A DNA stretch of 64,000 bases, taken from assembly GCF_002975405.1 (NCBI RefSeq), contig NZ_PCPS01000002.1, forward strand, positions 434,001 to 498,000. Reading direction: 5' to 3'. The DNA comes from Arthrobacter sp. MYb229 (lineage in GTDB: Bacteria > Actinomycetota > Actinomycetes > Actinomycetales > Micrococcaceae). The position numbers and the translations under genes were made by a program. This document shows positions 1 to 64,000 of this stretch, piece by piece; within the stretch, counting starts at the first letter, position 1, and each line of letters starts with the position of its first letter. The notes beneath the pieces were generated by a model. The model was not told the DNA's origin. It saw nothing but the letters and a program-made list of their open reading frames with translations, and did not search any database.

Positions 1-594
1 GGCGCCATGGGGGCCGAGCCAAGCGGCTCGGTGTATCCGTACCACCAGAAGTTGATCCGCGGAGAATGGCTGACTCAAGTTCTTGCAAGCCATCCCGAAG
101 GCGGGAATGAGTCCGTAGCGCAGATGCTCAAAGAACGCGGCATTCAGCTGCGCTGCGAACCAGGTAGGACGCTGCTGGACGGCTGCGGGATGACGCTTGC
201 CCAGGTGGCTTTCGTCAAAACCCGCAGCGATGGGCTCCCGCTAGTGGGCCTGCATATGAACAGAACGCAATGCCGCTCAACGTCGGCAGACTTCCTGGTG
301 GATCCCTTGCTCCTCCATACAGGAACGCCCCGAGGCGAGCGTGCGGCGCTCAGCGCGTTTTTGGTGGGGGCCTATTGCATCGAGGAAGAGCTGATCCTGC
401 GGCGTCGATTCGAATTCCCGCAGGGCGTGGCCGCCGGGGACCTCGTAGCTTTTCCTAATACCGGCGGATATCTCATGCACATCATCGAGAGCGGATCCCA
501 TCAGCTGCCCTTGGCACGCAACCTCTGCTGGGATGCCGGCGAATGGGTCCAAGACCTTGGAGATCGGCAGAGCACCACAATGCTGTCGCGGTGA
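1..594 (+). CDS. PLP-dependent decarboxylase-like protein (Y4yA type), 3' part
   Basis: The frame is open from the first base of the window, so the gene starts upstream; 197 codons before the stop are visible. The end of the protein (AFPNTGGYLMHIIESGSHQL, then PLARNLCW) resembles the C-terminal beta-barrel half of fold-type III PLP enzymes related to diaminopimelate/ornithine decarboxylases, specifically the Y4yA-like group. The catalytic lysine region would lie in the missing N-terminal half. CEPGRTLLDGCG fits the barrel strand that carries substrate-binding residues in this family. Substrate is unknown. It is followed by 217 bases before the next gene, so it is not tightly linked to the sigma-factor pair. 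Confidence 0.6.
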   Translation, partial: GAMGAEPSGSVYPYHQKLIRGEWLTQVLASHPEGGNESVAQMLKERGIQLRCEPGRTLLDGCGMTLAQVAFVKTRSDGLPLVGLHMNRTQCRSTSADFLVDPLLLHTGTPRGERAALSAFLVGAYCIEEELILRRRFEFPQGVAAGDLVAFPNTGGYLMHIIESGSHQLPLARNLCWDAGEWVQDLGDRQSTTMLSR

Positions 595-732
595 AACTCT
601 ATTGCCCGTCTACGTTGAGGCATCATGTGACCGCCTCGGACAGGCATTCGGCCAAGTCAACGGCCGGCAAGAGAAGCAGCCTGCGCCATGTTATGCAGCG
701 CCCAAAAAACTTTTAAAGTTCTTTGAAAGTTC

Positions 733-762
733 TGTCGATCCTGGCTCTTCCGGTTCGACGTC
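733..762 (+). promoter_or_regulatory. Candidate ECF42-type promoter
   Basis: TGTCGA at 733-738 is followed after 17 bases by CGAC at 756-759 (with CGTC directly after at 759-762). This matches the TGTCGA / CGA(T)C pattern described for ECF42 sigma factors upstream of DGPF genes. It lies about 50 bases before the YciI/DGPF start, so the sigma factor encoded two genes on probably controls its own operon. Confidence 0.6.
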
Positions 763-811
763 TTCTATGAGAGGGTCAAAAAAGCTGGCCCCGGATTCAA
801 GGAGGAACACC

Positions 812-1237
812 ATGAAATTCATGCTGATTATGCGTGCAACCGATGAGGGCGTGAAGGCCTACCAGGAAATTCCCTTCGAGCAGATCATCGAAGATATGGG
901 CAAGTACAACGAGTCCATGATGAAGGCTGGGGTGATGCTTGCCGGCGAGGGACTGTCCGATGCCGCGGAAGGTTCTGTTGTCGACTTCTCTTCCGAGGAA
1001 CCATTGGTCACAGACGGTCCCTACGGCGAGACCAAGGAACTGTTCAACGGTTTCTGGATCATTGAAGTCTCCTCCAAGGAAGAGGCCATTCAGTGGGCCA
1101 AGCGCGCTCCACTCGGAACCGGCGCACTTTTGGAAGTCCGGCGTGTCCACGGACCCGAGGACTTTCCAGCCGACAACGAGTGGATTCAAAAAGAAGAAGG
1201 CTGGCGCGAGGAACAGGCTCAGCGCGGCCAAGCCTAA
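812..1237 (+). CDS. YciI/DGPF-domain protein
   Basis: This 141-residue protein has the YCII-related fold and the DGPF-type signature as TDGPYGETKE near residues 68-77. Proteins of this type are the standard partners and main regulatory targets of ECF42 sigma factors; their biochemical role is not settled. The ATG at 812 is chosen because AAGGAGG lies 7 bases upstream (799-805); the open frame extends further 5' but without a ribosome site. The stop is one base before the start of the sigma gene, so the two are co-transcribed and probably translationally coupled. Confidence 0.85.
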   Translation: MKFMLIMRATDEGVKAYQEIPFEQIIEDMGKYNESMMKAGVMLAGEGLSDAAEGSVVDFSSEEPLVTDGPYGETKELFNGFWIIEVSSKEEAIQWAKRAPLGTGALLEVRRVHGPEDFPADNEWIQKEEGWREEQAQRGQA

Positions 1238-1238
1238 G

Positions 1239-2528
1239 ATGAACAATTCGCACGATGAAGCGACGGCGCGCTCAACCGAATCTCACGGGGTTGAGCGCAC
1301 CGTGGCCGCGATCTGGCGGATCGAATCCGCGCGGATCATCGCCACCCTGACCCGGCTCACCGGCGATTTCGGCTTGGCAGAGGATCTGGCGCAGGAAGCG
1401 GTCATCGATGCGCTGCGCCAATGGCCCGAGCAGGGCGTACCGCGCAATCCGGCGTCCTGGTTGACCGCCGTGGCCAAGCGCAAGGCCATCGATGGGTTTC
1501 GCCGCCGCGAGCGGCTGGATCAGCGGCTCGCCGTGATGGGCCAAGAATTGGAACGTGAACAAGAGTCCGCGGTGGACGAGCTGCCATGGGACCCGGATGA
1601 GATTGATGATGACGTGCTGCGCCTGGTGTTCATCTCCTGCCATCCGGTGCTGGCCCGCGAGGCGCGGGTTGCGCTGACGCTGCGAGTAGTCGGCGGATTA
1701 TCGAGTGAAGAAATCGGACGGGCGTTCCTGCTGCCGGTGGCGACGGTGCAGCAGCGGATAGTACGTGCGAAGAAGACCCTAGCGGCGGCTCAAGTCCCTT
1801 TTGAGGTTCCCAGCCACGGCGAGCTGCCCAAACGTCTTGGTTCCGTGCTGGGCGTGCTATATCTGATCTTCAACGAGGGGCACACCGCCAGCAGCGGAAC
1901 CGACTGGATGCGTCCGGAACTCGGCCAGGAAGCGGCCCGGCTGGCCCGTGGACTGGCCGCCCTGATGCCCAAAGAACCGGAAGTCCATGGGCTGCTTGCG
2001 CTCATGGAACTGACCGCGGCGCGATTCCCGGCGAGGGTGGATGCCAAAGGCGAACCGGTACTGCTTGCCGATCAGGATCGCCAACGCTGGGACCAGGGAA
2101 AGATCAGCAGGGGGCGCCAAGTGCTGGAGCGCGCGGACGCCCTTGGCCGGGGCCGCGGTGCGTACTGTCTGCAGGCAGCGATCGCTCGCTGCCATGCCCT
2201 CGCGCCGAACATCGAGGAGACCGACTGGGACCAGATAGTGGTTTTGTATGAGGCGCTGGGGCGGCTGGCGCCCTCGCCGGTGGTTGAGCTGAACCGGGCG
2301 GCGGCTGTGGCGATGGCCACCGGACCGGAATCCGCGTTGCGGATTATCGATGGGATCCGGGCAACCGGTGCGCTGCGCAGATACCACCTGCTGCCTGCCA
2401 CCCGAGCGGAGTTGTTGCTGCGCCTGGGACGGGAGGAAGAGGCCCGGCTGGAGTTCGCGCTTGCCGCCTCGCTGGCCGGAAACGAACGCGAGCGTGCACT
2501 CCTGCAGGCGAAGGCTGCCGGAAGTTGA
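1239..2528 (+). CDS. ECF sigma factor, ECF42 group, with C-terminal TPR-like extension
   Basis: This 429-residue protein has sigma region 2 at about residues 25-100 (LAEDLAQEAVIDALRQWP) and region 4 at about 140-190 (GLSSEEIGRAFLLPVATVQQ). A roughly 230-residue helical extension follows. LYLIFNEGHTASSG marks the DUF6596/ECF42 group, whose C-terminal TPR-like domain is needed for activity. No anti-sigma factor gene is adjacent, which is usual for this group. The start ATG lies one base after the stop of the DGPF gene. A candidate target promoter lies at 733-762. The inducing signal is unknown. Confidence 0.88.
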   Translation: MNNSHDEATARSTESHGVERTVAAIWRIESARIIATLTRLTGDFGLAEDLAQEAVIDALRQWPEQGVPRNPASWLTAVAKRKAIDGFRRRERLDQRLAVMGQELEREQESAVDELPWDPDEIDDDVLRLVFISCHPVLAREARVALTLRVVGGLSSEEIGRAFLLPVATVQQRIVRAKKTLAAAQVPFEVPSHGELPKRLGSVLGVLYLIFNEGHTASSGTDWMRPELGQEAARLARGLAALMPKEPEVHGLLALMELTAARFPARVDAKGEPVLLADQDRQRWDQGKISRGRQVLERADALGRGRGAYCLQAAIARCHALAPNIEETDWDQIVVLYEALGRLAPSPVVELNRAAAVAMATGPESALRIIDGIRATGALRRYHLLPATRAELLLRLGREEEARLEFALAASLAGNERERALLQAKAAGS

Positions 2529-2604
2529 ACTTATTCGGTCGTTCGGGGTTTCCGGTCGCTTTGAACCGTGGACCGGTCGCTCGGCGGGCGTTACGCTGAA
2601 GCCC

Positions 2605-2991
2605 ATGACAGCGCTCATTTCCCATACGACTTTTGACAGCATCGATGCCTTCACCCAATCGGTATTCTGGGGCCAAGTTCTCGGTTTTCAGGAAGACCCG
2701 GATGACCCGAACCTTGCCGGCGAGGAGGAATGCATGATCTTCTCCGCTGACGGTACGCAGCGCTTGCTGTTCATCGAGGTACCCAATGCCAAACAGCTCA
2801 AAAACCGTGTGCATCTTGATCTGAAACCAGCGAATGGCACCCTCGACGAGGAACTAGCGCGATTGCTGGCCCTAGGGGCGCGGGAAGTCGATGATCTGCG
2901 TAATCCGGACGGAACCGGATGGGTGGTTCTTGCCGATCCGGAAGGCAACGAATTCTGCATCCTGCGAAGCGACGCCGAACGCAGAATTTAA
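2605..2991 (+). CDS. VOC/glyoxalase-superfamily protein
   Basis: This 128-residue protein has the paired beta-alpha-beta-beta-beta pattern of the vicinal oxygen chelate superfamily. DPEGNEFCIL near the C-terminus is the typical final strand with a potential metal-binding glutamate. RVHLDLKPANG is the equivalent strand of the second half. No good ribosome site precedes the ATG at 2605. The start was chosen because it begins the recognisable domain (LISHTTFDSIDAF). Substrate is unknown; the protein could be a small resistance or sensing protein rather than a glyoxalase. Confidence 0.75.
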   Translation: MTALISHTTFDSIDAFTQSVFWGQVLGFQEDPDDPNLAGEEECMIFSADGTQRLLFIEVPNAKQLKNRVHLDLKPANGTLDEELARLLALGAREVDDLRNPDGTGWVVLADPEGNEFCILRSDAERRI

Positions 2992-3035
2992 GAGCACCGT
3001 GAGAACTTGCCGGTCGAGAGGTCTAATGTAGGGCC

Positions 3036-3419
3036 ATGACACAACAAAGCAAAGTCACCCTCGGAGCAATCAACCTAGAGGCAGAGAATCCCCAAGCCCT
3101 GGCGAATTTCTGGGCCGGCGTGACCGGAAGCGAAATTTCCGGTGGCGGAGACAGCTTTTATTTGCCGCCCAATGGAGCCGGCGGGTTTGGCATGTTCTTC
3201 CAGCCGAGTATGCGGCCGCGTCCCGAATCTCAGGTTGCACACTGGGACCTGACGGTCCCCTGGGGTTCACGCGCCGAGGAAGTTCAGCGAGTAATTGCCC
3301 TGGGGGCGACGCACAAGTGGGATGTGCTCGAAGAAGTGGCGCACGTTCAGTGGAGTACTCTCGCTGACCCGGAAGGCAATCTTTTCTGCATCGCCGAACA
3401 TCCACCGGTCAATAGGTAG
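3036..3419 (+). CDS. VOC/glyoxalase-superfamily protein
   Basis: This 127-residue protein has one VOC domain. VTLGAINLEAENPQALANFW is the common N-terminal strand and helix, and LADPEGNLFCIAEHP is the closing strand. It is similar in plan to the preceding VOC gene and follows it by 44 bases, so the pair may be old duplicates or co-transcribed. TAATGT at 3024-3029 is a good -10 hexamer ending 6 bases before the ATG, which would give a leaderless transcript; no Shine-Dalgarno sequence is seen. Function is unknown. Confidence 0.75.
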   Translation: MTQQSKVTLGAINLEAENPQALANFWAGVTGSEISGGGDSFYLPPNGAGGFGMFFQPSMRPRPESQVAHWDLTVPWGSRAEEVQRVIALGATHKWDVLEEVAHVQWSTLADPEGNLFCIAEHPPVNR

Positions 3420-4131
3420 CCGGTAGCCGGTGTCCTCATAACAGGGAAGTACCCTCGGGTGGATCTATTCGCCCAGGTGCTTTCCGACATTGTATTTTCG
3501 AGATTCCGTTCTTCGGCACCGGGCGCCGAGCAGCGTCGCGTTGCTGGTAGTTTGCGGGCTGTTCTTCACCATTTGGCCGCGCGGGTTGAACATCCGCGGC
3601 AAGCGCAAGCAACCGCACGCTCTGGGCGGCATTCTGGATGTTCGTCGCCGGGTACTTCGCTATATCTACGAAGATGGGCCCAGTGCCTGCTGAGGGTGGA
3701 TTTCCGGCAGGCCCATGTACTACCTGCGCAACGGCATGGCCTACCTGGGCCATCACGCGGGGCACCATCGCCGGGAATTTCCTGACTGAGAACGGCTGTC
3801 TAGGGGTGCTCACCGTGCACCCCACGGACGGCCCGGCCGCGATCGTTGAAATTGTAAGTACGGACTTCAACACGAAGGGCGTTGCCGGCTGCGCATCTGG
3901 ACCCGGAAGATCCGTCCATTGCGGCCCTGCCGCTGGGGGAGATCACCCGGGCCGCAGAGGTCGCCGAGCTGGCCGCATTCTTGGCCAGCGGACGGTCCCG
4001 ACACGTCACCGGAGCGACAATCGATATTACCGGCGCCGACTACGTACGCTAGAAGGACCAGTCAAGCGAGCCTATCCGTGTCCAAGCGTCCAACTACGGC
4101 GCACGGTTGCCCCAACGTTCCTAAGGAATTC
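3420..4131. other. Gene-poor, apparently decayed interval
   Basis: No intact gene is convincing in these 712 bases. Short open frames exist on both strands, but none has a family signature over its full length, and frames are interrupted in ways that suggest decay. The only part I recognise is the SDR 3' remnant at 3891-4052. A hydrophobic stretch (VALLVVCGLFFTIW) at about 3540-3580 may be a membrane-protein remnant, but I cannot identify it. Confidence 0.5.
3891..4052 (+). pseudogene. 3' remnant of a short-chain dehydrogenase/reductase gene
   Basis: In one frame ending at TAG 4050-4052 the translation reads ALPLGEITRAAEVAELAAFL, then ASGRSRHVTGATIDITGA and DYVR. This is the standard C-terminus of classical SDR enzymes (the region before and after the ITGA/xDGG segment). 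The Rossmann TGxxxGxG motif and the YxxxK active site are absent upstream, so only the last quarter of the gene remains. Confidence 0.6.
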
Positions 4132-5148
4132 ATGTCTAACCAGCTCACCGCGGTGACTAGCTCACCGGTCCAGTTGCACCGCTTCATTGCCGACTGCATG
4201 CAGGCAGTCGGCGCATCCGCTGCGGATGCGGGGTACATGGCCGGGCAGCTGATTTCCTCCGAATTGGCGGGGCACGCCTCGCACGGACTGCGCCGCCTTC
4301 CAGAATATGTGGATCGGGCGGTCGCCGGCCACGCCAAGCCCGGCGCCCAGGCGACCGTGGACCTGGACAGCGGTGCCTTGGTGCGGCTGGACGCCCACGA
4401 AACCTATGGGCACTTTGCGCTGCGCGATGCGACCGCGCTCGCCGTAGAGCGATCCAAGAAGTACGGAATTTCGGCGGTAGCGGTGCACAGCAGCGAATAT
4501 GCCGGGCGGCTGGCGCCCTTCTGCGAACAGGCCGCCGATGCCGGTGTGGTGACGCTGATCTTCGGCAACAACAATGGTGCCGGACAGATTGTGGTGCCGC
4601 CCGGTGGAACCCAAGCACGGCTCTCAACCAACCCGTTGGCAGCCGGGGTACCTCGCGCCGAGGCACCCCACCTGGTTATCGACTTCGCGACCAGCGCGGT
4701 GGCCAGCGGGCGTCTGGCCGAGGAACGGGATCGCGGCAACACGCTGTCCAAGGAATGGGTGGGCGCCGACGGGCTGCTGAAGCCTTTCGGCGGTTTCAAA
4801 GGCTTCGGTTTGGGGTTGCTAGTCGAGGCGCTCGGCGGAGCGCTTTCGGGTTCGCAGACGGTGTCCGAGCGGAAAACCGCAGACCACCAGGGAACGCTGA
4901 TCATCGCCATCGACGTGGCTCAGCTGCGTGACCTGGAGGAGTACACGGCACAGATTGAAGAGTTCATCAATTACGTCAAGGGCAGCGAGCTGCAGGACGC
5001 GGCCGAACCCATCCGGGTGCCCGGGGAACGCGCGCCGGTTCCAGCGCAGATCGAAGCGGCCACGGCCATTACCTTGAACGTGAAGACCTGGGAGAACATG
5101 CAACGCGTGGCCGCAGCGCTTGAAGTTCAGATGCCAACGGAGATTTGA
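4132..5148 (+). CDS. Ldh_2-family (malate/lactate/ureidoglycolate-type) dehydrogenase
   Basis: This 338-residue protein belongs to the Ldh_2/YlbC/ComC NAD(P)-dependent 2-hydroxyacid dehydrogenase family. ASHGLRRLPEYV carries the family's substrate-binding histidine-arginine pair. IFGNNNGAGQIVVPPGG, RLSTNPLAAGVPR and LVIDFATSAVASG are the nucleotide and substrate segments. LSKEWVGADGLLKPFGGFKG replaces a region that is normally about 10-12 residues longer, so a loop before the PFGG segment is shortened. The family lysine in ATSxxAxGK is Arg here. The ATG at 4132 has an AAGGAATT ribosome site. Substrate is undetermined. Confidence 0.75.
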   Translation: MSNQLTAVTSSPVQLHRFIADCMQAVGASAADAGYMAGQLISSELAGHASHGLRRLPEYVDRAVAGHAKPGAQATVDLDSGALVRLDAHETYGHFALRDATALAVERSKKYGISAVAVHSSEYAGRLAPFCEQAADAGVVTLIFGNNNGAGQIVVPPGGTQARLSTNPLAAGVPRAEAPHLVIDFATSAVASGRLAEERDRGNTLSKEWVGADGLLKPFGGFKGFGLGLLVEALGGALSGSQTVSERKTADHQGTLIIAIDVAQLRDLEEYTAQIEEFINYVKGSELQDAAEPIRVPGERAPVPAQIEAATAITLNVKTWENMQRVAAALEVQMPTEI

Positions 5149-5288
5149 GAGCAGCCAACGGACACCGCGGAACTCTATCCCGGCTGGCCGCGACACGATC
5201 GATTAACGGTCATGAGACCGCCTCGTTAGCGTCGCTGAACCATTGAGTCCGGTTGAAGCCCGGAGGGCCGGAGCCTGCCAAGAGGATT

Positions 5289-6521
5289 CTAGGATCTCTC
5301 CGGGTACGTGCCGTCTCCCAGATCGGGATTCGCCAAGGACTGCAGCGGGTCATTGATGAAGATCCGTCGCCCGTCCATGCGCAGCCTGCGCAATCCTTCA
5401 AGGGTCATGCGGCGCGCGACGTCCGTGAAGGAATGCACGCGGGACATGTCAACGTGGACTTCGCTGAGCGAGGTGGAATCGGCCATGAGGTCTAAGAGCT
5501 CCGCGGCCGCAGTGAATTGCACGTTCCCCTGCAAGGTGAATACCTCGCGGCTGCTCTCTCGTTGCACTCCGACGACCTCCAGCCGGCCGTGGCTTGGCGC
5601 AAAAAGATGCAGCCCCATGTCCGCGGACAAGCGCTCGAAGGCACGCCGGGCGCGCTGGCTGTTGCCGTGCTCGTCCAGCCGCGGCGAAAAGCCGCCGATC
5701 CCCACCTGGTCGGGAAGCACCCCCACCAGACCGCCGGCCACTCCGCTCTTCGCGGGAATGCCGACCCTGGTGAGCCAGTCTCCGGCGCCGTCATACATTC
5801 CGGCGGTAGCCATCACTGCCATGACCTGGCGGGCTACGTCCGTGTCGATGACGCGCTCGTGGGTGCGCGGCTGTACCCCGCCGTTGGCGAGGGTGGCCGC
5901 CATCATCGACAGGTCGGCCACGGTCACCAGAATTGAGCACTGACGCGTGTAGCCAGCGACCACCTCATGCGGGTCGCTGGTGAGGATTCCGTAGCTACGC
6001 AGCATATGCGCGGTGGCAAGGTTTCGATCCGCCGTAACGAGCTCGGAGGCGCAGACGCTTTCGTCGATGCGCAGTTCCCGTCCGGCAAGCTGCGAGAACA
6101 TGCTCAGCGTACGCTCCACACGCGCTTCGGGGTCCGCGCGCTCGCCGACGAGCAAGCCGTGCGTGGCGATGGCGCCGGCATTGATCATCGGATTCTTCGG
6201 GCGGTGCGTGCCGCCTTCGAGCGACAGCTCGTTGAAGGCCTCGCCTGAGGGCTCAACGCCAATGGACTCCAGCACTCGGTCTATTCCGCGGTCCATGATC
6301 GCCGCGGCGTAGGCGAAGGGCTTGGAGATGGACTGGATGGAGAATTCTGTGTCAACGTCACCGGCCGAATAGGTGCTTCCCGTGCCGGTGGTGACCGCCA
6401 AAGCAAACAGATCGGGGTTGGCTTCTGCTAGTTCCGGGATATAGCTTGCCGTCGCGCCTGTGGTGTCTTCGCGGAGCGTGCTGAGAACTTCGTTGAGGTA
6501 GTCAGGGATGGGAGTTTTCAT
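5289..6521 (-). CDS. glsA: Glutaminase with C-terminal STAS domain
   Basis: This 410-residue protein hydrolyses L-glutamine to glutamate and ammonia. Residues 1-300 are a serine-dependent beta-lactamase-like glutaminase: FSIQSISKPFAYA has the SxxK active site, NPMINAGAI and SGVAGGLVGVLPD are conserved segments. Residues about 310-410 form a STAS-like domain (VFTLQGNVQFTAAAELLDLM, then VHVDMSRVHSFTDVARRM), a known actinobacterial fusion thought to regulate or localise the enzyme. ATG 6521 is preferred over ATG 6536 because GAGGAT lies 8 bases before it. It stands alone; the downstream gene is convergent. Confidence 0.9.
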   Translation of the reverse strand: MKTPIPDYLNEVLSTLREDTTGATASYIPELAEANPDLFALAVTTGTGSTYSAGDVDTEFSIQSISKPFAYAAAIMDRGIDRVLESIGVEPSGEAFNELSLEGGTHRPKNPMINAGAIATHGLLVGERADPEARVERTLSMFSQLAGRELRIDESVCASELVTADRNLATAHMLRSYGILTSDPHEVVAGYTRQCSILVTVADLSMMAATLANGGVQPRTHERVIDTDVARQVMAVMATAGMYDGAGDWLTRVGIPAKSGVAGGLVGVLPDQVGIGGFSPRLDEHGNSQRARRAFERLSADMGLHLFAPSHGRLEVVGVQRESSREVFTLQGNVQFTAAAELLDLMADSTSLSEVHVDMSRVHSFTDVARRMTLEGLRRLRMDGRRIFINDPLQSLANPDLGDGTYPERS

Positions 6522-6745
6522 GGCTTGGATCCTCATCGGCAGAATTGAACTAGCGGCGATTGGCTCAACATGGTGCGTTTAGAAACGGGTAAACTATTCC
6601 TGCGTTTCCAACCTAGCGCTTTAACCAAGGCATTTCATGCACCCGCGGGCTTTTCCACGCAGACCGTCGCTTGCCGTTCGGAGCGGATCCGCGGGTTCGA
6701 CTTTCCCACCCAAGACGATACTTTGGCGGGGAAGCAGGTACGGGT

Positions 6746-6967
6746 TTAGCCGAGACGTGCCTGACCAGCGGAGGCCACGCAGCGTTCGAGGATGGGCTCC
6801 ACCGCTTGGGAAGTTTCATCCGCCAGCCCGCGGACCGTTGCCGCGCCGATTAGTTCGGGATGCTGGAGCAGAGCGAGCCGGTGACCCGCTAAGTCTCGGG
6901 GATCAGATGGCACCCATGGGAGGCCTGCTTGCTCGGTGAGTCGGCGGAAGGCCGCTGGCAATGCCAT
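6746..6967 (-). pseudogene. Possible glycosyltransferase relic
   Basis: A 73-codon frame reads LPAAFRRLTEQAGLPWVPSD followed by PRDLAG and GLADETSQAVEPILERCVAS. The pattern (FRxLxExxGLxFVPxxxDPRxL) resembles the N-terminal domain of MGT/UGT-type glycosyltransferases. The beginning of the domain (GxRGDVxP) and all of the C-terminal donor-binding half are missing. The frame starts next to the hairpin at 6972-7029. The identification is tentative. Confidence 0.35.
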
Positions 6968-6971
6968 AAAG

Positions 6972-7029
6972 GCAAGAGTACTCCCCAGATCTGGACCGTC
7001 AGTTGCCAGATTCTGGGGAGTACTCTTGC
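6972..7029. terminator. Long inverted repeat after the SDR gene
   Basis: The 23-base left arm (6972-6994) and 24-base right arm (7006-7029) are complementary except for one inserted base, with an 11-base loop. It begins 3 bases downstream of the SDR stop on the minus strand, so it probably ends transcription of the 13.0-to-7.0 kb operon. The T-run after it on the minus strand is short (CTTTATGG). A role as a mobile-element end cannot be excluded. Confidence 0.55.
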
Positions 7030-7032
7030 TAT

Positions 7033-7833
7033 CTACAGCGGGGTTACGTAGGCTCCTGCGATGCCGCCGTCCACCAGGAACTGGCTCGCGGTGATGAAGG
7101 AAGAATCATCGGAGGCAAGGAAGGCTACCGAGGCCGCCAACTCATCTGGTTCCGCGAAGCGTCCCAATGGCACATGCACCAGGCGGCGAGCGGCGCGCTC
7201 CGGGTCCTTGGCGAAGAGCTCTTTCAACAACGGGGTGTTCACCGGTCCGGGGCACAAGGCATTGACGCGGATGCCCTGCCGGGCGAATTCCACACCGAGC
7301 TCACGGCTCATGGACAGCACCCCGCCCTTGGAAGCCGAGTAGCTGATCTGGCTGGTTGCCGCACCCATGACCGCGACGAAGGAAGCGGTGTTGATGATGG
7401 AGCCCCGGCCTTGTTCCTGCATGTAAGGCAGCACGTGCTTGCAGCAGTAGTACACGCTGGTCAGATTGACCTCCTGCACCTTGCGCCAAGCGTCGATGCC
7501 GGTATCCAGGATGGAAGCATCGTCTGCCGGGGAAATCCCCGCGTTATTGAATGCGATATCCACCGAGCCGTAGGTCGACTTGGCTGTGGCGAACAGGTTC
7601 TTGACGTCGTCCTCATTGGTGACATCGGTGCGGACGAAAAGCCCGCCGACTTCCGCGGCGGCTTTCTGGCCGATGTCCTCGGCACAGATATCGCCAATGA
7701 CCACCTTGGCACCTTCATGGGCCAAGCGCTTGGCCGTGGCCAGCCCGATGCCGGAGGCACCGCCGGTAATAGTGGCGACTCGTCCGGCAAGCCGATTGGT
7801 GACCAAGCCGTTGTATGGGGCCGTTTCGCTCAT
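7033..7833 (-). CDS. SDR oxidoreductase, likely gamma-glutamylethanolamide dehydrogenase step
   Basis: This 266-residue classical SDR has TGGASGIG (NAD(P) binding), NNAG, the catalytic serine in NTASFVAVMG and YSASKGG. VDGGIAGAYVTPL closes the protein. It is the last gene of a minus-strand operon with a ligase, hydrolase, aldehyde dehydrogenase and ethanolamine-type permease. In a gamma-glutamylethanolamide route an alcohol must be oxidised to an aldehyde before the aldehyde dehydrogenase acts, and this SDR is the only operon member that could do so. That role is inferred from context. A decayed paralogous fragment lies at 24811-25004. Confidence 0.7.
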   Translation of the reverse strand: MSETAPYNGLVTNRLAGRVATITGGASGIGLATAKRLAHEGAKVVIGDICAEDIGQKAAAEVGGLFVRTDVTNEDDVKNLFATAKSTYGSVDIAFNNAGISPADDASILDTGIDAWRKVQEVNLTSVYYCCKHVLPYMQEQGRGSIINTASFVAVMGAATSQISYSASKGGVLSMSRELGVEFARQGIRVNALCPGPVNTPLLKELFAKDPERAARRLVHVPLGRFAEPDELAASVAFLASDDSSFITASQFLVDGGIAGAYVTPL

Positions 7834-7889
7834 TTGATGGTTCTCCTTGTTAGTGATTTGTTTTAGTTGGATGATGCTTTGCGGGTAAA

Positions 7890-9290
7890 TCAGCTTTCGG
7901 TGTCAATGAAGACGTTCTTGACCTCGCTGAAGGCTTCCAGCGCATCCGGCCCCAGCTCGCGGCCGAGTCCGGATTTCTTGTAGCCGCCGAAAGGCGTGGA
8001 ATAGCGCACTGAGGAATGGGAGTTCACCGACAGGTTCCCGGCCTCGACCCCGCGGGCCACGCGCAGGGCGCGGCCCACATCCCGAGTCCAGATGGATCCG
8101 GAGAGCCCGTACTCCGAGTCATTGGCAATGCGGATAGCATCGGCCTCGTCCTCGAATGGGATCACCGCAACGATCGGTCCGAAAATCTCTTCGCGCAGGA
8201 TCCGGTCCTGCGGATCTTCGGGAACCACGACCGTAGGCGGGAACCAGTAACCCTCGCCCTGGGGGATCTTTCCCTGGTAGGCGATATCGCTGCGTGGGTT
8301 TCCTTGTTCATCGAGCAGGAACGAAGACACCGTTTGCAATTGCTTGGCGGAGACCAAAGGGCCCATCACCGTAGCTTCGTCGCTCGGGTCCCCGACGGTA
8401 ACCGCCGCGACGGCCTGGGTGAATCGCTCCATGAACTCATCCAGAACGCTGCGCTGCACCAGGATCCGGGAGCGGGCACAGCAGTCCTGTCCGGCGTTGT
8501 CGAAAACTCCACCCGGTGCCTGGGCGGCTGCCTTGTCGAGGTCTGCATCAGCGAAGATGATATTGGCGCTCTTGCCACCCAGCTCCAGGATGACCCGCTT
8601 CAGCTGATCCGCGCATCCGCGCATGATCCCCTGGCCCACTTGGGTGGACCCGGTGAAGACCACCTTCCGGATGTCGGGATGGGTGACAAAGCGCTCGCCG
8701 ACTACAGAGCCCTTGCCCGGGATGACGGTGAAGACGCCCTCCGGGAGGCCGGCCTCCCGGGCTAGCTCGCCCAGGCGGATGGCGGTCAACGGGGTCAGCT
8801 CGGCTGGCTTGAGCACGACAGTATTGCCTGCGGCCAAGGCCGGGGCGAATCCCCACCCTGCGATAGGCATCGGGAAATTCCACGGCACAATGATTCCGAC
8901 GACACCCAGGGGTTCGTGGAAGGTCACGTTCACTCCGCCTGCGACGGGAATCTGCTTGCCGAAGTTCCGTTCCGGGGCTGCTGCGTAGTAGTTCAGCACG
9001 TCCCTGACGTTTCCGGCCTCCCATCGGGCGTTGCCAATAGTGTGCCCGGCATTGAGTACTTCCAGCTGGGCCAGATTCTCGAGGTCGCGGTCGACTGCGT
9101 CCGCGAATCTGCGCAGCAGCGCGGCGCGCTCTGCGGGGGCCACCTGGCTCCATGCGGGAAAAGCCTCGGAAGCTCGGGCAATTGCGGCATCCGCCTGCGC
9201 GGTATCAGCCAGCGCGACGTCCTGGACTGCTTGCCCAGTCGCCGGGTTGATCACGGTAAAGGTGTCTTTCACTGCGGTATCAGTGCTCAT
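7890..9290 (-). CDS. Aldehyde dehydrogenase of the amine-utilisation operon
   Basis: This 466-residue NAD(P)-dependent aldehyde dehydrogenase has the cofactor segment [13 protein letters not shown], the general-base glutamate in [12 protein letters not shown] and the catalytic cysteine in [12 protein letters not shown] 9288-9290 overlaps the stop of the upstream hydrolase gene by 4 bases (ATGA), so translation is coupled. The open frame continues upstream without a better start. By context it should oxidise a gamma-glutamyl-amino aldehyde (or the free amino aldehyde) to the acid, as PuuC does in putrescine degradation. It could also act on succinate semialdehyde or aminobutyraldehyde. Confidence 0.85.
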
Positions 9291-10057
9291 AGCGCTTCCT
9301 GTGGTGTCTGGATAGTTTTGCGGGTGGCGTAGTCGTGCGATGCCTGGACGAAAGCCTGCATCAGCCGGATGTCGTCCAGATTCTCTTCTGGGTGGAACTG
9401 CGTTCCCAAGACCCAACCCGGGGCCTGCGGCATTTCAACGATTTCCACCGTTCCGTCGCTGGCCCGCGCGGTGACCGCCAACCCCTTGGCAACGTCCAGC
9501 AGGGACTGGTGGTGATAGCACGGAGCGCTGGCCCGGCTTCCGAGGATTTGCTCAGCCAGCGAACCGCGAACGGTGGTGAAATCCACCGTGCCGAATACGC
9601 CGGGAGCCGGCTGGTACTTTTCGGCTGCTTCCGGAAGCACGTCAGGCAGGTGCTGGTTCAGGGTTCCGCCCTGCTGCACGTTGAGCACCTGGGCGCCGCG
9701 GCAGATGGCGAACAGCGGAACTGCTCGCTCCAGCGCGGCGGCTGCCAAAGCCATATCGTGCAAATCCCGCTCGGGTTGCGCCGCCGTGCGCGGATGCGGT
9801 TGCTGCCCGTAGTTGGCAGGATCCACATCCACGCCGCCAATGACAATCAGCCCGTCCAGGATGTCCAAGACAGCGAGGTCGGTGGCAACCGGTGGCAGGA
9901 GCATTGGCGTCCCGCCGGCTGCGACCACCGATTTGATGTACTTGCCCGGGACAATGGCCGCGGTGCTTTCCCAGACACCCCATTTGGCTTCCTGCCAGTA
10001 GGTGGTCAGCCCGATGCGTGGTCTGCGCTGCGCCGCTGGGTCCGATGGATAGTTCAC
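9287..10057 (-). CDS. Class I glutamine amidotransferase-like gamma-glutamyl hydrolase (PuuD type)
   Basis: This 256-residue protein belongs to peptidase family C26. [20 protein letters not shown] holds the nucleophilic cysteine, and [10 protein letters not shown] supplies the histidine and glutamate of the triad. [15 protein letters not shown] is typical of the gamma-glutamyl-GABA hydrolase branch. It should release glutamate from a gamma-glutamylated product, closing the pathway opened by the ligase next to it. Start: GTG 10057 has AAGGACA 8 bases upstream; no ATG fits. It lies 19 bases after the ligase gene and overlaps the aldehyde dehydrogenase by 4 bases. Confidence 0.85.
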
Positions 10058-10076
10058 TTGTAGTTGTCCTTCGTGA

Positions 10077-11468
10077 TCAGTGGCGTTCGAAGCCGCGGGA
10101 AACTTCCCAGTCGGTGACTGCCGCGTTGAACTGCTCGATTTCCACGTCCGCGTAGCGGGTGTAGTGCTCCACGACTTCCTTGCCGAAGATTTCCAAGGCG
10201 ATCTTCGAATTCGCGAAGAGCTCACGGGCCTCGGCCATGGTTTGGGGCACGTGCTGGGCTCCGGAATCGTAGGCGCTTCCGGTTACCATTTCGGGTAGTT
10301 CCAGTTTCTTCTCGATGCCGTAGAGCCCGGCCGCCAGCATGGCTGCCATGGCCAGGTACGGGTTGGCATCCGCACCGGGCAAGCGGTTCTCCATGCGTGC
10401 ACCGTAACCCTTGCCTACGAGCCGGACCGCGCAGCTGCGGTTGTCCAGCCCCCAGGCGACGGCGGTAGGTGCGAACGAACCCTTGGCGAAGCGCTTGTAG
10501 GAGTTGATATTCGGAGCGTAGAACAGCGTGAATTCCCGCATGGTGGCCAAGACGCCGGCGATGAAGTGGTTGTACATCTCCGTGCGTTCTCCGCGGGCTT
10601 CGTCCCAGAAGGCCAAGGATCCGTCGAGCTTTCGCAGCGACATATGGATATGGCAGCTGGAACCTTCGCGCTGGTTGGGCTTGGCCATGAAGGTGATGGA
10701 TTGCCCGCGCTGCGAGGCCATGTGCTTGGCCGAGAGCTTGTAGAAGGTGTGGTTATCGCCAGTGGTGACAACGTCGTCGTATTTGAAAGCGATCTCGTGC
10801 TGCCCGAAGTTGCACTCGCCCTTGGCCGATTCGACGATCATGCCCGATTCGTACATGGCGTTGCGGATATCGCGCAGCAGCGGCTCGACGCGCATTGAGC
10901 CCAGGATCGAGTAGTCGACGTTGTGCTGGTTGGCAGGGGTGAGGTTCCGGTAGCCGCGCTGCTGCGCATCTTCGTAGGAGTCGTTGAAGATCAAGAACTC
11001 CAGTTCCGTGCCTGCCATGGCGCGCAAGCCCAGCGCAGCGGCTTTCTCCTGCTGCGCCTTGAGCAGGGACCGCGGGGCCACTGGAACCGGCCGTCCGTCC
11101 GTGGTGGCCAAGTCGGTCTGGATCAGTGCCGTGCGTTCCAAGTACGGGACCGGGCGGATGGTGTCGTAATCCAGCACGAACTCCATGTCGCCGTAGCCGG
11201 TGTCCCAGCTGGTCAGCGAGTAGCCTTCCACGGTGTTCATTTCGGTATCCACTGCCAGCAGGTAGTTGCAGGCTTCGGTGCCGTGGTTCAGCACGGTGTC
11301 CAGGAAGAACTGCGCGTGGACGATTTTTCCCTGGAGCCGGCCCTGCATGTCGGTGAAGGCCAGGATGACCGAATCATAGACTCCGGTGCCGATGCCCTCG
11401 GTCAGCTGTTCAACGCTCAGCATGCGTTCGTTCTTGGCGGCCTTGACGAGTTCTTGGATGTCTTGCAT
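10077..11468 (-). CDS. Glutamine-synthetase-like gamma-glutamyl-amine ligase (GlnA4/PuuA type)
   Basis: This 463-residue protein has the glutamine synthetase fold: GTELEFLIF, AKGECNFGQHEIAF, SSCHIHMSL and RMENRLPGADANPYLAMA are the metal, glutamate and ATP segments. The C-terminus lacks the adenylylation tyrosine region of GlnA and ends VTDWEVSRGFERH, as in ligases that glutamylate amines. Such enzymes make gamma-glutamyl-polyamines (PuuA, GlnA3) or gamma-glutamylethanolamide (GlnA4 of Streptomyces coelicolor). The neighbouring ethanolamine-type permease favours the latter. ATG 11468 is chosen over ATG 11504 because GAAGGAA lies 8 bases upstream. Confidence 0.85.
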   Translation of the reverse strand: MQDIQELVKAAKNERMLSVEQLTEGIGTGVYDSVILAFTDMQGRLQGKIVHAQFFLDTVLNHGTEACNYLLAVDTEMNTVEGYSLTSWDTGYGDMEFVLDYDTIRPVPYLERTALIQTDLATTDGRPVPVAPRSLLKAQQEKAAALGLRAMAGTELEFLIFNDSYEDAQQRGYRNLTPANQHNVDYSILGSMRVEPLLRDIRNAMYESGMIVESAKGECNFGQHEIAFKYDDVVTTGDNHTFYKLSAKHMASQRGQSITFMAKPNQREGSSCHIHMSLRKLDGSLAFWDEARGERTEMYNHFIAGVLATMREFTLFYAPNINSYKRFAKGSFAPTAVAWGLDNRSCAVRLVGKGYGARMENRLPGADANPYLAMAAMLAAGLYGIEKKLELPEMVTGSAYDSGAQHVPQTMAEARELFANSKIALEIFGKEVVEHYTRYADVEIEQFNAAVTDWEVSRGFERH

Positions 11469-11519
11469 GGAGAATGTTCCTTCGATTGTCGGGATTTGGT
11501 TCATTGGCTTGGGACCGGT

Positions 11520-12956
11520 TTATTTCAGGGCATTTTCTTCGGACTCCAGAATGGCGAATTCTTCTTCGGGTGCGCTGGCCACCAGGCGATGCCGGCTATA
11601 GAACCAGAAGTAGGCGAGCGCCAGGGCGAAGACACCTGCGGTGATTCCTGCGGCGAGGATGTCCACGACGAATGTTGCGATGAGAGCGATGACAGCGAGT
11701 ACCAGTGCAATGGATGTGGTGACGATGCCGCCGGGGGTGCGATATCCGCGGGGCAGATCGGGTTCCTTGATCCTCAGGACAATGTGGCTCAGATTCAGCA
11801 GCACGTAGGAGACGGTGGCTCCGAAGACGGCGATATTGATCAGTTGGTCGCCATTGCGGATGACTGCGGCCAGGATGAATCCGATGGTGCCTGGAACCAG
11901 CAGGGCGACCCAAGGAGTATGGCGGGAACCGGTCAGCGACAGGACCCGGGGCAGGTAGCCGGCGCGGGAAAGGGCGAATAGCTGCCGGGAGTAGGCATAA
12001 ACAATGGAGAAGAAGCTGGCCACCAGACCCGCCAAGCCTGCGTAATTCACGAAGTTCGCCAACGCCGAATTCTGTCCGTAGGCTTCGCGCAGTGCCTCGG
12101 GAAGCGGCGATCCGGAGACGCTCATGGCCTCGGCGCCAGCGACTCCTGGGACCAGAATGAGCACGGCAGCACCGGAGAAAACCAAGAAGATGACTGCGGT
12201 AATGATGCCCTTGGGCATATCGCGTTTCGGATCTTGCGATTCTTCGGCGGCCAGAGGAACGCCCTCTACTGCAAGGAAGAACCAAATGCCGAAGACAAGT
12301 GCAGCGAGGGTTCCGGAAACGCCGAAGGGCATGAACGCGGAGGAACCGACTGAACCATCTGGAACGATGTCGAAGAGGTTGCTCGGCTGAAAGTGCGGAA
12401 TTAGACCAAAGACTGTGACCACCAGTGCCACGATGGCGATAGCGGTGATGCCGAACATCAACTTGAGCGCTTCGCCCACGCCCCACATGTGGATGCCGAT
12501 GAAAACAATGTAGGTGACCAGGTAGACGGGCCAGGAATTGGTCATCCCGAACAGGCCGAGAGCTTCGATGTAGCCGCCGATGAAGGTGGCGATGGCGGCG
12601 GGAGCCACGGCGTACTCGATGAGCACCGCCATGCCGGTGGCGAAGCCGCCAAGCGGTCCCATGGCCCTGCGGGCGAAGCCGTAGCCTGCGCCGGCCGTGG
12701 GCAGCGTCGAGGACATTTCTGCCAAGCCGAACACCATGCAGGTGTACATGATGCCCATCAGAACGAAGGCAATGAGCAGTCCGCCCCAGCCGCCAGCAGC
12801 CAAGCCGAGATTCCAGCCTGAAAAATCACCGGAAATAACGTAGGCGATGCCCAACCCGGCAAGCAGGATCCAGCCTGCGGCGCCCTTCTTGAGCTGCCTA
12901 TGTCGTAGGTAGTCTTTGTCAACCGATGCGTAGTCGATATGTGAATTCTTGGTCAT
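11520..12956 (-). CDS. APC-family amine permease, ethanolamine-permease type
   Basis: This 478-residue membrane protein has about 12 transmembrane segments. Its N-terminus (LRHRQLKKGAAGWILLAGLG, then IAYVISGDFSGWNLGLA) matches the distinctive start of the ethanolamine permease branch of the APC superfamily, including the GDFxGWNxGL segment. VEGVPLAAEESQDPKRDMPK is a conserved loop. It would import the amine in the plasma membrane. ATG 12956 has GAGGAAG 6 bases upstream. It is the first gene of the minus-strand operon, 51 bases before the ligase, and diverges from the GntR-type regulator; a 16-base palindrome lies between them. Confidence 0.85.
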   Translation of the reverse strand: MTKNSHIDYASVDKDYLRHRQLKKGAAGWILLAGLGIAYVISGDFSGWNLGLAAGGWGGLLIAFVLMGIMYTCMVFGLAEMSSTLPTAGAGYGFARRAMGPLGGFATGMAVLIEYAVAPAAIATFIGGYIEALGLFGMTNSWPVYLVTYIVFIGIHMWGVGEALKLMFGITAIAIVALVVTVFGLIPHFQPSNLFDIVPDGSVGSSAFMPFGVSGTLAALVFGIWFFLAVEGVPLAAEESQDPKRDMPKGIITAVIFLVFSGAAVLILVPGVAGAEAMSVSGSPLPEALREAYGQNSALANFVNYAGLAGLVASFFSIVYAYSRQLFALSRAGYLPRVLSLTGSRHTPWVALLVPGTIGFILAAVIRNGDQLINIAVFGATVSYVLLNLSHIVLRIKEPDLPRGYRTPGGIVTTSIALVLAVIALIATFVVDILAAGITAGVFALALAYFWFYSRHRLVASAPEEEFAILESEENALK

Positions 12957-12991
12957 GTGAGCTTCCTCGGTCCATGAGTCCTGAATCTAAT

Positions 12992-13007
12992 GGACTGAAA
13001 TCAGTCC
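12992..13007. promoter_or_regulatory. 16-base palindrome, candidate operator
   Basis: GGACTGA-AA-TCAGTCC is a perfect inverted repeat 36 bases upstream of the permease start, in the divergent region with the FadR/GntR regulator. A second, weaker repeat (TTGGT 13090-13094 and ACCAA 13105-13109) lies just before the regulator gene. Size and position fit a GntR-family dimer site controlling both transcripts. Confidence 0.55.
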
Positions 13008-13130
13008 TTTGCATGCGCTCAACTGTGGCAGGGGTCACGGAGGAAAGTCAATAGGTTGTTTTGAAATAGCACCTGGCAAGAAGAAACGATTGGTGTTTTC
13101 TTGAACCAAATAGTGTGACATTCTTGGATC

Positions 13131-13856
13131 ATGGCCGAAACTAAACCATTGGATTCCCGGGAAGGGATGAGGTTCCTCGGGCAAGTTCGCCGAGGAAACG
13201 TCTTCGAGGAGACCCTCGGGCAACTTTTGCGCGCCATGAGGCTCGGCGTCTTCCCGCCCGGCGAAAAGCTGCCCGCAGAAAGGGAGCTTGCGGAAGCCCT
13301 GGGTGTTTCGCGTGCTACGTTGCGCGATTCTTTGGCGGAATTGCAGAGCGCCGGCTACTTGCAGGTGCAACGCGGCCGCTACGGTGGAACAGTTGTTGCT
13401 GCCCATCCGAACACGCACGAGAATCCATTGGATGATTCGGATCGTGCACGCATTGAAGATGTGCTGGCCTTCAGATCGGTTGTCGAACCTGCTGCAGCGG
13501 AATTAGCCGCAGGAGCGTCGCTCACTGCTACTCAGCGAAACAATTTGATGCTGGCGCACGAAGCTGTCAACTCAGCTGACGAGTCGAACTACCGACCGCT
13601 GGATGCCCGGCTCCATGTCATGATCGCCGATTTATCGGCCTCTGGCATGCTGGCAAAATCCGTCGCAGAGGCGCGCGACGCAACCAGCGAACTGTTGGAC
13701 CGCATTCCGTTCCTGAAACCGAATATCGCCCACTCAAGCCGTCAGCATGAGGACATCTTGAACGCCATACTTCGAGGCGATGCGGAGAGCGCGAAGAAGC
13801 TGATGCAAGAACATCTGGACGGCACCGCGACTCTGCTGCGCGGTTTCTTGGACTAG
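13131..13856 (+). CDS. FadR-subfamily GntR transcriptional regulator
   Basis: This 241-residue regulator has an N-terminal winged helix at about residues 25-90 (PPGEKLPAERELAEALGVSR, ATLRDSLAELQSAGYL) and an all-helical FCD ligand-binding domain at about 100-235. The latter includes DARLHVMIADLS and HEDILNAILRGD, with the metal-binding aspartate and histidines of the family. It is divergent from the amine operon and is the likely repressor, as EpuRII is for the GlnA4 gene in Streptomyces. TAGTGT at 13111-13116 may be its -10 element. Confidence 0.85.
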   Translation: MAETKPLDSREGMRFLGQVRRGNVFEETLGQLLRAMRLGVFPPGEKLPAERELAEALGVSRATLRDSLAELQSAGYLQVQRGRYGGTVVAAHPNTHENPLDDSDRARIEDVLAFRSVVEPAAAELAAGASLTATQRNNLMLAHEAVNSADESNYRPLDARLHVMIADLSASGMLAKSVAEARDATSELLDRIPFLKPNIAHSSRQHEDILNAILRGDAESAKKLMQEHLDGTATLLRGFLD

Positions 13857-14205
13857 CTGTTGTACAAGAACGGCAGTTGCGAAGTTTTGGATTTTTGCCT
13901 TGATCCCGCCTCGATATCCGTGATTATCCTAGGCAGTGGGGCGTTCCATACCTGAATGCGTGCAATGACCATGGGAAGGCCGGGGCAGAGTGCGAGTGTC
14001 CTCTTGTGGTTGAGGAATGCAGGAAAGCCGCTGGCCGACGATATGCCGTTCAATGGGAAAGCACGTAGCTCCTGGAACCGCAATCGGTGCGCGTTTGCGT
14101 TCTCGCCTGCCGATAATGCCCATTGGCCCAGTAGCAGGGTGTCGGAGACACTGGCAGTAGGCCCTGCCAACACAGGGAAGTCTTGCCATCTGAAAGGACG
14201 AGATC
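13857..14205. other. Interval without a recognisable gene
   Basis: These 349 bases have open frames on both strands but none with a family motif or a good ribosome site. The end (AAAGGACGAG at about 14192) is the ribosome site of the following gene. Terminator and promoter are expected here but I could not place them with confidence. Confidence 0.5.
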
Positions 14206-14526
14206 ATGTACTTTATTGTCGTTAAGTTCCAAGTTAAGCCCGAATGGTCAGAACGCTGGCCGGAACTGGTACGCAACTTCACCGAAGCAACCCGACAGGA
14301 ACCGGGAAACCTCTGGTTCGATTGGTCGCGTAGCCTGGAAGATCCGAACGAGTATGTGCTGGTTGAGGCATTCCAGGATGATGCCGCTGGCGTTCATGTC
14401 GGCAGCGACCACTTCAAGCAATCCATGATCGACATGGCCCCGGCCCTGGTTGAGACCCCCCGGATCGTGAGCCGGCAGATTGAAGGGGATACCTGGGACC
14501 GCATGGGCGAGTTGGAGATCAACTAG
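14206..14526 (+). CDS. Antibiotic biosynthesis monooxygenase (ABM)-domain protein, putative quinol monooxygenase
   Basis: This 106-residue single-domain protein has the dimeric alpha/beta ferredoxin-like ABM fold. MYFIVVKFQVKPEWSERWPE is the first strand and helix, EPGNLWFDWSRSLEDPNEYV the central strands, and DHFKQSM the helix with the conserved histidine. YgiN-like members act on quinols without cofactor. AAAGGA lies 9 bases upstream of the ATG. It is followed by an IclR regulator and a GMC oxidoreductase module, so a role in quinone or sugar-acid oxidation is possible but unproven. Confidence 0.75.
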   Translation: MYFIVVKFQVKPEWSERWPELVRNFTEATRQEPGNLWFDWSRSLEDPNEYVLVEAFQDDAAGVHVGSDHFKQSMIDMAPALVETPRIVSRQIEGDTWDRMGELEIN

Positions 14527-14622
14527 CACGAGTATTGCTTGAGTTCTGGAATACTGCGGCAAGGCCAGATGCGGCTGCGACTCAATATTGAAGTTCGCGG
14601 CTCGCATCGACAAGATGGGGAC

Positions 14623-15423
14623 ATGGGATACAACGATTCACTAGCTGGCCTTGCCTCAGTCCAGAAGGCTTTCGCCTTATTGGACGTGGTGGCTGCTCAT
14701 AACAGGGGCATGGCAGCCAAGGAGATCGCGGCAGCATTGCAGATGCCTCTGCCTACCGTTTACCGCCTGCTCAAGACGCTGACGCTGTCGGGCCATCTGG
14801 TCCACTTGCGCGACGAGGGCCTCTACGCGTTGGGTTACAAGCTGCATGCCCTGGATAGTTCCCTGCGCCGGCAGGTGGGAACCCCGCCCTCGGTGGCCCG
14901 GCTTATCCGGGAACTTCATCTGCGGGCGGATGCCGCCGCTTACTATGCGGTGCACCGTGGCGAAGATATTGTCGTCGCTCATGTCGTTGAGTCAGCGACC
15001 CGTCCGCGGATCACCCCCATGGGGTTCGGCTTCAACAATGGTGCCCATGCGACCGCTTTCGGCAAGGTGCTGCTGGCCGCCATGGACGCCGAGCGCTGCA
15101 GCGCCTACCTGGAAAAGCATGGCATGCCGGGGATGACCGCTGCGACGATCTGCGATCCGCAGAGCTTTGCCATCGAGCTGGATTCGGTGCGGGAGACCGG
15201 CATCGCCATCGAACAGGAAGAGTTCATCCGGGGTGCATCGTGTATGGCCGCTCCGGTCACCATGCCCGCGGGACAGGTCATTGGCTCGGTCGCGGTCTCG
15301 ATGTCCCCGGCAGAGTTCCACGCCAACCGGCAGGAAGTCTCCGTCTTGCTGCGCGATGTGGCCTCACGGGTTAGCCGTGCCCTGCGCGGTACTTCGCTAC
15401 TGGGCGCAGCCAGCGCCGAGTAG
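14623..15423 (+). CDS. IclR-family transcriptional regulator
   Basis: This 266-residue regulator has an N-terminal winged helix (residues about 12-70: ASVQKAFALLDVVAAHNRGM, AAKEIAAALQMPLPTVYRLL) and a GAF-like effector domain to the end. The latter includes GFNNGAHATAFGKVLLA and EEFIRGASCMAAPV. The ATG at 14623 starts the conserved domain; earlier in-frame starts (14539 or 14572) cannot be excluded because no strong ribosome site decides. It is convergent with the GMC oxidoreductase, 17 bases apart, and may regulate it or the ABM gene. Confidence 0.8.
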   Translation: MGYNDSLAGLASVQKAFALLDVVAAHNRGMAAKEIAAALQMPLPTVYRLLKTLTLSGHLVHLRDEGLYALGYKLHALDSSLRRQVGTPPSVARLIRELHLRADAAAYYAVHRGEDIVVAHVVESATRPRITPMGFGFNNGAHATAFGKVLLAAMDAERCSAYLEKHGMPGMTAATICDPQSFAIELDSVRETGIAIEQEEFIRGASCMAAPVTMPAGQVIGSVAVSMSPAEFHANRQEVSVLLRDVASRVSRALRGTSLLGAASAE

Positions 15424-15440
15424 CGAAGCACCGCAGCCGG

Positions 15441-17027
15441 CTAGAGCTTGGCCTGGGCCATTTGCTGGATGATGTATTCGGCTTGGCGAATGGCCAGCGC
15501 CACGATGGTCAACGTCGGGTTGGCGGCGGCTCCGGTGGTGAATTGCGAACCATCGGAAATGAACAGGTTCGGCACGTCATGGGCCTGGCCATACGCGTTG
15601 ACCACCCCGTCCTCGGGACGATCGCTCATGCGCGCGGTTCCGAGATTATGCGTTGAGGGATACGGGGGCGTGTGGTGCGTGGAGCGTGCGCCAACCGCTT
15701 CGAAGAGCAGCGAACCTTGCTGATAGCCGTGCGTTCGCATGGCGACATCATTGGGGTGGTCATCAAAATGGACATTGGGCACGGGCAAGCCCAAGCGGTC
15801 GGTCACGGTGGTGTTCAGCGTGATCCGATTGCTCTCCTGTGGCATGTCCTCGCCGGTGATCCACATTCCCGCGGTGCCCAGGTAGTCATCCAAGAGCGCA
15901 GTGAATTCCGGCCCCCAGCCGCCAGGCTCCACGAAGCTGGCCAGGAAGGCTGGCCCCAGCGCGATGGTCTCCATGTAGTAGCCGCCGCAGAATCCACGGT
16001 CCGGGTCATGCCGGGACTCATCAGCGATCAGCCCGGCCATGGTCTCGCCGCGGTGCATATTCACCGGCTGGTCGAACTTCGCGTAGACGCTTCCGGTGGT
16101 GTGGCGCATGTAGTTGCGCCCCAGCTGGCCCGAGGAGTTCGCCAGTCCGTCGGGGAACAACGGGGATGCTGAAAGCATCAGCAGGCGTGGAGTTTCGATG
16201 GAATTGCCGGCAACGGCCACGATGCGGGCCCGTTGACGTTGCGGATTTCCCTCGGAGTCGATGTAGATGACTCCGTCCACCTTGCCCGCCGCGGTGTGGG
16301 TAACCTGCACGGCGTGCGAGTCAGGACGCAAATCCAGCAGACCGGTGCGCAAGGACTTGGGAATTTCCGAGACCATGGTGGACCATTTGGATTTGTTCTT
16401 ATCGCCTTGGAAATTGAAGCCATCCTGGATCGATGCCGGTCGCCCGTCATAGGGCTCGGCATTGGTGGCATAAGGCCCGGTGGCGTATTGGCGGTAGCCC
16501 AGGCGCTGAGCTCCGTTGGCAAAAACCTTGTAGTTGTTATTCGCCGGCAGCGGTGGACGGCCATGGCGGTGGGTGCTGCCCATTTTCTGCTCGGCGCGGT
16601 CGTAGTACGGTGCCAGATCTGCCAAGGTGATCGGCCAGTCCAGCAGATTGGCCCCATCAACTCGTCCGTAGGTGCTGCGGGCCTTGAACTCGTGGGCTTT
16701 GAACCTTGGTGTGGCTCCGGACCAGTGGGTTGTGGTTCCGCCGACCGCCTTGACGATCCAGGCTGGCAGGTTCGGGAAGTCGCGCGCGACCCGCCATGAA
16801 CCCGAGGTGGTGCGTGGATCCAGCCAAGCCATCTGGTTGAAGGCGGCCCATTCATCCTGGTGGTAGTCCTCGTTTTTCAGGTGCGGGCCAGCTTCCAGCA
16901 GGACAACTTTGACCCCCTTGGTCACCAGTTCGTGGGCCAAGGTTCCGCCACCGGCACCCGAACCGATGATGACGACCACAGAGTCGTCATCATGATCGTG
17001 CACGGCTGATTTTTCTTCGGCGCTCAT
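15441..17027 (-). CDS. GMC-family FAD oxidoreductase (gluconate 2-dehydrogenase large-subunit type)
   Basis: This 528-residue flavoprotein has the FAD-binding VVIIGSGAGGGTLAHELVTK, the GMC segment VGGTTTHWSGATPRF and a C-terminal THNLGTARM / NLFISDGSQF / NPTLTIVALA region with the active-site histidine and asparagine. It is of the gluconate/fructose/sorbitol dehydrogenase type that works with a small subunit and passes electrons to the respiratory chain. The start codon overlaps the stop of the small-subunit gene by 4 bases. The cytochrome c subunit present in proteobacterial complexes is not in the neighbourhood. Sugar or polyol substrate is unknown. Confidence 0.85.
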   Translation of the reverse strand: MSAEEKSAVHDHDDDSVVVIIGSGAGGGTLAHELVTKGVKVVLLEAGPHLKNEDYHQDEWAAFNQMAWLDPRTTSGSWRVARDFPNLPAWIVKAVGGTTTHWSGATPRFKAHEFKARSTYGRVDGANLLDWPITLADLAPYYDRAEQKMGSTHRHGRPPLPANNNYKVFANGAQRLGYRQYATGPYATNAEPYDGRPASIQDGFNFQGDKNKSKWSTMVSEIPKSLRTGLLDLRPDSHAVQVTHTAAGKVDGVIYIDSEGNPQRQRARIVAVAGNSIETPRLLMLSASPLFPDGLANSSGQLGRNYMRHTTGSVYAKFDQPVNMHRGETMAGLIADESRHDPDRGFCGGYYMETIALGPAFLASFVEPGGWGPEFTALLDDYLGTAGMWITGEDMPQESNRITLNTTVTDRLGLPVPNVHFDDHPNDVAMRTHGYQQGSLLFEAVGARSTHHTPPYPSTHNLGTARMSDRPEDGVVNAYGQAHDVPNLFISDGSQFTTGAAANPTLTIVALAIRQAEYIIQQMAQAKL

Positions 17028-17602
17028 CGAGTGCTCCCTTCCTCAAGGATTCCTGAATCACCCAGGACATTGCCCGCGGGCGGAGTGTTTGCTGCAGGTG
17101 CATAAGCGGTTACGGCGTAGGGAAGCGGGCCCAGCTCCGGCACGGCCTCTTCGCTTTCCTCAATGCGCGGCTCGGGCAACCAGTTCAGATCGTTGAAGCC
17201 ACGGTTGATATAACCACCTTGAGAGAACGATTCCCCTTCGTAGCCCAGCGCCTGCTGCACTTCCGGGTCATCGTAGAGATTGAGGACTACGGTGCGGCGG
17301 ATGAAGGCGAAGAACTCCAGATCCGCGATGCGCTTGAGCACGGCCAGCGCACGGTCAGCGGGCAGGTCCAGGAAATGCTCTTCACTGAGCGTATCCAGAG
17401 TCATCAGGCCCTGGGTCAGCGCCATGCGGAACCAGCTGGATTCAGCCGAAGCCTCAATGATTTTCTCGGTCATGCGCTCATAGGGCCCATCAGGGAATTG
17501 CGCATGCGGAAAGGAAACCCGGATGATCCGGGTTAAGATCCGACGTGCCTCAACAGAGAGCTCAAGAGCGTTAAGAGATGAATATTTTGCGGGGAACACC
17601 AT
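17024..17602 (-). CDS. Gluconate 2-dehydrogenase subunit 3-family protein
   Basis: This 192-residue protein matches the small (gamma) subunit of membrane gluconate 2-dehydrogenase: FPHAQFPDGPYERMTEKIIE, ALTQGLMTLDTLS and LVVLNLYDDPEVQQALGYEG-like segments. FAFIRRTVVLNLYDDPEV is close to the family core. The proteobacterial form has a Tat signal that carries the complex across the membrane; none is visible here, so this pair may be cytoplasmic. ATG 17602 is preferred over GTG 17611 because GAGGTG then sits 8 bases upstream. It precedes and overlaps the large subunit gene. Confidence 0.8.
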   Translation of the reverse strand: MVFPAKYSSLNALELSVEARRILTRIIRVSFPHAQFPDGPYERMTEKIIEASAESSWFRMALTQGLMTLDTLSEEHFLDLPADRALAVLKRIADLEFFAFIRRTVVLNLYDDPEVQQALGYEGESFSQGGYINRGFNDLNWLPEPRIEESEEAVPELGPLPYAVTAYAPAANTPPAGNVLGDSGILEEGSTR

Positions 17603-17643
17603 CGTTGTCACCTCATCTACTAGACGGTCAGGTCACGGCCTGT

Positions 17644-17666
17644 GCCGGTTCCAACGGGGAACCGGC
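17644..17666. repeat. Strong hairpin in the divergent promoter region
   Basis: GCCGGTTCC and GGAACCGGC are perfect 9-base arms around AACGG. The hairpin lies between two genes transcribed away from it, so it is not a terminator of either. It could fold in the 5' leader of the minus-strand oxidoreductase pair or mark an operator. No other feature was recognised in the 17603-17890 gap. Confidence 0.4.
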
Positions 17667-17890
17667 CACAAGGCCTTAACTGAATTGTGTATCCTGCGTC
17701 ACAGTACCGCTAGGGCTGTTATCAGCTGGTGAGAATGCATTCCGCGGGACCTAGCGGCGAGCAGAAGCGCTTTATCGCTCAGTGAGAACGGTGCTATCGC
17801 GACGCTGGGAACAGGGCACAAGCTGGGCACATTCGACGGGCTAGCCAGCCCGCCGACCAGTCTGAGCAGTATCCAACAGGAGGAATCACC

Positions 17891-18679
17891 ATGGCAGAAT
17901 CCACTGCAGGCGTAGCGCTGATCACCGGAGCGGGACGAGGGATCGGCCGAGCCATTGCCGAGCGATTGGCCGATGACGGGCAGGATATTATCGTCGCTGA
18001 CATCCCGGGAGCCCAGGAGAACATCGATGCAGTGGTGGCCGCCGTTGAACAGCGCGGGCGCCGCGCGGTCGGGGTGACGGGAGATGTTTCGAACCCTGAG
18101 GATGTGCAGCGCATGATCGCTGAAGGCACCGGCGCCCTGGGGGACCTGACGGTATTCGTGGCCAACGCTGGCATCGCGCAGGTGGACGAGATCTTGGATG
18201 TGAAACCCGAAGCGCTGGATCGCATGCTTGACGTGAACATCAAGGGAGTTTTCTACTCCTACCAGTTAGCGGCCAAACGCTTCATTGAGCAGGGTACCGG
18301 CGGGAAAATCATCGGTGCGGCATCCATTGTCGCCTTCCGCCCATTCCCCATTCTTGCCTCCTATTCGGCGACCAAATGGGCGGTGCGTGGTCTGACCCAA
18401 GCAGCCGCCATGGAGTTCGCCAAGCACGACATCACGGTCAATTCCTATGCCCCGGGAGTGGTGGGAACGGCAATGTGGGACCTGATCGACGAGCGGCTCA
18501 CCGCCCGTGACGGAACCCCGCGCGGCAGCGCTCTGCAGGCGCAGGTAGACAATATCTTGGCCGGACGCGTCTCCGAGCCAGCAGACGTAGCCAAGCTGGT
18601 GTCGTATCTGGCTGGACCGGATTCGGATCATATGACCGGCCAGACGGTCCTGATTGACGGCGGGATCAACTTCTCCTGA
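17891..18679 (+). CDS. Acetoin/diacetyl reductase-like SDR
   Basis: This 262-residue SDR has TGAGRGIG, ANAG and YSATKWAVRG. The C-terminal part (VVGTAMWDLIDERL, GRVSEPADVAKLVSYLAGPD, DHMTGQTVLIDGG) is typical of the acetoin reductase / meso-2,3-butanediol dehydrogenase branch, which interconverts acetoin, diacetyl and butanediol with NADH. CAGGAGGAATCACC before the ATG is a strong ribosome site. It is monocistronic, followed by a terminator. Related sugar-alcohol dehydrogenases share the pattern, so the substrate is not certain. Confidence 0.75.
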   Translation: MAESTAGVALITGAGRGIGRAIAERLADDGQDIIVADIPGAQENIDAVVAAVEQRGRRAVGVTGDVSNPEDVQRMIAEGTGALGDLTVFVANAGIAQVDEILDVKPEALDRMLDVNIKGVFYSYQLAAKRFIEQGTGGKIIGAASIVAFRPFPILASYSATKWAVRGLTQAAAMEFAKHDITVNSYAPGVVGTAMWDLIDERLTARDGTPRGSALQAQVDNILAGRVSEPADVAKLVSYLAGPDSDHMTGQTVLIDGGINFS

Positions 18680-18691
18680 CGCGCAAACAGG

Positions 18692-18736
18692 AAGGGGATC
18701 CGCCGTGGAGTACCTTTGCTCCACAGTGGATTCCTT
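18692..18736 (+). terminator. Hairpin terminator after the acetoin-reductase-like gene
   Basis: The stem pairs GTGGAG (18705-18710) with CTCCAC (18719-18724) and continues with GGATCC against GGATTCC outside small bulges; the loop is TACCTTTG. It starts 13 bases after the stop codon. The following T-run is weak. Confidence 0.6.
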
Positions 18737-19585
18737 GGCCTGATTCGGCTGGCGGGTGCATACGGGATCAAGGCCAGTCACGCAGCTCCCTGCCAGAGCA
18801 TTTACAAAGCCGACTATCACCTGACGGGCAATGAAGCCCATTAGCTTGGCCACGCCGAGCAAGGCGATGATCAGAACGCTGGCGCCACTGGCCGTGGTGA
18901 CGATCTCGGTCTTGAGCAGTCGCGGGGAATTGAGCGTACGCAGCACCGGTTGCCGCTCGGTCGGACTCAGGGCGGAAAGTTACGCCCTCGTGTAGGTGCT
19001 CGTGAGGTGAGCTCCCTTCGTATCAAGTCATTAAGCTGCGGCACGCACAGTGCGTGGAAATCTAGGGGGAAGCTATTGTGCCCCGGCCCTTTCTGAAACG
19101 CTGGCCGGAGGATTATCCCGGAGCCGAGGGGCAGGAGGTTGGGTGATATAGCCCTGGACCTATTGTTGAGCAGGCGCTTTAGGCGATGGAGGAGGGTGAA
19201 ATTCTCCATGTGGGCTCATTGGCCAGCGGGGAGGTGACTGCTGACCGACTTGCTCCCCGAAAACTGTCCACCTGTGGTCAGATCTAGGGTAACAGCACCA
19301 ATGGCCGCAGAGGTGGCCTTGTACCAGCGGTAATGAATGAGACCACCTTTGGTGTCCCGCGTATAGACGGACCCCGCTCCCAGACGCTTGGCCAGTATCG
19401 AGTCCAAACTGCATGGACTTTAGATATCTTCAACGGCTATCTGTTGGTGGAGTGGTGTTCCCAGTGTGCGTATTCTCATCAATTCCTCTGGAAGCAGTCA
19501 GTTGGATTACAGCTTGAACATTCCTGGTGATCTGCGACCAATAACCTGAGCTCTCCAATCAGGGCAACTTGTCTTATGGAGCTTG
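18737..19585. other. Decayed interval with a SulP fragment
   Basis: This 849-base stretch has no intact gene. 18790-18970 on the minus strand is a SulP transporter fragment (separate entry). Around 19216-19407 the minus strand has a 63-codon frame (AGSVYTRDTKGGLIHYRWYK) that looks coding but matches no family I know. The rest has only short frames. Confidence 0.5.
18785..18970 (-). pseudogene. SulP-family anion transporter fragment
   Basis: The translation reads LRTLNSPRLLKTEIVTTASG, then ASVLIIALLGVAKLMGFIAR and QVIVGFVNALAGS. The segment LGxxKLMxFIxRxVxxGFVNALA is the characteristic helix-loop region of SulP sulfate/bicarbonate transporters. About 60 of the usual 500 or more residues remain, and the frame then runs into unrelated sequence toward the terminator at 18692. 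It is non-functional. Confidence 0.55.
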
Positions 19586-20383
19586 CTAGAAAGTTTTCCC
19601 TGAGTAGCCGAGTTTGCGTGAAATCTGTGCGGCGGTAGACCCCATAACCGCTTTGAGGGCCTTCATGCGTTCCTCCGGCATATAGGGATTTGTTGCAGAC
19701 ATGCTGATCGCGGCGATGATTTTTCCGCTGCCATCGCGAATGGGCGCTGCCACGCACCTGATGCCCGGTTCGTTATCTTCCAAATCCAGTGCGATTCCTT
19801 CGCGGGCGTATGTCGCCATGCGACGTAGGAAGGCGTCTTTAGTCTGATGCGATGATTGCTGAATAGGGGATTCTGAATCGAAGGTTGTCTCCCATCGATC
19901 GGCACTGTCCAGAAGCAAGGCTTTTCCGATTCCGGTTCGGCTCAAGGGCATGCGTTGCCCCACTCGAGAACGCATTTGCGCGCCCCGTGTTCCAGGCACT
20001 TTATCCACATAGAGCACTTGCGATTCATCTTCAACCGCCAAGTGCACGGTGTCTTGATACTTGCGGGCAAGCTCCTCGAGGATTGGTTTTGCGATCACTG
20101 GAACAGGGCTCTGGTACAGAGCATTAAACCCTAGTTCTATCAGCGCCGGACCCAAGCTGAAGGCGGTGCCATGCGTGCTGCGCAGAAATCCGCGTTGGAC
20201 AAGAAGTGTCACCATTCTGTGGGCAGCGCTTTTACCAATAGTGGCTGCGGCCGCGACCTCATTGAGGTTTGTTGCGCCTTGCCCGACTGCCCGCAAAATA
20301 TCCAACCCACGAGCGAGCGTGAGTGTGCCCGGGGGAGGCCCCTCAACAGTGTTTCCATTGCTCTGTCCGGCATCGTGCGCCAT
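19586..20383 (-). CDS. IclR-family regulator of the galactonate operon
   Basis: This 265-residue protein has an N-terminal winged helix (LTLARGLDILRAVGQGATNL, AAAATIGKSAAHRMVTLLVQ) and an IclR effector domain (RVGQRMPLSRTGIGKALLLD, EGIALDLEDNEPGIRCVAAP). It is divergent from the dgo genes with 153 bases between the chosen starts, and a perfect 14-base palindrome lies in that gap. It is therefore the likely controller of galactonate use. The effector is presumably galactonate or a pathway intermediate (inference). Confidence 0.85.
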   Translation of the reverse strand: MAHDAGQSNGNTVEGPPPGTLTLARGLDILRAVGQGATNLNEVAAAATIGKSAAHRMVTLLVQRGFLRSTHGTAFSLGPALIELGFNALYQSPVPVIAKPILEELARKYQDTVHLAVEDESQVLYVDKVPGTRGAQMRSRVGQRMPLSRTGIGKALLLDSADRWETTFDSESPIQQSSHQTKDAFLRRMATYAREGIALDLEDNEPGIRCVAAPIRDGSGKIIAAISMSATNPYMPEERMKALKAVMGSTAAQISRKLGYSGKTF

Positions 20384-20471
20384 CAGAAGTTCCTATCGTG
20401 TCAGCGGCCATCAAAAATCTTCATCCCACTATCTACAACACTCTTTGAAGTATTGGGACGACTACGACAAT

Positions 20472-20485
20472 ATTCACATGTGAAT
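20472..20485. promoter_or_regulatory. Perfect palindrome, candidate IclR operator
   Basis: ATTCACATGTGAAT is a perfect 14-base palindrome, 52-65 bases upstream of the kinase start, in the region between the IclR gene and the dgo operon. Length and position fit an IclR-family binding site controlling one or both promoters. Confidence 0.5.
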
Positions 20486-20536
20486 GGGACCACATTCAAA
20501 TTAGCTCGTGCGACGCACGAGATGAAAACAGGAGTT

Positions 20537-21529
20537 ATGACAAACATCGCCGAAGCCCAGCTGATTGCCCTTGACTGGGGAACCACTTCCGCACGTGCTT
20601 ACCTCATGGGCCGCGGCGGAAGCATCGTGGCAAATCGAAGTGCGTCCCTTGGAATCATGCAGGTCGCGGCACAAGCCAAAGAAAACTCTCTCACCCTGGA
20701 CGCGGCCTTCGAGCAAGCGCTCGCCGAACTATGTGGGGAATGGATGGAAACCTACCCGCTGATTCCAGTTATTGCCTGTGGAATGATAGGCAGCCAGCAA
20801 GGCTGGGTCGAAGCCACGTACCGCGCGGTGCCCGCCAATCTGGCGGCCCCAGAATTCGAACTAGCTTCGGTCGAAATCTCTCCTGGCCGGCGCATGCACG
20901 TCATTCCCGGTGTACTGGATCTCAAGACACTGCCCGATGTGATGCGGGGGGAAGAAACGCAGATTTTAGGTGCAGTTGAACTAGGTGGCACCGATTCGCG
21001 ATCGGAAATGGAGCAGTTGTTCCTGCTGCCCGGTACTCATTCAAAGTGGGTTAAGGTCCAAGGCCGAACGATCACCGAATTCTCCACCTCGATGACAGGG
21101 GAGACCTTCGCGCTGCTTAGTTCGCAGTCGATTCTGTCCAAAATGATCGAGTCGTCAGAGTCAGTTAGCTGGATTGCCTTTGAACGCGGGGTTCAAGTGT
21201 CCCAATCAGCAAACGGTGCCGCTGATCTCATGCTGACAGCATTTTCAGCACGCACTTTGGTGCTCACCGGGCGGCTGCAGCGAACAGAGGTCAGCGACTA
21301 CCTCTCGGGCTTGATGATCGGTGCCGAAATCCGCTCGGTCATCGGTGCATGGGACGGTTCAGTGCTTCCTCCGCTGACTATTTGCGGGAATAAAGAACTC
21401 AGCGCACGATACAGGCGAGCACTGAAGAATTTCGGCATCACCGAAGTTCGCGAACTGCAAGGCACGGCGCCCCGAGGTGTCTGGGCAGTGGCTTGCGCAC
21501 TAGGGCTACTCCAAGCTTCGCCGGTCTAA
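20537..21529 (+). CDS. dgoK: 2-dehydro-3-deoxygalactonokinase
   Basis: This 330-residue kinase phosphorylates 2-dehydro-3-deoxy-D-galactonate with ATP. LIALDWGTTSARAYLM is the N-terminal phosphate-binding motif of the family. IPVIACGMIGSQQGWVEATY, FLLPGTHSKWVKVQGRTITE and FSTSMTGETFALL are conserved DgoK segments. It opens the dgo operon and is followed by the aldolase after 42 bases. The start is uncertain: ATG 20537 has GGAG only 2 bases upstream, while ATG 20522 (15 bases earlier, same frame) has a weaker site. Confidence 0.9.
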   Translation: MTNIAEAQLIALDWGTTSARAYLMGRGGSIVANRSASLGIMQVAAQAKENSLTLDAAFEQALAELCGEWMETYPLIPVIACGMIGSQQGWVEATYRAVPANLAAPEFELASVEISPGRRMHVIPGVLDLKTLPDVMRGEETQILGAVELGGTDSRSEMEQLFLLPGTHSKWVKVQGRTITEFSTSMTGETFALLSSQSILSKMIESSESVSWIAFERGVQVSQSANGAADLMLTAFSARTLVLTGRLQRTEVSDYLSGLMIGAEIRSVIGAWDGSVLPPLTICGNKELSARYRRALKNFGITEVRELQGTAPRGVWAVACALGLLQASPV

Positions 21530-21571
21530 GTATTTCCCTCCGCCAATGACTTTTATAGAAAGGCTCACGCC

Positions 21572-22216
21572 GTGAATGAAACCCCATCCCCGTTGCATCC
21601 TTCCGGACTTGTCGCCATATTGCGTGGCCTGGATCCTGCCCAAGCGCAAGCAGTTGGCGAGAGCCTTTACGCCAGCGGTTTCCGAGCTTTGGAAGTGCCA
21701 CTGAATTCGCCAGAACCGCTGAAGAGCATTGAAATTCTGCGTCGCGTACTTCCTGCGGATGCCGTTGTCGGCGCCGGAACCGTTCTCACCGTAAGCCAAG
21801 TCCGCGCCTGCCATGGAGCAGGTTCGCAGATCATCGTTTCCCCAAATACGAACCTCAAGGTCATCGAGGAAACCGTCGCTCTTGGCATGGATTCATTCCC
21901 TGGTGCAGCGACTCCCAGCAACGCCTTTGACGCGATCGAAGCGGGAGCTCAGAACGTCAAGATTTTTCCAGCCGAACAGGTTGGCTTGGTCGGTTTCAAA
22001 GCCTGGACCGCAGTGATACCCAAAGAAATTCGTCTTCTGCCGGTCGGTGGAATTACCGAAGAAAACATGCAGGTATGGGCTGAAGCCGGGGCGACCGGAT
22101 TTGGCATTGGCTCCTCGCTCTACAAGGCGGGACGAAGCCTAGAAGATTTGAAAACCCGGGCAGACAAGCTTGTCCACGCCTACCGAACGATCCATGAGAT
22201 GAGGAAGTCTGCATGA
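21572..22216 (+). CDS. dgoA: 2-dehydro-3-deoxy-6-phosphogalactonate aldolase
   Basis: This 214-residue class I aldolase cleaves 2-dehydro-3-deoxy-6-phosphogalactonate to pyruvate and glyceraldehyde 3-phosphate. [20 protein letters not shown] is the N-terminal strand and helix with the catalytic glutamate-side arginine region. [33 protein letters not shown] and KIFPAEQVG give the barrel, with the Schiff-base lysine in [28 protein letters not shown] binds phosphate. GTG 21572 is used, with AGAAAGG upstream. The stop overlaps the dehydratase start by 4 bases. Confidence 0.9.
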
Positions 22217-23361
22217 AAATTACAAAACTGACCACCTATATGGTGCCGCCTCGATGGCTGTTCCTAAAGATTGAAACCGACGAAGGGATCGTCGGCTGGG
22301 GCGAGCCAGTCCTCGAAGGGCGTGCCGCGACGGTAGCCGCGGCCGTGGAAGAACTTTCCGACTACCTCATCGGCCAGGATCCTCGGAACATTGAAGATCT
22401 GTGGACCGTCATGTACCGCGGTGGCTTCTACCGTGGTGGAGGCATCATGATGAGCGCCCTGGCCGGCATCGACCAGGCACTTTGGGACATCAAGGGTAAG
22501 GCTTTGGGCGTGCCAGCGTATGAGCTACTTGGGGGCAAGGTCCGCGACAAGATCCGTGTGTACTCATGGATTGGTGGCGATCGCCCATCCGATACTGCCG
22601 CCGCCGCGAAGGCTGCTGTGGATCGTGGATTCACTGCGGTGAAAATGAACGGAACCGAAGAGCTGCAGTACATCGATTCTTGGGATAAGGTTCAGAGCTG
22701 TTTGGAGAACGTTCAGGCCGTTCGGGATGCCGTGGGTGAGAACGTGGGCATCGGTGTCGATTTCCATGGTCGTGTGCACAAGCCAATGGCGAAGGTACTG
22801 TTGCGTGAGCTTGAGCAGTTCAAGCTGATGTTCATTGAAGAACCAGTGCTCAGCGAGAATATCGGGTCAATGCTCGAACCGCTACGCAACTCCAGCACCC
22901 CGATTGCTCTGGGCGAGCGTCTCTTCTCCCGGTGGGATTTCAAAGACGTGTTGGCCAGCGGAGCTGTGGACATCATTCAGCCAGACCCTTCGCACTGTGG
23001 CGGCATCACGGAGGCGCGAAAGATTGCGTCCATGGCTGAAGCCTATGACGTCGCCGTTGCTCTTCACTGCCCACTGGGCCCCATTGCGTTGGCCGCCAAC
23101 CTGCAGATCGATGCCGGTGCCTACAACGCATTTATCCAGGAACAGTCCCTGGGAATTCACTACAACGAATCCAACGACCTCCTTGACTACGTCAACGACC
23201 CGTCGGTCTTTGCCTACGAAGATGGCATGGTCGCCATCCCTGAAGGCCCGGGTCTGGGTATTGACGTCAACGAAGAATACGTCATTGAACGCGCAGTGGA
23301 AGGACACCGCTGGCGCAATCCAATTTGGCGGCACAAAGATGGGTCCTTCGCAGAATGGTAA
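22213..23361 (+). CDS. dgoD: D-galactonate dehydratase
   Basis: This 382-residue enolase-superfamily enzyme removes water from D-galactonate, giving 2-dehydro-3-deoxy-D-galactonate. It has the usual length and the typical start [39 protein letters not shown] supplies the first metal ligand and histidine; [12 protein letters not shown] and [12 protein letters not shown] the next two metal ligands; [16 protein letters not shown] and [13 protein letters not shown] complete the active site. [15 protein letters not shown] is the DgoD-type C-terminus. It overlaps the aldolase gene by 4 bases. Confidence 0.92.
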
Positions 23362-23366
23362 ACCAT

Positions 23367-24689
23367 ATGTCACACTCGACAGCGTTGTCAGCGCCCACCA
23401 CTACGGGGACTGGCAAAGCCACAAAAATGCGCTATGTCGTAGCGTTCATGTTGTTCCTTACCGTTGTTATCAACTACATGGATCGTTCCAACCTTTCGGT
23501 GGCGGCCCCGCTCATTGCCGACGAATTTGGCTTAGATACCGCACAACAGGGCCTATTGCTCTCCGCGTTTGGCTGGACCTACGCTGCTATGCAGTTGCCC
23601 GGCGGTTGGCTGGTCGACAAAGTTCAGCCACGACTGCTGTACCCAATTTGCCTGGTGCTGTGGTCCGTAGCGACCATCTTCATGGGAATGGCTGGCAGCT
23701 TTGTTGCACTGATTGTCCTGCGCATGGCGGTGGGTGGCTTTGAAGCACCGGCTTATCCAATCAACAACAAGGTGGTTACCGCATGGTTCCCTGAACGTGA
23801 ACGCGCAACCGCTATCGGTTTCTACACCTCGGGCCAGTTCATTGGACTTGCACTGCTGACCCCAGTTCTACTGTGGTTGCAGCACGCATTGACCTGGCAC
23901 TGGGTCTTCGTAGTTACCGGTGGAGTTGGCGTGGTGTGGGGCCTCGTTTGGTACGTCGTCTACCGCAACCCGGTCGATTCGAAGCGAGCCAATGCTGCCG
24001 AAGTGGACTATATCCGTGAAGGTGGCGGACTTGTTGACCTCGGCAGCACCAAGACCAAAGAAGTCAAGCCAAAGCTGAGCAAGGCAGACTTCGCTTTGGT
24101 ATTGGGTCGTCGCAAACTGTGGGGCATCTATATCGGTCAGTTCTGTCTGACCTCAACCCTTTGGTTCTTCCTCACTTGGTTCCCGACATACCTAGTGACA
24201 TACCGTCAGATGGACTACATCAAGACTGGATTCTTAGCCTCCCTTCCTTTTATCGCTGCGCTGGTAGGCGTCCTGATCAGTGGCGTGCTTTCGGATCTGA
24301 TGCTCAAACGTGGTGCAAGCCTGGGCACGTCGCGTAAGCTGCCAATCATCGTGGGCTTGTTGCTCTCCATGAGCATGATTGGTGCGATTTTTACCGATAG
24401 CACAGTAATGGTCATCATGTTCATGTCCATTGCCTTCTTCGGAAATGGCTTGGCCTCGATTACATGGTCATTGGTATCCGCCATGGCTCCGTCGCATCTA
24501 ATCGGGTTGACCGGAGGCATGTTCAACTTCATTGGTAACTTGTCTTCGATTGCGACGCCTATCGTGATTGGTTTGCTGGTGTCCGCCACTGACTTCGGTC
24601 CGGCTTTCATTTATATGACCGTCATTGCTGCTATCGGCATCCTCGCCTATGTCTTTCTGGTAGGTAAGGTACAGCGTGTGGAGAGCTGA
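23367..24689 (+). CDS. dgoT: MFS transporter, D-galactonate type
   Basis: This 440-residue protein has about 12 transmembrane helices and the pattern of the anion:cation symporter family of MFS sugar-acid transporters: VINYMDRSNLSVAAPLIADE, GLLLSAFGWTYAAMQLPGGW, KVVTAWFPERERATAIGFYT. It follows the dehydratase by 5 bases, so it should import D-galactonate with protons. ATG 23367 is used; ATG 23355, overlapping the dehydratase end, is also possible because neither has a clear ribosome site. A terminator follows at 24735. Confidence 0.88.
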   Translation: MSHSTALSAPTTTGTGKATKMRYVVAFMLFLTVVINYMDRSNLSVAAPLIADEFGLDTAQQGLLLSAFGWTYAAMQLPGGWLVDKVQPRLLYPICLVLWSVATIFMGMAGSFVALIVLRMAVGGFEAPAYPINNKVVTAWFPERERATAIGFYTSGQFIGLALLTPVLLWLQHALTWHWVFVVTGGVGVVWGLVWYVVYRNPVDSKRANAAEVDYIREGGGLVDLGSTKTKEVKPKLSKADFALVLGRRKLWGIYIGQFCLTSTLWFFLTWFPTYLVTYRQMDYIKTGFLASLPFIAALVGVLISGVLSDLMLKRGASLGTSRKLPIIVGLLLSMSMIGAIFTDSTVMVIMFMSIAFFGNGLASITWSLVSAMAPSHLIGLTGGMFNFIGNLSSIATPIVIGLLVSATDFGPAFIYMTVIAAIGILAYVFLVGKVQRVES

Positions 24690-24734
24690 AGAGCTCACTT
24701 ACTGAAAGGTCAGACCCAAGAATCTGAATAGCCG

Positions 24735-24775
24735 AAAGGGCCGGATCACGCGGCAATGCGTGAACCGGTCCTTTT
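24735..24775 (+). terminator. Rho-independent terminator of the dgo operon
   Basis: The stem pairs AAGG, CCGG and CACGC (24736-24751) with GCGTG, CCGG and CCTTTT (24758-24774) around GGCAAT. A T-run closes the right arm. It lies 46 bases after the transporter stop and ends the galactonate operon. Confidence 0.8.
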
Positions 24776-24810
24776 GCAGCTCAATAACTTGCTGTTGACA
24801 ATGGAATGAA

Positions 24811-25004
24811 CTAGACGCCTGCGATGCTGTTTTTCGCGAAAAACTGGTTGACGGTAGTAATGGATGAATTATCCGAGACGAGAAGGGCTGTCGCCCGGGC
24901 AAGAACGTCACGGTTCGGTGAAGCGTTCCAGGGGCACGTGTCCTAGACATCAGACGGCACGCTCTGGGTTCTCGGCCACGTGCCTCGAGAACAGGGGGTG
25001 CCCC
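24811..25004 (-). pseudogene. Fragment of an SDR gene paralogous to the one at 7.0 kb
   Basis: On the minus strand the pieces read PLFSRHVAENPERAV, then (after an in-frame stop/shift) VPLERFTEP and DNSSITTVNQFFAKNSIAGV before a stop. They line up with LLKELFAKDPERAARR, VPLGRFAEPDE and DDSSFITASQFLVDGGIAGA of the SDR at 7033-7833. Only the C-terminal quarter remains and it is frameshifted. It abuts an IS110-type fragment, which may mark the event that removed the rest. Confidence 0.65.
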
Positions 25005-25015
25005 TATGTAAAAAG

Positions 25016-25340
25016 TCAAGCAATTCTCAGCTCTGGAACGCCATAGAGTGACCCGTCCCGGAGCATGGCGAACAGGACTGTGAGGCGGCGGTGGGCTAGT
25101 GCGATGAGCGCTTGGTTGTGGCGCTTTCTCCGGGCTCGTGTCCGGTCGTAGTGGGATCGGCTGATCGGGCCGAAGCGGATGGATGCGAACGCTGAGAGGA
25201 ACAATGCTCATTTCAAGTCGTTTGCTGCCTGAATGGCTGACGCGTTCGGACTTGATCGAGGTGTCCGACTGGCGCGTTGTCGGCGCTAGCCCGCGGATTC
25301 CTGTGCTGGTCTGCGTGATTTGGCGAGACAGGTCCGGGTC
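25016..25340 (-). pseudogene. IS110-family transposase, C-terminal fragment with frameshift
   Basis: The first part (25016-25204) reads FLSAFASIRFGPISRSHYDR, TRARRKRHNQALIALAHRRL and TVLFAMLRDGSLYG. This is the conserved C-terminus of IS110/IS116/IS902 transposases. Upstream on the same strand but in another frame is GIRGLAPTTRQSDTS, matching the GLAPxxRQSG segment of the same family. The N-terminal DEDD domain is absent and no element ends were recognised. Confidence 0.75.
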
Positions 25341-25719
25341 GAAGCCGGTGAGTATCGCTCAGAGACCTCGATGATGCGCAGAAGGCCGATTTTCTCCAGC
25401 ACCGGAATCCATCAGGATGGCACGCTACAGGCAGGTGGGCATACTATCGTGGAAGGGGCGGCAGTAGACCTGGCCGTACCGGCCATCCTGCGATCACGCG
25501 CCAGCTGCCGATGGCACATTTCGCCGCTCTTCCGAATGACCTACGTGAAAGTACCTCAGATCTGGGCTTGCCAAAGGTGGTGCGTCCTGCCTCTGTAGCG
25601 GCTTCCGTACAGCCGCTGTACCTTGGAACAGATCTCTTTGCCTATACCTCTTTTTTATTTCTTTGTCTAACAACTCTCAACCCGTAGTATGGGATTATAG
25701 TTGTAACAGGTGGTGGGTT
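25341..25719. other. Unassigned interval before the toxin-antitoxin genes
   Basis: No gene is recognised in these 379 bases. The sequence from about 25630 is A/T-rich (a run of T at 25651-25657), and TATAGT at 25696-25701 is a plausible -10 element for the following pair, 18 bases before its start. Confidence 0.45.
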
Positions 25720-26709
25720 ATGAGTCTTGATGTAGTCTCCCTTCTTCGCGAATTGGATTTCCGTATCGATGGAGGAACTGAGGAGCGGTCGTGGTTGCTG
25801 CGCTCGCCGGAGAACGCAATCTTTTCAGTGGCGATGGTGCCTTCGGCGGAACGAGTCTCTGCGCGCACCATTCGTAACTTTATTGCTCATCAAGGTTCTC
25901 CGGTACGTCCCCTGTTTGCGGGCCGCACAGCCACCGATGGTGTTCTTGAACAAGCTCGGGCCGGGCAGGTTGATGTGCTCACGGAGCATCCGCTGCAGCT
26001 GATCCTCAAAGGCACAGTTTTCACTCCTGAGGCTTTCGAACAGGCCACTCCTGTTCAGCGGAAGAGCTCGCGCAGAATGGCGTGGGGGCGTTGGGCCATC
26101 GAACGGTGCCTTTTGTTGGCTGATACGCCAATGCATCAGTCGGAGATCGCAGGGTATGCGGGTGTGAGCCAGCAGATGGTATCGCGCGTTTGCAAGAATC
26201 TCGGCCCTCTGGTCACTAGCACCATTGACGGTGTGGAAGCTCAGAAGCCGGTAAAACTACTAGAACGGTGGGCGGCAGCTTACCCTGGGGCGGGTGGGCA
26301 GCAATTTGGCTGGTACAGCTTGGACCCCATTGTTAAGCAAACTCTGAACGCTGTTGAAGAAGCACGCTTGCTCGACGTGCATCCGTTGGTGAGTGGGGAC
26401 GTGGCAGCTGACCGGCTGATGCCGTGGAAACTCCCTACCCGCGGTCGGATCTACGTCGACAGCCCGATCGACTTATCAGGCCGTGGCTTTGTCGCTGCCC
26501 CGTTAGAAGAAGCCACACTCATCACCTGCATCCCCGATGATCCAACTACTTGGCGTCTGACCGAGATAGGAGCTTTTCCCATATATGAGGACCTGGATCT
26601 TGCCGATGCGGCTCTGGTCTACTGGGATGTCCTGAACAGCAACGACGTTGACAGCCGCGAGGCTGCGGAACAGCTCGCTGCTCTGATCACCACGGCTCTT
26701 TCGCTATGA
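25720..26709 (+). CDS. AbiEi/MenA-like antitoxin-regulator
   Basis: This 329-residue protein has a winged-helix-like region in the middle (MHQSEIAGYAGVSQQMVSRV, CKNLGPLVTSTIDG). It is directly followed, with a 4-base overlap, by an AbiEii/MenT-type nucleotidyltransferase. In such pairs the upstream gene encodes a DNA-binding antitoxin that represses the operon. I infer that role; the sequence itself has no strong match that I can recall. ATG 25720 is chosen because GGTGGTGGG lies just upstream. It is long for an AbiEi antitoxin (usually about 200-280 residues). Confidence 0.6.
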   Translation: MSLDVVSLLRELDFRIDGGTEERSWLLRSPENAIFSVAMVPSAERVSARTIRNFIAHQGSPVRPLFAGRTATDGVLEQARAGQVDVLTEHPLQLILKGTVFTPEAFEQATPVQRKSSRRMAWGRWAIERCLLLADTPMHQSEIAGYAGVSQQMVSRVCKNLGPLVTSTIDGVEAQKPVKLLERWAAAYPGAGGQQFGWYSLDPIVKQTLNAVEEARLLDVHPLVSGDVAADRLMPWKLPTRGRIYVDSPIDLSGRGFVAAPLEEATLITCIPDDPTTWRLTEIGAFPIYEDLDLADAALVYWDVLNSNDVDSREAAEQLAALITTALSL

Positions 26710-27485
26710 CCAAGCCGCACAAGATCTACGCCCTCGCTACGAGTGCCGCTGACGCCCTGGGGTACCGGGGGCAAAAGGCTGTTGCTGAGGCGGCCGAAGG
26801 CAACGACTACCGGATCGTGGGTGGGCACATGGTGCGTCTGCTGCTGCATGTTTATCCCGCCGCAAACGCGGTCCCTCGATCAACGACAGATGCCGATACT
26901 GCCATCGGCAGTCTGGAAATCGCAGCCCCTATGATCAGGAACTTCCTCGCCCAAAACTTCACTAAACAAGGAGGGAACCTGTTCTACCAGGAACTCGCTC
27001 CAGAACAACGAGTAGAGATCAACCTTCTCGCTCCACGCACCGGCAATGCGCCTGGTATTCGTCCACAAACCGTTCCAGGCGTTGGCCAAATTGATACCCT
27101 GATCGAACTGGCCTATGTCTTCAACCACCCACCGCTGATCATTGACGTCGAAGCCGACCTGGGCGACGGAGAAACCCTGAACTACCAGACCCGCATTCCC
27201 AACCTTGAAGAAGCTCTTGTCCTCAAAGCCTTTGCCTGGAGCGAACGCCGAAAAGACAAGGATCTTGCTGACTTGAACACGCTGCTTGAGATTCGTGAAG
27301 CCCACCCAGAAGTACCTTGGCGTCTCAACGAGTCGAACCTCATTGGATTCCGCAAAGACACCGTGCGGATTCTGCAACCGTTGACCGGTGCGCTCTCAAA
27401 AAAACGCACGCGCTTCCCGGTGCCCGAGGCTCTGGACAAGCTTCGCTTCGCTGCCCTGATAACCAAACATTGCACCCCTCGCTAA
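26706..27485 (+). CDS. AbiEii/MenT-family nucleotidyltransferase toxin
   Basis: This 259-residue protein has the GSxxxDxD-like signature of DUF1814 nucleotidyltransferases: IVGGHMVRLLLHVYP followed by RSTTDADTAI. VLKAFAWSERRKDKDLADLN is the conserved lysine-KDxxD segment. AbiEii and MenT toxins transfer nucleotides to tRNA acceptor ends or other targets and block growth, giving phage resistance by abortive infection. It overlaps the upstream regulator by 4 bases (ATGA). It lies in a region of broken genes and toxin-antitoxin remains. Confidence 0.78.
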   Translation: MTKPHKIYALATSAADALGYRGQKAVAEAAEGNDYRIVGGHMVRLLLHVYPAANAVPRSTTDADTAIGSLEIAAPMIRNFLAQNFTKQGGNLFYQELAPEQRVEINLLAPRTGNAPGIRPQTVPGVGQIDTLIELAYVFNHPPLIIDVEADLGDGETLNYQTRIPNLEEALVLKAFAWSERRKDKDLADLNTLLEIREAHPEVPWRLNESNLIGFRKDTVRILQPLTGALSKKRTRFPVPEALDKLRFAALITKHCTPR

Positions 27486-27561
27486 GAACCCACTATGACC
27501 AATCAATTTGTAGAGTTCGCTGGTTGTGCGGGAAAACTGAACAGAACCTCGAGTTTGAAGG

Positions 27562-27911
27562 TCAGAGCCCGTTGATTCTGCGTTGCCGTTTGGCCTCAGC
27601 AGAGTTGAAATAATCCTTGCTGTTGTAGCGGCGGTTGAAGTCTTTGAGATCAGGCATGCTAAAGAATCCTGGTGGAAGATTAGCCAAGGATCCCAAGCGC
27701 CGACAAATTTTCTCAACCAGTCTTCAACATCCTTCATCCGCTGTTTGAGCGGAACTCGCATCGCTATGTCCCCGCCTTTCGCTGAGAACGCGCTGGAAAT
27801 ATAGACCAGTGACTGCGCATTCATCCATCCTGCAATATCAGGTAGAAGTTCCACCTTCTGCCGAAATTTCAGTTTGCGATACTGGAGCGGAGAAGTCGTT
27901 TCACACTTCAT
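27562..27911 (-). pseudogene. Broken hypothetical gene
   Basis: From ATG 27911 the minus strand encodes PDIAGWMNAQSLVYISSAFS and MKDVEDWLRKFVGAWDPW. The coding signal then moves to another frame, ending MPDLKDFNRRYNSKDYFN and SAEAKRQRRINGL before TGA 27562-27564. One frameshift at about 27690 would join the two into a roughly 115-residue protein. I do not recognise the family. Confidence 0.45.
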
Positions 27912-28395
27912 CAGGCAAGCAGAACCGGCAAAGATCTCATCGTCTGGGTGCCTGCAACTGAGTTGCGAGCTGAAGCTACGAGGTCGCTGAGGACCAAGAC
28001 GGTGGCTTATGAGGCGCTAGGGCTGGTTGCTGGTTGCTGGTTCGAATTCGAGGGCTCCCATGGCTCGACTGCCAGTGTAGGCAAGACGCTCAAGAACGGA
28101 CACACTTTTTGGGTCGGCTCCTCGGCGTGCCATTTCAGCATTGATGATCGCATCGCTGAACCAACCAAGAATTACCTCAAAGTGCATCGGGAAGTGTAAA
28201 TCGTTTTGAGCTGACCAATCCAACTGTGAAGGGCTTGGTCATGAAGGGATCGACGGTGTTGAATGTGCGGAGTTCACGTCCGACGCTGCCTGCCAATGGT
28301 ATTCATGAAGTTGCTCATTCATGGGTGGGGGATTCGTTTGGCCTTTGATGAGAAGGAACCAGAAAGTAGCAACCACGCCACTCCGATCTGACTCT
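27912..28395. other. Interval with a HipA relic, otherwise unassigned
   Basis: Apart from the HipA-like fragment at 28017-28223, no gene is recognised. TTGCTGG is repeated in tandem at about 28024-28037. The sequence from 28224 to 28395 has only short open frames. Confidence 0.45.
28017..28223 (-). pseudogene. HipA-type toxin kinase, N-terminal fragment
   Basis: The frame reads FEVILGWFSDAIINAEMARR, GADPKSVSVLERLAYTGSRA and MGALEFEPATSNQ. In intact HipA-family proteins of the larger group the pattern WGxxxxxxxxARRGxDPxxVSxLDRLAYxGxRGMGALEYEP precedes the kinase domain. Here it stops directly after EFEPA, and neither the HipB partner nor the kinase core is present. The relic is non-functional. 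Confidence 0.6.
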
Positions 28396-30840
28396 TTACA
28401 GCGTATCTAGTGCGGGCTGCGAGCGATCACCGTCCCTGACGATGATCTTGAAACCCTTCTTGACGATGACCCTGTGCCTACGACGGGCCATATGCGCGAA
28501 GACGGGAACCTCCACATCAACGAAGTCGTGGATGCGGATCACTCGCTGCGCGTCATCGGTACGCTGAATGCGTCCAATCAGCTGCTCGATCTTGCCCTTA
28601 AAACTCGCCGGGGAGACCATGAACAAGGTGTCCAGGGTCGGCAAATTGAATCCTTCTCCAGCAATCTTGTCCGAAGCCACCACCACGTAGGAACCCCCTG
28701 CCTTCTCCACCTCTGCCAGTTGCGCGCTGATTGCTTGACGCTCCTTCTTGCTGAGTTTGCCGTGAAGTTCGATCACCGGGGTGGTGGTGCCCGAATTTTT
28801 GATGAGTTCAACAAGGTTGTGGATCTGTCCGGTTCGATTGGAAAGTACTAGGCAGTGTCGCTTCTCATTTAGCTCCGAGAGCACGAGATCAGCCACCTGT
28901 TGGTTGCGCCCCTGGTCGTGGGCGATCTCGTTATATAGCTCCTGCAATCCGGAGCCGTCGGTTTCCTGGGCTTCCGGCTCGAAGGGTGTTTCATGGACAT
29001 GCAGTTCACGCGTGGCAGCCAGTGGGGTCCCGGCGTCATGGCGGATGGGCCCGCATTGCATAGTGATTAGGCTATTGAGCTCGTCTGCCCGGTAGGGTGT
29101 TGCCGTGAGTCCAACCCAGAATCCTGCCTTGATCTTCTCGACGGCAGCCAGGGTAGAAGGTGCGGCGACCGAATGGCATTCGTCGATGATGATCTGGCCA
29201 TAGCCAGTGAGCGTTTGGGGATCGGCGTTGCGGCCTCGTAGCGACTGCATCATGACAAGGTCCACCTTCCCGCTAAGCTTTCGTTGGCCATCACCAAGCT
29301 GTCCGATCAATTGTGGATCCAGGCCCAGGAAATTCTGCAGGCTCTCGCGCCACTGGCCCAGCAACTGTGTGTTGTTTACCAAGATTGCGGTGGGTACTTG
29401 GCGCTGTGCAATCAATGCGCAGGCGATGACGGTCTTTCCGGACCCGGTGGGCGCGACGATAACTCCTTCGCGGTGAGGCAGGATGGAGTCGAGCATCTCT
29501 TGTTGTTCCGCGCGTAGCTCACCCTGGAATGGCTGCTCCAGCTTGGTTCGAGGCTTGCGCGGATAGTTGACCTTCACCGTGAAACCGGCGGTGCGCAAAA
29601 TCTTGATGGCTTCGTCGGTGACGCCTCGTGGCAAGAGCAATTCTTCCTCGGTGTGACTGAAACATTGGATCAGACGTGGAAACCCGTACGTGCTCATGCG
29701 TTGCGCTTGCCTACGGTAGAACTCGGGGTTAGCCTGACACGCCAGATGCTTGAGCTCGGTAATCACGGCGCTGGGCAACACCGGCAGCGGGATGTGCAGT
29801 TGGGCTTCGCGCAGCACTCGAATCGGCTGGTTTTTGACCAGACCTCGCAAACTAGCACGGGGACGACGCGGTGCTGGTTCGCTGGCCGAAAGCTTGGGAC
29901 CGACGCTCACGTTGCCCAATTCTTTTAAGTAATCCACCACCGCATTGGCGCTCGCCGGCACTACCTGATCCAACGCCGAGAAATAGTCTGGCAATGGTTC
30001 AAAGGTTTCCGGGTCAACAAACACCGTTCGCCCTTGTGCACGGGCTGTTCCTTCCAACGGCAACGCGATGAGGTTGCCCAGCCTGTTGGCGCCCGGAGAC
30101 TTGACCGGCAACGTGTCCTGCGAAGGGAAGAGACGGTCATAACTTTCCAAGGGCAGACCGGTACGGTATTCCATGGCGCTTCGAATAATTCCGGCGCCCA
30201 TGGCCCTGGCTTGAATTGCGGGGATGCGCTCGGTGAAGAAGATCCATATATGTGCCCCTTGACCCGATCGCGAAATCTCCACGAGGTTATCAAATCCAGC
30301 ACCACGTGCTGCCGCCGCATAGGCGGTGGCATCCGCCTTCCATTCACCCTTATCAAAGTCGCACACCAGTAGGTAACAATGGTCATCATCCATCAATGGA
30401 TACAGGCCAACGTGATAAGGATGAGTTCCTTCGGGAGTGGGCTTCAGATGCTGATAAATCACATCATCGCTCAGCGGCAACAAATCGGACTTGGCGACGT
30501 CCTTGGGGCTAACCCAGCTCTTTGTCTTCGGTCCCCAACCTTTCTTGCCAGTCTTGGCACTGAACCAGCTTGTCGCAAATGCATCGGTCCGACCGCGGAA
30601 CCGAGAACGGAAGAGTTGTAGTTTGTCCGCTGCTGATGACAAGTGAGTAATCGTAGAGGTGACTGTGGTAGCAGCTGGGATAGCTGGCAGCTGCATGGGT
30701 GCGGGCGCTGGTGCCGGCGCAACAATCGAGGATTCGAGTGCCGACAGGTCTGCACGCACCAGATGAAGCTGGTGCTCCAAGGCAGCGACGCGTTGTTTGA
30801 GCCGCGCGACCTGATTGCTAATGTCATCCTGAGCTGGCAC
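28396..30840 (-). CDS. TOTE-type primase-helicase (AEP domain fused to SF2 helicase)
   Basis: This 814-residue protein has four parts. Residues 5-45 form a coiled coil (VARLKQRVAALEHQLHLVRA). Residues about 70-320 are an archaeo-eukaryotic primase domain of the TOTE conflict-system type, with CDFDKGEW near 162 as the metal-binding DxD and SRSGQGAHIWIFF near 195 as the SxH motif. Residues about 440-800 are a superfamily 2 helicase: APTGSGKT near 463, DECHS near 553, LTATPYR, and QLIGRIQRT near 755. A linker of basic residues joins primase and helicase. GTG 30840 has AGGAGA upstream. Likely role is conflict/defence against foreign replicons. Confidence 0.82.
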   Translation of the reverse strand: MPAQDDISNQVARLKQRVAALEHQLHLVRADLSALESSIVAPAPAPAPMQLPAIPAATTVTSTITHLSSAADKLQLFRSRFRGRTDAFATSWFSAKTGKKGWGPKTKSWVSPKDVAKSDLLPLSDDVIYQHLKPTPEGTHPYHVGLYPLMDDDHCYLLVCDFDKGEWKADATAYAAAARGAGFDNLVEISRSGQGAHIWIFFTERIPAIQARAMGAGIIRSAMEYRTGLPLESYDRLFPSQDTLPVKSPGANRLGNLIALPLEGTARAQGRTVFVDPETFEPLPDYFSALDQVVPASANAVVDYLKELGNVSVGPKLSASEPAPRRPRASLRGLVKNQPIRVLREAQLHIPLPVLPSAVITELKHLACQANPEFYRRQAQRMSTYGFPRLIQCFSHTEEELLLPRGVTDEAIKILRTAGFTVKVNYPRKPRTKLEQPFQGELRAEQQEMLDSILPHREGVIVAPTGSGKTVIACALIAQRQVPTAILVNNTQLLGQWRESLQNFLGLDPQLIGQLGDGQRKLSGKVDLVMMQSLRGRNADPQTLTGYGQIIIDECHSVAAPSTLAAVEKIKAGFWVGLTATPYRADELNSLITMQCGPIRHDAGTPLAATRELHVHETPFEPEAQETDGSGLQELYNEIAHDQGRNQQVADLVLSELNEKRHCLVLSNRTGQIHNLVELIKNSGTTTPVIELHGKLSKKERQAISAQLAEVEKAGGSYVVVASDKIAGEGFNLPTLDTLFMVSPASFKGKIEQLIGRIQRTDDAQRVIRIHDFVDVEVPVFAHMARRRHRVIVKKGFKIIVRDGDRSQPALDTL

Positions 30841-30910
30841 AGACGATCTCCTGGTGGAACGAACCTTTCTACATGAGCATAACCAGTGTCGTACCTACTA
30901 ATCGGCAAGA

Positions 30911-30928
30911 AGTACACTGCGCTGTACT
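30911..30928. promoter_or_regulatory. Palindrome upstream of the primase-helicase gene
   Basis: AGTACA and TGTACT are perfect 6-base arms around CTGCGC, 71-88 bases upstream of the GTG start on the minus strand. Position fits an operator or promoter element for the primase-helicase; no regulator gene is adjacent. Confidence 0.4.
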
Positions 30929-31062
30929 GTATTGGTTGCGCGGTTGTCGCTGAGGGGAAGAATTTTGGCCGTACTTGATAGCACGCGGTCAACGTGAACT
31001 TCCCTGTTTCTTGAGGTCTAAAGGCGATGAAATACCCCCGTTAGCTGACGGCCGGTTCTGCC

Positions 31063-32724
31063 CTAGCGAGGCTCGATCACGGCCGTTTCGACGGTGTCCA
31101 ACCTCGGGTGCAGATGGTCTTCGTGTTCAACCACTCCCGTGACCCAGCTGATCACCAGCCCGTCCTCGGTGTCCTCGAGGATGGCCAGATTGTTATCGAA
31201 CCACGGCCCCTTGATGCCGTCCCAGCGAAAGGGCGGGTCCGGCACGTGAGCCCTGCGCGCCATCCAAGCCCCGAACGGGACGGCAGGCCCCAAGGCCAAG
31301 GCTGCGGCAAAGTAGCGTATAAACCGGGGCAGTGGGTTGCGGATGGGCGAACACACAGCTTGCAGGATCCTGCTCCCGTTCTCGCGTTCGACCTCGGAGA
31401 CGTAGGAGAAGTGCACGTCTCCGGAGAGGAACGTGACGGACGCCGGGGCGGGGCCGCGCTGCCCATCGGCGACCTCGGTGGCCCACCGTGCCACGTCCTG
31501 GAAGCTTTTTTGGAACGCCGCCCAATGCTCAAGGTCCACGGCCCGGCGCAGTCGTTCGCCGAGCCACGCCCGGGCCGGGCCGCGTTCCCCGGAGGAGTAG
31601 ACCTCGTTCCACGCTTCCACGTGATGCAGGCCCATGGGCAGCAGGAAGGGCAGTGAGGTAGCGATCAGCAGGTGGCGGAATCCGCCTTGCATGTGCTCAT
31701 CGAGCCACGCATTTTCCGGTGGATCGAGCAGGGCACGCGCTTCGGGGTCGAGGCTGCGGGCGGCACGGGAGTCCACCACGATCAGCCGCACCGTATCCCA
31801 GTCGCGGCAGTAGCTGAAGCTGTATTCTTCCGGTGCGGCATCGACGCGCTCGGCGAACCGGTCCAAGTCGGCAGTGATATCCAATTCTTCGGGACCGGTG
31901 TGGGAAGCGATGAGTTGCCACAGTGGATCTGCAGCCCGTTTCTCGGGGGAGAGATTGCCGAGGTGCTGGTAGATCCAATACGAGCCGAGGCCCGCAACAA
32001 TGCGTTCGTGCCACCAGCTGGTCTGCTCCATGTCCTGCTTCCAACTGCGCGAGGAGTTCCAATCGTCGCGGATGTCGTGGTCGTCGAAAATCATGGCGCT
32101 GGGCAGGGTGGAAAGAAGCCAGCGGTTGGCCGGGTCCGACCAGGCCAACCGGTACAGATGGGCGTATTCCTCAAAGTCCTTCAGCTCCGCCCCGGGTTCC
32201 TCGCTGATATCGCGCCGGCTGGCGATGAACTCGCGCATCTGCTCACTGGTGGAGTCCGCATACACCTGGTCCCCGAGGAAGAGCATCAGATCCGGCCACG
32301 GTCCGTGCTCCGGGCCCGCCATGGACAGGGCATAGGCGCGCATCGCGTCCACCCCGTGCTTGCGGTTGCCCGGCGCGTCGTGCGGAACGCTGGTGCGGCA
32401 GGACCCGAAGGCCAGCCGGGGATTCTTGGCGGGGTCGATGGTGGCGATCATCGATTCGGGGAAGCCATCCTCGCGCGGCCAGACCGGTTTCCCATCCAGA
32501 TGCACACTGTAGGGATTGACGCTTCCAATCTCCAGCCCGCTCACCTGAACCAACGCATAGTGGTGGCCGTGGGCAGCAAAAGTCGGCGCACTCCAGCTGG
32601 ATCCACCGCAACGGACCTCGACGGTGCCAGGCCGCGCGGTTTCCACCCAGATGCTGGCGCAGCTGGCATCCACGTAGCGCAGCATCGGGCCAAGCACTAG
32701 GTCCTGATCGCTTTGCTGGCTCAT
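31063..32724 (-). CDS. PhoD-like metallophosphatase
   Basis: This 553-residue protein belongs to the PhoD/alkaline phosphatase D metallophosphatase family. LAFGSCRTSV, MLFLGDQVYAD, SAMIFDDHDIRDDW and FLSGDVHFSYVSEV hold the metal-binding aspartates, asparagine-equivalent and histidines. Secreted PhoD has a Tat signal; none is present here, so this is a cytoplasmic phosphodiesterase/phosphatase-like member. An N-terminal fibronectin-like region (residues 1-95) precedes the catalytic domain, as in relatives. ATG 32724 has AGGAAGGG upstream and is preferred over a longer frame. It is divergent from the SRPBCC gene. Confidence 0.82.
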   Translation of the reverse strand: MSQQSDQDLVLGPMLRYVDASCASIWVETARPGTVEVRCGGSSWSAPTFAAHGHHYALVQVSGLEIGSVNPYSVHLDGKPVWPREDGFPESMIATIDPAKNPRLAFGSCRTSVPHDAPGNRKHGVDAMRAYALSMAGPEHGPWPDLMLFLGDQVYADSTSEQMREFIASRRDISEEPGAELKDFEEYAHLYRLAWSDPANRWLLSTLPSAMIFDDHDIRDDWNSSRSWKQDMEQTSWWHERIVAGLGSYWIYQHLGNLSPEKRAADPLWQLIASHTGPEELDITADLDRFAERVDAAPEEYSFSYCRDWDTVRLIVVDSRAARSLDPEARALLDPPENAWLDEHMQGGFRHLLIATSLPFLLPMGLHHVEAWNEVYSSGERGPARAWLGERLRRAVDLEHWAAFQKSFQDVARWATEVADGQRGPAPASVTFLSGDVHFSYVSEVERENGSRILQAVCSPIRNPLPRFIRYFAAALALGPAVPFGAWMARRAHVPDPPFRWDGIKGPWFDNNLAILEDTEDGLVISWVTGVVEHEDHLHPRLDTVETAVIEPR

Positions 32725-32831
32725 CGGTTTCCCTTCCTGGAGGTGCAGGTCAACCAAGAATGGCACAACAACATCGTGGGGGATAGGCCCGGCTGCCGGG
32801 CAGAGGATCAGTTCCTGCATAGGATGGGCAG

Positions 32832-33278
32832 ATGAGCCCATCCCCGTATCTGCAAACCCGCCGCCGCCTCGTGGCCGCTTCGCCTTCAGAGATCTTCGAA
32901 CTGCTCACCGATCCGGCCATGCACCCGGTCATCGACGGCTCCGGAACGGTGCGGGCCTCGACCGCGAAGGAAGGCAAGCTCAGCCTAGGCAGTGAGTTCG
33001 GCATGCAGATGCGCCTGGGTGTCCCATACCGGATCAGCAATACCGTGGTGGAATTCGAGCATGACCGGCAGATCGCCTGGCGGCACTTCAGTGGGCATCG
33101 GTGGCGCTACCAGCTGGAAGCTGCAGGGTCAGGAACCATGGTCAGCGAAACCTGGGACGCGAGCCGGGTGCGGCACCAATGGCTGCTGCGCCTGATGGGC
33201 TTCACCCGGAGCACCGGTCCCAATATGGAACGCACCCTGGAACGGCTGGCAGCGCAGTTCCCCGAGACCGCCGAGTAA
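32832..33278 (+). CDS. SRPBCC-family protein
   Basis: This 148-residue START/Bet v1-like protein begins with the typical strand and loop (YLQTRRRLVAASPSEIFELL, then TDPAMHPVIDGSG). It ends with a long helix (STGPNMERTLERLAAQF) that closes the ligand cavity. Ligand is unknown; members bind lipids or act as toxin-like polyketide cyclases. TAGGAT at 32820-32825 ends 6 bases before the ATG, suggesting a leaderless transcript; no ribosome site is seen. It is divergent from the PhoD-like gene by 107 bases. Confidence 0.78.
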   Translation: MSPSPYLQTRRRLVAASPSEIFELLTDPAMHPVIDGSGTVRASTAKEGKLSLGSEFGMQMRLGVPYRISNTVVEFEHDRQIAWRHFSGHRWRYQLEAAGSGTMVSETWDASRVRHQWLLRLMGFTRSTGPNMERTLERLAAQFPETAE

Positions 33279-33470
33279 GGGCGCTTTGCGCTGAGCAGCT
33301 CGTCGATGACGAGGCAAAACACCGTGCAGCGCCACGCCTCACCGTGCTCATCGGCGGTCCGCTGGGAAACGCTGGCATCCGTAGCGGATCAACCCGTGAT
33401 TCTCCACGGTCGTGGCTGCACTGCTGGCCGTCGACTCCAAGAAACGTCTGCCGGCTCCACAGCTGGGGGC

Positions 33471-33758
33471 GGCACAAACACCTACGCCTGGGCCTGCTAT
33501 TCGGACTCGACCGCGCTCCTCAGCGCCCGCGGATTCGCCGAGAACGCATTCGCACCCTTCGCCATGGACGCCGAATTCGACCGGGCTCTGGCATTATTCG
33601 ACCTGAACTTCTTGTTGTTGGTGGGCCTGTGGATCATGGTGGTCGTGGTGACGGCCCGGACCGCCGGGCGCCAGCCTGGGATGCGGCGATAGTGGCCCTA
33701 GCCCCCGGGGATCATCCTGGCGGCGACGATCAACATGGGAATGATGAAGAGCAACTAG
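33471..33758 (+). pseudogene. Fragment of a GT87/DUF2029-type membrane protein
   Basis: The translation reads TNTYAWACYSDSTALLSARG, FAENAFAPFAMDAEF, then FDLNFLLLVGLWIMVVVVTA RTAGRQPGMRR. After a frameshift it gives ALAPGIILAATINMGMM. The CYSDxxxLxxxRGF segment, the helix before RTAGRxP, and ALAPGxxLAATINWDxL are all typical of the actinobacterial GT87 mannosyltransferase-like family. Here the pieces are compressed and out of frame, and the rest is missing. Confidence 0.5.
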
Positions 33759-34726
33759 CCGTCTTCTTCCGAGACAAGAGACTTTTGTCGTTTTCAGAAG
33801 GCAACAGCACTGCGATGCGTCGTCCTTTTGGCGGAAGGAGCATTTGGATAGCCGCGTGGCGCACAAGTGCAATTTCAAGAATTTGCGTCCTCAGTGACCC
33901 GGCATAGAAGGAAACATATAGTCTTTTGGAGCGAGCGAATTGTCGCTGCTAAGGCGAATTCACATTAGCAGCGATAATTTCAAAGCGTTCAATCAGCTAC
34001 GCAGCAGAACCATTGGTCCGTTGAAATCTACGTGGCTCCGCAATGGAGCATGCCAATGGCCGGTCTCCCTGGCCGACCGATGACGCAAAGATAGAACGAA
34101 CGCTCTTATCAGGCGTTGCAGCGTTTTCTGAAATCAAACAAGCCGCGAGATCTTGCTGGGGTACAGAAACTCCTGCGTCGTTACCGCGAACATTACAATC
34201 AGCGTCGTCCTCATCAATCCTCGAACCAGGCCACACCGCAAACTGCAGGTAGCTTCTGGAGCATACGCCGGCTACTGAGCCGATACCGTTAGTAGCGTTG
34301 GCGGCCAAAGCTGTCGAATACCTCATGGAACGCAGGCTGGGACGTATTGGGGTGAATCGGGCCGACATTGTTGTTTCGGAGACAGGAAACATCCTGGGAG
34401 ACTTGAGCTTCATGAAGAGTACGGCGCTGTAATTGAAAGTAATCATTTGTTGATGGAAGTCACCACCAGCAACTGTTAGACCTACTACAAAGGGAGACAG
34501 TTTTTTACCGTCAACTTTTGCATAGTTTCGATTCGTACGGACGATCACCGAATAAGAATTAATATTGTCTGACCCCGACACCGCTGAAATCGTCCTACGG
34601 TTCCCGCTTCCATGAATCGATAATCCATGGATCTGGTGGAGCGGAATGTGTTTCCGTCTGGACAGACCGATAGGATCACAACTATCGGAAGTCGCGATTT
34701 GAGATCTACGTCAGAGGAGAATTAGC
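33759..34726. other. Unassigned interval upstream of the NUDIX-helicase genes
   Basis: No intact gene is recognised in these 968 bases. A plus-strand frame ending at TAA 34430-34432 reads VALAAKAVEYLMERRLGRIG, then VNRADIVVSETGNILGDL. It looks like the C-terminus of a real protein, but it is closed upstream by a stop near 34250 and I do not know the family. Base composition becomes visibly more A/T-rich from here to about 39.5 kb. Confidence 0.45.
34667..34688. promoter_or_regulatory. Palindrome overlapping the probable promoter of the NUDIX-helicase operon
   Basis: CCGATAG (34667-34673) and CTATCGG (34682-34688) are perfect 7-base arms around GATCACAA. TAGGAT (34671-34676), a plausible -10 hexamer, lies inside the left arm, 50 bases before the TTG start. 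The arrangement fits a repressor site blocking the promoter. Confidence 0.5.
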
Positions 34727-35116
34727 TTGAAGAAGCAAATCAATGTTGTTGGTGCCGTTATCATCAGGAACGATGAAATCCTCTGCGCTCAAAGAGGCCT
34801 AAATGGAAGTCTCGGCGGCATGTGGGAATTTCCTGGTGGCAAAATTGAGCCAGAAGAAACTCCTCGCGAAGCACTCGAACGTGAGATTCGAGAGGAACTC
34901 CTCTGCACGGTCAAAGTAGACGATGAAGTCACGAGTACCACCTATGAATATGACTTCGGAATTGTTACTCTGACAACCTTCTATTGCGAGTTAGTCGAAG
35001 GAGAACCGCAGCTAACGGAGCATGAAGATGCAAAGTGGCTCAAACGCGATGAACTCATGTCTCTGGAGTGGGCGCCAGCGGACATTCCCGCGGTGGAAAT
35101 CATCCAGGCGGCGTAG
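34727..35116 (+). CDS. NUDIX hydrolase, MutT-type (d)NTP pyrophosphohydrolase
   Basis: This 129-residue enzyme has a complete NUDIX box: GGKIEPEETPREALEREIRE followed by EL. VVGAVIIRNDEILCAQRGL and MWEFPGG are typical of MutT/CTP-pyrophosphohydrolase members that hydrolyse (deoxy)nucleoside triphosphates to monophosphates. The start is TTG 34727 with GAGGAG 7 bases upstream; an ATG is not available. The stop TAG overlaps the GTG start of the helicase gene by one base, so the two are translationally coupled. This points to a joint function in nucleic acid or nucleotide processing. Confidence 0.85.
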   Translation: MKKQINVVGAVIIRNDEILCAQRGLNGSLGGMWEFPGGKIEPEETPREALEREIREELLCTVKVDDEVTSTTYEYDFGIVTLTTFYCELVEGEPQLTEHEDAKWLKRDELMSLEWAPADIPAVEIIQAA

Positions 35117-38100
35117 TGAAGACAAACGCTGATCTCGTTCTTGGTAGTGCTCTCTCTAGAGACGTCACTTTTGGATTCTTAGACGGGAAACAGCAATCTC
35201 GCCGCCATCACCACCCTCGTGTCGTATTGAACGCTGACGGAAATACGGTTCTGCGCATCCTTCGCGAAGAGCTTGCCCGGTGTGATGAATTCATTTTCTC
35301 CGTCGCTTTTGTAACCCCGAATGCGATTGCTTTACTTAAACAGGAGCTCGTGGAATTTTCGGGTCGAGGAACGATTGTCACCTCCGACTATTTGGGCTTT
35401 AACTCGCCATCGGCTTTTAACGAGTTACTTAACCTTGAAACTCTAGGGATCAACGTTCGAATTCACAACGCGGGAGCCTTTCACCCGAAGGGTTATATTT
35501 TCATAACCGAGAATATGGTTACGGCCATGATCGGCAGTTCAAATTTGACCGGTAACGCGATCGTCAAAAATCACGAATGGAACCTGAAAGTTTCAGCATC
35601 CGAGGGCAGCGATCTAGCTGACCAGCTATCGTTGTTGACCCAGAACCAGATCGAAGAATCCATGGTGCTGAGCCAACGGTGGATAGATGCGTATGCGGAA
35701 CAGTACACGCCTCCTCCGATACGTCGGAAAGTAGTAGTTACCCCTCAACCTGACGTTGATGAGCAGCTTCTGCCGATAGCGACTGAACAAGATCTTGATG
35801 TGACCGGCCAATCGCCGGATGGCGCTGTGTCGACCGAGTTGTTCCTGCCGATCCTCCCGAACCAGATGCAAACGGAGGCGCTCAAGGCGCTGGAACAGGT
35901 TCGGTCGAGCGGCGAGTCGAAGGCCATAGTCATTTCGGCTACCGGTACGGGAAAGACGATCCTCTCGGCATTGGAAGTACGGGCAGCTCATCCTGGCCGG
36001 TTCTTATTTGTCGTTCACCGCGAGCAGATTCTCGATAAAACCATCCAAGAGTACCGCCGCGTCATCGGCGGCCACTACAACGATTTTGGCAAACTTGCCG
36101 GTGCCTCCAAACAAAGCGACCGCAAGTTTGTTTTCGCAATGGTGCAGACATTGTCCCAAGATAGTGTGCTGCACGAGATTCAGCCAGACGCTTTTGACTA
36201 CATCATCGTTGACGAGGCACATCGCGTTGGCTCTCCAACATACAAGAAGGTACTTGGATACCTCGAACCTACTTTCCTGCTTGGCCTGACAGCCACACCA
36301 GAACGTAGCGATGGATTCAATGTTTTTGAGTTTTTCGACTACAACGTGCCTTATGAGATTCGCTTGAATCACGCGTTGGAAGAGAACATGCTGAGCCCAT
36401 TTCATTACTACGGGATAGCCGACGTAACGCTTGATGACCAGACGACCCTAGACAGCACAGATGATCTGGGACATCTTGTGACGGCGGACCGTGTTCACCA
36501 TATTATTGACGCGCTGGCTAAATATGGGCAGGCGGGTGTTGCCCCAAAGGGGCTTATTTTCTGTTCTCGTAAAGTTGAAGCTGCTGCCCTATCTGCAGCG
36601 CTGAATCAGCAGCAACTGCGTGGGAAAACTTTGCGGACGGTTAGTCTCAGCGGTGACGATTCGGTGGATCAGCGAGAACGAGTAGTTGGGCAACTGGAAC
36701 GCGGAGAACTCGACTACATCCTCACCGTCGACATCTTCAATGAGGGGGTGGATATCCCCACAGTGAATCAGGTCGTCATGCTTCGCCAAACGCAATCGGC
36801 CATAGTGTTCGTGCAGCAGCTTGGACGCGGTTTGCGTAAAGCACCGATGAAGGACTACTTGGTGGTGATCGACTTCATTGGCAACTACGCGAACAACTAC
36901 ATGATCCCGATAGCGCTGTTCGGCGATGAATCGCTGAACAAAGAGTCGCTGAAAGAGAAGCTTATTTCCACCGAACAGGCTGGCGTACTTGCCGGTTTAT
37001 CAAGTGTTCGATTCGATAAGGTCTCGCAGCAGCGTGTGCTTGATTCCATCCGTACAACTGCTCTGGACAGCATTCAAAAGCTCCGCGGTGCGATGCAGTC
37101 GATGCAGAACCGAGTTGGACGCGCACCGAAGCTCTTTGATTTCTATCGATTTGAATCGGTCGATCCGGTATTACTGGCAACGAAGAAGGAAAACTATCCA
37201 GCGTTGGTTAAGAGCCTTTTGCGGATTGATCATGAGCTTAGCCATGATGAGCTCAAGGCGTTGTCACTACTATCGCATGAAGTCCTGACGTCGAAGAGAA
37301 TTCATGAGTTCGTGCTTGTCCGTGAGTTGCTTTCACACGGTTCGGTAACCTTGCCCCAATTCCAAGCAGCGCTCCTCAACGAAGGAATCGACGCGACCCA
37401 TCGCGAATTGATGAGCACCGTAGAAACTCTGAATCTTGCTAATCACGGACAAGTTGATCAAAGTCGATATGGAATTCGTTTGGCACACATCGATGGAGAA
37501 TCTATATCGGCTGATTCTGGTTTTCTCAGTTCATATCGTTCACACAGTGCATTCACCAACGAAGTGGACGACATCATGCAAACGGGCATGGCCTTAGTGC
37601 GAGACCGGTATGTTGCTGGAGATCCGTTTATCGTTGGAGGACAGTATTCCCGAAAGGAAGTGACACGTCTTCTGGGACTGCCACGAAAATGGACGTCAAC
37701 GCTTTACGGGTACAAAGTCGATCCAGAATCGAAGACCTGCCCGATTTTTGTGACGCTGCACAAATCGGACGATATCTCGGCTAGCACCGCGTACCAGGAT
37801 GAACTGGTTGATCCTTCCCATCTGCGATGGTTCACGCGATCAAGGCGAACGCTACAGAGCGATGAAGTCCGGCGAATAGTGAATAACGAGGTTGATCTGT
37901 ACGTCTTCGTTAAGAAAGACGATGCGGAAGGCACCGAATTCTTTTACTTAGGCCAGGCCGATTCGCGCAATGCCGAACAGACTCACATGTCTGGAAAGAA
38001 CCAAGAGCAGCTTGACGTCGTCACGATGAACCTGCATTTCGAGAAAGCGATCGACAACGCTTTGTACGACTATTTGAGCCCGAATCAGAACCTGACTTAA
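35116..38100 (+). CDS. PLD-like nuclease / SF2 helicase / DUF3427 fusion
   Basis: This 994-residue protein has a PLD-like domain at about residues 40-190: FHPKGYIFIT near 122 and MIGSSNLTGNA, with HxK present but the usual following aspartate not clear. A superfamily 2 helicase core follows at about 250-600: SATGTGKT near 275, IIVDEAHRVG near 365, LLGLTATPERSDG, and QQLGRGLRKAP near 569. The C-terminal 300 residues match the DUF3427 region (FIVGGQYSRKEVTRLLGLPR, FVKKDDAEGTEFFYLG). Such proteins occur in defence islands. GTG 35116 overlaps the NUDIX stop. Confidence 0.85.
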   Translation: MKTNADLVLGSALSRDVTFGFLDGKQQSRRHHHPRVVLNADGNTVLRILREELARCDEFIFSVAFVTPNAIALLKQELVEFSGRGTIVTSDYLGFNSPSAFNELLNLETLGINVRIHNAGAFHPKGYIFITENMVTAMIGSSNLTGNAIVKNHEWNLKVSASEGSDLADQLSLLTQNQIEESMVLSQRWIDAYAEQYTPPPIRRKVVVTPQPDVDEQLLPIATEQDLDVTGQSPDGAVSTELFLPILPNQMQTEALKALEQVRSSGESKAIVISATGTGKTILSALEVRAAHPGRFLFVVHREQILDKTIQEYRRVIGGHYNDFGKLAGASKQSDRKFVFAMVQTLSQDSVLHEIQPDAFDYIIVDEAHRVGSPTYKKVLGYLEPTFLLGLTATPERSDGFNVFEFFDYNVPYEIRLNHALEENMLSPFHYYGIADVTLDDQTTLDSTDDLGHLVTADRVHHIIDALAKYGQAGVAPKGLIFCSRKVEAAALSAALNQQQLRGKTLRTVSLSGDDSVDQRERVVGQLERGELDYILTVDIFNEGVDIPTVNQVVMLRQTQSAIVFVQQLGRGLRKAPMKDYLVVIDFIGNYANNYMIPIALFGDESLNKESLKEKLISTEQAGVLAGLSSVRFDKVSQQRVLDSIRTTALDSIQKLRGAMQSMQNRVGRAPKLFDFYRFESVDPVLLATKKENYPALVKSLLRIDHELSHDELKALSLLSHEVLTSKRIHEFVLVRELLSHGSVTLPQFQAALLNEGIDATHRELMSTVETLNLANHGQVDQSRYGIRLAHIDGESISADSGFLSSYRSHSAFTNEVDDIMQTGMALVRDRYVAGDPFIVGGQYSRKEVTRLLGLPRKWTSTLYGYKVDPESKTCPIFVTLHKSDDISASTAYQDELVDPSHLRWFTRSRRTLQSDEVRRIVNNEVDLYVFVKKDDAEGTEFFYLGQADSRNAEQTHMSGKNQEQLDVVTMNLHFEKAIDNALYDYLSPNQNLT

Positions 38101-38350
38101 CTTCGCTGACACCAAATGGGCGTAAAGAATCAGCGGCGATTTCGGGCCGGATAGTCGCAACGAACTGTTACCGACGATCTTTGCCATCAATACGAACCGT
38201 CGAATGTATTCTTCCACTAGCTTTCTATCGGCCAATTTTTTGAGACCGTCCTAATCAAACTTCGACATACAGATACATGAAAAATACATCGTCCGGTCAG
38301 GAGTAAGGTATTCATCTAGCTTGGTTTGTAGAACGGATAGGCGCAGAAAT

Positions 38351-39343
38351 TTAGGATCCAGAATTTAGCATAAATTCTGGATACCAGATTTTTATTAGCC
38401 CTTCGCAGTCATCCGCGGAGAGCTCTAAAAATTCGTCAGGGGTCTTATCAATTTTTTGCAACAGAGTATCGAAAGCTTCCGGGCCGTGTTCATATCTTCT
38501 ACCCACTGTTTCGAGGCGGAGTTCTTTTTTAGTATCGACTTTGTGCAGGATAACTTGTCCCATACGTGATTCGTTTGCGTCGTGATGGATGAGATCACTA
38601 TCTATCCGAACCGGAGGAAACACGTGGGTATCATTGATGAAGAAAATGATGTCTCCTCGAGAGAAGGCGCCTTCCTTTTCCACTATCTGCAATAAATCGA
38701 ATCGAAAACCAGTCTTGCGTTGACGCAACGAACCTTCCTTCTCTTGTTGCAAAAGTTCTACGACCTCGTCAGGGGTTAGATCAGCATCAATCCACCGAAC
38801 TATGTATATTTTGTTAAGTTCCCACGGGAATCCGAAAGCTTGTGGTTCGGGGGTATTTATGCCCGTAATGCGATGCGAAGGGTCACCAGCATCAAATAGT
38901 TTTTTGAGGTCAGATAACTTCGAGCTGGTGATTTTTCCTCCCGAAGCTTCAATCTCGTGCTCGACGAATTCTCTGACTTCTTTTCTAGTTTCACGATCAG
39001 TGGTGATTAGAACAGCTTCGGATGCTCGCGCAGAACTCGCGGACGCATTCGCAGATCCCACGACTGCGTGTCGGTCAGTAGAAATGACTTTGGCATGCAA
39101 TATCGAAGACGTATGCACTTCGACGCCTGAATTAATAAATCGTTCAAGGGCGTAAGGATTTGTTGCCCCTGAGGCTACATTTTGGTCGCTAGCATTTACA
39201 AGGAGGACGTCGCCTAAACCAAGAGGAAGTCGTTCCGGAGCATCTTTACCGATAAATGCGATTGCGGCATATGTTCTTCCTGCGCCCTCAACTACGTTGG
39301 TGATATGCGGCCAAACGGCCTGAGAATGAAATCGAGTTACCAT
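38351..39343 (-). CDS. PLD-family (HKD) protein, probable nuclease
   Basis: This 330-residue protein has one HKD motif: HAKVISTDRHAVVGSANASA at about residues 92-111 (H, K, then D at the expected spacing, followed by GSxN). Single-HKD proteins of this kind act as dimers and are often nucleases (as in NucC/BfiI-type and defence proteins). The remaining 200 residues (FPWELNKIYIVRWIDADLTP, RGDIIFFINDTHVFPP) are not assigned. It is convergent with the helicase gene across 250 bases and shares its A/T-rich composition. The ATG has no strong ribosome site. Confidence 0.72.
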   Translation of the reverse strand: MVTRFHSQAVWPHITNVVEGAGRTYAAIAFIGKDAPERLPLGLGDVLLVNASDQNVASGATNPYALERFINSGVEVHTSSILHAKVISTDRHAVVGSANASASSARASEAVLITTDRETRKEVREFVEHEIEASGGKITSSKLSDLKKLFDAGDPSHRITGINTPEPQAFGFPWELNKIYIVRWIDADLTPDEVVELLQQEKEGSLRQRKTGFRFDLLQIVEKEGAFSRGDIIFFINDTHVFPPVRIDSDLIHHDANESRMGQVILHKVDTKKELRLETVGRRYEHGPEAFDTLLQKIDKTPDEFLELSADDCEGLIKIWYPEFMLNSGS

Positions 39344-39476
39344 GATTGAAGTCTAATCGGATGGTCATGAGCAACAAGACATTTGATTCACTGACGAGCG
39401 GGGGACACCGACGTGCTCTGACTGCTGCTTTTGGATATATTTTGAAGAAGTAAACAATGTCGAGACCCAAACTGAT

Positions 39477-40541
39477 GTGAGCGAAAATCCACAAATGCGC
39501 CTACTTATCGACAACGACACGGGTATCGATGATGCGCTCGCGTTGGCGTACCTCTGTGCTTGCGAACATGTACAGATAGAGGCAATCACCAGTACACCTG
39601 GGAACGTTGATGCTGAGCAGGTTACAGCTAATAACGATGCACTTCTTGGACTCTGTGATCAGCCTGACGTACCAGTACTAATCGGCGCGCGAGAACCTCT
39701 AGAGGTTCCGTTGGTCACCACGCCCGAAACTCACGGACCACAAGGTGTCGGGTATGCGACGCTATCGACTCCAGGCGTCGCCGCGCATAGTCACGACGCT
39801 GTGGATTATTGGATCGAAGCCGCACGAACTAACCCTGGCGAGCTAACAGTTTTGCTTACTGCACCTCTGACCAACTTTGCCCTGGCGCTACGCGAAGAAC
39901 CTAAACTTCCCTGGTTGCTGCGCAAGGTAGTCATCATGGGAGGCGCCTTCTACTACCAAGGCAACACCACTCCTACCGCGGAGTGGAACACTCACGTTGA
40001 TCCTCATGCGGCAAAGGAAGTTTTTGCTGCCTACACCGCGGCTGCGGAACAGGGGTTGCCTTCTGAGAAGCTTCCTATCGTGTGCTCATTGGACACCACT
40101 GAGCGCTTTGAAATGCAGCCGGAATTCTTGACTCACCTGGCGGCAGAAGCTGGGTGCGTCGAGCCCGAACTTGTATTGGACAGCGATCCCGAGGGAACCT
40201 TGAGCACCGCATCCAATCCGCTAGTGCGCTATCTTTCAGATGCTCTGCGGTTCTACTTCGAGTTCCACCGGCACTACGACCAGGGCTACATTGCCCATGT
40301 CCATGACTACTTCGCCGCAGGTGTCGCTGCTGGCACACTTGAATACCAAACTCGACTTGCCACAGTTGACGTGGAAACTGAATCCGAGCTTCTCTTCGGA
40401 ACTACCGTGGCCGATTTCCGAGGACTATGGGGCAAGCCAGCAAATGCTCGCATAGTATCCAGCAACGATCCCGAATCAGGCTTCGCTGAGCTACTTACCC
40501 GCCTCGGTGCACTGGCCCGAAAACTCGACACGAATTCCTGA
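39477..40541 (+). CDS. Nucleoside hydrolase
   Basis: This 354-residue enzyme of the inosine-uridine-preferring nucleoside hydrolase family splits ribonucleosides into base and ribose. MRLLIDNDTGIDDALALAYL contains the calcium-binding DNDxGxDDAxAL motif (first D of the usual DTDxG is preserved, T is N). VVIMGGAFYYQGN and AEWNTHVDPHAAKEVF are the other metal and ribose segments. GTG 39477 or ATG 39495 could be the start. It precedes an ECF importer in the same direction, suggesting uptake and cleavage of a nucleoside. Confidence 0.85.
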   Translation: MSENPQMRLLIDNDTGIDDALALAYLCACEHVQIEAITSTPGNVDAEQVTANNDALLGLCDQPDVPVLIGAREPLEVPLVTTPETHGPQGVGYATLSTPGVAAHSHDAVDYWIEAARTNPGELTVLLTAPLTNFALALREEPKLPWLLRKVVIMGGAFYYQGNTTPTAEWNTHVDPHAAKEVFAAYTAAAEQGLPSEKLPIVCSLDTTERFEMQPEFLTHLAAEAGCVEPELVLDSDPEGTLSTASNPLVRYLSDALRFYFEFHRHYDQGYIAHVHDYFAAGVAAGTLEYQTRLATVDVETESELLFGTTVADFRGLWGKPANARIVSSNDPESGFAELLTRLGALARKLDTNS

Positions 40542-40573
40542 GCCGTAACCTAGGTGGGCTAGACTCATCTACC

Positions 40574-40628
40574 GGGCCGAGGTGACATTAGGCCCCGCAC
40601 TCGCACGCACCCAGTAGTACCTGGGTGC
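40574..40628 (+). repeat. Two hairpins between the nucleoside hydrolase and ECF genes
   Basis: GGGCC (40574-40578) pairs with GGCCC (40591-40595), and GCACCCAG (40607-40614) pairs perfectly with CTGGGTGC (40621-40628) around a 6-base loop. They fill the 119-base gap before the S component. No T-run follows, so attenuation, RNA processing or a small leader element are more likely than simple termination. Confidence 0.45.
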
Positions 40629-40660
40629 ACAGCCACACTCGTACCGAGGAATGCCTTTCT

Positions 40661-41467
40661 ATGTCACCGAATCTGCTTTTGCCCGAAGAAACCAGCTCCC
40701 AAGTTCTGCGCCGCAGGATTTTGGCTACTGCTGGCACCCTGCTCTTGATCGGCACCTACCTGGTCCTAGTCATTACCCAACCCACGGGCATAGCCGAAGG
40801 ACTGGGACAGGGCGTCGCACTGGTTACCTTTGCCGCATACCTTGCTGCCGCAGTCATGCTTTTGGTCGCGGTGCTTCCGGACTTGCCGGTATCCACTCTC
40901 ACGCTGATCCCGGTAGCGCTGGCCCTGAACATCATCTTGGGGCAATTCGTTGGTTCCGTAATGGTCCCGCTCTACCTCGACTCGATTGGCACGGTGCTCG
41001 TAGGGTTCTTGGCGGGCCGTCGGGCCGGTGCAGCCACCGGTGTGCTCAGCACGCTGATCTGGTCCCTGTTCGCCCCCACGGTCTTGCCCTTCGCAGCTGG
41101 CGCCGCCTTGGTCGGCTTCCTCGCTGGAACCGCCGCTCGCTTCGGTGCGCTGCGCCGTCCGTATCTTGCCCCCGTGGCCGGTGTGGTTGCAGGTGTTCTT
41201 GTCGGCGTGGTTTCAGCTCCGGTGGCGGCCTTTGTCTTCGGCGGAACTTCGGGTGTAGGCACCGGCGCAGTGGTTGCGGCTTTCCGCTCCATGGGCGACT
41301 CGCTGCTTTCAGCCGTGACCAAGCAGGCCTTGATCTCAGACCCGGGGGACAAGGCCATCGTCTTCCTCATTGCGGCTTTGCTGATTTACGCCCTGCCCAA
41401 GCGTTTGAGCGGAAGCTTTGACTTCATCCGTCGTTACCGGGTGCTGGGCCAGCGGGGAACCAAGTAG
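40661..41467 (+). CDS. ECF transporter S component (substrate-binding membrane protein)
   Basis: This 268-residue membrane protein has about 6-7 hydrophobic segments. PVALALNIILGQFVGSVMVP and LYLDSIGTVLVGFLAGRRAG are the type of helix-loop pattern seen in S components of energy-coupling factor importers. It is directly followed by T and A components, which supports this. Ligand is not set by the sequence; the upstream nucleoside hydrolase suggests a nucleoside or related compound. ATG 40661 has GAGGAA about 10 bases upstream. Confidence 0.8.
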   Translation: MSPNLLLPEETSSQVLRRRILATAGTLLLIGTYLVLVITQPTGIAEGLGQGVALVTFAAYLAAAVMLLVAVLPDLPVSTLTLIPVALALNIILGQFVGSVMVPLYLDSIGTVLVGFLAGRRAGAATGVLSTLIWSLFAPTVLPFAAGAALVGFLAGTAARFGALRRPYLAPVAGVVAGVLVGVVSAPVAAFVFGGTSGVGTGAVVAAFRSMGDSLLSAVTKQALISDPGDKAIVFLIAALLIYALPKRLSGSFDFIRRYRVLGQRGTK

Positions 41468-41478
41468 GCCCACCCGCT

Positions 41479-42234
41479 ATGCCCAAGTCCATCAACTTGC
41501 ATCCATTTACCGTATTGGCTCTGACGGCGGCCGTCGTCACGATGACCACCGCCGCTGGCCTCTGGTGGTTGAGCTGCGCGGTCATCACTGTCTGCGTACT
41601 GGTTGCCGGTTGGACTGGGCATCTGCGACGGCTGGCGGTCCTGAGCGCTGCCATCCTGATCCCTACGTTCGCGTCCTTGCTATTAATCCATGGGCTCGTC
41701 TCCCAACAGGCGTCCGGGCTCATCGCTGTGGCCGGGCCGTTCCGGGTGACTGAAGGCGGACTGGAAGCAGCCACGGTTTTGGGCCTGCGCACTGCGGTGC
41801 TGGTGGTGGCAGGTCTGCTCTGTACCTTGCTGATCAGTAAGCATCAGCTGGTAGCGGCCATAGACCTGTCTCCGGCACCGCCGCAGGTGGGGTACTTGCT
41901 GGCAGCCACGCTGTTTCTCCTGCCCCATATGGCCGACAAGCAGCGCACCATCGGCCAAGCGCAGGCACTCCGCCAAGCGGGAACTGGACGTGGTCTTTCC
42001 GGTTGGTTCCAACGAGTGAGGTTGCGGGCGGTTCCGCTGGTGCTCGCCTCCCTTCAGGATGCCCACGATAGGTCGTCTCACCTGTCAGCCCGCGGATTTC
42101 CCGCTGCCGGATCCCACACCAGACTGCGTACCGTCGCAGATTCTGTCACCCAGCAACGTGTCCGGTGGATTTCCCTGCTCTGCGCCGTGGTGGGCCCGAC
42201 AGCAATCTTGGCACCCTTCTGGGGGAGTGCATGA
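41479..42234 (+). CDS. ECF transporter T component
   Basis: This 251-residue membrane protein has 5-6 hydrophobic helices and the coupling-helix motif SSHLSARGF near residue 200, which contacts the ATPase subunits in CbiQ/EcfT proteins. PHMADKQRTIGQAQALRQAG is the first cytoplasmic coupling segment. It starts 11 bases after the S component and overlaps the ATPase gene by 4 bases. Confidence 0.85.
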   Translation: MPKSINLHPFTVLALTAAVVTMTTAAGLWWLSCAVITVCVLVAGWTGHLRRLAVLSAAILIPTFASLLLIHGLVSQQASGLIAVAGPFRVTEGGLEAATVLGLRTAVLVVAGLLCTLLISKHQLVAAIDLSPAPPQVGYLLAATLFLLPHMADKQRTIGQAQALRQAGTGRGLSGWFQRVRLRAVPLVLASLQDAHDRSSHLSARGFPAAGSHTRLRTVADSVTQQRVRWISLLCAVVGPTAILAPFWGSA

Positions 42235-43652
42235 TAGAGAATCAGAAGAACTCGCGCACGGGTAATACTGTGCTGCTCGACCTCAAAATTGAGCGCTTCC
42301 GCTATTCCGGTGCTGAGCTTGATTCCTTGCAGCACATTGAGGTGAATGTGGCTCCGGGCTCATTGACTGTCATCGTCGGGGAATCCGGTTCAGGCAAGTC
42401 CACTCTGGGCGAGGTGTTCGCAGGTATCTTGCCGCGGCAGGGCGCAGACCAATGCCTGGGAACAATAAATCTGGCCGGGCAACGGATCGAATATACCGGC
42501 CTGGAATGCCAGCGCATTAATGTGGCGGGGTGGGCTAAACACGTCGGTTTGCTTCCTCAGGAAGCTGGGCACTATCTTTCACGGATTCGTGAAAGGGTTG
42601 CCGAGGAACTCGTATTCTCGCTCGAAAACGAGGGCGTGCCACGAGATGAGATGTGCCAGCGCATCACTGCGCTTTCCACGCAACTGGGCCTGGACCATTT
42701 GCTTGAACGCGATCCTGCCAAGCTTTCTGGCGGTCAGGAACGACTAGTTGCTCTGGCCTCATTGGCAATCTCGGAACCATCCATCATGGTCTTGGATGAG
42801 CCACTGGCGGGCTTGGATGCAGAAGCTACGGCAGCCGTCACCGAAATGATTACCCGGCTGCGCGCAGGCGGTACCGCGATGGTGGTCTTGAGCAGGACTG
42901 CCAAGCCGTGGGCCGGCAAAGTTGATGCATTGAGGACATTAGCGAATGGGCAACTGAGCAAGGCTTCTTCAGACGATCTTGTACAGCACTCCGTATTTGA
43001 GCCAACCCAGCGGCGTGCCACTCCTATCGAAGCGAATGTTCTCTTGGAGTTCGGTGATGTCCAGCTGGTCCATCCGGGGGCCGAGCGCCCAGTCCTCGAC
43101 GGGCTGGATCTGCAAGTGCGGGCCGGTGAATGCGTTGGACTGGCGGGTGCGAATGGATCGGGTAAAACCACGGTGCTCAAAGCCGCCGCAGGGCTGCTGC
43201 GGCCAACCGCCGGAAGTCTGGCGGTTTCAGCTACTACCGGCATGCTTTTGCAGAATTCCTCTGACCAGCTTTTCGAACGCACCGTATTGCGTGAGGTATC
43301 TTTCGGCCTTCCAAAGAAGGGCGCGCAACGATCGCGTGTTCCGGAAGTCCTCTCGCAACTCGGGTTGGAAGCTTTCGCCGAGACTCATCCCTACGAGTTG
43401 CCGGCTTCGGTGCGCAGGCTCGTGGCCCTAGCGACCGTTCTGGTCCGCGAACCGCGGACCCTCCTGCTGGATGAACCAACCGAGGCCTTGGATTCAGCGG
43501 GGCTGGCGCGCTTGCAAGAGGTCATCGACTCGGTGCTGATTCGCGGGGGAGCGGTGCTCCTCTCCACCCACGACAAGGAATTCATGAATAGGACTACCCA
43601 CTGGGTCCATCTGATGTCAGAAAACCCCGAGCCAACGGCCCCCGATTCATAG
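42231..43652 (+). CDS. ECF transporter double ATPase (A component)
   Basis: This 473-residue protein carries two ABC ATPase domains in tandem. The first (about 20-235) has VGESGSGKSTLGE, the signature KLSGGQERLVALASLAI and IMVLDEPLAGLDAE. The second (about 260-465) has LAGANGSGKTT, LLLDEPTEALDS and STHD. Its signature is degenerate (YELPASVRRLVALA where LSGGQ is expected), so one of the two composite ATP sites may be weak, as in several fused transport ATPases. ATGA overlap with the T component gene implies coupled translation. Confidence 0.88.
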   Translation: MIENQKNSRTGNTVLLDLKIERFRYSGAELDSLQHIEVNVAPGSLTVIVGESGSGKSTLGEVFAGILPRQGADQCLGTINLAGQRIEYTGLECQRINVAGWAKHVGLLPQEAGHYLSRIRERVAEELVFSLENEGVPRDEMCQRITALSTQLGLDHLLERDPAKLSGGQERLVALASLAISEPSIMVLDEPLAGLDAEATAAVTEMITRLRAGGTAMVVLSRTAKPWAGKVDALRTLANGQLSKASSDDLVQHSVFEPTQRRATPIEANVLLEFGDVQLVHPGAERPVLDGLDLQVRAGECVGLAGANGSGKTTVLKAAAGLLRPTAGSLAVSATTGMLLQNSSDQLFERTVLREVSFGLPKKGAQRSRVPEVLSQLGLEAFAETHPYELPASVRRLVALATVLVREPRTLLLDEPTEALDSAGLARLQEVIDSVLIRGGAVLLSTHDKEFMNRTTHWVHLMSENPEPTAPDS

Positions 43653-43677
43653 TCTCGGCGACTTTCGCCGTACTCAG

Positions 43678-43767
43678 TTCACGTGAAAATTGTGCAACTG
43701 CTGAGTTGTGCCAACCGTCGAATCGTCATGCGAAACACTGACTTGATTCATGCTGAATTCACATGAA
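43678..43767. promoter_or_regulatory. Two related palindromic sites upstream of the enoyl-CoA hydratase
   Basis: TTCACGTGAA (43678-43687) is a perfect palindrome and TTCACATGAA (43758-43767) differs by one base. Both lie in the 214-base gap before the hydratase; TATAAA at 43805-43810 may be the -10 element. They look like two binding sites for one dimeric regulator. Confidence 0.45.
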
Positions 43768-43866
43768 TAGTTCACTGATCTATCTATCTATGGAACTGGT
43801 CGCGTATAAATAAGTTTGATGTTGTCATCGGTCTTTGGATGAGGCCGCAAGGAAGGGATCTATCTG

Positions 43867-44685
43867 ATGTCTGATGCAGTTGGCGAAGAACTGGTGCTCC
43901 GAAACGACACGGACGGAGTCGCATGGCTGACAATCAACAGGCCGGAATCCCTGAACGCGATGAATCAACATGTCATTGCACGCATGCATAGCCTGCTCGA
44001 CGAGATTGAACTGGATTCCGCGATAGAGGTCATCGTCTTCACCGGTGCCGGAGACAAGTCCTTTGTCGCCGGAGCTGATATCAACGAGCTTGCCGCGCGA
44101 ACCCCCATCGACGCGTTGGGCGGCCGGATGCAGAATCTCTACGACAGGATTGCCAAGTTCCCGAAACCTACAGTTGCGGCGGTCAACGGATTCGCTTTTG
44201 GTGGTGGCCATGAATTGGCCCTGTGCTGCGACGTGCGCATCGGATCCACTCAAGCCCTGTTCGCCTTGCCCGAAACCGGATTGGGAATCATTCCTTCCGC
44301 AGGCGGAACGCAGCGGCTGGCTCGAATCGTCGGCATTGGACGTGCCACTGACATGATCCTCACCGGCCGGCGCCTCGATGCCTTCCAAGCACTGCAGGCC
44401 GGACTCATCACCGAGCTGGTCGAAGCGGATGAACTTGCGGCTTCGGCGCAGAAGCTCGCGCGCAAGATCGCTGCCAAGGGGCCCCTGGCCATCAAGCTGG
44501 CCAAGCTGGTGGTCAGCCGCGGATTCGACGTAGACCACGAGACGGGCATGCTGCTGGAGCAACTGGCCCAAGCGCTCGCTTACAGCTCGGAGGAAAAGCA
44601 GGAAGGCACCCGCGCCTTCCTGGAAAAGCGCCGCCCCGACTTCCGGGGTGTGCGCCAGTCCGATGCAGCCATTCATAACGCCTAG
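43867..44685 (+). CDS. Enoyl-CoA hydratase (crotonase)
   Basis: This 272-residue crotonase hydrates 2-enoyl-CoA (for example crotonyl-CoA) to 3-hydroxyacyl-CoA. Both catalytic glutamates are present, in FAFGGGHELALCCD and FALPETGLGIIPSAGGTQRL. The CoA-binding AGADINELA and the oxyanion-hole glycines are intact. AAGGAAGGGA lies upstream of the ATG. It is followed after 25 bases by a 3-hydroxyacyl-CoA dehydrogenase, the next step of beta-oxidation. Confidence 0.88.
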   Translation: MSDAVGEELVLRNDTDGVAWLTINRPESLNAMNQHVIARMHSLLDEIELDSAIEVIVFTGAGDKSFVAGADINELAARTPIDALGGRMQNLYDRIAKFPKPTVAAVNGFAFGGGHELALCCDVRIGSTQALFALPETGLGIIPSAGGTQRLARIVGIGRATDMILTGRRLDAFQALQAGLITELVEADELAASAQKLARKIAAKGPLAIKLAKLVVSRGFDVDHETGMLLEQLAQALAYSSEEKQEGTRAFLEKRRPDFRGVRQSDAAIHNA

Positions 44686-44710
44686 GAAACCGATTTTGGA
44701 AGGAGACTTT

Positions 44711-45586
44711 ATGTCTCAGGAAAACCGTCCCGTCGACAGGATCACCGTTATCGGTGCCGGAACGATGGGTTCGCAGATCGCCATGGTGGCCGCCTTGTCA
44801 GGGGTCAGCGCTTCACTGGTGGACATCAAGCAAGAACAACTGGACCAAGCCAAGGAGCAACTCTGGTCCCGCGTGGACCGTGATGTCCAAAAAGGCCGCC
44901 GCGCTTCGGCGGACGTCGACGCGGCCAAGGAGCGTCTGAGCTTCACCACGGACCTGGAAGCAGCGGTGGCTGCGTCTGACTTCGTCATCGAAGCGGCAAT
45001 TGAGGACTTGAAGATCAAGCGCGAGCTCTTCGCCAATTTGGATCGGATCGCCCCACCTCACGCCATCTTGGCCACGAATTCCTCGAATATTGTCTCCTCA
45101 AGCGTCGCTGATGCCACGTCCCGCCCAGACCGGGTGTGCAATATGCACTTTTTCAATCCCGCTCTGGTCATGGAATGCGTGGAAATCATCCCGCATGCCC
45201 AAACCTCAGAAGAGACCGTTGATATTGCTGCCCGACTGGCCGAATCCTTCGGCAAACGCGTCGTGAAGTTGAATAAAGAAGTTCCTGGATTCATCGCCAA
45301 CCGTCTGCTCAATGCGATCCGCCGCGAAGCTCTGGAACTCTATGAGGATGGTGTTGCCAGTGCCGAGGATATCGACCTGGTCGCCAAGACCGCATTGCGC
45401 CACCCTATGGGGCCCTTCGAACTCATGGACCTCGTGGGCATAGACGTGGTCTACCTGATCCGGATGGCCGAATATGAGCAGACTGCAGACCCCGAGAGCC
45501 TGCCTGCACAGTCGGTCAAGAAGCTCTACGAAGAAGGATCTTTTGGCCGCAAAACCGGCAAGGGATGGTACAGCTACAGCAATTAG
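44711..45586 (+). CDS. 3-hydroxybutyryl-CoA dehydrogenase-type 3-hydroxyacyl-CoA dehydrogenase
   Basis: This 291-residue enzyme oxidises 3-hydroxyacyl-CoA with NAD. ITVIGAGTMGSQIAMVAALS is the Rossmann motif; ATNSSNIVSSSVADAT, NMHFFNPALVMECVEII (catalytic histidine) and VPGFIANRLL follow in order, and HPMGPFELMDLVGIDVV is in the C-terminal domain. The length fits the short-chain-specific PaaH/Hbd group. AAGGAGACTTT precedes the ATG. Its stop overlaps the stop of the convergent LysR gene by 4 bases. Confidence 0.88.
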   Translation: MSQENRPVDRITVIGAGTMGSQIAMVAALSGVSASLVDIKQEQLDQAKEQLWSRVDRDVQKGRRASADVDAAKERLSFTTDLEAAVAASDFVIEAAIEDLKIKRELFANLDRIAPPHAILATNSSNIVSSSVADATSRPDRVCNMHFFNPALVMECVEIIPHAQTSEETVDIAARLAESFGKRVVKLNKEVPGFIANRLLNAIRREALELYEDGVASAEDIDLVAKTALRHPMGPFELMDLVGIDVVYLIRMAEYEQTADPESLPAQSVKKLYEEGSFGRKTGKGWYSYSN

Positions 45587-46485
45587 CTGCCCCGCGGGTC
45601 CGGGAAGACTTCCTTGGCGAGTTTGATGACGTTTTTCAATGCGGCATTGGTGTCTTCCCTGCGCCAGATGAGCCGCGCTTCAAGCTCGACATTTGCATCC
45701 TTGAGCGGAACGTAGACCACGCCGGGAATGGTGATGTTGGCGCGCACCGAATCCACCGTCAGGGCGCACCCCATCTCTGTGCTGACCAAGACGAGCTGGG
45801 TCAGGGTATCGGGTGCTATCTGGGTCACTCGGGGCGCGAAGCCGGCGGCCATGGACAAGGTATTCAGCCGGTTCTGCAGGGCTGCGCTGAATCCACCGGG
45901 CAGCGTGATCCATTGCTCTTGGGCCAAATCGGCCATATGCACGGCGCTGCGCCCGGACAATGGATGCGAGATGGGCAAGGCAATGAGCACCCGCTCGATC
46001 GCCATAACGTAGGAATCCACGTCGGGCGGGATGAAATCCCAGCGTCCGATGGCCAGATCCAGGGTCTTGTCCAGAATGCGCTCCAACCCGACATGCGAGA
46101 ACTGCGAGCTGTGGAATTGCTGGCGCAGTCCGGGGTGGACCTTGCGCAACTCGCGGGCCAGAGCTCCAACGGTTGTATTCGTTGAAGCGCCGGCGAAGCC
46201 GATGCGTACTTCACCGGTTTCACCGGTCACCGCAGAACGGACCACCTGCTGTGCGCGCCGTGAAATGTTCATCAATTCGGTGGCAGGTTCAAGCAGGGCC
46301 TGGCCTGCCGGAGTCAGGGAAACATGTCTGGTGCTGCGCTCGAAGAGTTGTGCACCCACCGTGTGCTCAAGTTGCTTGATGAGCCGGCTGAGGGCGGGCT
46401 GCGCCATGCGAAGATTCGCGGCGGCCCGTCCAAAATGGAGCTCCTTGGCTACCGCCAGAAACGCTTCCGCGTGATGCACGTCCAC
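45583..46485 (-). CDS. LysR-family regulator, candidate regulator of glutarate-type catabolism
   Basis: This 300-residue LysR protein has the N-terminal helix-turn-helix (FLAVAKELHFGRAAANLRMA, QPALSRLIKQLEHTVGAQLF) and a substrate-binding-protein-like effector domain. It diverges from the CoA transferase gene and converges with the dehydrogenase gene. In pseudomonads a LysR protein (GcdR) next to glutaryl-CoA dehydrogenase and CoA transferase genes controls glutarate use; the same layout here suggests a similar role. Start is GTG 46485 with GTGGAG upstream. Confidence 0.85.
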   Translation of the reverse strand: MDVHHAEAFLAVAKELHFGRAAANLRMAQPALSRLIKQLEHTVGAQLFERSTRHVSLTPAGQALLEPATELMNISRRAQQVVRSAVTGETGEVRIGFAGASTNTTVGALARELRKVHPGLRQQFHSSQFSHVGLERILDKTLDLAIGRWDFIPPDVDSYVMAIERVLIALPISHPLSGRSAVHMADLAQEQWITLPGGFSAALQNRLNTLSMAAGFAPRVTQIAPDTLTQLVLVSTEMGCALTVDSVRANITIPGVVYVPLKDANVELEARLIWRREDTNAALKNVIKLAKEVFPDPRGS

Positions 46486-46512
46486 TGTGGTGCTCCACTT
46501 CTTTTTTGATGT

Positions 46513-46529
46513 GAATTTATTATCAATTC
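46513..46529. promoter_or_regulatory. Candidate LysR binding site
   Basis: GAATT and AATTC flank TATTATC, an A/T-rich inverted repeat with the general T-N11-A form, 28 bases from the LysR start in the divergent region with the CoA transferase gene. Size and position are typical of a LysR recognition site. Confidence 0.4.
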
Positions 46530-46646
46530 AATCAATATTAGGTCTTGGACTATTAAGAATACTAATGGTTCGATGAATGTTGAGACCTATCGCGTAAACG
46601 AGGCACGCGATTCATTACGAGCATGTTGAACAGACCAGGAGCGCAT

Positions 46647-47843
46647 ATGAGGAATTCAACGGGTTCCGCAACCACCGGCCCGCTATCGGGAATCGTCATT
46701 GCAGACTTCTCCCGCGTACTAGCCGGACCATACTGCACGATGCTTCTGGCGGACATGGGAGCTACGGTCATCAAAGTGGAAGGGCCGGCAGGTGATGACA
46801 CGCGCAATTGGGTTCCTCCGCACCGCGACGGCGTGAGCACCTACTACCTGTCCATCAACCGCAACAAGAGCTCCATCGTGCTGGACATGTCCAACGCCCA
46901 GGACCTGGAAACCGCCTACAGCATTATCGAACGGGCGGATGTGTTCGTGGAGAACTTCAAACCCGGAGGACTGGCCAAGTTCGGACTGGACCAGGAAGCC
47001 GTGGCTGAACGCTGGCCGCACCTGATCCACGCATCGATCACCGGATTCGGAACCGAGGGCGGGAGCTCCATGCCCGGATACGACCTGCTGGCCCAAGCGG
47101 TTTCGGGAATGATGACGCTCACCGGTGATGCCGACGGTCCACCGCAACGCGCGGGAGTGGCCGTCTTCGATGTGATGACGGGCTTGCACGCAACTGTCGC
47201 CATCCTCGGTGCCCTGCAAGAGCGCAATCTCACCGGGCGCGGGCAGCATGTCGGCGTCAACCTGCTGTCCTCAGCCGTTTCCGGACTGGTTAACCAGACC
47301 ATGGGCTACGCCGGCGCCGGGAACATCCCGACACGCATGGGCAATGACCATCCGAGCTTGTTCCCCTACGGACCCTTGCATGCAGCTGACCGCGAGATCG
47401 TGATCTGCTGCGGCAATGACGTGCAATTCCAGCGATTGACCGAAGCTCTGGGCATCACCGAGGTCGGCATCGATCCGCGCTTCGCCACGATGGCGGACCG
47501 CAACGCCAACCGCGAAGAGCTGCGCGTGATCCTGGAGCAGGCCCTGGCCGCGCGCACCGCCGATGAGTGGTTCGAAGAGCTCCAGAAGAAGGGCATCGCC
47601 TGCTCGCCGATCCTGAACGTCGCCGAGGGCTTGCAATTCGCGCAGCGCCTCGGTCTGGACCCGATCGTGCAAGCAGGCAAGGGCACGGATACCGTGCCGA
47701 CCATCAAGCACCCGGCCACGTTCAGCCGCAGCGAAATCCGCTATGACAAAGCTCCTCCCGCCTTGGATGGGGATAGGGAAGCCGTTCTGGAATGGATCAG
47801 CAGCAATCCCCAGCGCACCGCTGACGACAAGCTCGCGGTCTAG
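46647..47843 (+). CDS. Family III CoA transferase (CaiB/BaiF)
   Basis: This 398-residue protein moves CoA between acyl groups. GPLSGIVIADFSRVLAGPYC, TMLLADMGATVIKVEGPAGD, IVLDMSNAQD and MPGYDLLAQAVSGMMTLTGD are the characteristic N-terminal and central segments. GMGNDHPSLFPYGPLHA-like sequence and a C-terminal helical part complete the interlocked fold. ATG 46647 is chosen because AGGAGC lies 7 bases upstream. Directly before a glutaryl-CoA-dehydrogenase-like gene, it may make glutaryl-CoA from glutarate using succinyl-CoA or acetyl-CoA (inference). Confidence 0.85.
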   Translation: MRNSTGSATTGPLSGIVIADFSRVLAGPYCTMLLADMGATVIKVEGPAGDDTRNWVPPHRDGVSTYYLSINRNKSSIVLDMSNAQDLETAYSIIERADVFVENFKPGGLAKFGLDQEAVAERWPHLIHASITGFGTEGGSSMPGYDLLAQAVSGMMTLTGDADGPPQRAGVAVFDVMTGLHATVAILGALQERNLTGRGQHVGVNLLSSAVSGLVNQTMGYAGAGNIPTRMGNDHPSLFPYGPLHAADREIVICCGNDVQFQRLTEALGITEVGIDPRFATMADRNANREELRVILEQALAARTADEWFEELQKKGIACSPILNVAEGLQFAQRLGLDPIVQAGKGTDTVPTIKHPATFSRSEIRYDKAPPALDGDREAVLEWISSNPQRTADDKLAV

Positions 47844-47878
47844 ACGCAGCCCAAGAACCAAAGAATCGAAAGAACGAA

Positions 47879-49105
47879 ATGACTTCTGTAATAGACCACC
47901 CGGATTACCTGCTGCTGGACCTGGACCTGACGGATGCGGATCGTGAATTGCGCGATCGCGTGCGTGCCTTCGGCGTGAACCAGATCGAGCCGATCATCAA
48001 CGGCTACTGGGAACGCGCTGAGTTCCCGCGCGAAGTCGTCCCGGGGCTGGCCGGATTGGGGATCATCGGCACGTTCATCCAAGGCTATGGTTGCCCTGGG
48101 TTTTCCCGGCAGGCTGCGGGAATCGTGGCACGGGAAATGGGACGCATTGACGGTTCGGTCAATACCTTCCTCGGTGTGCACTCCAACTTGGGCATGGGAT
48201 CCATTTACATGCTCGGCAATGAGGAGCAGCGCAACCGCTGGCTCCCGGCGATGGCCAGTCTTCAGAAGACCGGCGCCTTTGCGCTGACCGAGCCGACTCA
48301 CGGTTCCGACTCGGTCTCCTTGGAGACCTCTGCACGCTTGGAAGGGGATACCTGGGTCATCAATGGCCATAAGCGCTGGATTGGCAATGGCCATGAAGCA
48401 GACGTCATTGTGCTCTATGCGCGGGACGTGGCAGATGGACAGGTCAAGGCCTTCATCGTGGAACGCGATGGGCAAGGACAGTACCCGCAGGGCTACAATC
48501 CAACTCCCATCGCAGGCAAGATCGGCAAGCGCGCCATCCTGCAAGCGGACATCACCATAGAGAACATGAGGATTCCCAGCGAAAACCGTTTGGCGAATTG
48601 CGAATCGTTTGCAGGGGTCAACCGGGTGCTCAAGGCCACCCGCGGCGGTGCCTCTTGGGAGGCAGTGGGGCACGGCATGGCGGCCTTCGAGATCGCTGCC
48701 CGGTATTCCCTGGAACGCGAGCAATTCGGCGGTCCCATCGGTGGATACCAGCTGGTCCAGGAAAAACTCGCCACGATGCTCTCTGACCTGACCAGCATGC
48801 AGCTGATGTGCACCCGCATGGCCGAACTTCAGGAACGCGACAAGCTGACAGCCTCCATGGCTTCGATGATCAAGATGACCACTTCCCGCAAGGCCTTGGC
48901 GATGTGCCGCGAGGCACGGGACATGCTGGCAGGAAATGGCCTGCTGCTGGAGAACCACGTGGCACGCCACCTGACTGATATGGAAGTTGTCTCCACCTAC
49001 GAGGGCACCGATTCAATGCAGGCACTGATTGTCGGACGAGACATCACTGGCTTGTCTGCTTTCACCCGCAACAGCCGGGCCAAGGCCGCGTCGGCTGTCC
49101 GCTGA
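47879..49105 (+). CDS. Acyl-CoA dehydrogenase, glutaryl-CoA dehydrogenase type
   Basis: This 408-residue flavoprotein has the FAD- and substrate-binding segments FALTEPTHGSDSVSLETSAR, INGHKRWIGNGHEADVIVLY and MAAFEIAARYSLEREQFGGP. The catalytic glutamate is in VVSTYEGTDSMQALIVGRDI, close to the TYEGTxxIxxLILGRxITG pattern of glutaryl-CoA dehydrogenases. The latter also decarboxylate their substrate to crotonyl-CoA; I infer that here from the hydratase, hydroxyacyl dehydrogenase and CoA transferase alongside. It lies 35 bases after the transferase gene. Confidence 0.82.
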   Translation: MTSVIDHPDYLLLDLDLTDADRELRDRVRAFGVNQIEPIINGYWERAEFPREVVPGLAGLGIIGTFIQGYGCPGFSRQAAGIVAREMGRIDGSVNTFLGVHSNLGMGSIYMLGNEEQRNRWLPAMASLQKTGAFALTEPTHGSDSVSLETSARLEGDTWVINGHKRWIGNGHEADVIVLYARDVADGQVKAFIVERDGQGQYPQGYNPTPIAGKIGKRAILQADITIENMRIPSENRLANCESFAGVNRVLKATRGGASWEAVGHGMAAFEIAARYSLEREQFGGPIGGYQLVQEKLATMLSDLTSMQLMCTRMAELQERDKLTASMASMIKMTTSRKALAMCREARDMLAGNGLLLENHVARHLTDMEVVSTYEGTDSMQALIVGRDITGLSAFTRNSRAKAASAVR

Positions 49106-49144
49106 TGCGCCGAAATCCAGACCAACTATTGAAGGGACCACAAC

Positions 49145-50515
49145 GTGGCCAATATTTCAGCAGTCAATCCATCCACCGGTGAAGTATTCGCCGAGTTCGC
49201 GCAGCTCACCGACGAACTGCTCGAGCAATCCTTGACGCGAGCGAATGCCGCGCAACGACTTTGGAAAAAGGAACCGGTCCAGGCACGTTCTGAACTGCTT
49301 CGCAGCATCGCACGGGAATACCGCGAACGTGCTGACGCGCTGGCGAAGGACGTAGCACTGGAAATGGGCAAGCCGATCAAGGCCGCCCTCGGGGAGCTCG
49401 CGTTGGTTGCCTCGATCTACGAGTACTATGCCGAGCAGGGGCCGGCCATGCTGGAGCCCAAGGACATTCCCGCTTACGCTTCCGGAAGGGCCAAGGTCCG
49501 CAAGGATCCCATTGGGGTGCTGCTGGGCATCATGCCTTGGAACTTCCCGCACTACCAGGTGGCCCGATTCGTTGCGCCGAACTTGCTGCTGGGCAACACC
49601 ATCCTGCTCAAGCACGCCTCGATCTGCGCGCAATCGGCGCAGAATATCGACGAGCTAATGAGCGCCGCCGGAGTGCCTGAAGGCGTGTATTCGAATATCT
49701 TCGCAAGCCATGCCCAGATTGAGCACTTGGTCGCGGATCCGCGGATCAAGGGCGTCTCGCTGACCGGCTCCGACGGAGCCGGCGAGCGAATCGGTGCATT
49801 GGCAGGCAAGCACATCAAGCCGGCAGTGCTGGAACTCGGCGGATCAGATCCATTTATCGTGTTCGCCGATGCGGATATCAAGAAAGCCGCAGCGGCGGCA
49901 GTCATCGGGCGCTGCAATAACTCGGGGCAGCAGTGCACCGGCGCCAAGCGTTTCATCATCGAGGACAGCGTCTATGAAGAGTTCATCGAACTCTTTGTCC
50001 AGGGCATGGAATCCGTCGTGGTCGGCGATCCGCTCGATGAGGCGACGACCATGGGTCCGCTGTCCTCGGAAGCTGCACTGGTGGAACTCGACGGCCAGGT
50101 CAAGCAGGCGGTCGCCGATGGCGCCCGGATACTGACAGGCGGAAGCCGTCTTGACCGCCCGGGGGCCTACTATCCGCCGACCGTGCTGGATGGCGTCACC
50201 GTCGAAAACCGGGTGTACTACCAAGAGCTCTTCGGCCCGGTGGCAATGGTTTTCCGGGTGGGTTCCATAAAGGAAGCCGTGGATCTTGCCAACGACTCGC
50301 AGTACGGGCTCTCCAGTGCGATCTTCACGGCCGACGAGGACCGGGCCGAACGCATCGCCGAGGATTTGGACACCGGGATGGTCTACATCAATGCAGTGTC
50401 CAAGAGCGCCCCGGAACTGCCCTTCGGCGGCGTCAAGCGCTCTGGCATCGGGCGTGAACTGGGCACCTACGGCATCGATGAGTTCGCGAACTTGAAACTG
50501 ATCCGCCGCAGCTGA
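49145..50515 (+). CDS. Succinate/glutarate-semialdehyde dehydrogenase-type aldehyde dehydrogenase
   Basis: This 456-residue enzyme oxidises a semialdehyde to a dicarboxylic acid with NAD(P). [50 protein letters not shown] and [13 protein letters not shown] (catalytic cysteine) are in order, and [20 protein letters not shown] is the C-terminal signature of the GabD-like short group. In this operon it would supply glutarate (or succinate) to the CoA transferase. It starts 39 bases after the acyl-CoA dehydrogenase and is followed by a strong terminator. Confidence 0.85.
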
Positions 50516-50526
50516 CAGATCCGCGG

Positions 50527-50576
50527 AACCCGGCGGCCGACTCACGAAACCTTGTGAGCCGGCCGCCGGGTTTTTT
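50527..50576 (+). terminator. Strong rho-independent terminator
   Basis: AACCCGGCGGCC (50527-50538) pairs with GGCCGCCGGGTT (50561-50572), with ACTCAC/GTGAG pairing inside, and a run of six T follows. It ends the CoA transferase operon. Confidence 0.92.
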
Positions 50577-50755
50577 GTTGTCCAAGAGAATATGAGCGAT
50601 CAGGGACTCGGCGGCACCGGGCCCAGTGGTATGCAGGGGTCCAGATCCTGCAAGACGAGGGCTATTGCAATCGCTGCGATGCACGACGAGTGGCCAACCC
50701 CCAACACGGCCCAGATGGTGCTTGTGCTTTAGGGAATTTCCGAGCCTAGACAGGT

Positions 50756-52048
50756 TTAGGCTGGACGATGTTCGAGCAGCACCTCTTCGAAGAAGCGATC
50801 CACCACTGGTTCCAGGTATTCATGGTCCATGACTTCGCCGTTGCCCTCGTACCAATCAGCGAAGTCGAGAATTTCGCCCTCGTCCTTGTACCCGAGCTCA
50901 TTTGCAATGTCGGTCCATTTTGCCGAGGTGGTGCGCACGCTGTCCACCAGTTTTGGACCGTCGAGCTGCGAGGATTCCTGCACCCCTTCAAGGATCTTTT
51001 CATTGCCGGCCGCAAGGGCCGCGCTGATTTCTGGAGCCAGGAAGTGCATTCCCGATCCGGCTTTACTTGCCACCTCGATGCCTTCTGCTTGGGCGGCATA
51101 AGATTGTCCAAGCTCTCCGACGTTGTAGACGCTCATCTGGTCGAAGATCAGCTGCTGTGCTGCCAATGGCAGTTTTGACCAGCTGGAACCGGCGACGATG
51201 CTGCCGGAGCCGATGCCAAAGGTGCTGTCCGTTGGCAGGTATACGTTGCTGGCCTGTTCGATCCAGCCGTTGCTCACCATCGTGGTCATCGATCCGTAGG
51301 TGCATTGGATGACATTTCTCTGGAGTCCTTCATAGGTCTCGGCTAGCTGCAAGGAAACAGTGGAAGCTCCCATGGCTTCGGACTGTATGACCTGTGCGGC
51401 CGCATTGACCCGAATCTGGGTTCCAGAAAAGTCGCTCAAGGCGTTTTTCTCGTCGGTGCAGGCCATGGCCGTGGAGCCGAAGGTATTGAGCGGATTCAGG
51501 ACCGTCATGCCTTGTTCTTCGAACTCTGCCATGATTTCGGGAGTATCGAACGCAACCTCTTGTGCTGCGAAATGCGTGACGATCTCTCCTTGCAGTGGGC
51601 TGGAAGGTGCCGCTACTAAGGCATCTTGCAGAGCCATGAAAGCCGGCATTTCATCCTTGTGGTAGGAAGTAAGCCAATGCGCAAGGTCCAACCGCCCATC
51701 AGCCAACGCATCGGAGATGCCATCGGGTGCCACGACCGCGTTGGCGTAGATGACCTCGACCTTGATCTTTCCGCCGGACCAATCTCCAATGGCATCGGCG
51801 AAAGCTTGGTCGCGTTGCCCGGAAATCGAGTTCGCAGATGGTGAAGACACCTGGAACTTGAGTGTTACTTCGTCCATGTCGGCTAGGGCCGCTTGGAAGT
51901 CCGCTTTGCTGGAACCATAGTCAACCCCAGTTCCGGTACCGGAGGAGCCGGAATCGGCTGAGCTGTTGCCGCCCATGGTGCAGCCGGTGAGCGCCAAAGA
52001 TGCGATTGCTGCGGCTGATGCGAAAGCCATCAGGTTCTTGCGTTTCAT
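50756..52048 (-). CDS. TRAP transporter solute-binding lipoprotein (DctP type)
   Basis: This 430-residue protein has a lipoprotein signal peptide (AAAIASLALTGC, cysteine near residue 25). The mature part has the DctP pattern: LKFQVSSPSANSISGQRDQA, GDWSGGKIKVEVIYANAV, LADGRLDLAHWLTSY, FSGTQIRVNAAAQVIQSEAM (ligand-binding arginine). It is longer than usual (about 330 residues) but closely resembles the second DctP protein at 61493-62788. It binds an organic acid or similar compound outside the membrane. ATG 52048 has AAGGA-type sequence upstream. It is last in its minus-strand group. Confidence 0.85.
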   Translation of the reverse strand: MKRKNLMAFASAAAIASLALTGCTMGGNSSADSGSSGTGTGVDYGSSKADFQAALADMDEVTLKFQVSSPSANSISGQRDQAFADAIGDWSGGKIKVEVIYANAVVAPDGISDALADGRLDLAHWLTSYHKDEMPAFMALQDALVAAPSSPLQGEIVTHFAAQEVAFDTPEIMAEFEEQGMTVLNPLNTFGSTAMACTDEKNALSDFSGTQIRVNAAAQVIQSEAMGASTVSLQLAETYEGLQRNVIQCTYGSMTTMVSNGWIEQASNVYLPTDSTFGIGSGSIVAGSSWSKLPLAAQQLIFDQMSVYNVGELGQSYAAQAEGIEVASKAGSGMHFLAPEISAALAAGNEKILEGVQESSQLDGPKLVDSVRTTSAKWTDIANELGYKDEGEILDFADWYEGNGEVMDHEYLEPVVDRFFEEVLLEHRPA

Positions 52049-52109
52049 AAGGTGGTCCTTTGGAAGTTGTATCGGAGAAATTTTCCAGTGCTTCGAGTAG
52101 TGATTTTTG

Positions 52110-52865
52110 CTATCTCCCCATTTCCTCAGCGAGTGTGGAGGCCCCCACGAGAGTTGTATGAATGCCGATATTGCTGGCAAGCGTCATCACGTCTACGATC
52201 TGGTCTGGGGTGGCGCCGTATTCAATGGCCTTCTTGACATGGGTGCGGATGCCGGGGACAAAAAGGTGAGTGGTGGCAACGTCTATTGCGATATAGATCA
52301 GTTCCTTCATGAACTCATCCAGGGGTCCTTGCTCCCAGGGGATGCTTGAGAGCTCCAGATATGCCTCAAAGTATTCTGGCGAGTAGGCCAAGACGGTGTC
52401 CCAGCTTTCGGACCAGTACTTTCGGTTGCGGATGAATTTGGCCTTCAGTTCTCGGCGGTGCTCATCAGCCGGAACTTCACTCACTTCTACGGCTACGCCA
52501 AGCTCTTCGAAAACCCCGTGGGCAATGGGCATGCCGACAAGCATCGAATGAGTTCCCAATGAGGCAGCTAGCTGGATTGTTTCTGCGATTTCTGCCGTAG
52601 AGGCGCCGGCATGGGTTGCTTGGCGGATATGGTGCTCAGTTGCCGTGGAGTTCAGGTAGGTGACTTGTGCATTGACCGATATGCAGATCAACTCACGTTG
52701 GATTGGCGTCAGCGACCCCCGAGAGCCAGCTACCTGGAGCAGCCGGTCGTAGGATTCGAAATAATTTGGGTCGAGTTTCAGCAGATTCTCTAAATCTGCA
52801 TTCCAGAAACCGTGGGCAGCTTCGAAATTTGCGCGTGGGCATTGAATGGTTTGCGAGTCGGCCAT
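52110..52865 (-). CDS. Carboxymuconolactone decarboxylase-family protein with two domains
   Basis: This 251-residue protein has two tandem AhpD/CMD-like domains. The first (about 20-110) contains LTPIQRELICISVNAQVTYL and HHIRQATHAGASTAEIAETI. The second (about 145-245) contains LDEFMKELIYIAIDVATTHL and GIRTHVKKAIEYGATPDQIV. The CxxC redox motif of AhpD is absent, so it is not a peroxidase; decarboxylase or hydrolase-like activity on a ring-derived compound is possible. ATG 52865 is used with AGGAA 9 bases upstream. It lies between TRAP genes, linking it to the transported compound. Confidence 0.78.
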   Translation of the reverse strand: MADSQTIQCPRANFEAAHGFWNADLENLLKLDPNYFESYDRLLQVAGSRGSLTPIQRELICISVNAQVTYLNSTATEHHIRQATHAGASTAEIAETIQLAASLGTHSMLVGMPIAHGVFEELGVAVEVSEVPADEHRRELKAKFIRNRKYWSESWDTVLAYSPEYFEAYLELSSIPWEQGPLDEFMKELIYIAIDVATTHLFVPGIRTHVKKAIEYGATPDQIVDVMTLASNIGIHTTLVGASTLAEEMGR

Positions 52866-53341
52866 TGTGTTCATTTCCTGGGTCAGTTCGGTGGGCGCAT
52901 ATTTGATTGGGCATGCGCATAGAGCCGGAGGATCTCGGCGCGGATAAGGCGCAGAGGGAAGTGCCTGGAAGGACAGTTCGTTCGGAAATGGAATGGACGT
53001 TGGATCGACTCGCGTCACGAATTCCGTGCGATCATGATTTTTTTGCAAAAGGCACTATTGCGGTTCGCTATATTCAATGCCATAGTGAACGCCAGTGCAT
53101 GTGACTGCCATTTAAAGCTAACCATAAATAGCTGTGAATTGCATCACTTTATCAGAAAATTACGCGATGGTTTTTGCGTTTGACCTGAGGTTGAAGAGGC
53201 TGATGATCGGGAGCTGCGGTGAATCTTGGCCTAAATAAATGTTTTCCAATGCAATTAGACCTCGCATTCTCCTAAATATCATTTCTGGAGAATGCAAGGT
53301 CTAATTGTTGAATTTATTTCTAATCTACAGCATGGCGAATT
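52866..53341. other. Gap inside the TRAP locus
   Basis: The 476 bases between the CMD gene and the TRAP large permease gene hold no recognised gene. CACTAT (53053-53058) and ATAGTG (53082-53087) form a spaced inverted repeat that may belong to the promoter of the CMD-dctP transcript. The hairpin at 53252-53307 probably ends the upstream transcript. Confidence 0.5.
53252..53307 (-). terminator. Long hairpin after the TRAP large permease gene
   Basis: Two 21-base arms (53252-53272 and 53287-53307) are complementary except for one pair, with a 14-base loop. It lies 34 bases after the stop of the permease gene on the minus strand. A T-run is not directly adjacent, so it may instead stabilise the mRNA end. 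Confidence 0.6.
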
Positions 53342-54850
53342 TTAGGATGCCGATGAAATCGAGGGCAGCCAGGTCGTTAGTTCAGGCCAGAAAATCATGA
53401 TGATGATAAAGCCGAGGGCAAATGGCAGGAACCAGAGGATCGAGGTGAATACATCGGTGAGAGAGACCTTGACTCCCTGGTTGACTTCTCGGCGCTTAAG
53501 GAGGTTGTAGCAAATGTAGGCCAAGACTCCCACCGGGGGCGTGATCATGCCGACCTCGCCCAGAATGATGATGAAGACGCCGAACCACATCAGGCCGATA
53601 TCGTAGGATTCCAAAACCGGCAACAGCAGGGGGATGGTCAGCAGCATCATTGACATGGTGTCGAAGAACATGCCCATGAAGATGTAGAGCACGACCAAGG
53701 CCATTAGGAACCAGAAGCGTGACAGCCCCAGTTCCGCGATGAAGTCGGTGATGTCTCCGGCGATGCCGGTCACGGCCAGCACCCGGGTAAGCATTTCGGC
53801 GCCGATCAGCAGCAGGAAGATCGATGCCGTCGCTTTGGCGGCACCGGTCAGCGATGCGGAAATCTGGCGCAGGGGCTTATTCTTGCGGGTGTAGAACAGG
53901 GTGATCAGCAGCGAGGCGAAGGCCGCGGCCGCACCGGCTTCGGTGGGAGTGAAGTAGCCGGTGAACAAGCCGCCGAAAAGCACGAGCATGATCAGTGGCA
54001 GTCCCCAAAGCCCGCCCAGTGACTTCAATCGGTCGCTCCACGTGACACTGAACGCAGCTGCTGCTTTCTGCTGATTTCCGCGCCCGAACATCTGCGGGAA
54101 GATCAGGGCCATGGTGAAGTAGATGAGTGCGAACATGACGGCTAGGCCGATACCGGGAACCACTCCGGCCAGGAGCTGCGGACCGACTGGTACGGATACG
54201 ATTCCGGCATATACCACCATCATGATGCTCGGTGGGATGAGCTGCCCGCTCAATCCGCCGGTGAGCACGGCTCCGACTGCCACACGGCGGTCATAGCCGA
54301 CCTTGAGCATTTCCGGGATGCCGGCGCGGCCCAGGGCGTAGGTCATGCCAATTGACGAGCCGCTCACCGAAGCCAAGCCTGCGCCCGCAGCCGTAGTTCC
54401 GATGGCAAGTCCTCCTGGAAGCCATCCGAACCATTGGTGGGTTGCCTGGTAAAGGCGCTGGGTCAATCCTGCTTGGGTTAGCAGCAATCCCATCCAGATG
54501 AACATCGGAAGGACGGACATCGACCAGCCGCTGGAAGCGGTATAGGGGGCGGTCGACAGAACACTGATTGCGGCATCTGCACCGCTTACGTAAATCAGGC
54601 CCAGGACGCTGGCAATGGATAACGCGAAGCCGACTGCGATGCCGGCCAGCATCAGCGCTACCATGAGGGCGATGGTCCACAGCCCCGCTGCCGAGGCGGA
54701 GCTGCTGGTGAACAGCCCGATGGCGCACGCAATGTTGACCGCTACGAGAATCCAGAATCGAAGAGGTGTCCCCTTCAATTTGGTTCCGGCTGGTGTTCCT
54801 TGCGGGCTCGATTCGGTTTTGGAGGGGGCAATCAAGGGTGTCTCAATCAT
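53342..54850 (-). CDS. TRAP transporter large permease (DctM type)
   Basis: This 502-residue membrane protein has 12 or more hydrophobic segments. Characteristic segments are LPMFIWMGLLLTQAGLTQRL, GTTAAGAGLASVSGSSIGMT, LTGGLSGQLIPPSIMMVVYA (the IPPSI motif), GYFTPTEAGAAAAFASLLIT and GMITPPVGVLAYICYNLLKR. It forms the sodium-coupled channel for a C4-dicarboxylate-like or other organic acid. An N-terminal extra helix is present. It follows the small permease gene by 19 bases. Confidence 0.9.
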   Translation of the reverse strand: MIETPLIAPSKTESSPQGTPAGTKLKGTPLRFWILVAVNIACAIGLFTSSSASAAGLWTIALMVALMLAGIAVGFALSIASVLGLIYVSGADAAISVLSTAPYTASSGWSMSVLPMFIWMGLLLTQAGLTQRLYQATHQWFGWLPGGLAIGTTAAGAGLASVSGSSIGMTYALGRAGIPEMLKVGYDRRVAVGAVLTGGLSGQLIPPSIMMVVYAGIVSVPVGPQLLAGVVPGIGLAVMFALIYFTMALIFPQMFGRGNQQKAAAAFSVTWSDRLKSLGGLWGLPLIMLVLFGGLFTGYFTPTEAGAAAAFASLLITLFYTRKNKPLRQISASLTGAAKATASIFLLLIGAEMLTRVLAVTGIAGDITDFIAELGLSRFWFLMALVVLYIFMGMFFDTMSMMLLTIPLLLPVLESYDIGLMWFGVFIIILGEVGMITPPVGVLAYICYNLLKRREVNQGVKVSLTDVFTSILWFLPFALGFIIIMIFWPELTTWLPSISSAS

Positions 54851-54869
54851 TGTGGGTACCTACCTAGAA

Positions 54870-55394
54870 TCAAGCTGCTACGTCAGCGGTCGGTTTGCCG
54901 GTGCCGGTGTTGAGGTCATGCTCTGGCCTCTTGAACCCGAGCCAAGCATCGATTGCCAGAACGAAAGCTGTAAGCGTGAAGCCCAGCGGGACAAAATAGT
55001 ACGCTGGCCATATTGGGATCGAGGTGATGCCGCCGGTCGCCTGGACTGCGGTCTTTGCCAGGGCCTCCGCTAAGCCATACCAGGCCAGAAGGGCGGACAT
55101 CACTGCGCCGGCCAGGCAGCCGAAAAGCCGAATCCAGGCCAAGCTGCGGTTGCTCAAGTTCTCGACGATCAGTGCTACGTTGATATGTTCCTTCCACACT
55201 TGTGCGCCGGGGATGGCCAGCAGCACCAGGGCGGGGAGGAGCCAGTTGGCCGCAACCTCGTTCGCCCCGTAGATCGGTGTTTGGAACCAGGTGCGGCCAA
55301 GCGCGTTGGCCAGGCTCAGGAGCATCATGGTCAGCAGGGCGAGACCGGCAAGGCCTGAGATGATCCGTTCGAGGATTTTGGTGAGTTTAAGCAT
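54870..55394 (-). CDS. TRAP transporter small permease (DctQ type)
   Basis: This 174-residue protein has four hydrophobic helices and the DctQ pattern: LANALGRTWFQTPIYGANEV, ANWLLPALVLLAIPGAQVWK and EHINVALIVENLSNR. It pairs with the large permease downstream. ATG 55394 is chosen over GTG 55406 because GTGGAG lies 7 bases upstream. It follows an SDR gene by 68 bases. Confidence 0.85.
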   Translation of the reverse strand: MLKLTKILERIISGLAGLALLTMMLLSLANALGRTWFQTPIYGANEVAANWLLPALVLLAIPGAQVWKEHINVALIVENLSNRSLAWIRLFGCLAGAVMSALLAWYGLAEALAKTAVQATGGITSIPIWPAYYFVPLGFTLTAFVLAIDAWLGFKRPEHDLNTGTGKPTADVAA

Positions 55395-55462
55395 GGGATG
55401 CTCCACTTCTTGTTGTCTCTACGGTGAGAGCAGTCAGCAGCGTGTGGTGGTGGGTCATGGAA

Positions 55463-56236
55463 TCAGCGGACAAAAGGCGTCGTGGACGCGAAGCCGCCGC
55501 GAATGCCGCCATCCAGGCGAATCACTTCCGCGTTGAGGTACTTGTTCTGGTAGATCTGCATGGCCAATTGCGCAAATTCGTGCGGGAACCCCACGCGCGG
55601 AGGGAACGGAACGTGTCGTTCCAACTTCGGGGTATCCGCCAGAATCGGCGTGTCGAAAAGTCCAGGAGCAATTGTCGCCACTCGAATGGAGAGCTCGGAC
55701 AGCTCGCGGGCCAGCGGAAGTGTCATCCCTGCGATCCCTGCTTTTGATGCCGAATAAGCCGATTGCCCTGCTTTGCCATCGAGCGCGGCACCCGACGAGG
55801 TGAGTACGATCGCACCGTTCTCGTGCGGGTCTGCGTTCCGGGACATCAGTCCCGCTCCGTGGCGAACGACCGAAAATGTACCCAGCAAGTTGGTGCGGAG
55901 CACATTCTCGATCGTTTCAAAATTATCCAAAGGAGTCCTGGATCCAGTGTCAACTAGGTATCCCGGGTTCCGCGGTCCGAAAGCGGTGATGCCTGCGCAG
56001 TGAACGATGCAACGGAGCTCGACCCCGTCCGCTGCCACCGTGTCGAAGGCGCTGCGGACTTCGGCGTCATCGCCGACATTGACCTTGTGGTAGGTGATGC
56101 CCGTAGCCGGATTTTCGGCGTTGGGCTTGATGTCAAAGACATGTACCGCCCATCCGTTTTCGGCGAAGAGCTTGGCTGAGGCGGCACCTAGGCCACTTAG
56201 CCCACCGGTGACTACCACCGCGCGTTGAGCAGGCAT
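55463..56236 (-). CDS. SDR, 3-hydroxyacyl-CoA/2-methyl-hydroxybutyryl-CoA dehydrogenase-like
   Basis: This 257-residue SDR has VVVTGGLSGLGAASAKLFAE, an HCAG in place of NNAG, the catalytic serine in LTSSGAALDGKAG and YSASKAGIAG. The pattern ENVLRTNLLGTFSVVRHGAG and the C-terminal PFPPRVGFPHEFAQLAMQIY resemble the mitochondrial HSD10-like group that oxidises 3-hydroxyacyl-CoA and cyclic alcohols or steroids. It is between a second SDR and the TRAP permease genes on the minus strand. Substrate is inferred only from context. Confidence 0.75.
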   Translation of the reverse strand: MPAQRAVVVTGGLSGLGAASAKLFAENGWAVHVFDIKPNAENPATGITYHKVNVGDDAEVRSAFDTVAADGVELRCIVHCAGITAFGPRNPGYLVDTGSRTPLDNFETIENVLRTNLLGTFSVVRHGAGLMSRNADPHENGAIVLTSSGAALDGKAGQSAYSASKAGIAGMTLPLARELSELSIRVATIAPGLFDTPILADTPKLERHVPFPPRVGFPHEFAQLAMQIYQNKYLNAEVIRLDGGIRGGFASTTPFVR

Positions 56237-56388
56237 AGCAATCCTTCAGGACTAGTGCATGCCCATGCTTCGCGTGGTGTGAATATAGACATGTATGTTC
56301 GACATTGTGATTTGAACCACGATACATGCGACCGGGATCCGTGTCACCCCTTTTGGAAATGTGACGCAAATCAATTTCCCCGGTGGTC
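56237..56388. promoter_or_regulatory. Intergenic region with spaced palindrome between two SDR genes
   Basis: CATGTAT (56290-56296) and ATACATG (56322-56328) are inverted 7-base arms. ATTGTGATT (56304-56312) lies between them and recurs, behind TATGT, at 57438-57446 upstream of the LLM gene. A second promoter or a shared operator for the SDR-TRAP transcript is likely here. Confidence 0.45.
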
Positions 56389-57174
56389 CTAGTTGAAGGG
56401 CCGCAGGTTATTTCCAGCGGTTTCCCCGCCGTCAATGGAAATGCTGGCACCGCTGACAAAGCGCGACTCATCGCTGAGCAGGTAGATAACCAGCGGGCTC
56501 ACCTCGTTGGTCTCGGCTGCGCGGCCAACTGGAATTTGCCCGAAGCCTCGTTTGAGGCCAGCTGTCATGGGCGTATTCACCGACCCCGGGTGAATCGAGT
56601 TCACCCGGATGCCCATGTCGCCTAGATCCAGCGCGGAAGTTTTCGTCAGCCCCTGCACGCCCCATTTGGAAGCGGAATACGATGCCCGATTCTTGAAGCC
56701 GGTCAGTCCGGCAATCGAGGAAACGTTCACAATCGAACTCGTGGCATGCTCCTTCAGTGCGGGCACGGCGGCTTTCATCCCGTAGAAGTTGCCCGTGAGG
56801 TTGATGTCGATGGTCCGCTTCCAATCTTCGAGGGTCGCCTCCTCCACCGAGCCCCTGGAGCCAATTCCGGCATTATTGACCAGTCCGTGCAATGCGCCGA
56901 AGTGGACTCTGGCACCTTCGACGGCTCGCAGCCAGTCGTCGAAGACGGTGACATCCAGTTCGGCATAGCGAGCGACCGTTTCGCCGTGGGCGTCGTTCAG
57001 CTCCTCGGCCAAGGCGCGGCCGGCTTCATGGGCGATGTCTCCGATCACGACGCGGCCTCCTTCGTGGCAGATGGACCGGGCGTGCTCGGCGCCCATTCCG
57101 CTGGCTGCCCCGGAGATCAGGATGACTTTTCCGGCGAGTCGCCCCGGGGTTGATTGCCTGTGTTGCTTTGCCAT
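56389..57174 (-). CDS. SDR, 3-alpha(20-beta)-hydroxysteroid/cyclic alcohol dehydrogenase-like
   Basis: This 261-residue SDR has VILISGAASGMGAEHARSIC, NNAG, SSIAGLTG and YSASKWGVQGLTKTSALDLG. The SGAASGMG motif and the C-terminal IHPGSVNTPMT and ISIDGGETAGN resemble actinobacterial 3-alpha(20-beta)-hydroxysteroid and monoterpene/cyclic alcohol dehydrogenases. It would convert a secondary alcohol to a ketone. It is the first gene of the minus-strand group and diverges from the LLM monooxygenase operon. Confidence 0.78.
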   Translation of the reverse strand: MAKQHRQSTPGRLAGKVILISGAASGMGAEHARSICHEGGRVVIGDIAHEAGRALAEELNDAHGETVARYAELDVTVFDDWLRAVEGARVHFGALHGLVNNAGIGSRGSVEEATLEDWKRTIDINLTGNFYGMKAAVPALKEHATSSIVNVSSIAGLTGFKNRASYSASKWGVQGLTKTSALDLGDMGIRVNSIHPGSVNTPMTAGLKRGFGQIPVGRAAETNEVSPLVIYLLSDESRFVSGASISIDGGETAGNNLRPFN

Positions 57175-57514
57175 GATGGCTCCTAATTTGGTGGTAGTTG
57201 ATATTTGCGGGACCGGCGTGGCGGCCTGCCGTCTTCGATGGTTCGATGTTGCCGTTCGAGCTATGAGTCTGGTTCGAGTCCGCTGGAACTCCGAAGATGT
57301 TACGCGTTCGTTCCCGGGACTAATTTTTCTATAAAGACAGTTTGACTTGGACTTTTTCCTGAACCTTTCCTGCTGTCATGACGCGGGGCGAGCTGTTTGC
57401 GGACATCTTGAACTAAATTCTAGACGAACGTGTATGTATTGTGATTCAATGAACATATTCCGCAAAACAAATGATCCCCGTCACAGTTGATGGGCACCGG
57501 TTATGGAGGCCACG
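57175..57514. promoter_or_regulatory. Divergent promoter region of the catabolic operons
   Basis: The 340 bases between the divergent SDR and LLM genes hold no gene. TGTATGT (57431-57437) joined to ATTGTGATT (57438-57446) repeats a motif from the 56237-56388 gap and may be a regulator site. The A/T-rich stretch at 57452-57475 is a plausible promoter for the plus-strand operon. Confidence 0.45.
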
Positions 57515-58600
57515 ATGAGCCAGGACAATCTGCACTTCGGTATTTTCTGCCTGACAAATGTTCCCGAGTGGAGCACCGAACGCGAAGCAGTCCACAAGGG
57601 CATCGAACAGATCAACCTCGCCGACAAGCTGGGCTTCGAGGAAGCTTGGGTAGCCGAGCACAACGCCCGCCGCTACGGAATCATCTCTTCCGCGCAGATG
57701 ATGCTCGCAACCGTGGCAGGCACAACGAAGAATATCCGCTTGGGCTCGGGTGTGACCCGTTTGCCGATGAACCACCCGCTGAAGACCGCAGAGGACTTCT
57801 CGCTGCTGGACGTCATCAGCGACGGCCGCCTGAACTTCGGCATCGGCAAGGCCTATGACCTGCTGGAATTCCAGGCCTACGACATCGACCCGGAAGAACG
57901 CGATGAGCGTTACCAGGAGTCCTTCGAAATCATCATGCAGGGCTGGAAAGACGGAAAGATCAACTACCAGGGCAAGCATTTCCAGGTCCCTGGCCGAGGC
58001 AACCAGACCGAAGAGATCCAGTTGATGCCGCGTCCGATCCAGGAACCGCATCCACCGGTGTACATCATGGTCTCGCAGACCGAGGAGTCGCTGCGCTACG
58101 CCGCCCGCGAAGGCTTTGCCTTCGTGCTGGGGCAGATGCCTACCTGGGAGCACATGGCCCATCTGGTCAATGTCTACCGCGAAGAGGCCCGCGCCGCCGG
58201 ATACAGCTACGACGCCATCGACGCGAATATCGCCCGCTCCTCGCAGCTCAAGGCCATCCACGTATCCGAGGACCGCGCCACCGCCGCCAAGGAATACGAA
58301 GAAGGCCTGATGTGGTACCTGAGCATCCTCAGCAACCGCGCCAAGGTCGGCCTGGGCCTGACCGAGCTCAGCTTCGATGACTACGTCGAGAAGGGCGCCA
58401 TCCTGCTTGGCTCCTCGGATGACGTTGCGCAGCAGCTGGAAGACTACAAGAAGGTCACCGGCATCGGCGGCCTCGTCGGCTGGTTCGACGCCGGAAGCCA
58501 GCCGCAGGAGCAGGTCCTGCGCTCGATGACCAAGTTCGCCACTGAGGTCCGCCCCCAGCTGACCTCCCGCGATTCAACCGTTGAAACCGCACGGGCCTAA
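57515..58600 (+). CDS. LLM-class flavin-dependent monooxygenase
   Basis: This 361-residue protein has the luciferase-like TIM barrel: NLADKLGFEEAWVAEHNARR, TKNIRLGSGVTRLPMNHPLK, DVISDGRLNFGIGKAYD and PHPPVYIMVSQTEESLRYAA. Members take reduced FMN from a separate flavin reductase and insert oxygen into aldehydes, sulfonates or ketones; type II Baeyer-Villiger enzymes such as diketocamphane monooxygenase belong here. A flavin reductase gene begins at 63887. ATG 57515 is preferred over 57503 because GGAGG then lies 6 bases upstream. It opens a plus-strand operon. Confidence 0.85.
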   Translation: MSQDNLHFGIFCLTNVPEWSTEREAVHKGIEQINLADKLGFEEAWVAEHNARRYGIISSAQMMLATVAGTTKNIRLGSGVTRLPMNHPLKTAEDFSLLDVISDGRLNFGIGKAYDLLEFQAYDIDPEERDERYQESFEIIMQGWKDGKINYQGKHFQVPGRGNQTEEIQLMPRPIQEPHPPVYIMVSQTEESLRYAAREGFAFVLGQMPTWEHMAHLVNVYREEARAAGYSYDAIDANIARSSQLKAIHVSEDRATAAKEYEEGLMWYLSILSNRAKVGLGLTELSFDDYVEKGAILLGSSDDVAQQLEDYKKVTGIGGLVGWFDAGSQPQEQVLRSMTKFATEVRPQLTSRDSTVETARA

Positions 58601-58610
58601 GGACAACACC

Positions 58611-59861
58611 ATGACGACCATGACTGCAGACCCGCGCGTGGGTCCGAGCGAGTACAAAGAAATTATCGATGCGCTCATCGAGTTCATCGAAAAGGCCGTT
58701 GTGCCCATCGAGCAGGAGCACGCGGAATTCCTCAAGGACGAAGTCAACATCTTCGACTCGCGCGGCTTGATGACCGAGAAGTACAAGCAGATCAACCAGC
58801 AGGTGCGCGAGCTGTCCGCCGAAGCGGGCTTCTACACGCTCTACAGCGCCGAGTCCCTCGGCGGCGCGGAGCTTCCGGCCGCGGCCATCGTGGAAATCCA
58901 GGAGGCCCTGCACCACCGCTACGGACCGGAGCGTTCGCTGATCCACGAATCGGTGATCCCCTCCCCGTTCACCAACGGCCTGAGCCCGCTGCTCCTGCAG
59001 CTGCAGGAAGATGTCCTGGCACCGCGCATCGACGCGATCCGTGCCGGAACCTCGACCCTGTGCTTCGCGTTGTCCGAGCCGGATGCCGGATCCGACGTCT
59101 ACAACCTGAAGACCCGCGCTATCGCGGTGGATGGCGGCTGGGTGATCAACGGCCAGAAGCAATGGATCTCCAATGCGGCCCACGCCAAGCACGCCTTCGT
59201 CTTCGCGGTCACCGACCCGGAGGCGGTGGCCAGCCGCAGCGGCGGGATCACCTGCTTCTTCGTGGACACCGATTCCGCCGGGTTCTCGGTGGATGCCGGC
59301 ATCCCGATCATGGGCAAGCGCGGTTCGAACGCCACGATCCTTTCCTTCACCGATTTGAAGGTCACCCCGGAGCAGATCATCGGCGAGGAAGGCAAGGGGC
59401 TGAACCTGGCCATGGGCGGCATCAGCCGCGGACGCGTGACCATGTCCGCCACCTGCATCGGTGTCGCCCAATGGGCGCTGGACCAGGCCCTGGAATACTC
59501 CAAGACCCGCAAGACCTTCGGCAAGACCATCGGCCAGCACCAGATGATCCAGTCCAAGCTGGCCGAGATCGCCCGCGACATCTACCTGTGCAAATCGGCC
59601 GTGCAGCGCACCGCCGCCTTGCTGGACGCCGGGTTCCCGGCGATCAAGGAAACCTCCATCATCAAGTTCTCCTGCACCGAGATGCTCAGCCGCGTCGTGG
59701 ATGAGGTTATGCAGATCCATGGCGGCCTGGGGCTGACCAACGAACTGGGCCTGGAAGGCGCCTACCGCTTCGCCCGCACCTTGCGCATTCCGGATGGAAC
59801 CAGCGAGATCCAGCGCCGCACGGTGGCCAAGCGGCTATTGGCAGGAGATACCAAGCTGTGA
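58611..59861 (+). CDS. Acyl-CoA dehydrogenase
   Basis: This 416-residue flavoprotein has the acyl-CoA dehydrogenase order: LCFALSEPDAGSDVYNLKTR, WVINGQKQWISNAAHAKHAF, ATCIGVAQWALDQALEYSKT, RKTFGKTIGQHQMIQSKLAE and QIHGGLGLTNELGLEGAYRF, ending ARTLRIPDGTSEIQRRTVAK. The usual catalytic glutamate position (YRxxRxxxIxxGTxEI region or helix G) is not clear here. LIEFIEKAVVPIEQEHAEFL is the N-terminal helix. It lies 10 bases after the LLM gene and overlaps the crotonase gene by 4 bases. Substrate is unknown, probably a branched or cyclic acyl-CoA. Confidence 0.85.
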   Translation: MTTMTADPRVGPSEYKEIIDALIEFIEKAVVPIEQEHAEFLKDEVNIFDSRGLMTEKYKQINQQVRELSAEAGFYTLYSAESLGGAELPAAAIVEIQEALHHRYGPERSLIHESVIPSPFTNGLSPLLLQLQEDVLAPRIDAIRAGTSTLCFALSEPDAGSDVYNLKTRAIAVDGGWVINGQKQWISNAAHAKHAFVFAVTDPEAVASRSGGITCFFVDTDSAGFSVDAGIPIMGKRGSNATILSFTDLKVTPEQIIGEEGKGLNLAMGGISRGRVTMSATCIGVAQWALDQALEYSKTRKTFGKTIGQHQMIQSKLAEIARDIYLCKSAVQRTAALLDAGFPAIKETSIIKFSCTEMLSRVVDEVMQIHGGLGLTNELGLEGAYRFARTLRIPDGTSEIQRRTVAKRLLAGDTKL

Positions 59862-60646
59862 GTGCTGTGCGAACCAGTCTGGTATCCGTCAGCACCGAGC
59901 AAGGGGTCCGCACGGTGGTCCTCGACCGCGCCGAAGCGCGCAATGCGCTGAGCCCGGATCTGCGCGAGGACCTGCGTCAGGCGCTGCTTGAAGCCAACGA
60001 TGACCAGGACGTGCGCGCCATCGTGATCACCGGGGCGGGGGAGAACTTCTGCGCCGGCGGAGACGTGAAGCGCATGGGCAAGAACACCCCGAGCAACGGC
60101 GCCGCACGCATTTCGCTGGGGCGCGAACTGGTGGAGCTGATCCGCAACCTGAAGAAGCCGACCATCGCCGCGGTCCAAGGCCACGCGGTGGGTGCCGGGT
60201 TCGGACTGGCGCTGGCCACCGACATCATCCTCGCTTCGGAGACCGCCAAATTCCAGTTCGGATTCATCAAGCGCGGACTCGCGCCCGACAGCGCGGTGCC
60301 ATTCCTGCTGTCCCAGCAGATCGGCAACCGCAGAACCCTGCACTACGCGATGACCGGCGAAGTGATCAGCGGCGAGCAGGCCGCAGACCTGGGAATCGCT
60401 TCGAAGGTGATCGGCAACGGCAATTTCTCCGAAGAGGTGGCGGCGTTCGCCAAGAATTTGGCGGACGGTCCCACCGCAGCCTATTTCGCTACCCGCAAGG
60501 TCGTGCAGGCCTCGCACAACATGACCCTGGCCCAGGCCTGGGAATTCGAGTCCTTCGCCTCGGCGGTCACCTCGACCACCGGCGATCACAAGAACTCGGT
60601 TGCCGCGTTCAAAGCCAAATCCAGCTATGAGTTCCAAGGAGAGTAA
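59858..60646 (+). CDS. Crotonase-superfamily protein, isomerase-like
   Basis: This 262-residue crotonase-fold protein has AGGDVKRMG and HAVGAGFGLALATDIILASE, but the first catalytic glutamate of hydratases (GGxxE) is replaced (GAGFG). The second position reads FIKRGLAPDSAVPFLL, with aspartate-serine as in PaaG-type ring-opening isomerases and enoyl-CoA isomerases. It is thus more likely an isomerase or other crotonase activity than a hydratase. The GTG start overlaps the acyl-CoA dehydrogenase stop by 4 bases; the next crotonase gene starts 5 bases after it. Confidence 0.8.
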   Translation: MSAVRTSLVSVSTEQGVRTVVLDRAEARNALSPDLREDLRQALLEANDDQDVRAIVITGAGENFCAGGDVKRMGKNTPSNGAARISLGRELVELIRNLKKPTIAAVQGHAVGAGFGLALATDIILASETAKFQFGFIKRGLAPDSAVPFLLSQQIGNRRTLHYAMTGEVISGEQAADLGIASKVIGNGNFSEEVAAFAKNLADGPTAAYFATRKVVQASHNMTLAQAWEFESFASAVTSTTGDHKNSVAAFKAKSSYEFQGE

Positions 60647-60651
60647 GACAG

Positions 60652-61464
60652 ATGACTGAAGTAATTTCCGATACCCAGGTCGTGCTGGTTGAGCGCGATG
60701 TCGAGAAGAAAACCGCGATCCTCTCCCTGAACCGCCCGGAGAAGATCAACGCCTTCAACAACGCGCTGCTCGAAGGGCTCATGTCCGCGCTGTCGGAATT
60801 GGCGGATGATGACGAGATCTCGGTGGTGATCCTGCGCGGCAGCGGGAAGAACTTCAGCGCCGGGTACGATGTGGTCTCCGGATACGGTTCGAAGACGGCC
60901 TATGAGGACTGGCGCAATCTCCAGGAGAAAATCGACCTGTGGGAACGCGTCTACCGTTTCCCCAAGCCGCTGATTGCAGCTATCGAAGGGCACTGCCTGG
61001 GCGGAGCGACCATGCTGGTCTCCTGCAGCGATCTGGTGATCGCCTCCGAGACCGCGAACATCGGATGGCCATCGATTCCATTGGGCGGCGGGCTGCTCTC
61101 TCCGGTATCGCTGTGGCATATCGGCATGCGCAAGGCCAAGGAATTGTCCTTTATCGCGGGCAATTCAATGAGCGGCATCGAAGCCGCGGAGCTGGGCTGG
61201 GCCAACAAGGCCGTGCCGGAAGGAACCGCGCTGGAAAGCGCAAAGACCATGGCCGGCCGCGTGGCCAAGACCCCCTTGGATTTGCTCTACCTGAAGAAGC
61301 AGGCCTTGAACAAGGTGTACGACCGCCAGGGCTTCGTGGAATCACTGCGCGCAGGTGCGGAATGGGATGCCATTTCGCATACGGCCGACTCGATCGGCGA
61401 GGTGAAGGCGCTGATGAAGGACAAGGGCCTCAAGGGAGCAATCAAGCACTTCAGCCAGTCCTAG
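60652..61464 (+). CDS. Crotonase-superfamily protein without the hydratase glutamates
   Basis: This 270-residue crotonase-fold protein has LSLNRPEKINAFNNALLEGL, GKNFSAGYDVVSGYG and GHCLGGATMLVSCSDLVIAS. Threonine replaces the first catalytic glutamate (GGATM), and IGWPSIPLGGGLLSPVSLWH replaces the PExxxGxxPGxGGTQRL segment, with serine at the second. It therefore cannot use standard hydratase chemistry. Members of this superfamily with other residues act as C-C hydrolases, decarboxylases or dehalogenases. GGAGAG lies upstream. It is followed after 28 bases by a TRAP binding protein gene. Confidence 0.78.
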   Translation: MTEVISDTQVVLVERDVEKKTAILSLNRPEKINAFNNALLEGLMSALSELADDDEISVVILRGSGKNFSAGYDVVSGYGSKTAYEDWRNLQEKIDLWERVYRFPKPLIAAIEGHCLGGATMLVSCSDLVIASETANIGWPSIPLGGGLLSPVSLWHIGMRKAKELSFIAGNSMSGIEAAELGWANKAVPEGTALESAKTMAGRVAKTPLDLLYLKKQALNKVYDRQGFVESLRAGAEWDAISHTADSIGEVKALMKDKGLKGAIKHFSQS

Positions 61465-61492
61465 AACTCAACGATCGGATTAGGGAAAAACA

Positions 61493-62788
61493 ATGTTTTC
61501 ACGCAAGTATTTTGCCGGCGCGCTGTCCATGCTCGCCGTGGCAGCGCTGGGATTGACCTCATGCGCCGGGGGTCTGAACTCCTCCGGCGGCAACGAAGAT
61601 CGTGCCGGTGGCGCAGGTATTGCCCCAGGCGCGACGAAGGAGCAGTACATCGCTGCCTTTGAAGATATTGAGCCGATCACCCTGGACTTCCAGTATTCCA
61701 GCACCAACCCCAAGTCCTTCTCGGCCCAACGAGATCTGAAATGGGCTGAGTCCGTGGAGGAATGGTCCGGTGGCAAGGTCACCATCGAATCCCATGCGGC
61801 CGGGGCGATCGCGAAGCCAACCGAGGTTCCCGGGGCGCTGCAGGATGGCCGATTGGACATCGCGCATTACTACACCACCTATGAACCGCAGGAAATGGCC
61901 GCCTTCGTGGACATGTCCACGTCGCTGGTCCAGCTTCCCAGCAGCCCGGTGGTCGGCGAGTTCGTCTCGCACGCGGTCATGATGGAGGTAGGCTTCAATA
62001 CCCCCGAGGTCATGGCCAACTACGAGGACCGCGGTATGCACGTCTTGCACCCGGCCAACCCCAACGGCAACACCTCGGTGATCTGCCGGGAAGACCAGCA
62101 AGAACCCGCGGATTGGGCCGGCTCCCAAATCCGCGGCAATGCGGCGGCCCACGAAATCCAGGCCAAGGCGCTGGGCGGCGTGTTGACTTCCGTGGAACTG
62201 GCCGAAACCTATGAAGCGCTGGAACGCGGCGTGCTGAACTGCTCGCTGCAGTCAACCGCAACCGCTGTCTCCGTGGGCTGGCTCGAAGTCGCTCCGTTCA
62301 TCAGCATTCCGAAGGACGCCAGCTTCGCTCCGGGCGCAGGCGCCCTGGTGGCCGGCTCCTCCTGGGAGGGGCTGCCGCTGCTGGTGCAGCAGCTGATGTT
62401 CGACCGCATGGAGGGCTACGTGGCCGGCGAGGACTTCAACGCCATAGCCAGCTTGAAGATCGCAACCGAGACCGCCGAAGAGCAGGGTGGCAAGCTGGAC
62501 TACCTTGACGCGAAGAGCGAGGCCGCGATCGCGGAATCCAACAAGGAACTGCTGGCGCAGGTCGAGAATTCCAAGAACCTGGACGGCAAGGCCGTGAACG
62601 CAGCGGTAGCCTCGTCCATCGAGAAGTGGACCGGCATCGCCGAAGAGCTGGGATACGGGGAAAAAGGCGAAGTCACTGAATTCACCGATTGGTACGAGGG
62701 CTCGGTGGATCCCGCTGACCTGGAATACTATGAGCCCTTTGCCGAGCGCGTATACAACGAGATCATTCTTCCGCAACGACCCGAGTAG
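61493..62788 (+). CDS. TRAP transporter solute-binding lipoprotein (DctP type), second copy
   Basis: This 431-residue protein has a lipoprotein signal (AVAALGLTSC, cysteine near residue 24) and a long DctP domain. SAQRDLKWAESVEEWSGGKV, LQDGRLDIAHYYTTYEPQEM and WAGSQIRGNAAAHEIQAKAL follow the same order as in the protein at 50756-52048, as do VELAETYEALERGVLNCSLQ and the C-terminal TDWYEGSVDPADLEYYEPFA. The two are clearly paralogues of similar length. No permease genes are adjacent, so it probably uses the DctQM pair at 53.3-55.4 kb. Confidence 0.85.
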   Translation: MFSRKYFAGALSMLAVAALGLTSCAGGLNSSGGNEDRAGGAGIAPGATKEQYIAAFEDIEPITLDFQYSSTNPKSFSAQRDLKWAESVEEWSGGKVTIESHAAGAIAKPTEVPGALQDGRLDIAHYYTTYEPQEMAAFVDMSTSLVQLPSSPVVGEFVSHAVMMEVGFNTPEVMANYEDRGMHVLHPANPNGNTSVICREDQQEPADWAGSQIRGNAAAHEIQAKALGGVLTSVELAETYEALERGVLNCSLQSTATAVSVGWLEVAPFISIPKDASFAPGAGALVAGSSWEGLPLLVQQLMFDRMEGYVAGEDFNAIASLKIATETAEEQGGKLDYLDAKSEAAIAESNKELLAQVENSKNLDGKAVNAAVASSIEKWTGIAEELGYGEKGEVTEFTDWYEGSVDPADLEYYEPFAERVYNEIILPQRPE

Positions 62789-62831
62789 CGGCAGCTTGCC
62801 CGGCAAGACGTAGCCTATTGACCAACGTCCT

Positions 62832-62866
62832 CCCGGAGGCCGGACCATCCTTATCCGACCTCCGGG
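62832..62866 (+). terminator. Hairpin between the TRAP protein and hydrolase genes
   Basis: CCCGGAGG (62832-62839) pairs with CCTCCGGG (62859-62866), and GGA (62842-62844) with TCC (62854-62856) inside. There is no T-run. It may reduce readthrough into the hydrolase gene or protect the upstream mRNA. Confidence 0.55.
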
Positions 62867-62906
62867 CTCCCACCCACTACCTCGATTTCCAGAGAGGACC
62901 AAGACG

Positions 62907-63869
62907 ATGATTACCACATTCACCGGGGAACTTCCTGCCGACCGCCTGGGCGCGACGCTGATGCATGAACACGTCTTCGTGCTGAACGCCGAGCTGTTCC
63001 TGAACTACCCGGGCCAGTTTCCAGCAGATGACCTGGTTGACCGCGCGGTGGAGTATTTGAATGGGGTCAAGGCCAACGGCATCGACACCATTGTCGACTT
63101 GACCGTGATGGGCAATGGCCGGAACATCCCCTTGGTCAAGCGCGTAGCCGAGCGCACGGAGATGAACATCATCGCGGCCACCGGCTGGTACACCTTCCAC
63201 GACGCGCCGACCTTCGCCACGCTCAATGGACCCGGCCGCCTGCTCGGCGGAAGCGATCGGCTGACCGAGCTCTTCATCCGCGATATCCGCGATGGCGTCG
63301 ATGGCACCGGAGTCAAGGCCGGGGTGCTGAAGTTCGCCACGGACCACTACGGCTTCTCCGAAGGCGTCTTGAACGTCATGCAGGCGGTGGCCGATGCCCA
63401 TCTGGAAACCGGGGCACCGATCTTCACGCACTCGAACCCGAGCCAGCGCAACGGCCTGGACCAGCAGGACTACCTGGCCTCGCGCGGAGTCGACCTGGGT
63501 GGCGTGGTCATCGGCCACTGCGGAGACAGCGAAGACCTGGACTACCTGAAGCAGATTGCGGACCGCGGGTCCATACTGGGCATGGACCGCTTTGGACTGG
63601 ACTCCAAGCTGCCCTACGAAAAGCGGCTGCACGCCGTGAAGGAACTATGCCAGCAGGGCTATGCCCAGCAGGTCGTCATCGCCACCGACTCATCGGCCTA
63701 CTCCATGAACTTCCCGGATGAGGCGCGTGCCGAACGGCTGCCGAAATGGCGAGCCAGCGAAATCATGGACAGCGTCGTCCCCGATTTGCGGAACCTGGGC
63801 GTTTCGGACTCGGACATTGATCAGATGATGCTCGCCAATCCACGTCGAATCCTCGGGAGCGCACAATGA
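62907..63869 (+). CDS. Phosphotriesterase-family metal-dependent hydrolase (lactonase-like)
   Basis: This 320-residue TIM-barrel amidohydrolase has HEHVF (residues 20-24) as HxH, VLKFAT near residue 144 with the lysine expected to be carboxylated, FTHSNPSQR and VIGHCGDSEDL for the histidine ligands, and IATDSSAYS with the final aspartate. PTE-family enzymes of bacteria are mostly lactonases; organophosphate activity is a side reaction. In this operon, after an LLM monooxygenase, hydrolysis of a lactone is a sensible guess. The stop overlaps an in-frame upstream ATG of the reductase gene. Confidence 0.82.
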   Translation: MITTFTGELPADRLGATLMHEHVFVLNAELFLNYPGQFPADDLVDRAVEYLNGVKANGIDTIVDLTVMGNGRNIPLVKRVAERTEMNIIAATGWYTFHDAPTFATLNGPGRLLGGSDRLTELFIRDIRDGVDGTGVKAGVLKFATDHYGFSEGVLNVMQAVADAHLETGAPIFTHSNPSQRNGLDQQDYLASRGVDLGGVVIGHCGDSEDLDYLKQIADRGSILGMDRFGLDSKLPYEKRLHAVKELCQQGYAQQVVIATDSSAYSMNFPDEARAERLPKWRASEIMDSVVPDLRNLGVSDSDIDQMMLANPRRILGSAQ

Positions 63870-63886
63870 AATCAGGAGAACTAGCC

Positions 63887-64000
63887 ATGGCAAAGATCGA
63901 TGCCTTTGAATTCCGCCGGGTGCTGGGGGCTTTCCCCACCGGAGTTGTCATCGTCACCGGAATGGACGACGCCGGGCAGCCCCTGGCGATGACCGTCGGG
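63887..64000 (+). CDS. Flavin reductase-domain protein, 5' part
   Basis: The first 38 codons are visible before the window ends: AKIDAFEFRRVLGAFPTGVV followed by IVTGMDDAGQPLAMTV. This is the standard start of flavin reductase (HpaC/DIM6-NTAB-type) proteins, which supply reduced FMN or FAD to two-component monooxygenases. Its position in the operon makes it the probable partner of the LLM monooxygenase at 57515. ATG 63887 has AGGAG 8 bases upstream; ATG 63866, overlapping the hydrolase stop, is an alternative start. Confidence 0.82.
   Translation, partial: MAKIDAFEFRRVLGAFPTGVVIVTGMDDAGQPLAMTVG

Follow-up and report, generated by a model that had tools for sequence, protein, structure and literature searches.

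SauUSI of Staphylococcus aureus is the closest described relative of the large protein considered here. In E. coli this one polypeptide is enough for restriction (accessible sections of PMC3874153); E. coli has a NudG of its own, which qualifies that observation. The 5-methylcytosine pocket of the SauUSI SRA-fold domain is formed by M829, Y831, F841, I842, D858 and W868 (PMC7913695). Co-localization of Type IV restriction genes with a NUDIX family listed in PADLOC as PDC-S07 is also already published (accessible sections of PMC12813430; also PMC7641849), and all 23 of the 23 PDC-S07 occurrences in Streptococcus suis are reported to co-localize with a Type IV RM system (PMC12813430). The large enzyme of the present locus belongs to an already known family, and the point of interest is its partner, a NUDIX hydrolase; the literature consulted yielded no biochemical study of a SauUSI-linked NUDIX. 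The features of the locus are collected in Table 1.

Table 1 Features of the locus, in coordinates of the window (the whole 64-kb stretch of DNA that was analysed)
Feature	Coordinates	Strand	Details
NUDIX hydrolase, PDC-S07 family, NudG-like	34727..35116	+	129 aa; TTG start; PADLOC profile
Predicted SauUSI-type Type IV restriction enzyme	35116..38100	+	GTG start; domain order; 7clg and mREase_IV matches
Single-PLD protein, passenger outside the pair	38351..39343	-	330 aa; LHAK...GSAN
Variable slot (defence hotspot)	24690..39476	.	galactonate MFS gene to nucleoside hydrolase gene

The large protein aligns over its full length with the SauUSI structure 7clg (E 6.7e-203, residues 17-989 to 11-952; searches started one codon early, at 35113, so the numbers 17-989 are those of the protein plus one) and matches the PADLOC mREase_IV profile (E 7.4e-210). 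Profile searches found PLDc_2, ResIII/Helicase_C and DUF3427 domains, and the order of PLD, SF2 ATPase, coupler and DUF3427 (SRA-fold) is collinear with SauUSI; identity to the S. aureus copy is about 37%. The nuclease motifs shared with SauUSI, HxK and GSxN, read HPK and GSSN in the window enzyme and are intact in 37/37 full-length enzymes aligned. The weak HKD character described in the earlier note is real but normal for the SauUSI family: the acidic position after HxK is variable (K 13, E 9, R 7, Q 3, H 2 and I 1, with two of the 37 unlisted). E126 of SauUSI is replaced by Ile in the window enzyme. Most of the pocket is shared as well, with the equivalents of Y831, F841, D858 and W868 (4/6) kept and M829 and I842 changed to Tyr and Val; Y831 is kept in 22 and W868 in 20 of the 37 full-length enzymes and half of the family varies in these two pocket residues, so the 5-methylcytosine pocket is not universal. 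The protein is strongly predicted to be a full-length SauUSI-family Type IV, modified-cytosine-dependent restriction enzyme, and where the earlier note could assign the locus to no named system, SauUSI-type Type IV restriction fits. A second DUF3427 Type IV family (PDLC03659) likewise combines PLD, helicase and DUF3427, and one copy sits in the same chromosomal slot in a sister genome (G800); however, it is a separate family with 32-36% identity to the SauUSI type over the core. None of 33 Actinomycetota genomes with weaker DUF3427 matches contains a PDC-S07 match above 115 bits, while several lower-scoring Bacillota enzyme copies do have an adjoining NUDIX gene.

The NUDIX protein carries the Nudix box GKIEPEETPREALEREIREELL and matches PDC-S07 over its length (E 3.2e-56, 186.7 bits, residues 1-128 against profile positions 3-130 of 135). 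We take the S in this label to stand for solitary candidate; the profile itself is a functionless label, whereas the window NUDIX is the partner of a restriction gene. Among PDB entries, 5x1x ranks first, followed by NudG 2rrk (E 2.8e-22), 3gwy and the mycobacterial MutT2 5zrc, with MutT 1mut (E 7e-14) below these four. The top entry, 5x1x, is identical at 122/126 positions to the NUDIX protein encoded directly before SauUSI itself in an S. aureus record, and that upstream NUDIX belongs to the same clade as the one in the window. NudG (E. coli Orf135) and MutT2 are the best matches with known or stated 5-methyl-dCTP activity. An APADIP motif close to the end of the NUDIX domain is common to the window protein, NudG and 5x1x. 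However, the window NUDIX scores 102.8 against an NCBIfam cut-off of 156 bits for the equivalog PRK10546, presumably NudG, and is therefore not filed as NudG. In a tree with few columns and weak forks, used solely for near sisters and the window clade, it groups with 5x1x and the SauUSI-linked copies, in a clade other than that of NudG and MutT2. The sole unlinked member of this clade is L038. The protein encoded next to it looks membrane-protein-like by eye and matches none of the libraries tried.

An AGGAG-type ribosome site precedes the NUDIX start. As the earlier note stated, NUDIX and enzyme genes overlap by one base, 35116, which belongs to both the stop codon TAG (35114-35116) and the start codon GTG (35116-35118); this distinguishes the window from the SauUSI locus. 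Promoter and terminator scans of the locus gave nothing above chance level. The block is also A/T-richer than its surroundings, as claimed, with GC contents of 0.500 (NUDIX), 0.507 (helicase) and 0.461 (separate PLD) vs 0.585 for the window. The pairs of six sister genomes have equally low values (0.495-0.522), so low GC is a trait of the pair and not of the window copy alone. The slot lies between the galactonate operon, whose MFS gene ends at 24689, and a nucleoside hydrolase gene starting at 39477. It is variable, and several sister genomes have other restriction genes there, which supports the suggested defence role and horizontal transfer. In five sister genomes the slot contains the NUDIX-enzyme pair alone; two others (G813 and G804) had no slot in the comparison.

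The convergent gene that separates the restriction gene from the nucleoside hydrolase gene does encode a PLD protein with an HKD motif, as first described. The idea that it forms a three-part defence system with the NUDIX and the helicase-nuclease draws on the adjacency of the three genes in the window, but is very improbable and was rejected: the separate PLD has no match among the best 80 NUDIX loci, in 117 other genomes (0/117) or in the stretches around the pair in six sister genomes, and its position is empty in 5/6 of these. Of the co-occurrence envisaged in the earlier note, the part concerning NUDIX and enzyme stood, as the two are found together widely, and the part concerning the separate PLD, which accompanied neither in any other genome or locus sampled, fell. 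AlphaFold gave no usable model of this protein (pLDDT 35). It is a passenger outside the pair.

Linkage of NUDIX and enzyme extends well beyond the genus. The sample contained 22 genomes whose enzyme counts as full-length, with DUF3427 above 200 bits in Actinomycetota or an E-value below 1e-120 in Bacillota; the NUDIX gene adjoins it in 20 of them, or in 18/20 if the two search-centre genomes are set aside. One such centre, G396 (one of 15 genomes counted), had been reached via a NUDIX-found locus; the full-length Bacillota copies in G661 and G794 contain in-frame stops. The Bacillota NUDIX search covered 79 of the 90 enzyme-hit genomes, the other 11 being weak matches (E 1e-30 to 1e-37). Seen from the NUDIX side, a SauUSI homologue lies in the fetched flank of 39 of the best 80 relatives, within 400 bp in 37 of them; these 80 are the best of at least 573 confirmed matches and are no census. 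Fifty-seven close pairs show three gene arrangements, none divergent (L035 scored as NUDIX upstream; L116 and L079, which repeat genomes, left out here and from the tree). Distances among the NUDIX proteins track those among the enzymes (r 0.77 over 34 pairs, a value reached by 0/2000 permutations), with no correction for the species tree. The pair occurs in Actinomycetota, Bacillota, Bacteroidota, Fibrobacter and Spirochaetaceae as well as beside SauUSI itself in S. aureus. The 37 enzyme loci without a NUDIX match are mostly weaker families with short flanks and include the two full-length exceptions, L125 and L126 (genomes G573 and G647); another, L009, proved to be linked upstream once a longer stretch was read (L148).

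No PF00145 (C5 methyltransferase) match was found in the window's genome (0 matches), as expected for a host of such an enzyme. Within the genus, C5 methyltransferases occur in 1/7 genomes with a full-length enzyme vs 7/11 without, a weak contrast among related genomes (one-sided Fisher p 0.057); the one carrier, G809, is among the six sister genomes with the enzyme. In G807, G803 and G802 these genes lie outside the compared slot. C5-methyltransferase or Vsr restriction genes are found near 5/41 NUDIX loci without SauUSI (L041, L064, L082, L086 and L101); in three of these the tree places the NUDIX as a near sister of SauUSI-linked ones. As a general NUDIX neighbour Vsr was discarded, as no PDC-S07 match (E up to 1e-12) lies beside it in any of 35 Vsr genomes (0/35), and the C5-type restriction loci remain single cases. 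A MazG-like gene is present in five of the best 80 NUDIX loci, including L070, which lacks SauUSI, and on one plasmid, from Lactiplantibacillus, where a MazG-like pyrophosphohydrolase gene follows the pair. A further locus without SauUSI, L063, has a weak MazG match (E 1.5e-6). The human 5-methyl-dCTP hydrolase DCTPP1 belongs to the same superfamily as MazG-like enzymes (accessible sections of PMC4491611). Replacement of a missing NUDIX by MazG was also considered and dropped, none being found in G573, G647 or a Fusobacterium record.

We hypothesize, with confidence and doubt about evenly balanced, that the two genes form a Type IV restriction unit in which the NUDIX clears 5-modified dCTPs as self-protection. 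By homology to SauUSI over the whole length, the DUF3427 SRA-like domain would read 5-methylcytosine, and probably 5-hydroxymethylcytosine too, in incoming DNA; the ATPase would translocate and the dimeric PLD nuclease would cut, as shown for SauUSI. Both proteins are probably made from one message. Breakdown and salvage of methylated foreign or phage DNA can yield 5-modified dCTPs, which polymerases accept like dCTP, and uncleared 5-methyl-dCTP would then place 5-methylcytosine in the host chromosome and turn the enzyme against its own cell. From homology, catalytic residues and linkage, we infer that the NUDIX hydrolyses 5-methyl-dCTP, hydroxymethyl-dCTP and similar 5-modified dCTPs, with the monophosphate as product. 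Since such nucleotides would mark host DNA, the NUDIX would be a self-protection partner standing in for the absent modification enzyme. This role is plausible on the available sequences. In its favour are the linkage and correlated distances of the two genes, the C5-methyltransferase or Vsr genes near five unlinked loci, the MazG-like gene behind the plasmid pair and the C5-methyltransferase contrast within the genus. Counting against it are the fact that SauUSI alone restricts in E. coli, the lack of an adjoining NUDIX in G573, G647 (2/22 full-length genomes) and one Fusobacterium record, and a second NUDIX in the window's own genome (G000:C19, 90 bits), which the tree places with MutT2, at the end of a long branch. 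The PRK10546 score below the cut-off, the lack of a general Vsr linkage, the weakness of the C5-methyltransferase contrast and the variable pocket residues weigh against it as well.

The NUDIX could instead be an ordinary house-cleaning enzyme acting on 8-oxo-dGTP, 5-hydroxy-dCTP or 2-hydroxy-dATP that co-travels in defence cassettes with no functional link. Several observations favour this reading, the first of which also counts against a guard role. Among the best 80 NUDIX loci, 41 lack SauUSI with matches of similar strength, although one flank is shorter than 3.2 kb in 17/41, so that SauUSI is possible there too. Two further results weigh against the guard: a PDC-S07 match above 145 bits is present in 5/19 Bacillota genomes without an enzyme match, and no family accounts for more than three of the 132 genes within two positions of an unlinked NUDIX (5/41 loci, whose NUDIX frame could not be recovered, are excluded from this count). 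House-cleaning is also favoured by eight loci in which ten individually inspected upstream neighbours are mostly metabolic or unknown, and NudG itself has more than one substrate (accessible sections of PMC5158307). However, adjacency in 20/22 genomes and three arrangements across phyla are hard to obtain by hitch-hiking, and the slots holding the pair alone in five sister genomes likewise make house-cleaning unlikely.

Attack on the phage, with the NUDIX draining the 5-methyl- or 5-hydroxymethyl-dCTP of modified-DNA phages as a second line beside restriction, relies on the same predicted substrate class as self-protection. Such phages exist, and the accessible part of PMC10742078 refers to a phage-induced 5-methyl-dCMP kinase; yet draining modified dCTP would remove from phage DNA the very mark that the enzyme requires, making this depletion less likely and, in our estimate, quite doubtful. 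A regulatory role, in which the NUDIX would act on the enzyme or on a nucleotide signal, for instance by adjusting nucleotide levels locally or breaking down a nucleotide messenger, is improbable: NUDIX domains are known in nucleotide-dependent conflict systems (accessible part of PMC7159879) and the start/stop overlap suggests matched production, but no synthase or sensor adjoins the pair in the five sister genomes with a pair-only slot and the closest solved NUDIX relatives are dNTP pyrophosphatases.

Returning to self-protection, we tentatively suggest, with doubt slightly outweighing confidence, that natural SauUSI-type restriction may not be a one-protein affair. A dedicated guard against 5-modified dCTPs would prevent the mark from entering the pool of DNA precursors; some C5-methyltransferase/Vsr systems may employ the same kind of guard, and a MazG-like pyrophosphatase may occasionally duplicate it. 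The accessible portions of the literature found label the SauUSI-adjoining NUDIX merely 'DNA repair' or an unexplained candidate. If true, the guard role would explain how a cell equipped with a modification-dependent nuclease escapes killing itself once it has digested methylated DNA.

The large protein encoded directly after the NUDIX gene is very probably a SauUSI-type restriction enzyme. Its Pfam domains are PLDc_2, ResIII, Helicase_C and DUF3427, the last of which is predicted to bind modified DNA (PMC7159879, accessible part). Where the earlier note could assign no named system, residues 18-989 match the PADLOC profile mREase_IV (E 7.4e-210) and residues 17-989 align with residues 11-952 of the SauUSI structure 7clg in a search of solved structures (E 6.7e-203), making the assignment strong. 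The accessible text of PMC7913695 describes SauUSI as combining a dimeric PLD nuclease (H119, K121), an SF2 ATPase and a coupler with an SRA-fold domain at the C terminus, in which a 5mC pocket was modelled. Nuclease residues H, K and GSSN as well as pocket residues Y831, F841, D858 and W868 (SauUSI numbering) are retained in the window protein, whereas M829 is replaced by Tyr, I842 by Val and E126 by Ile. The weak HKD character previously ascribed to the helicase is not a defect, since the E126 position is variable within the family. Of 37 full-length members, 22 keep the Tyr of Y831 and 20 the Trp of W868, so the 5mC pocket differs in many of them.

Features of the window and of compared loci
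Feature	Location	Strand	Remarks
Variable slot, chromosomal hotspot	window 24690-39476		14.8 kb; between galactonate operon and nucleoside hydrolase gene
AbiEi/AbiEii-like overlapping pair	window 25663-27485	+	weak PF09952 and PF08843 matches
AEP-TOTE primase domain + SF2 helicase	window 28396-30840	-	814 aa; PF22548, E 3.4e-66; TOTE conflict-system type
NUDIX ORF	window 34727-35116	+
SauUSI-type enzyme (helicase)	window 35116-38100	+	GTG start at 35116
Convergent PLD ORF	window 38351-39343	-	330 aa
Second Type IV protein (PDLC03657) and HNH protein	L165:6964-7896, L165:11882-12829		flank the pair in G797
NUDIX, SauUSI, MazG-like pyrophosphohydrolase, GIY-YIG/Schlafen-type helicase	L200:2062-7457		in a row; Lactiplantibacillus plantarum plasmid
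Vsr, C5 methyltransferase, EcoRII, NUDIX	L082:4782-8400		in a row; 5mC-making restriction system as neighbour
C5 methyltransferase, HNH, Vsr, NUDIX, GmrSD-like	L086
LlaJI-type endonuclease, Vsr, NUDIX	L101		at contig start
MutH-domain protein + C5 methyltransferase	L064		opposite strand
C5 methyltransferase	L041		~4 kb off

It is likewise highly likely that the NUDIX hydrolase is a real partner of the restriction enzyme. The single base shared by the NUDIX stop and the helicase start, as described in the earlier note, was confirmed, and the block is indeed A/T-rich, with a GC content of 0.50-0.51 in the NUDIX and helicase genes and 0.46 in the PLD gene vs 0.585 across the window. DUF3427 was found in 40 of 396 Actinomycetota genomes, seven of them carrying the full-length type (>200 bits), and all seven matches above 150 bits to PDC-S07, the PADLOC candidate NUDIX profile, in these 40 genomes lie directly beside a full-length enzyme. 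In Bacillota, 90 of 398 genomes have an enzyme match; among the 15 with the full-length type (E <1e-120), the NUDIX gene adjoins the enzyme in 13, is 14 kb off in one and absent in one. The proposed co-occurrence of NUDIX and helicase is therefore seen as adjacency in 20 of 22 genomes with a full-length enzyme, or 18 of 20 without the two search centres (the window's genome and G396), while the separate PLD gene, envisaged as a third component, has no copy beyond the window's genome among 118 genomes examined. By coordinate comparison, eight more weaker-scoring Bacillota copies have a NUDIX gene close by (G708, G713, G581, G532, G634, G468, G654 and G471). The fetched flank contains a SauUSI homologue for 39 of the best 80 of 573 confirmed NUDIX relatives, and in 37 of the 39 it is at most 400 bp away. 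In 57 distinct close pairs, a NUDIX gene sharing the enzyme's strand precedes it in 13 cases and follows it in 33; the other 11 pairs are convergent, and none is divergent. Without correction for the species tree, NUDIX and enzyme distances correlate (r 0.77, 34 pairs; value reached in 0/2000 permutations). Classic SauUSI has a NUDIX partner too, since in the S. aureus record L198 a NUDIX protein 122/126 identical to 5x1x, the nearest solved NUDIX, is followed by a gene whose product shares 97.4% identity with SauUSI across 192 residues. This record (OR845003.1) is deposited as a Staphylococcus phage yet holds host NUDIX-SauUSI genes, and is thus probably host DNA in the assembly. A second NUDIX match (130-149 bits) away from SauUSI in four Actinomycetota genomes, G207, G319, G310 and G328 (L144 to L147), sits inside a longer open frame of 223-700 aa. 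In the accessible parts of published work, PDC-S07 is reported from Streptococcus thermophilus, with no functional result found there (PMC11514479); another study reports it co-localised with RM type IV in 23/23 cases (PMC12813430); and small "DNA repair" proteins beside Streptococcus SauUSI homologues are MutT homologues according to a figure legend (PMC7641849).

The full-length enzyme is present in 7 of 18 genomes of the genus, always with NUDIX immediately upstream and the same nucleoside hydrolase gene after the pair. In five of the seven, only the pair separates this gene from a galactonate transporter gene. The window slot also holds, among others, an AEP-TOTE primase-helicase and an AbiEi/AbiEii-like pair, possibly a type IV toxin-antitoxin, which has no PADLOC match. 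In sister genomes, occupants of this hotspot include DndH-like genes, C5 methyltransferases (in enzyme-less G805, G808, G798 and G811) and other Type IV enzymes, among them another DUF3427 family in enzyme-less G800; that family occurs in 2 of the 11 genomes that lack the full-length enzyme (G800, G799). A C5 methyltransferase is present in 1/7 genomes that have the full-length enzyme vs 7/11 that lack it (one-sided Fisher p 0.057); the single exception among enzyme carriers, in G809, looks phage-type.

Neighbours of the 41 NUDIX loci unlinked to SauUSI are mixed, with each Pfam family found in at most 3 of the 132 counted, and ten upstream neighbours examined singly are mostly metabolic or unknown; as one flank is shorter than 3.2 kb in 17 of the 41, SauUSI may still lie there. 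Five of the 41 (L082, L086, L101, L064 and L041) have C5-type restriction genes at most four genes away. The NUDIX tree pairs L082 with SauUSI-linked L083 as sisters (support 100), likewise L086 with L049 (95), and places L101 near SauUSI-linked L065 and L105 (89). It looks as if NUDIX neighbours have been swapped between 5mC cutters and 5mC makers, though not generally, since NUDIX adjoins Vsr in 0/35 Vsr genomes. MazG-like genes occur in 5 of the best 80 of 573 confirmed NUDIX loci, four with SauUSI; relatives of the L200 MazG-like and GIY-YIG/Schlafen-type helicase genes recur together (L062, L077, L097, L104).

The window NUDIX matches PDC-S07, and its PDB matches rank as 5x1x, NudG (2rrk), 3gwy and MutT2 (5zrc), with MutT (1mut) lower. 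Its score is under the cut-off of the NCBIfam equivalog PRK10546, which we take to be NudG, and the protein is thus termed NudG-like rather than NudG. We assume that the PAD/PAN motif has Asp in NudG and Asn at the same place in MutT; using a loose pattern, Asp is found in 56/62 SauUSI-linked and 50/59 unlinked NUDIX sequences. In the accessible parts of the sources, NudG is tabulated as a 5-methyl-dCTP pyrophosphatase (PMC5389931, PMC5158307), with a rate about 100-fold above that of MutT as cited in PMC3744803. Among the papers listed by a search of mostly open-access literature, no proposal or test of a role for such a hydrolase in guarding the nucleotide pool was encountered. The best-supported reading, drawn from homology and context and given at most an even chance, is that the NUDIX protein would destroy 5-modified dCTP and thereby guard the cell from self-restriction.
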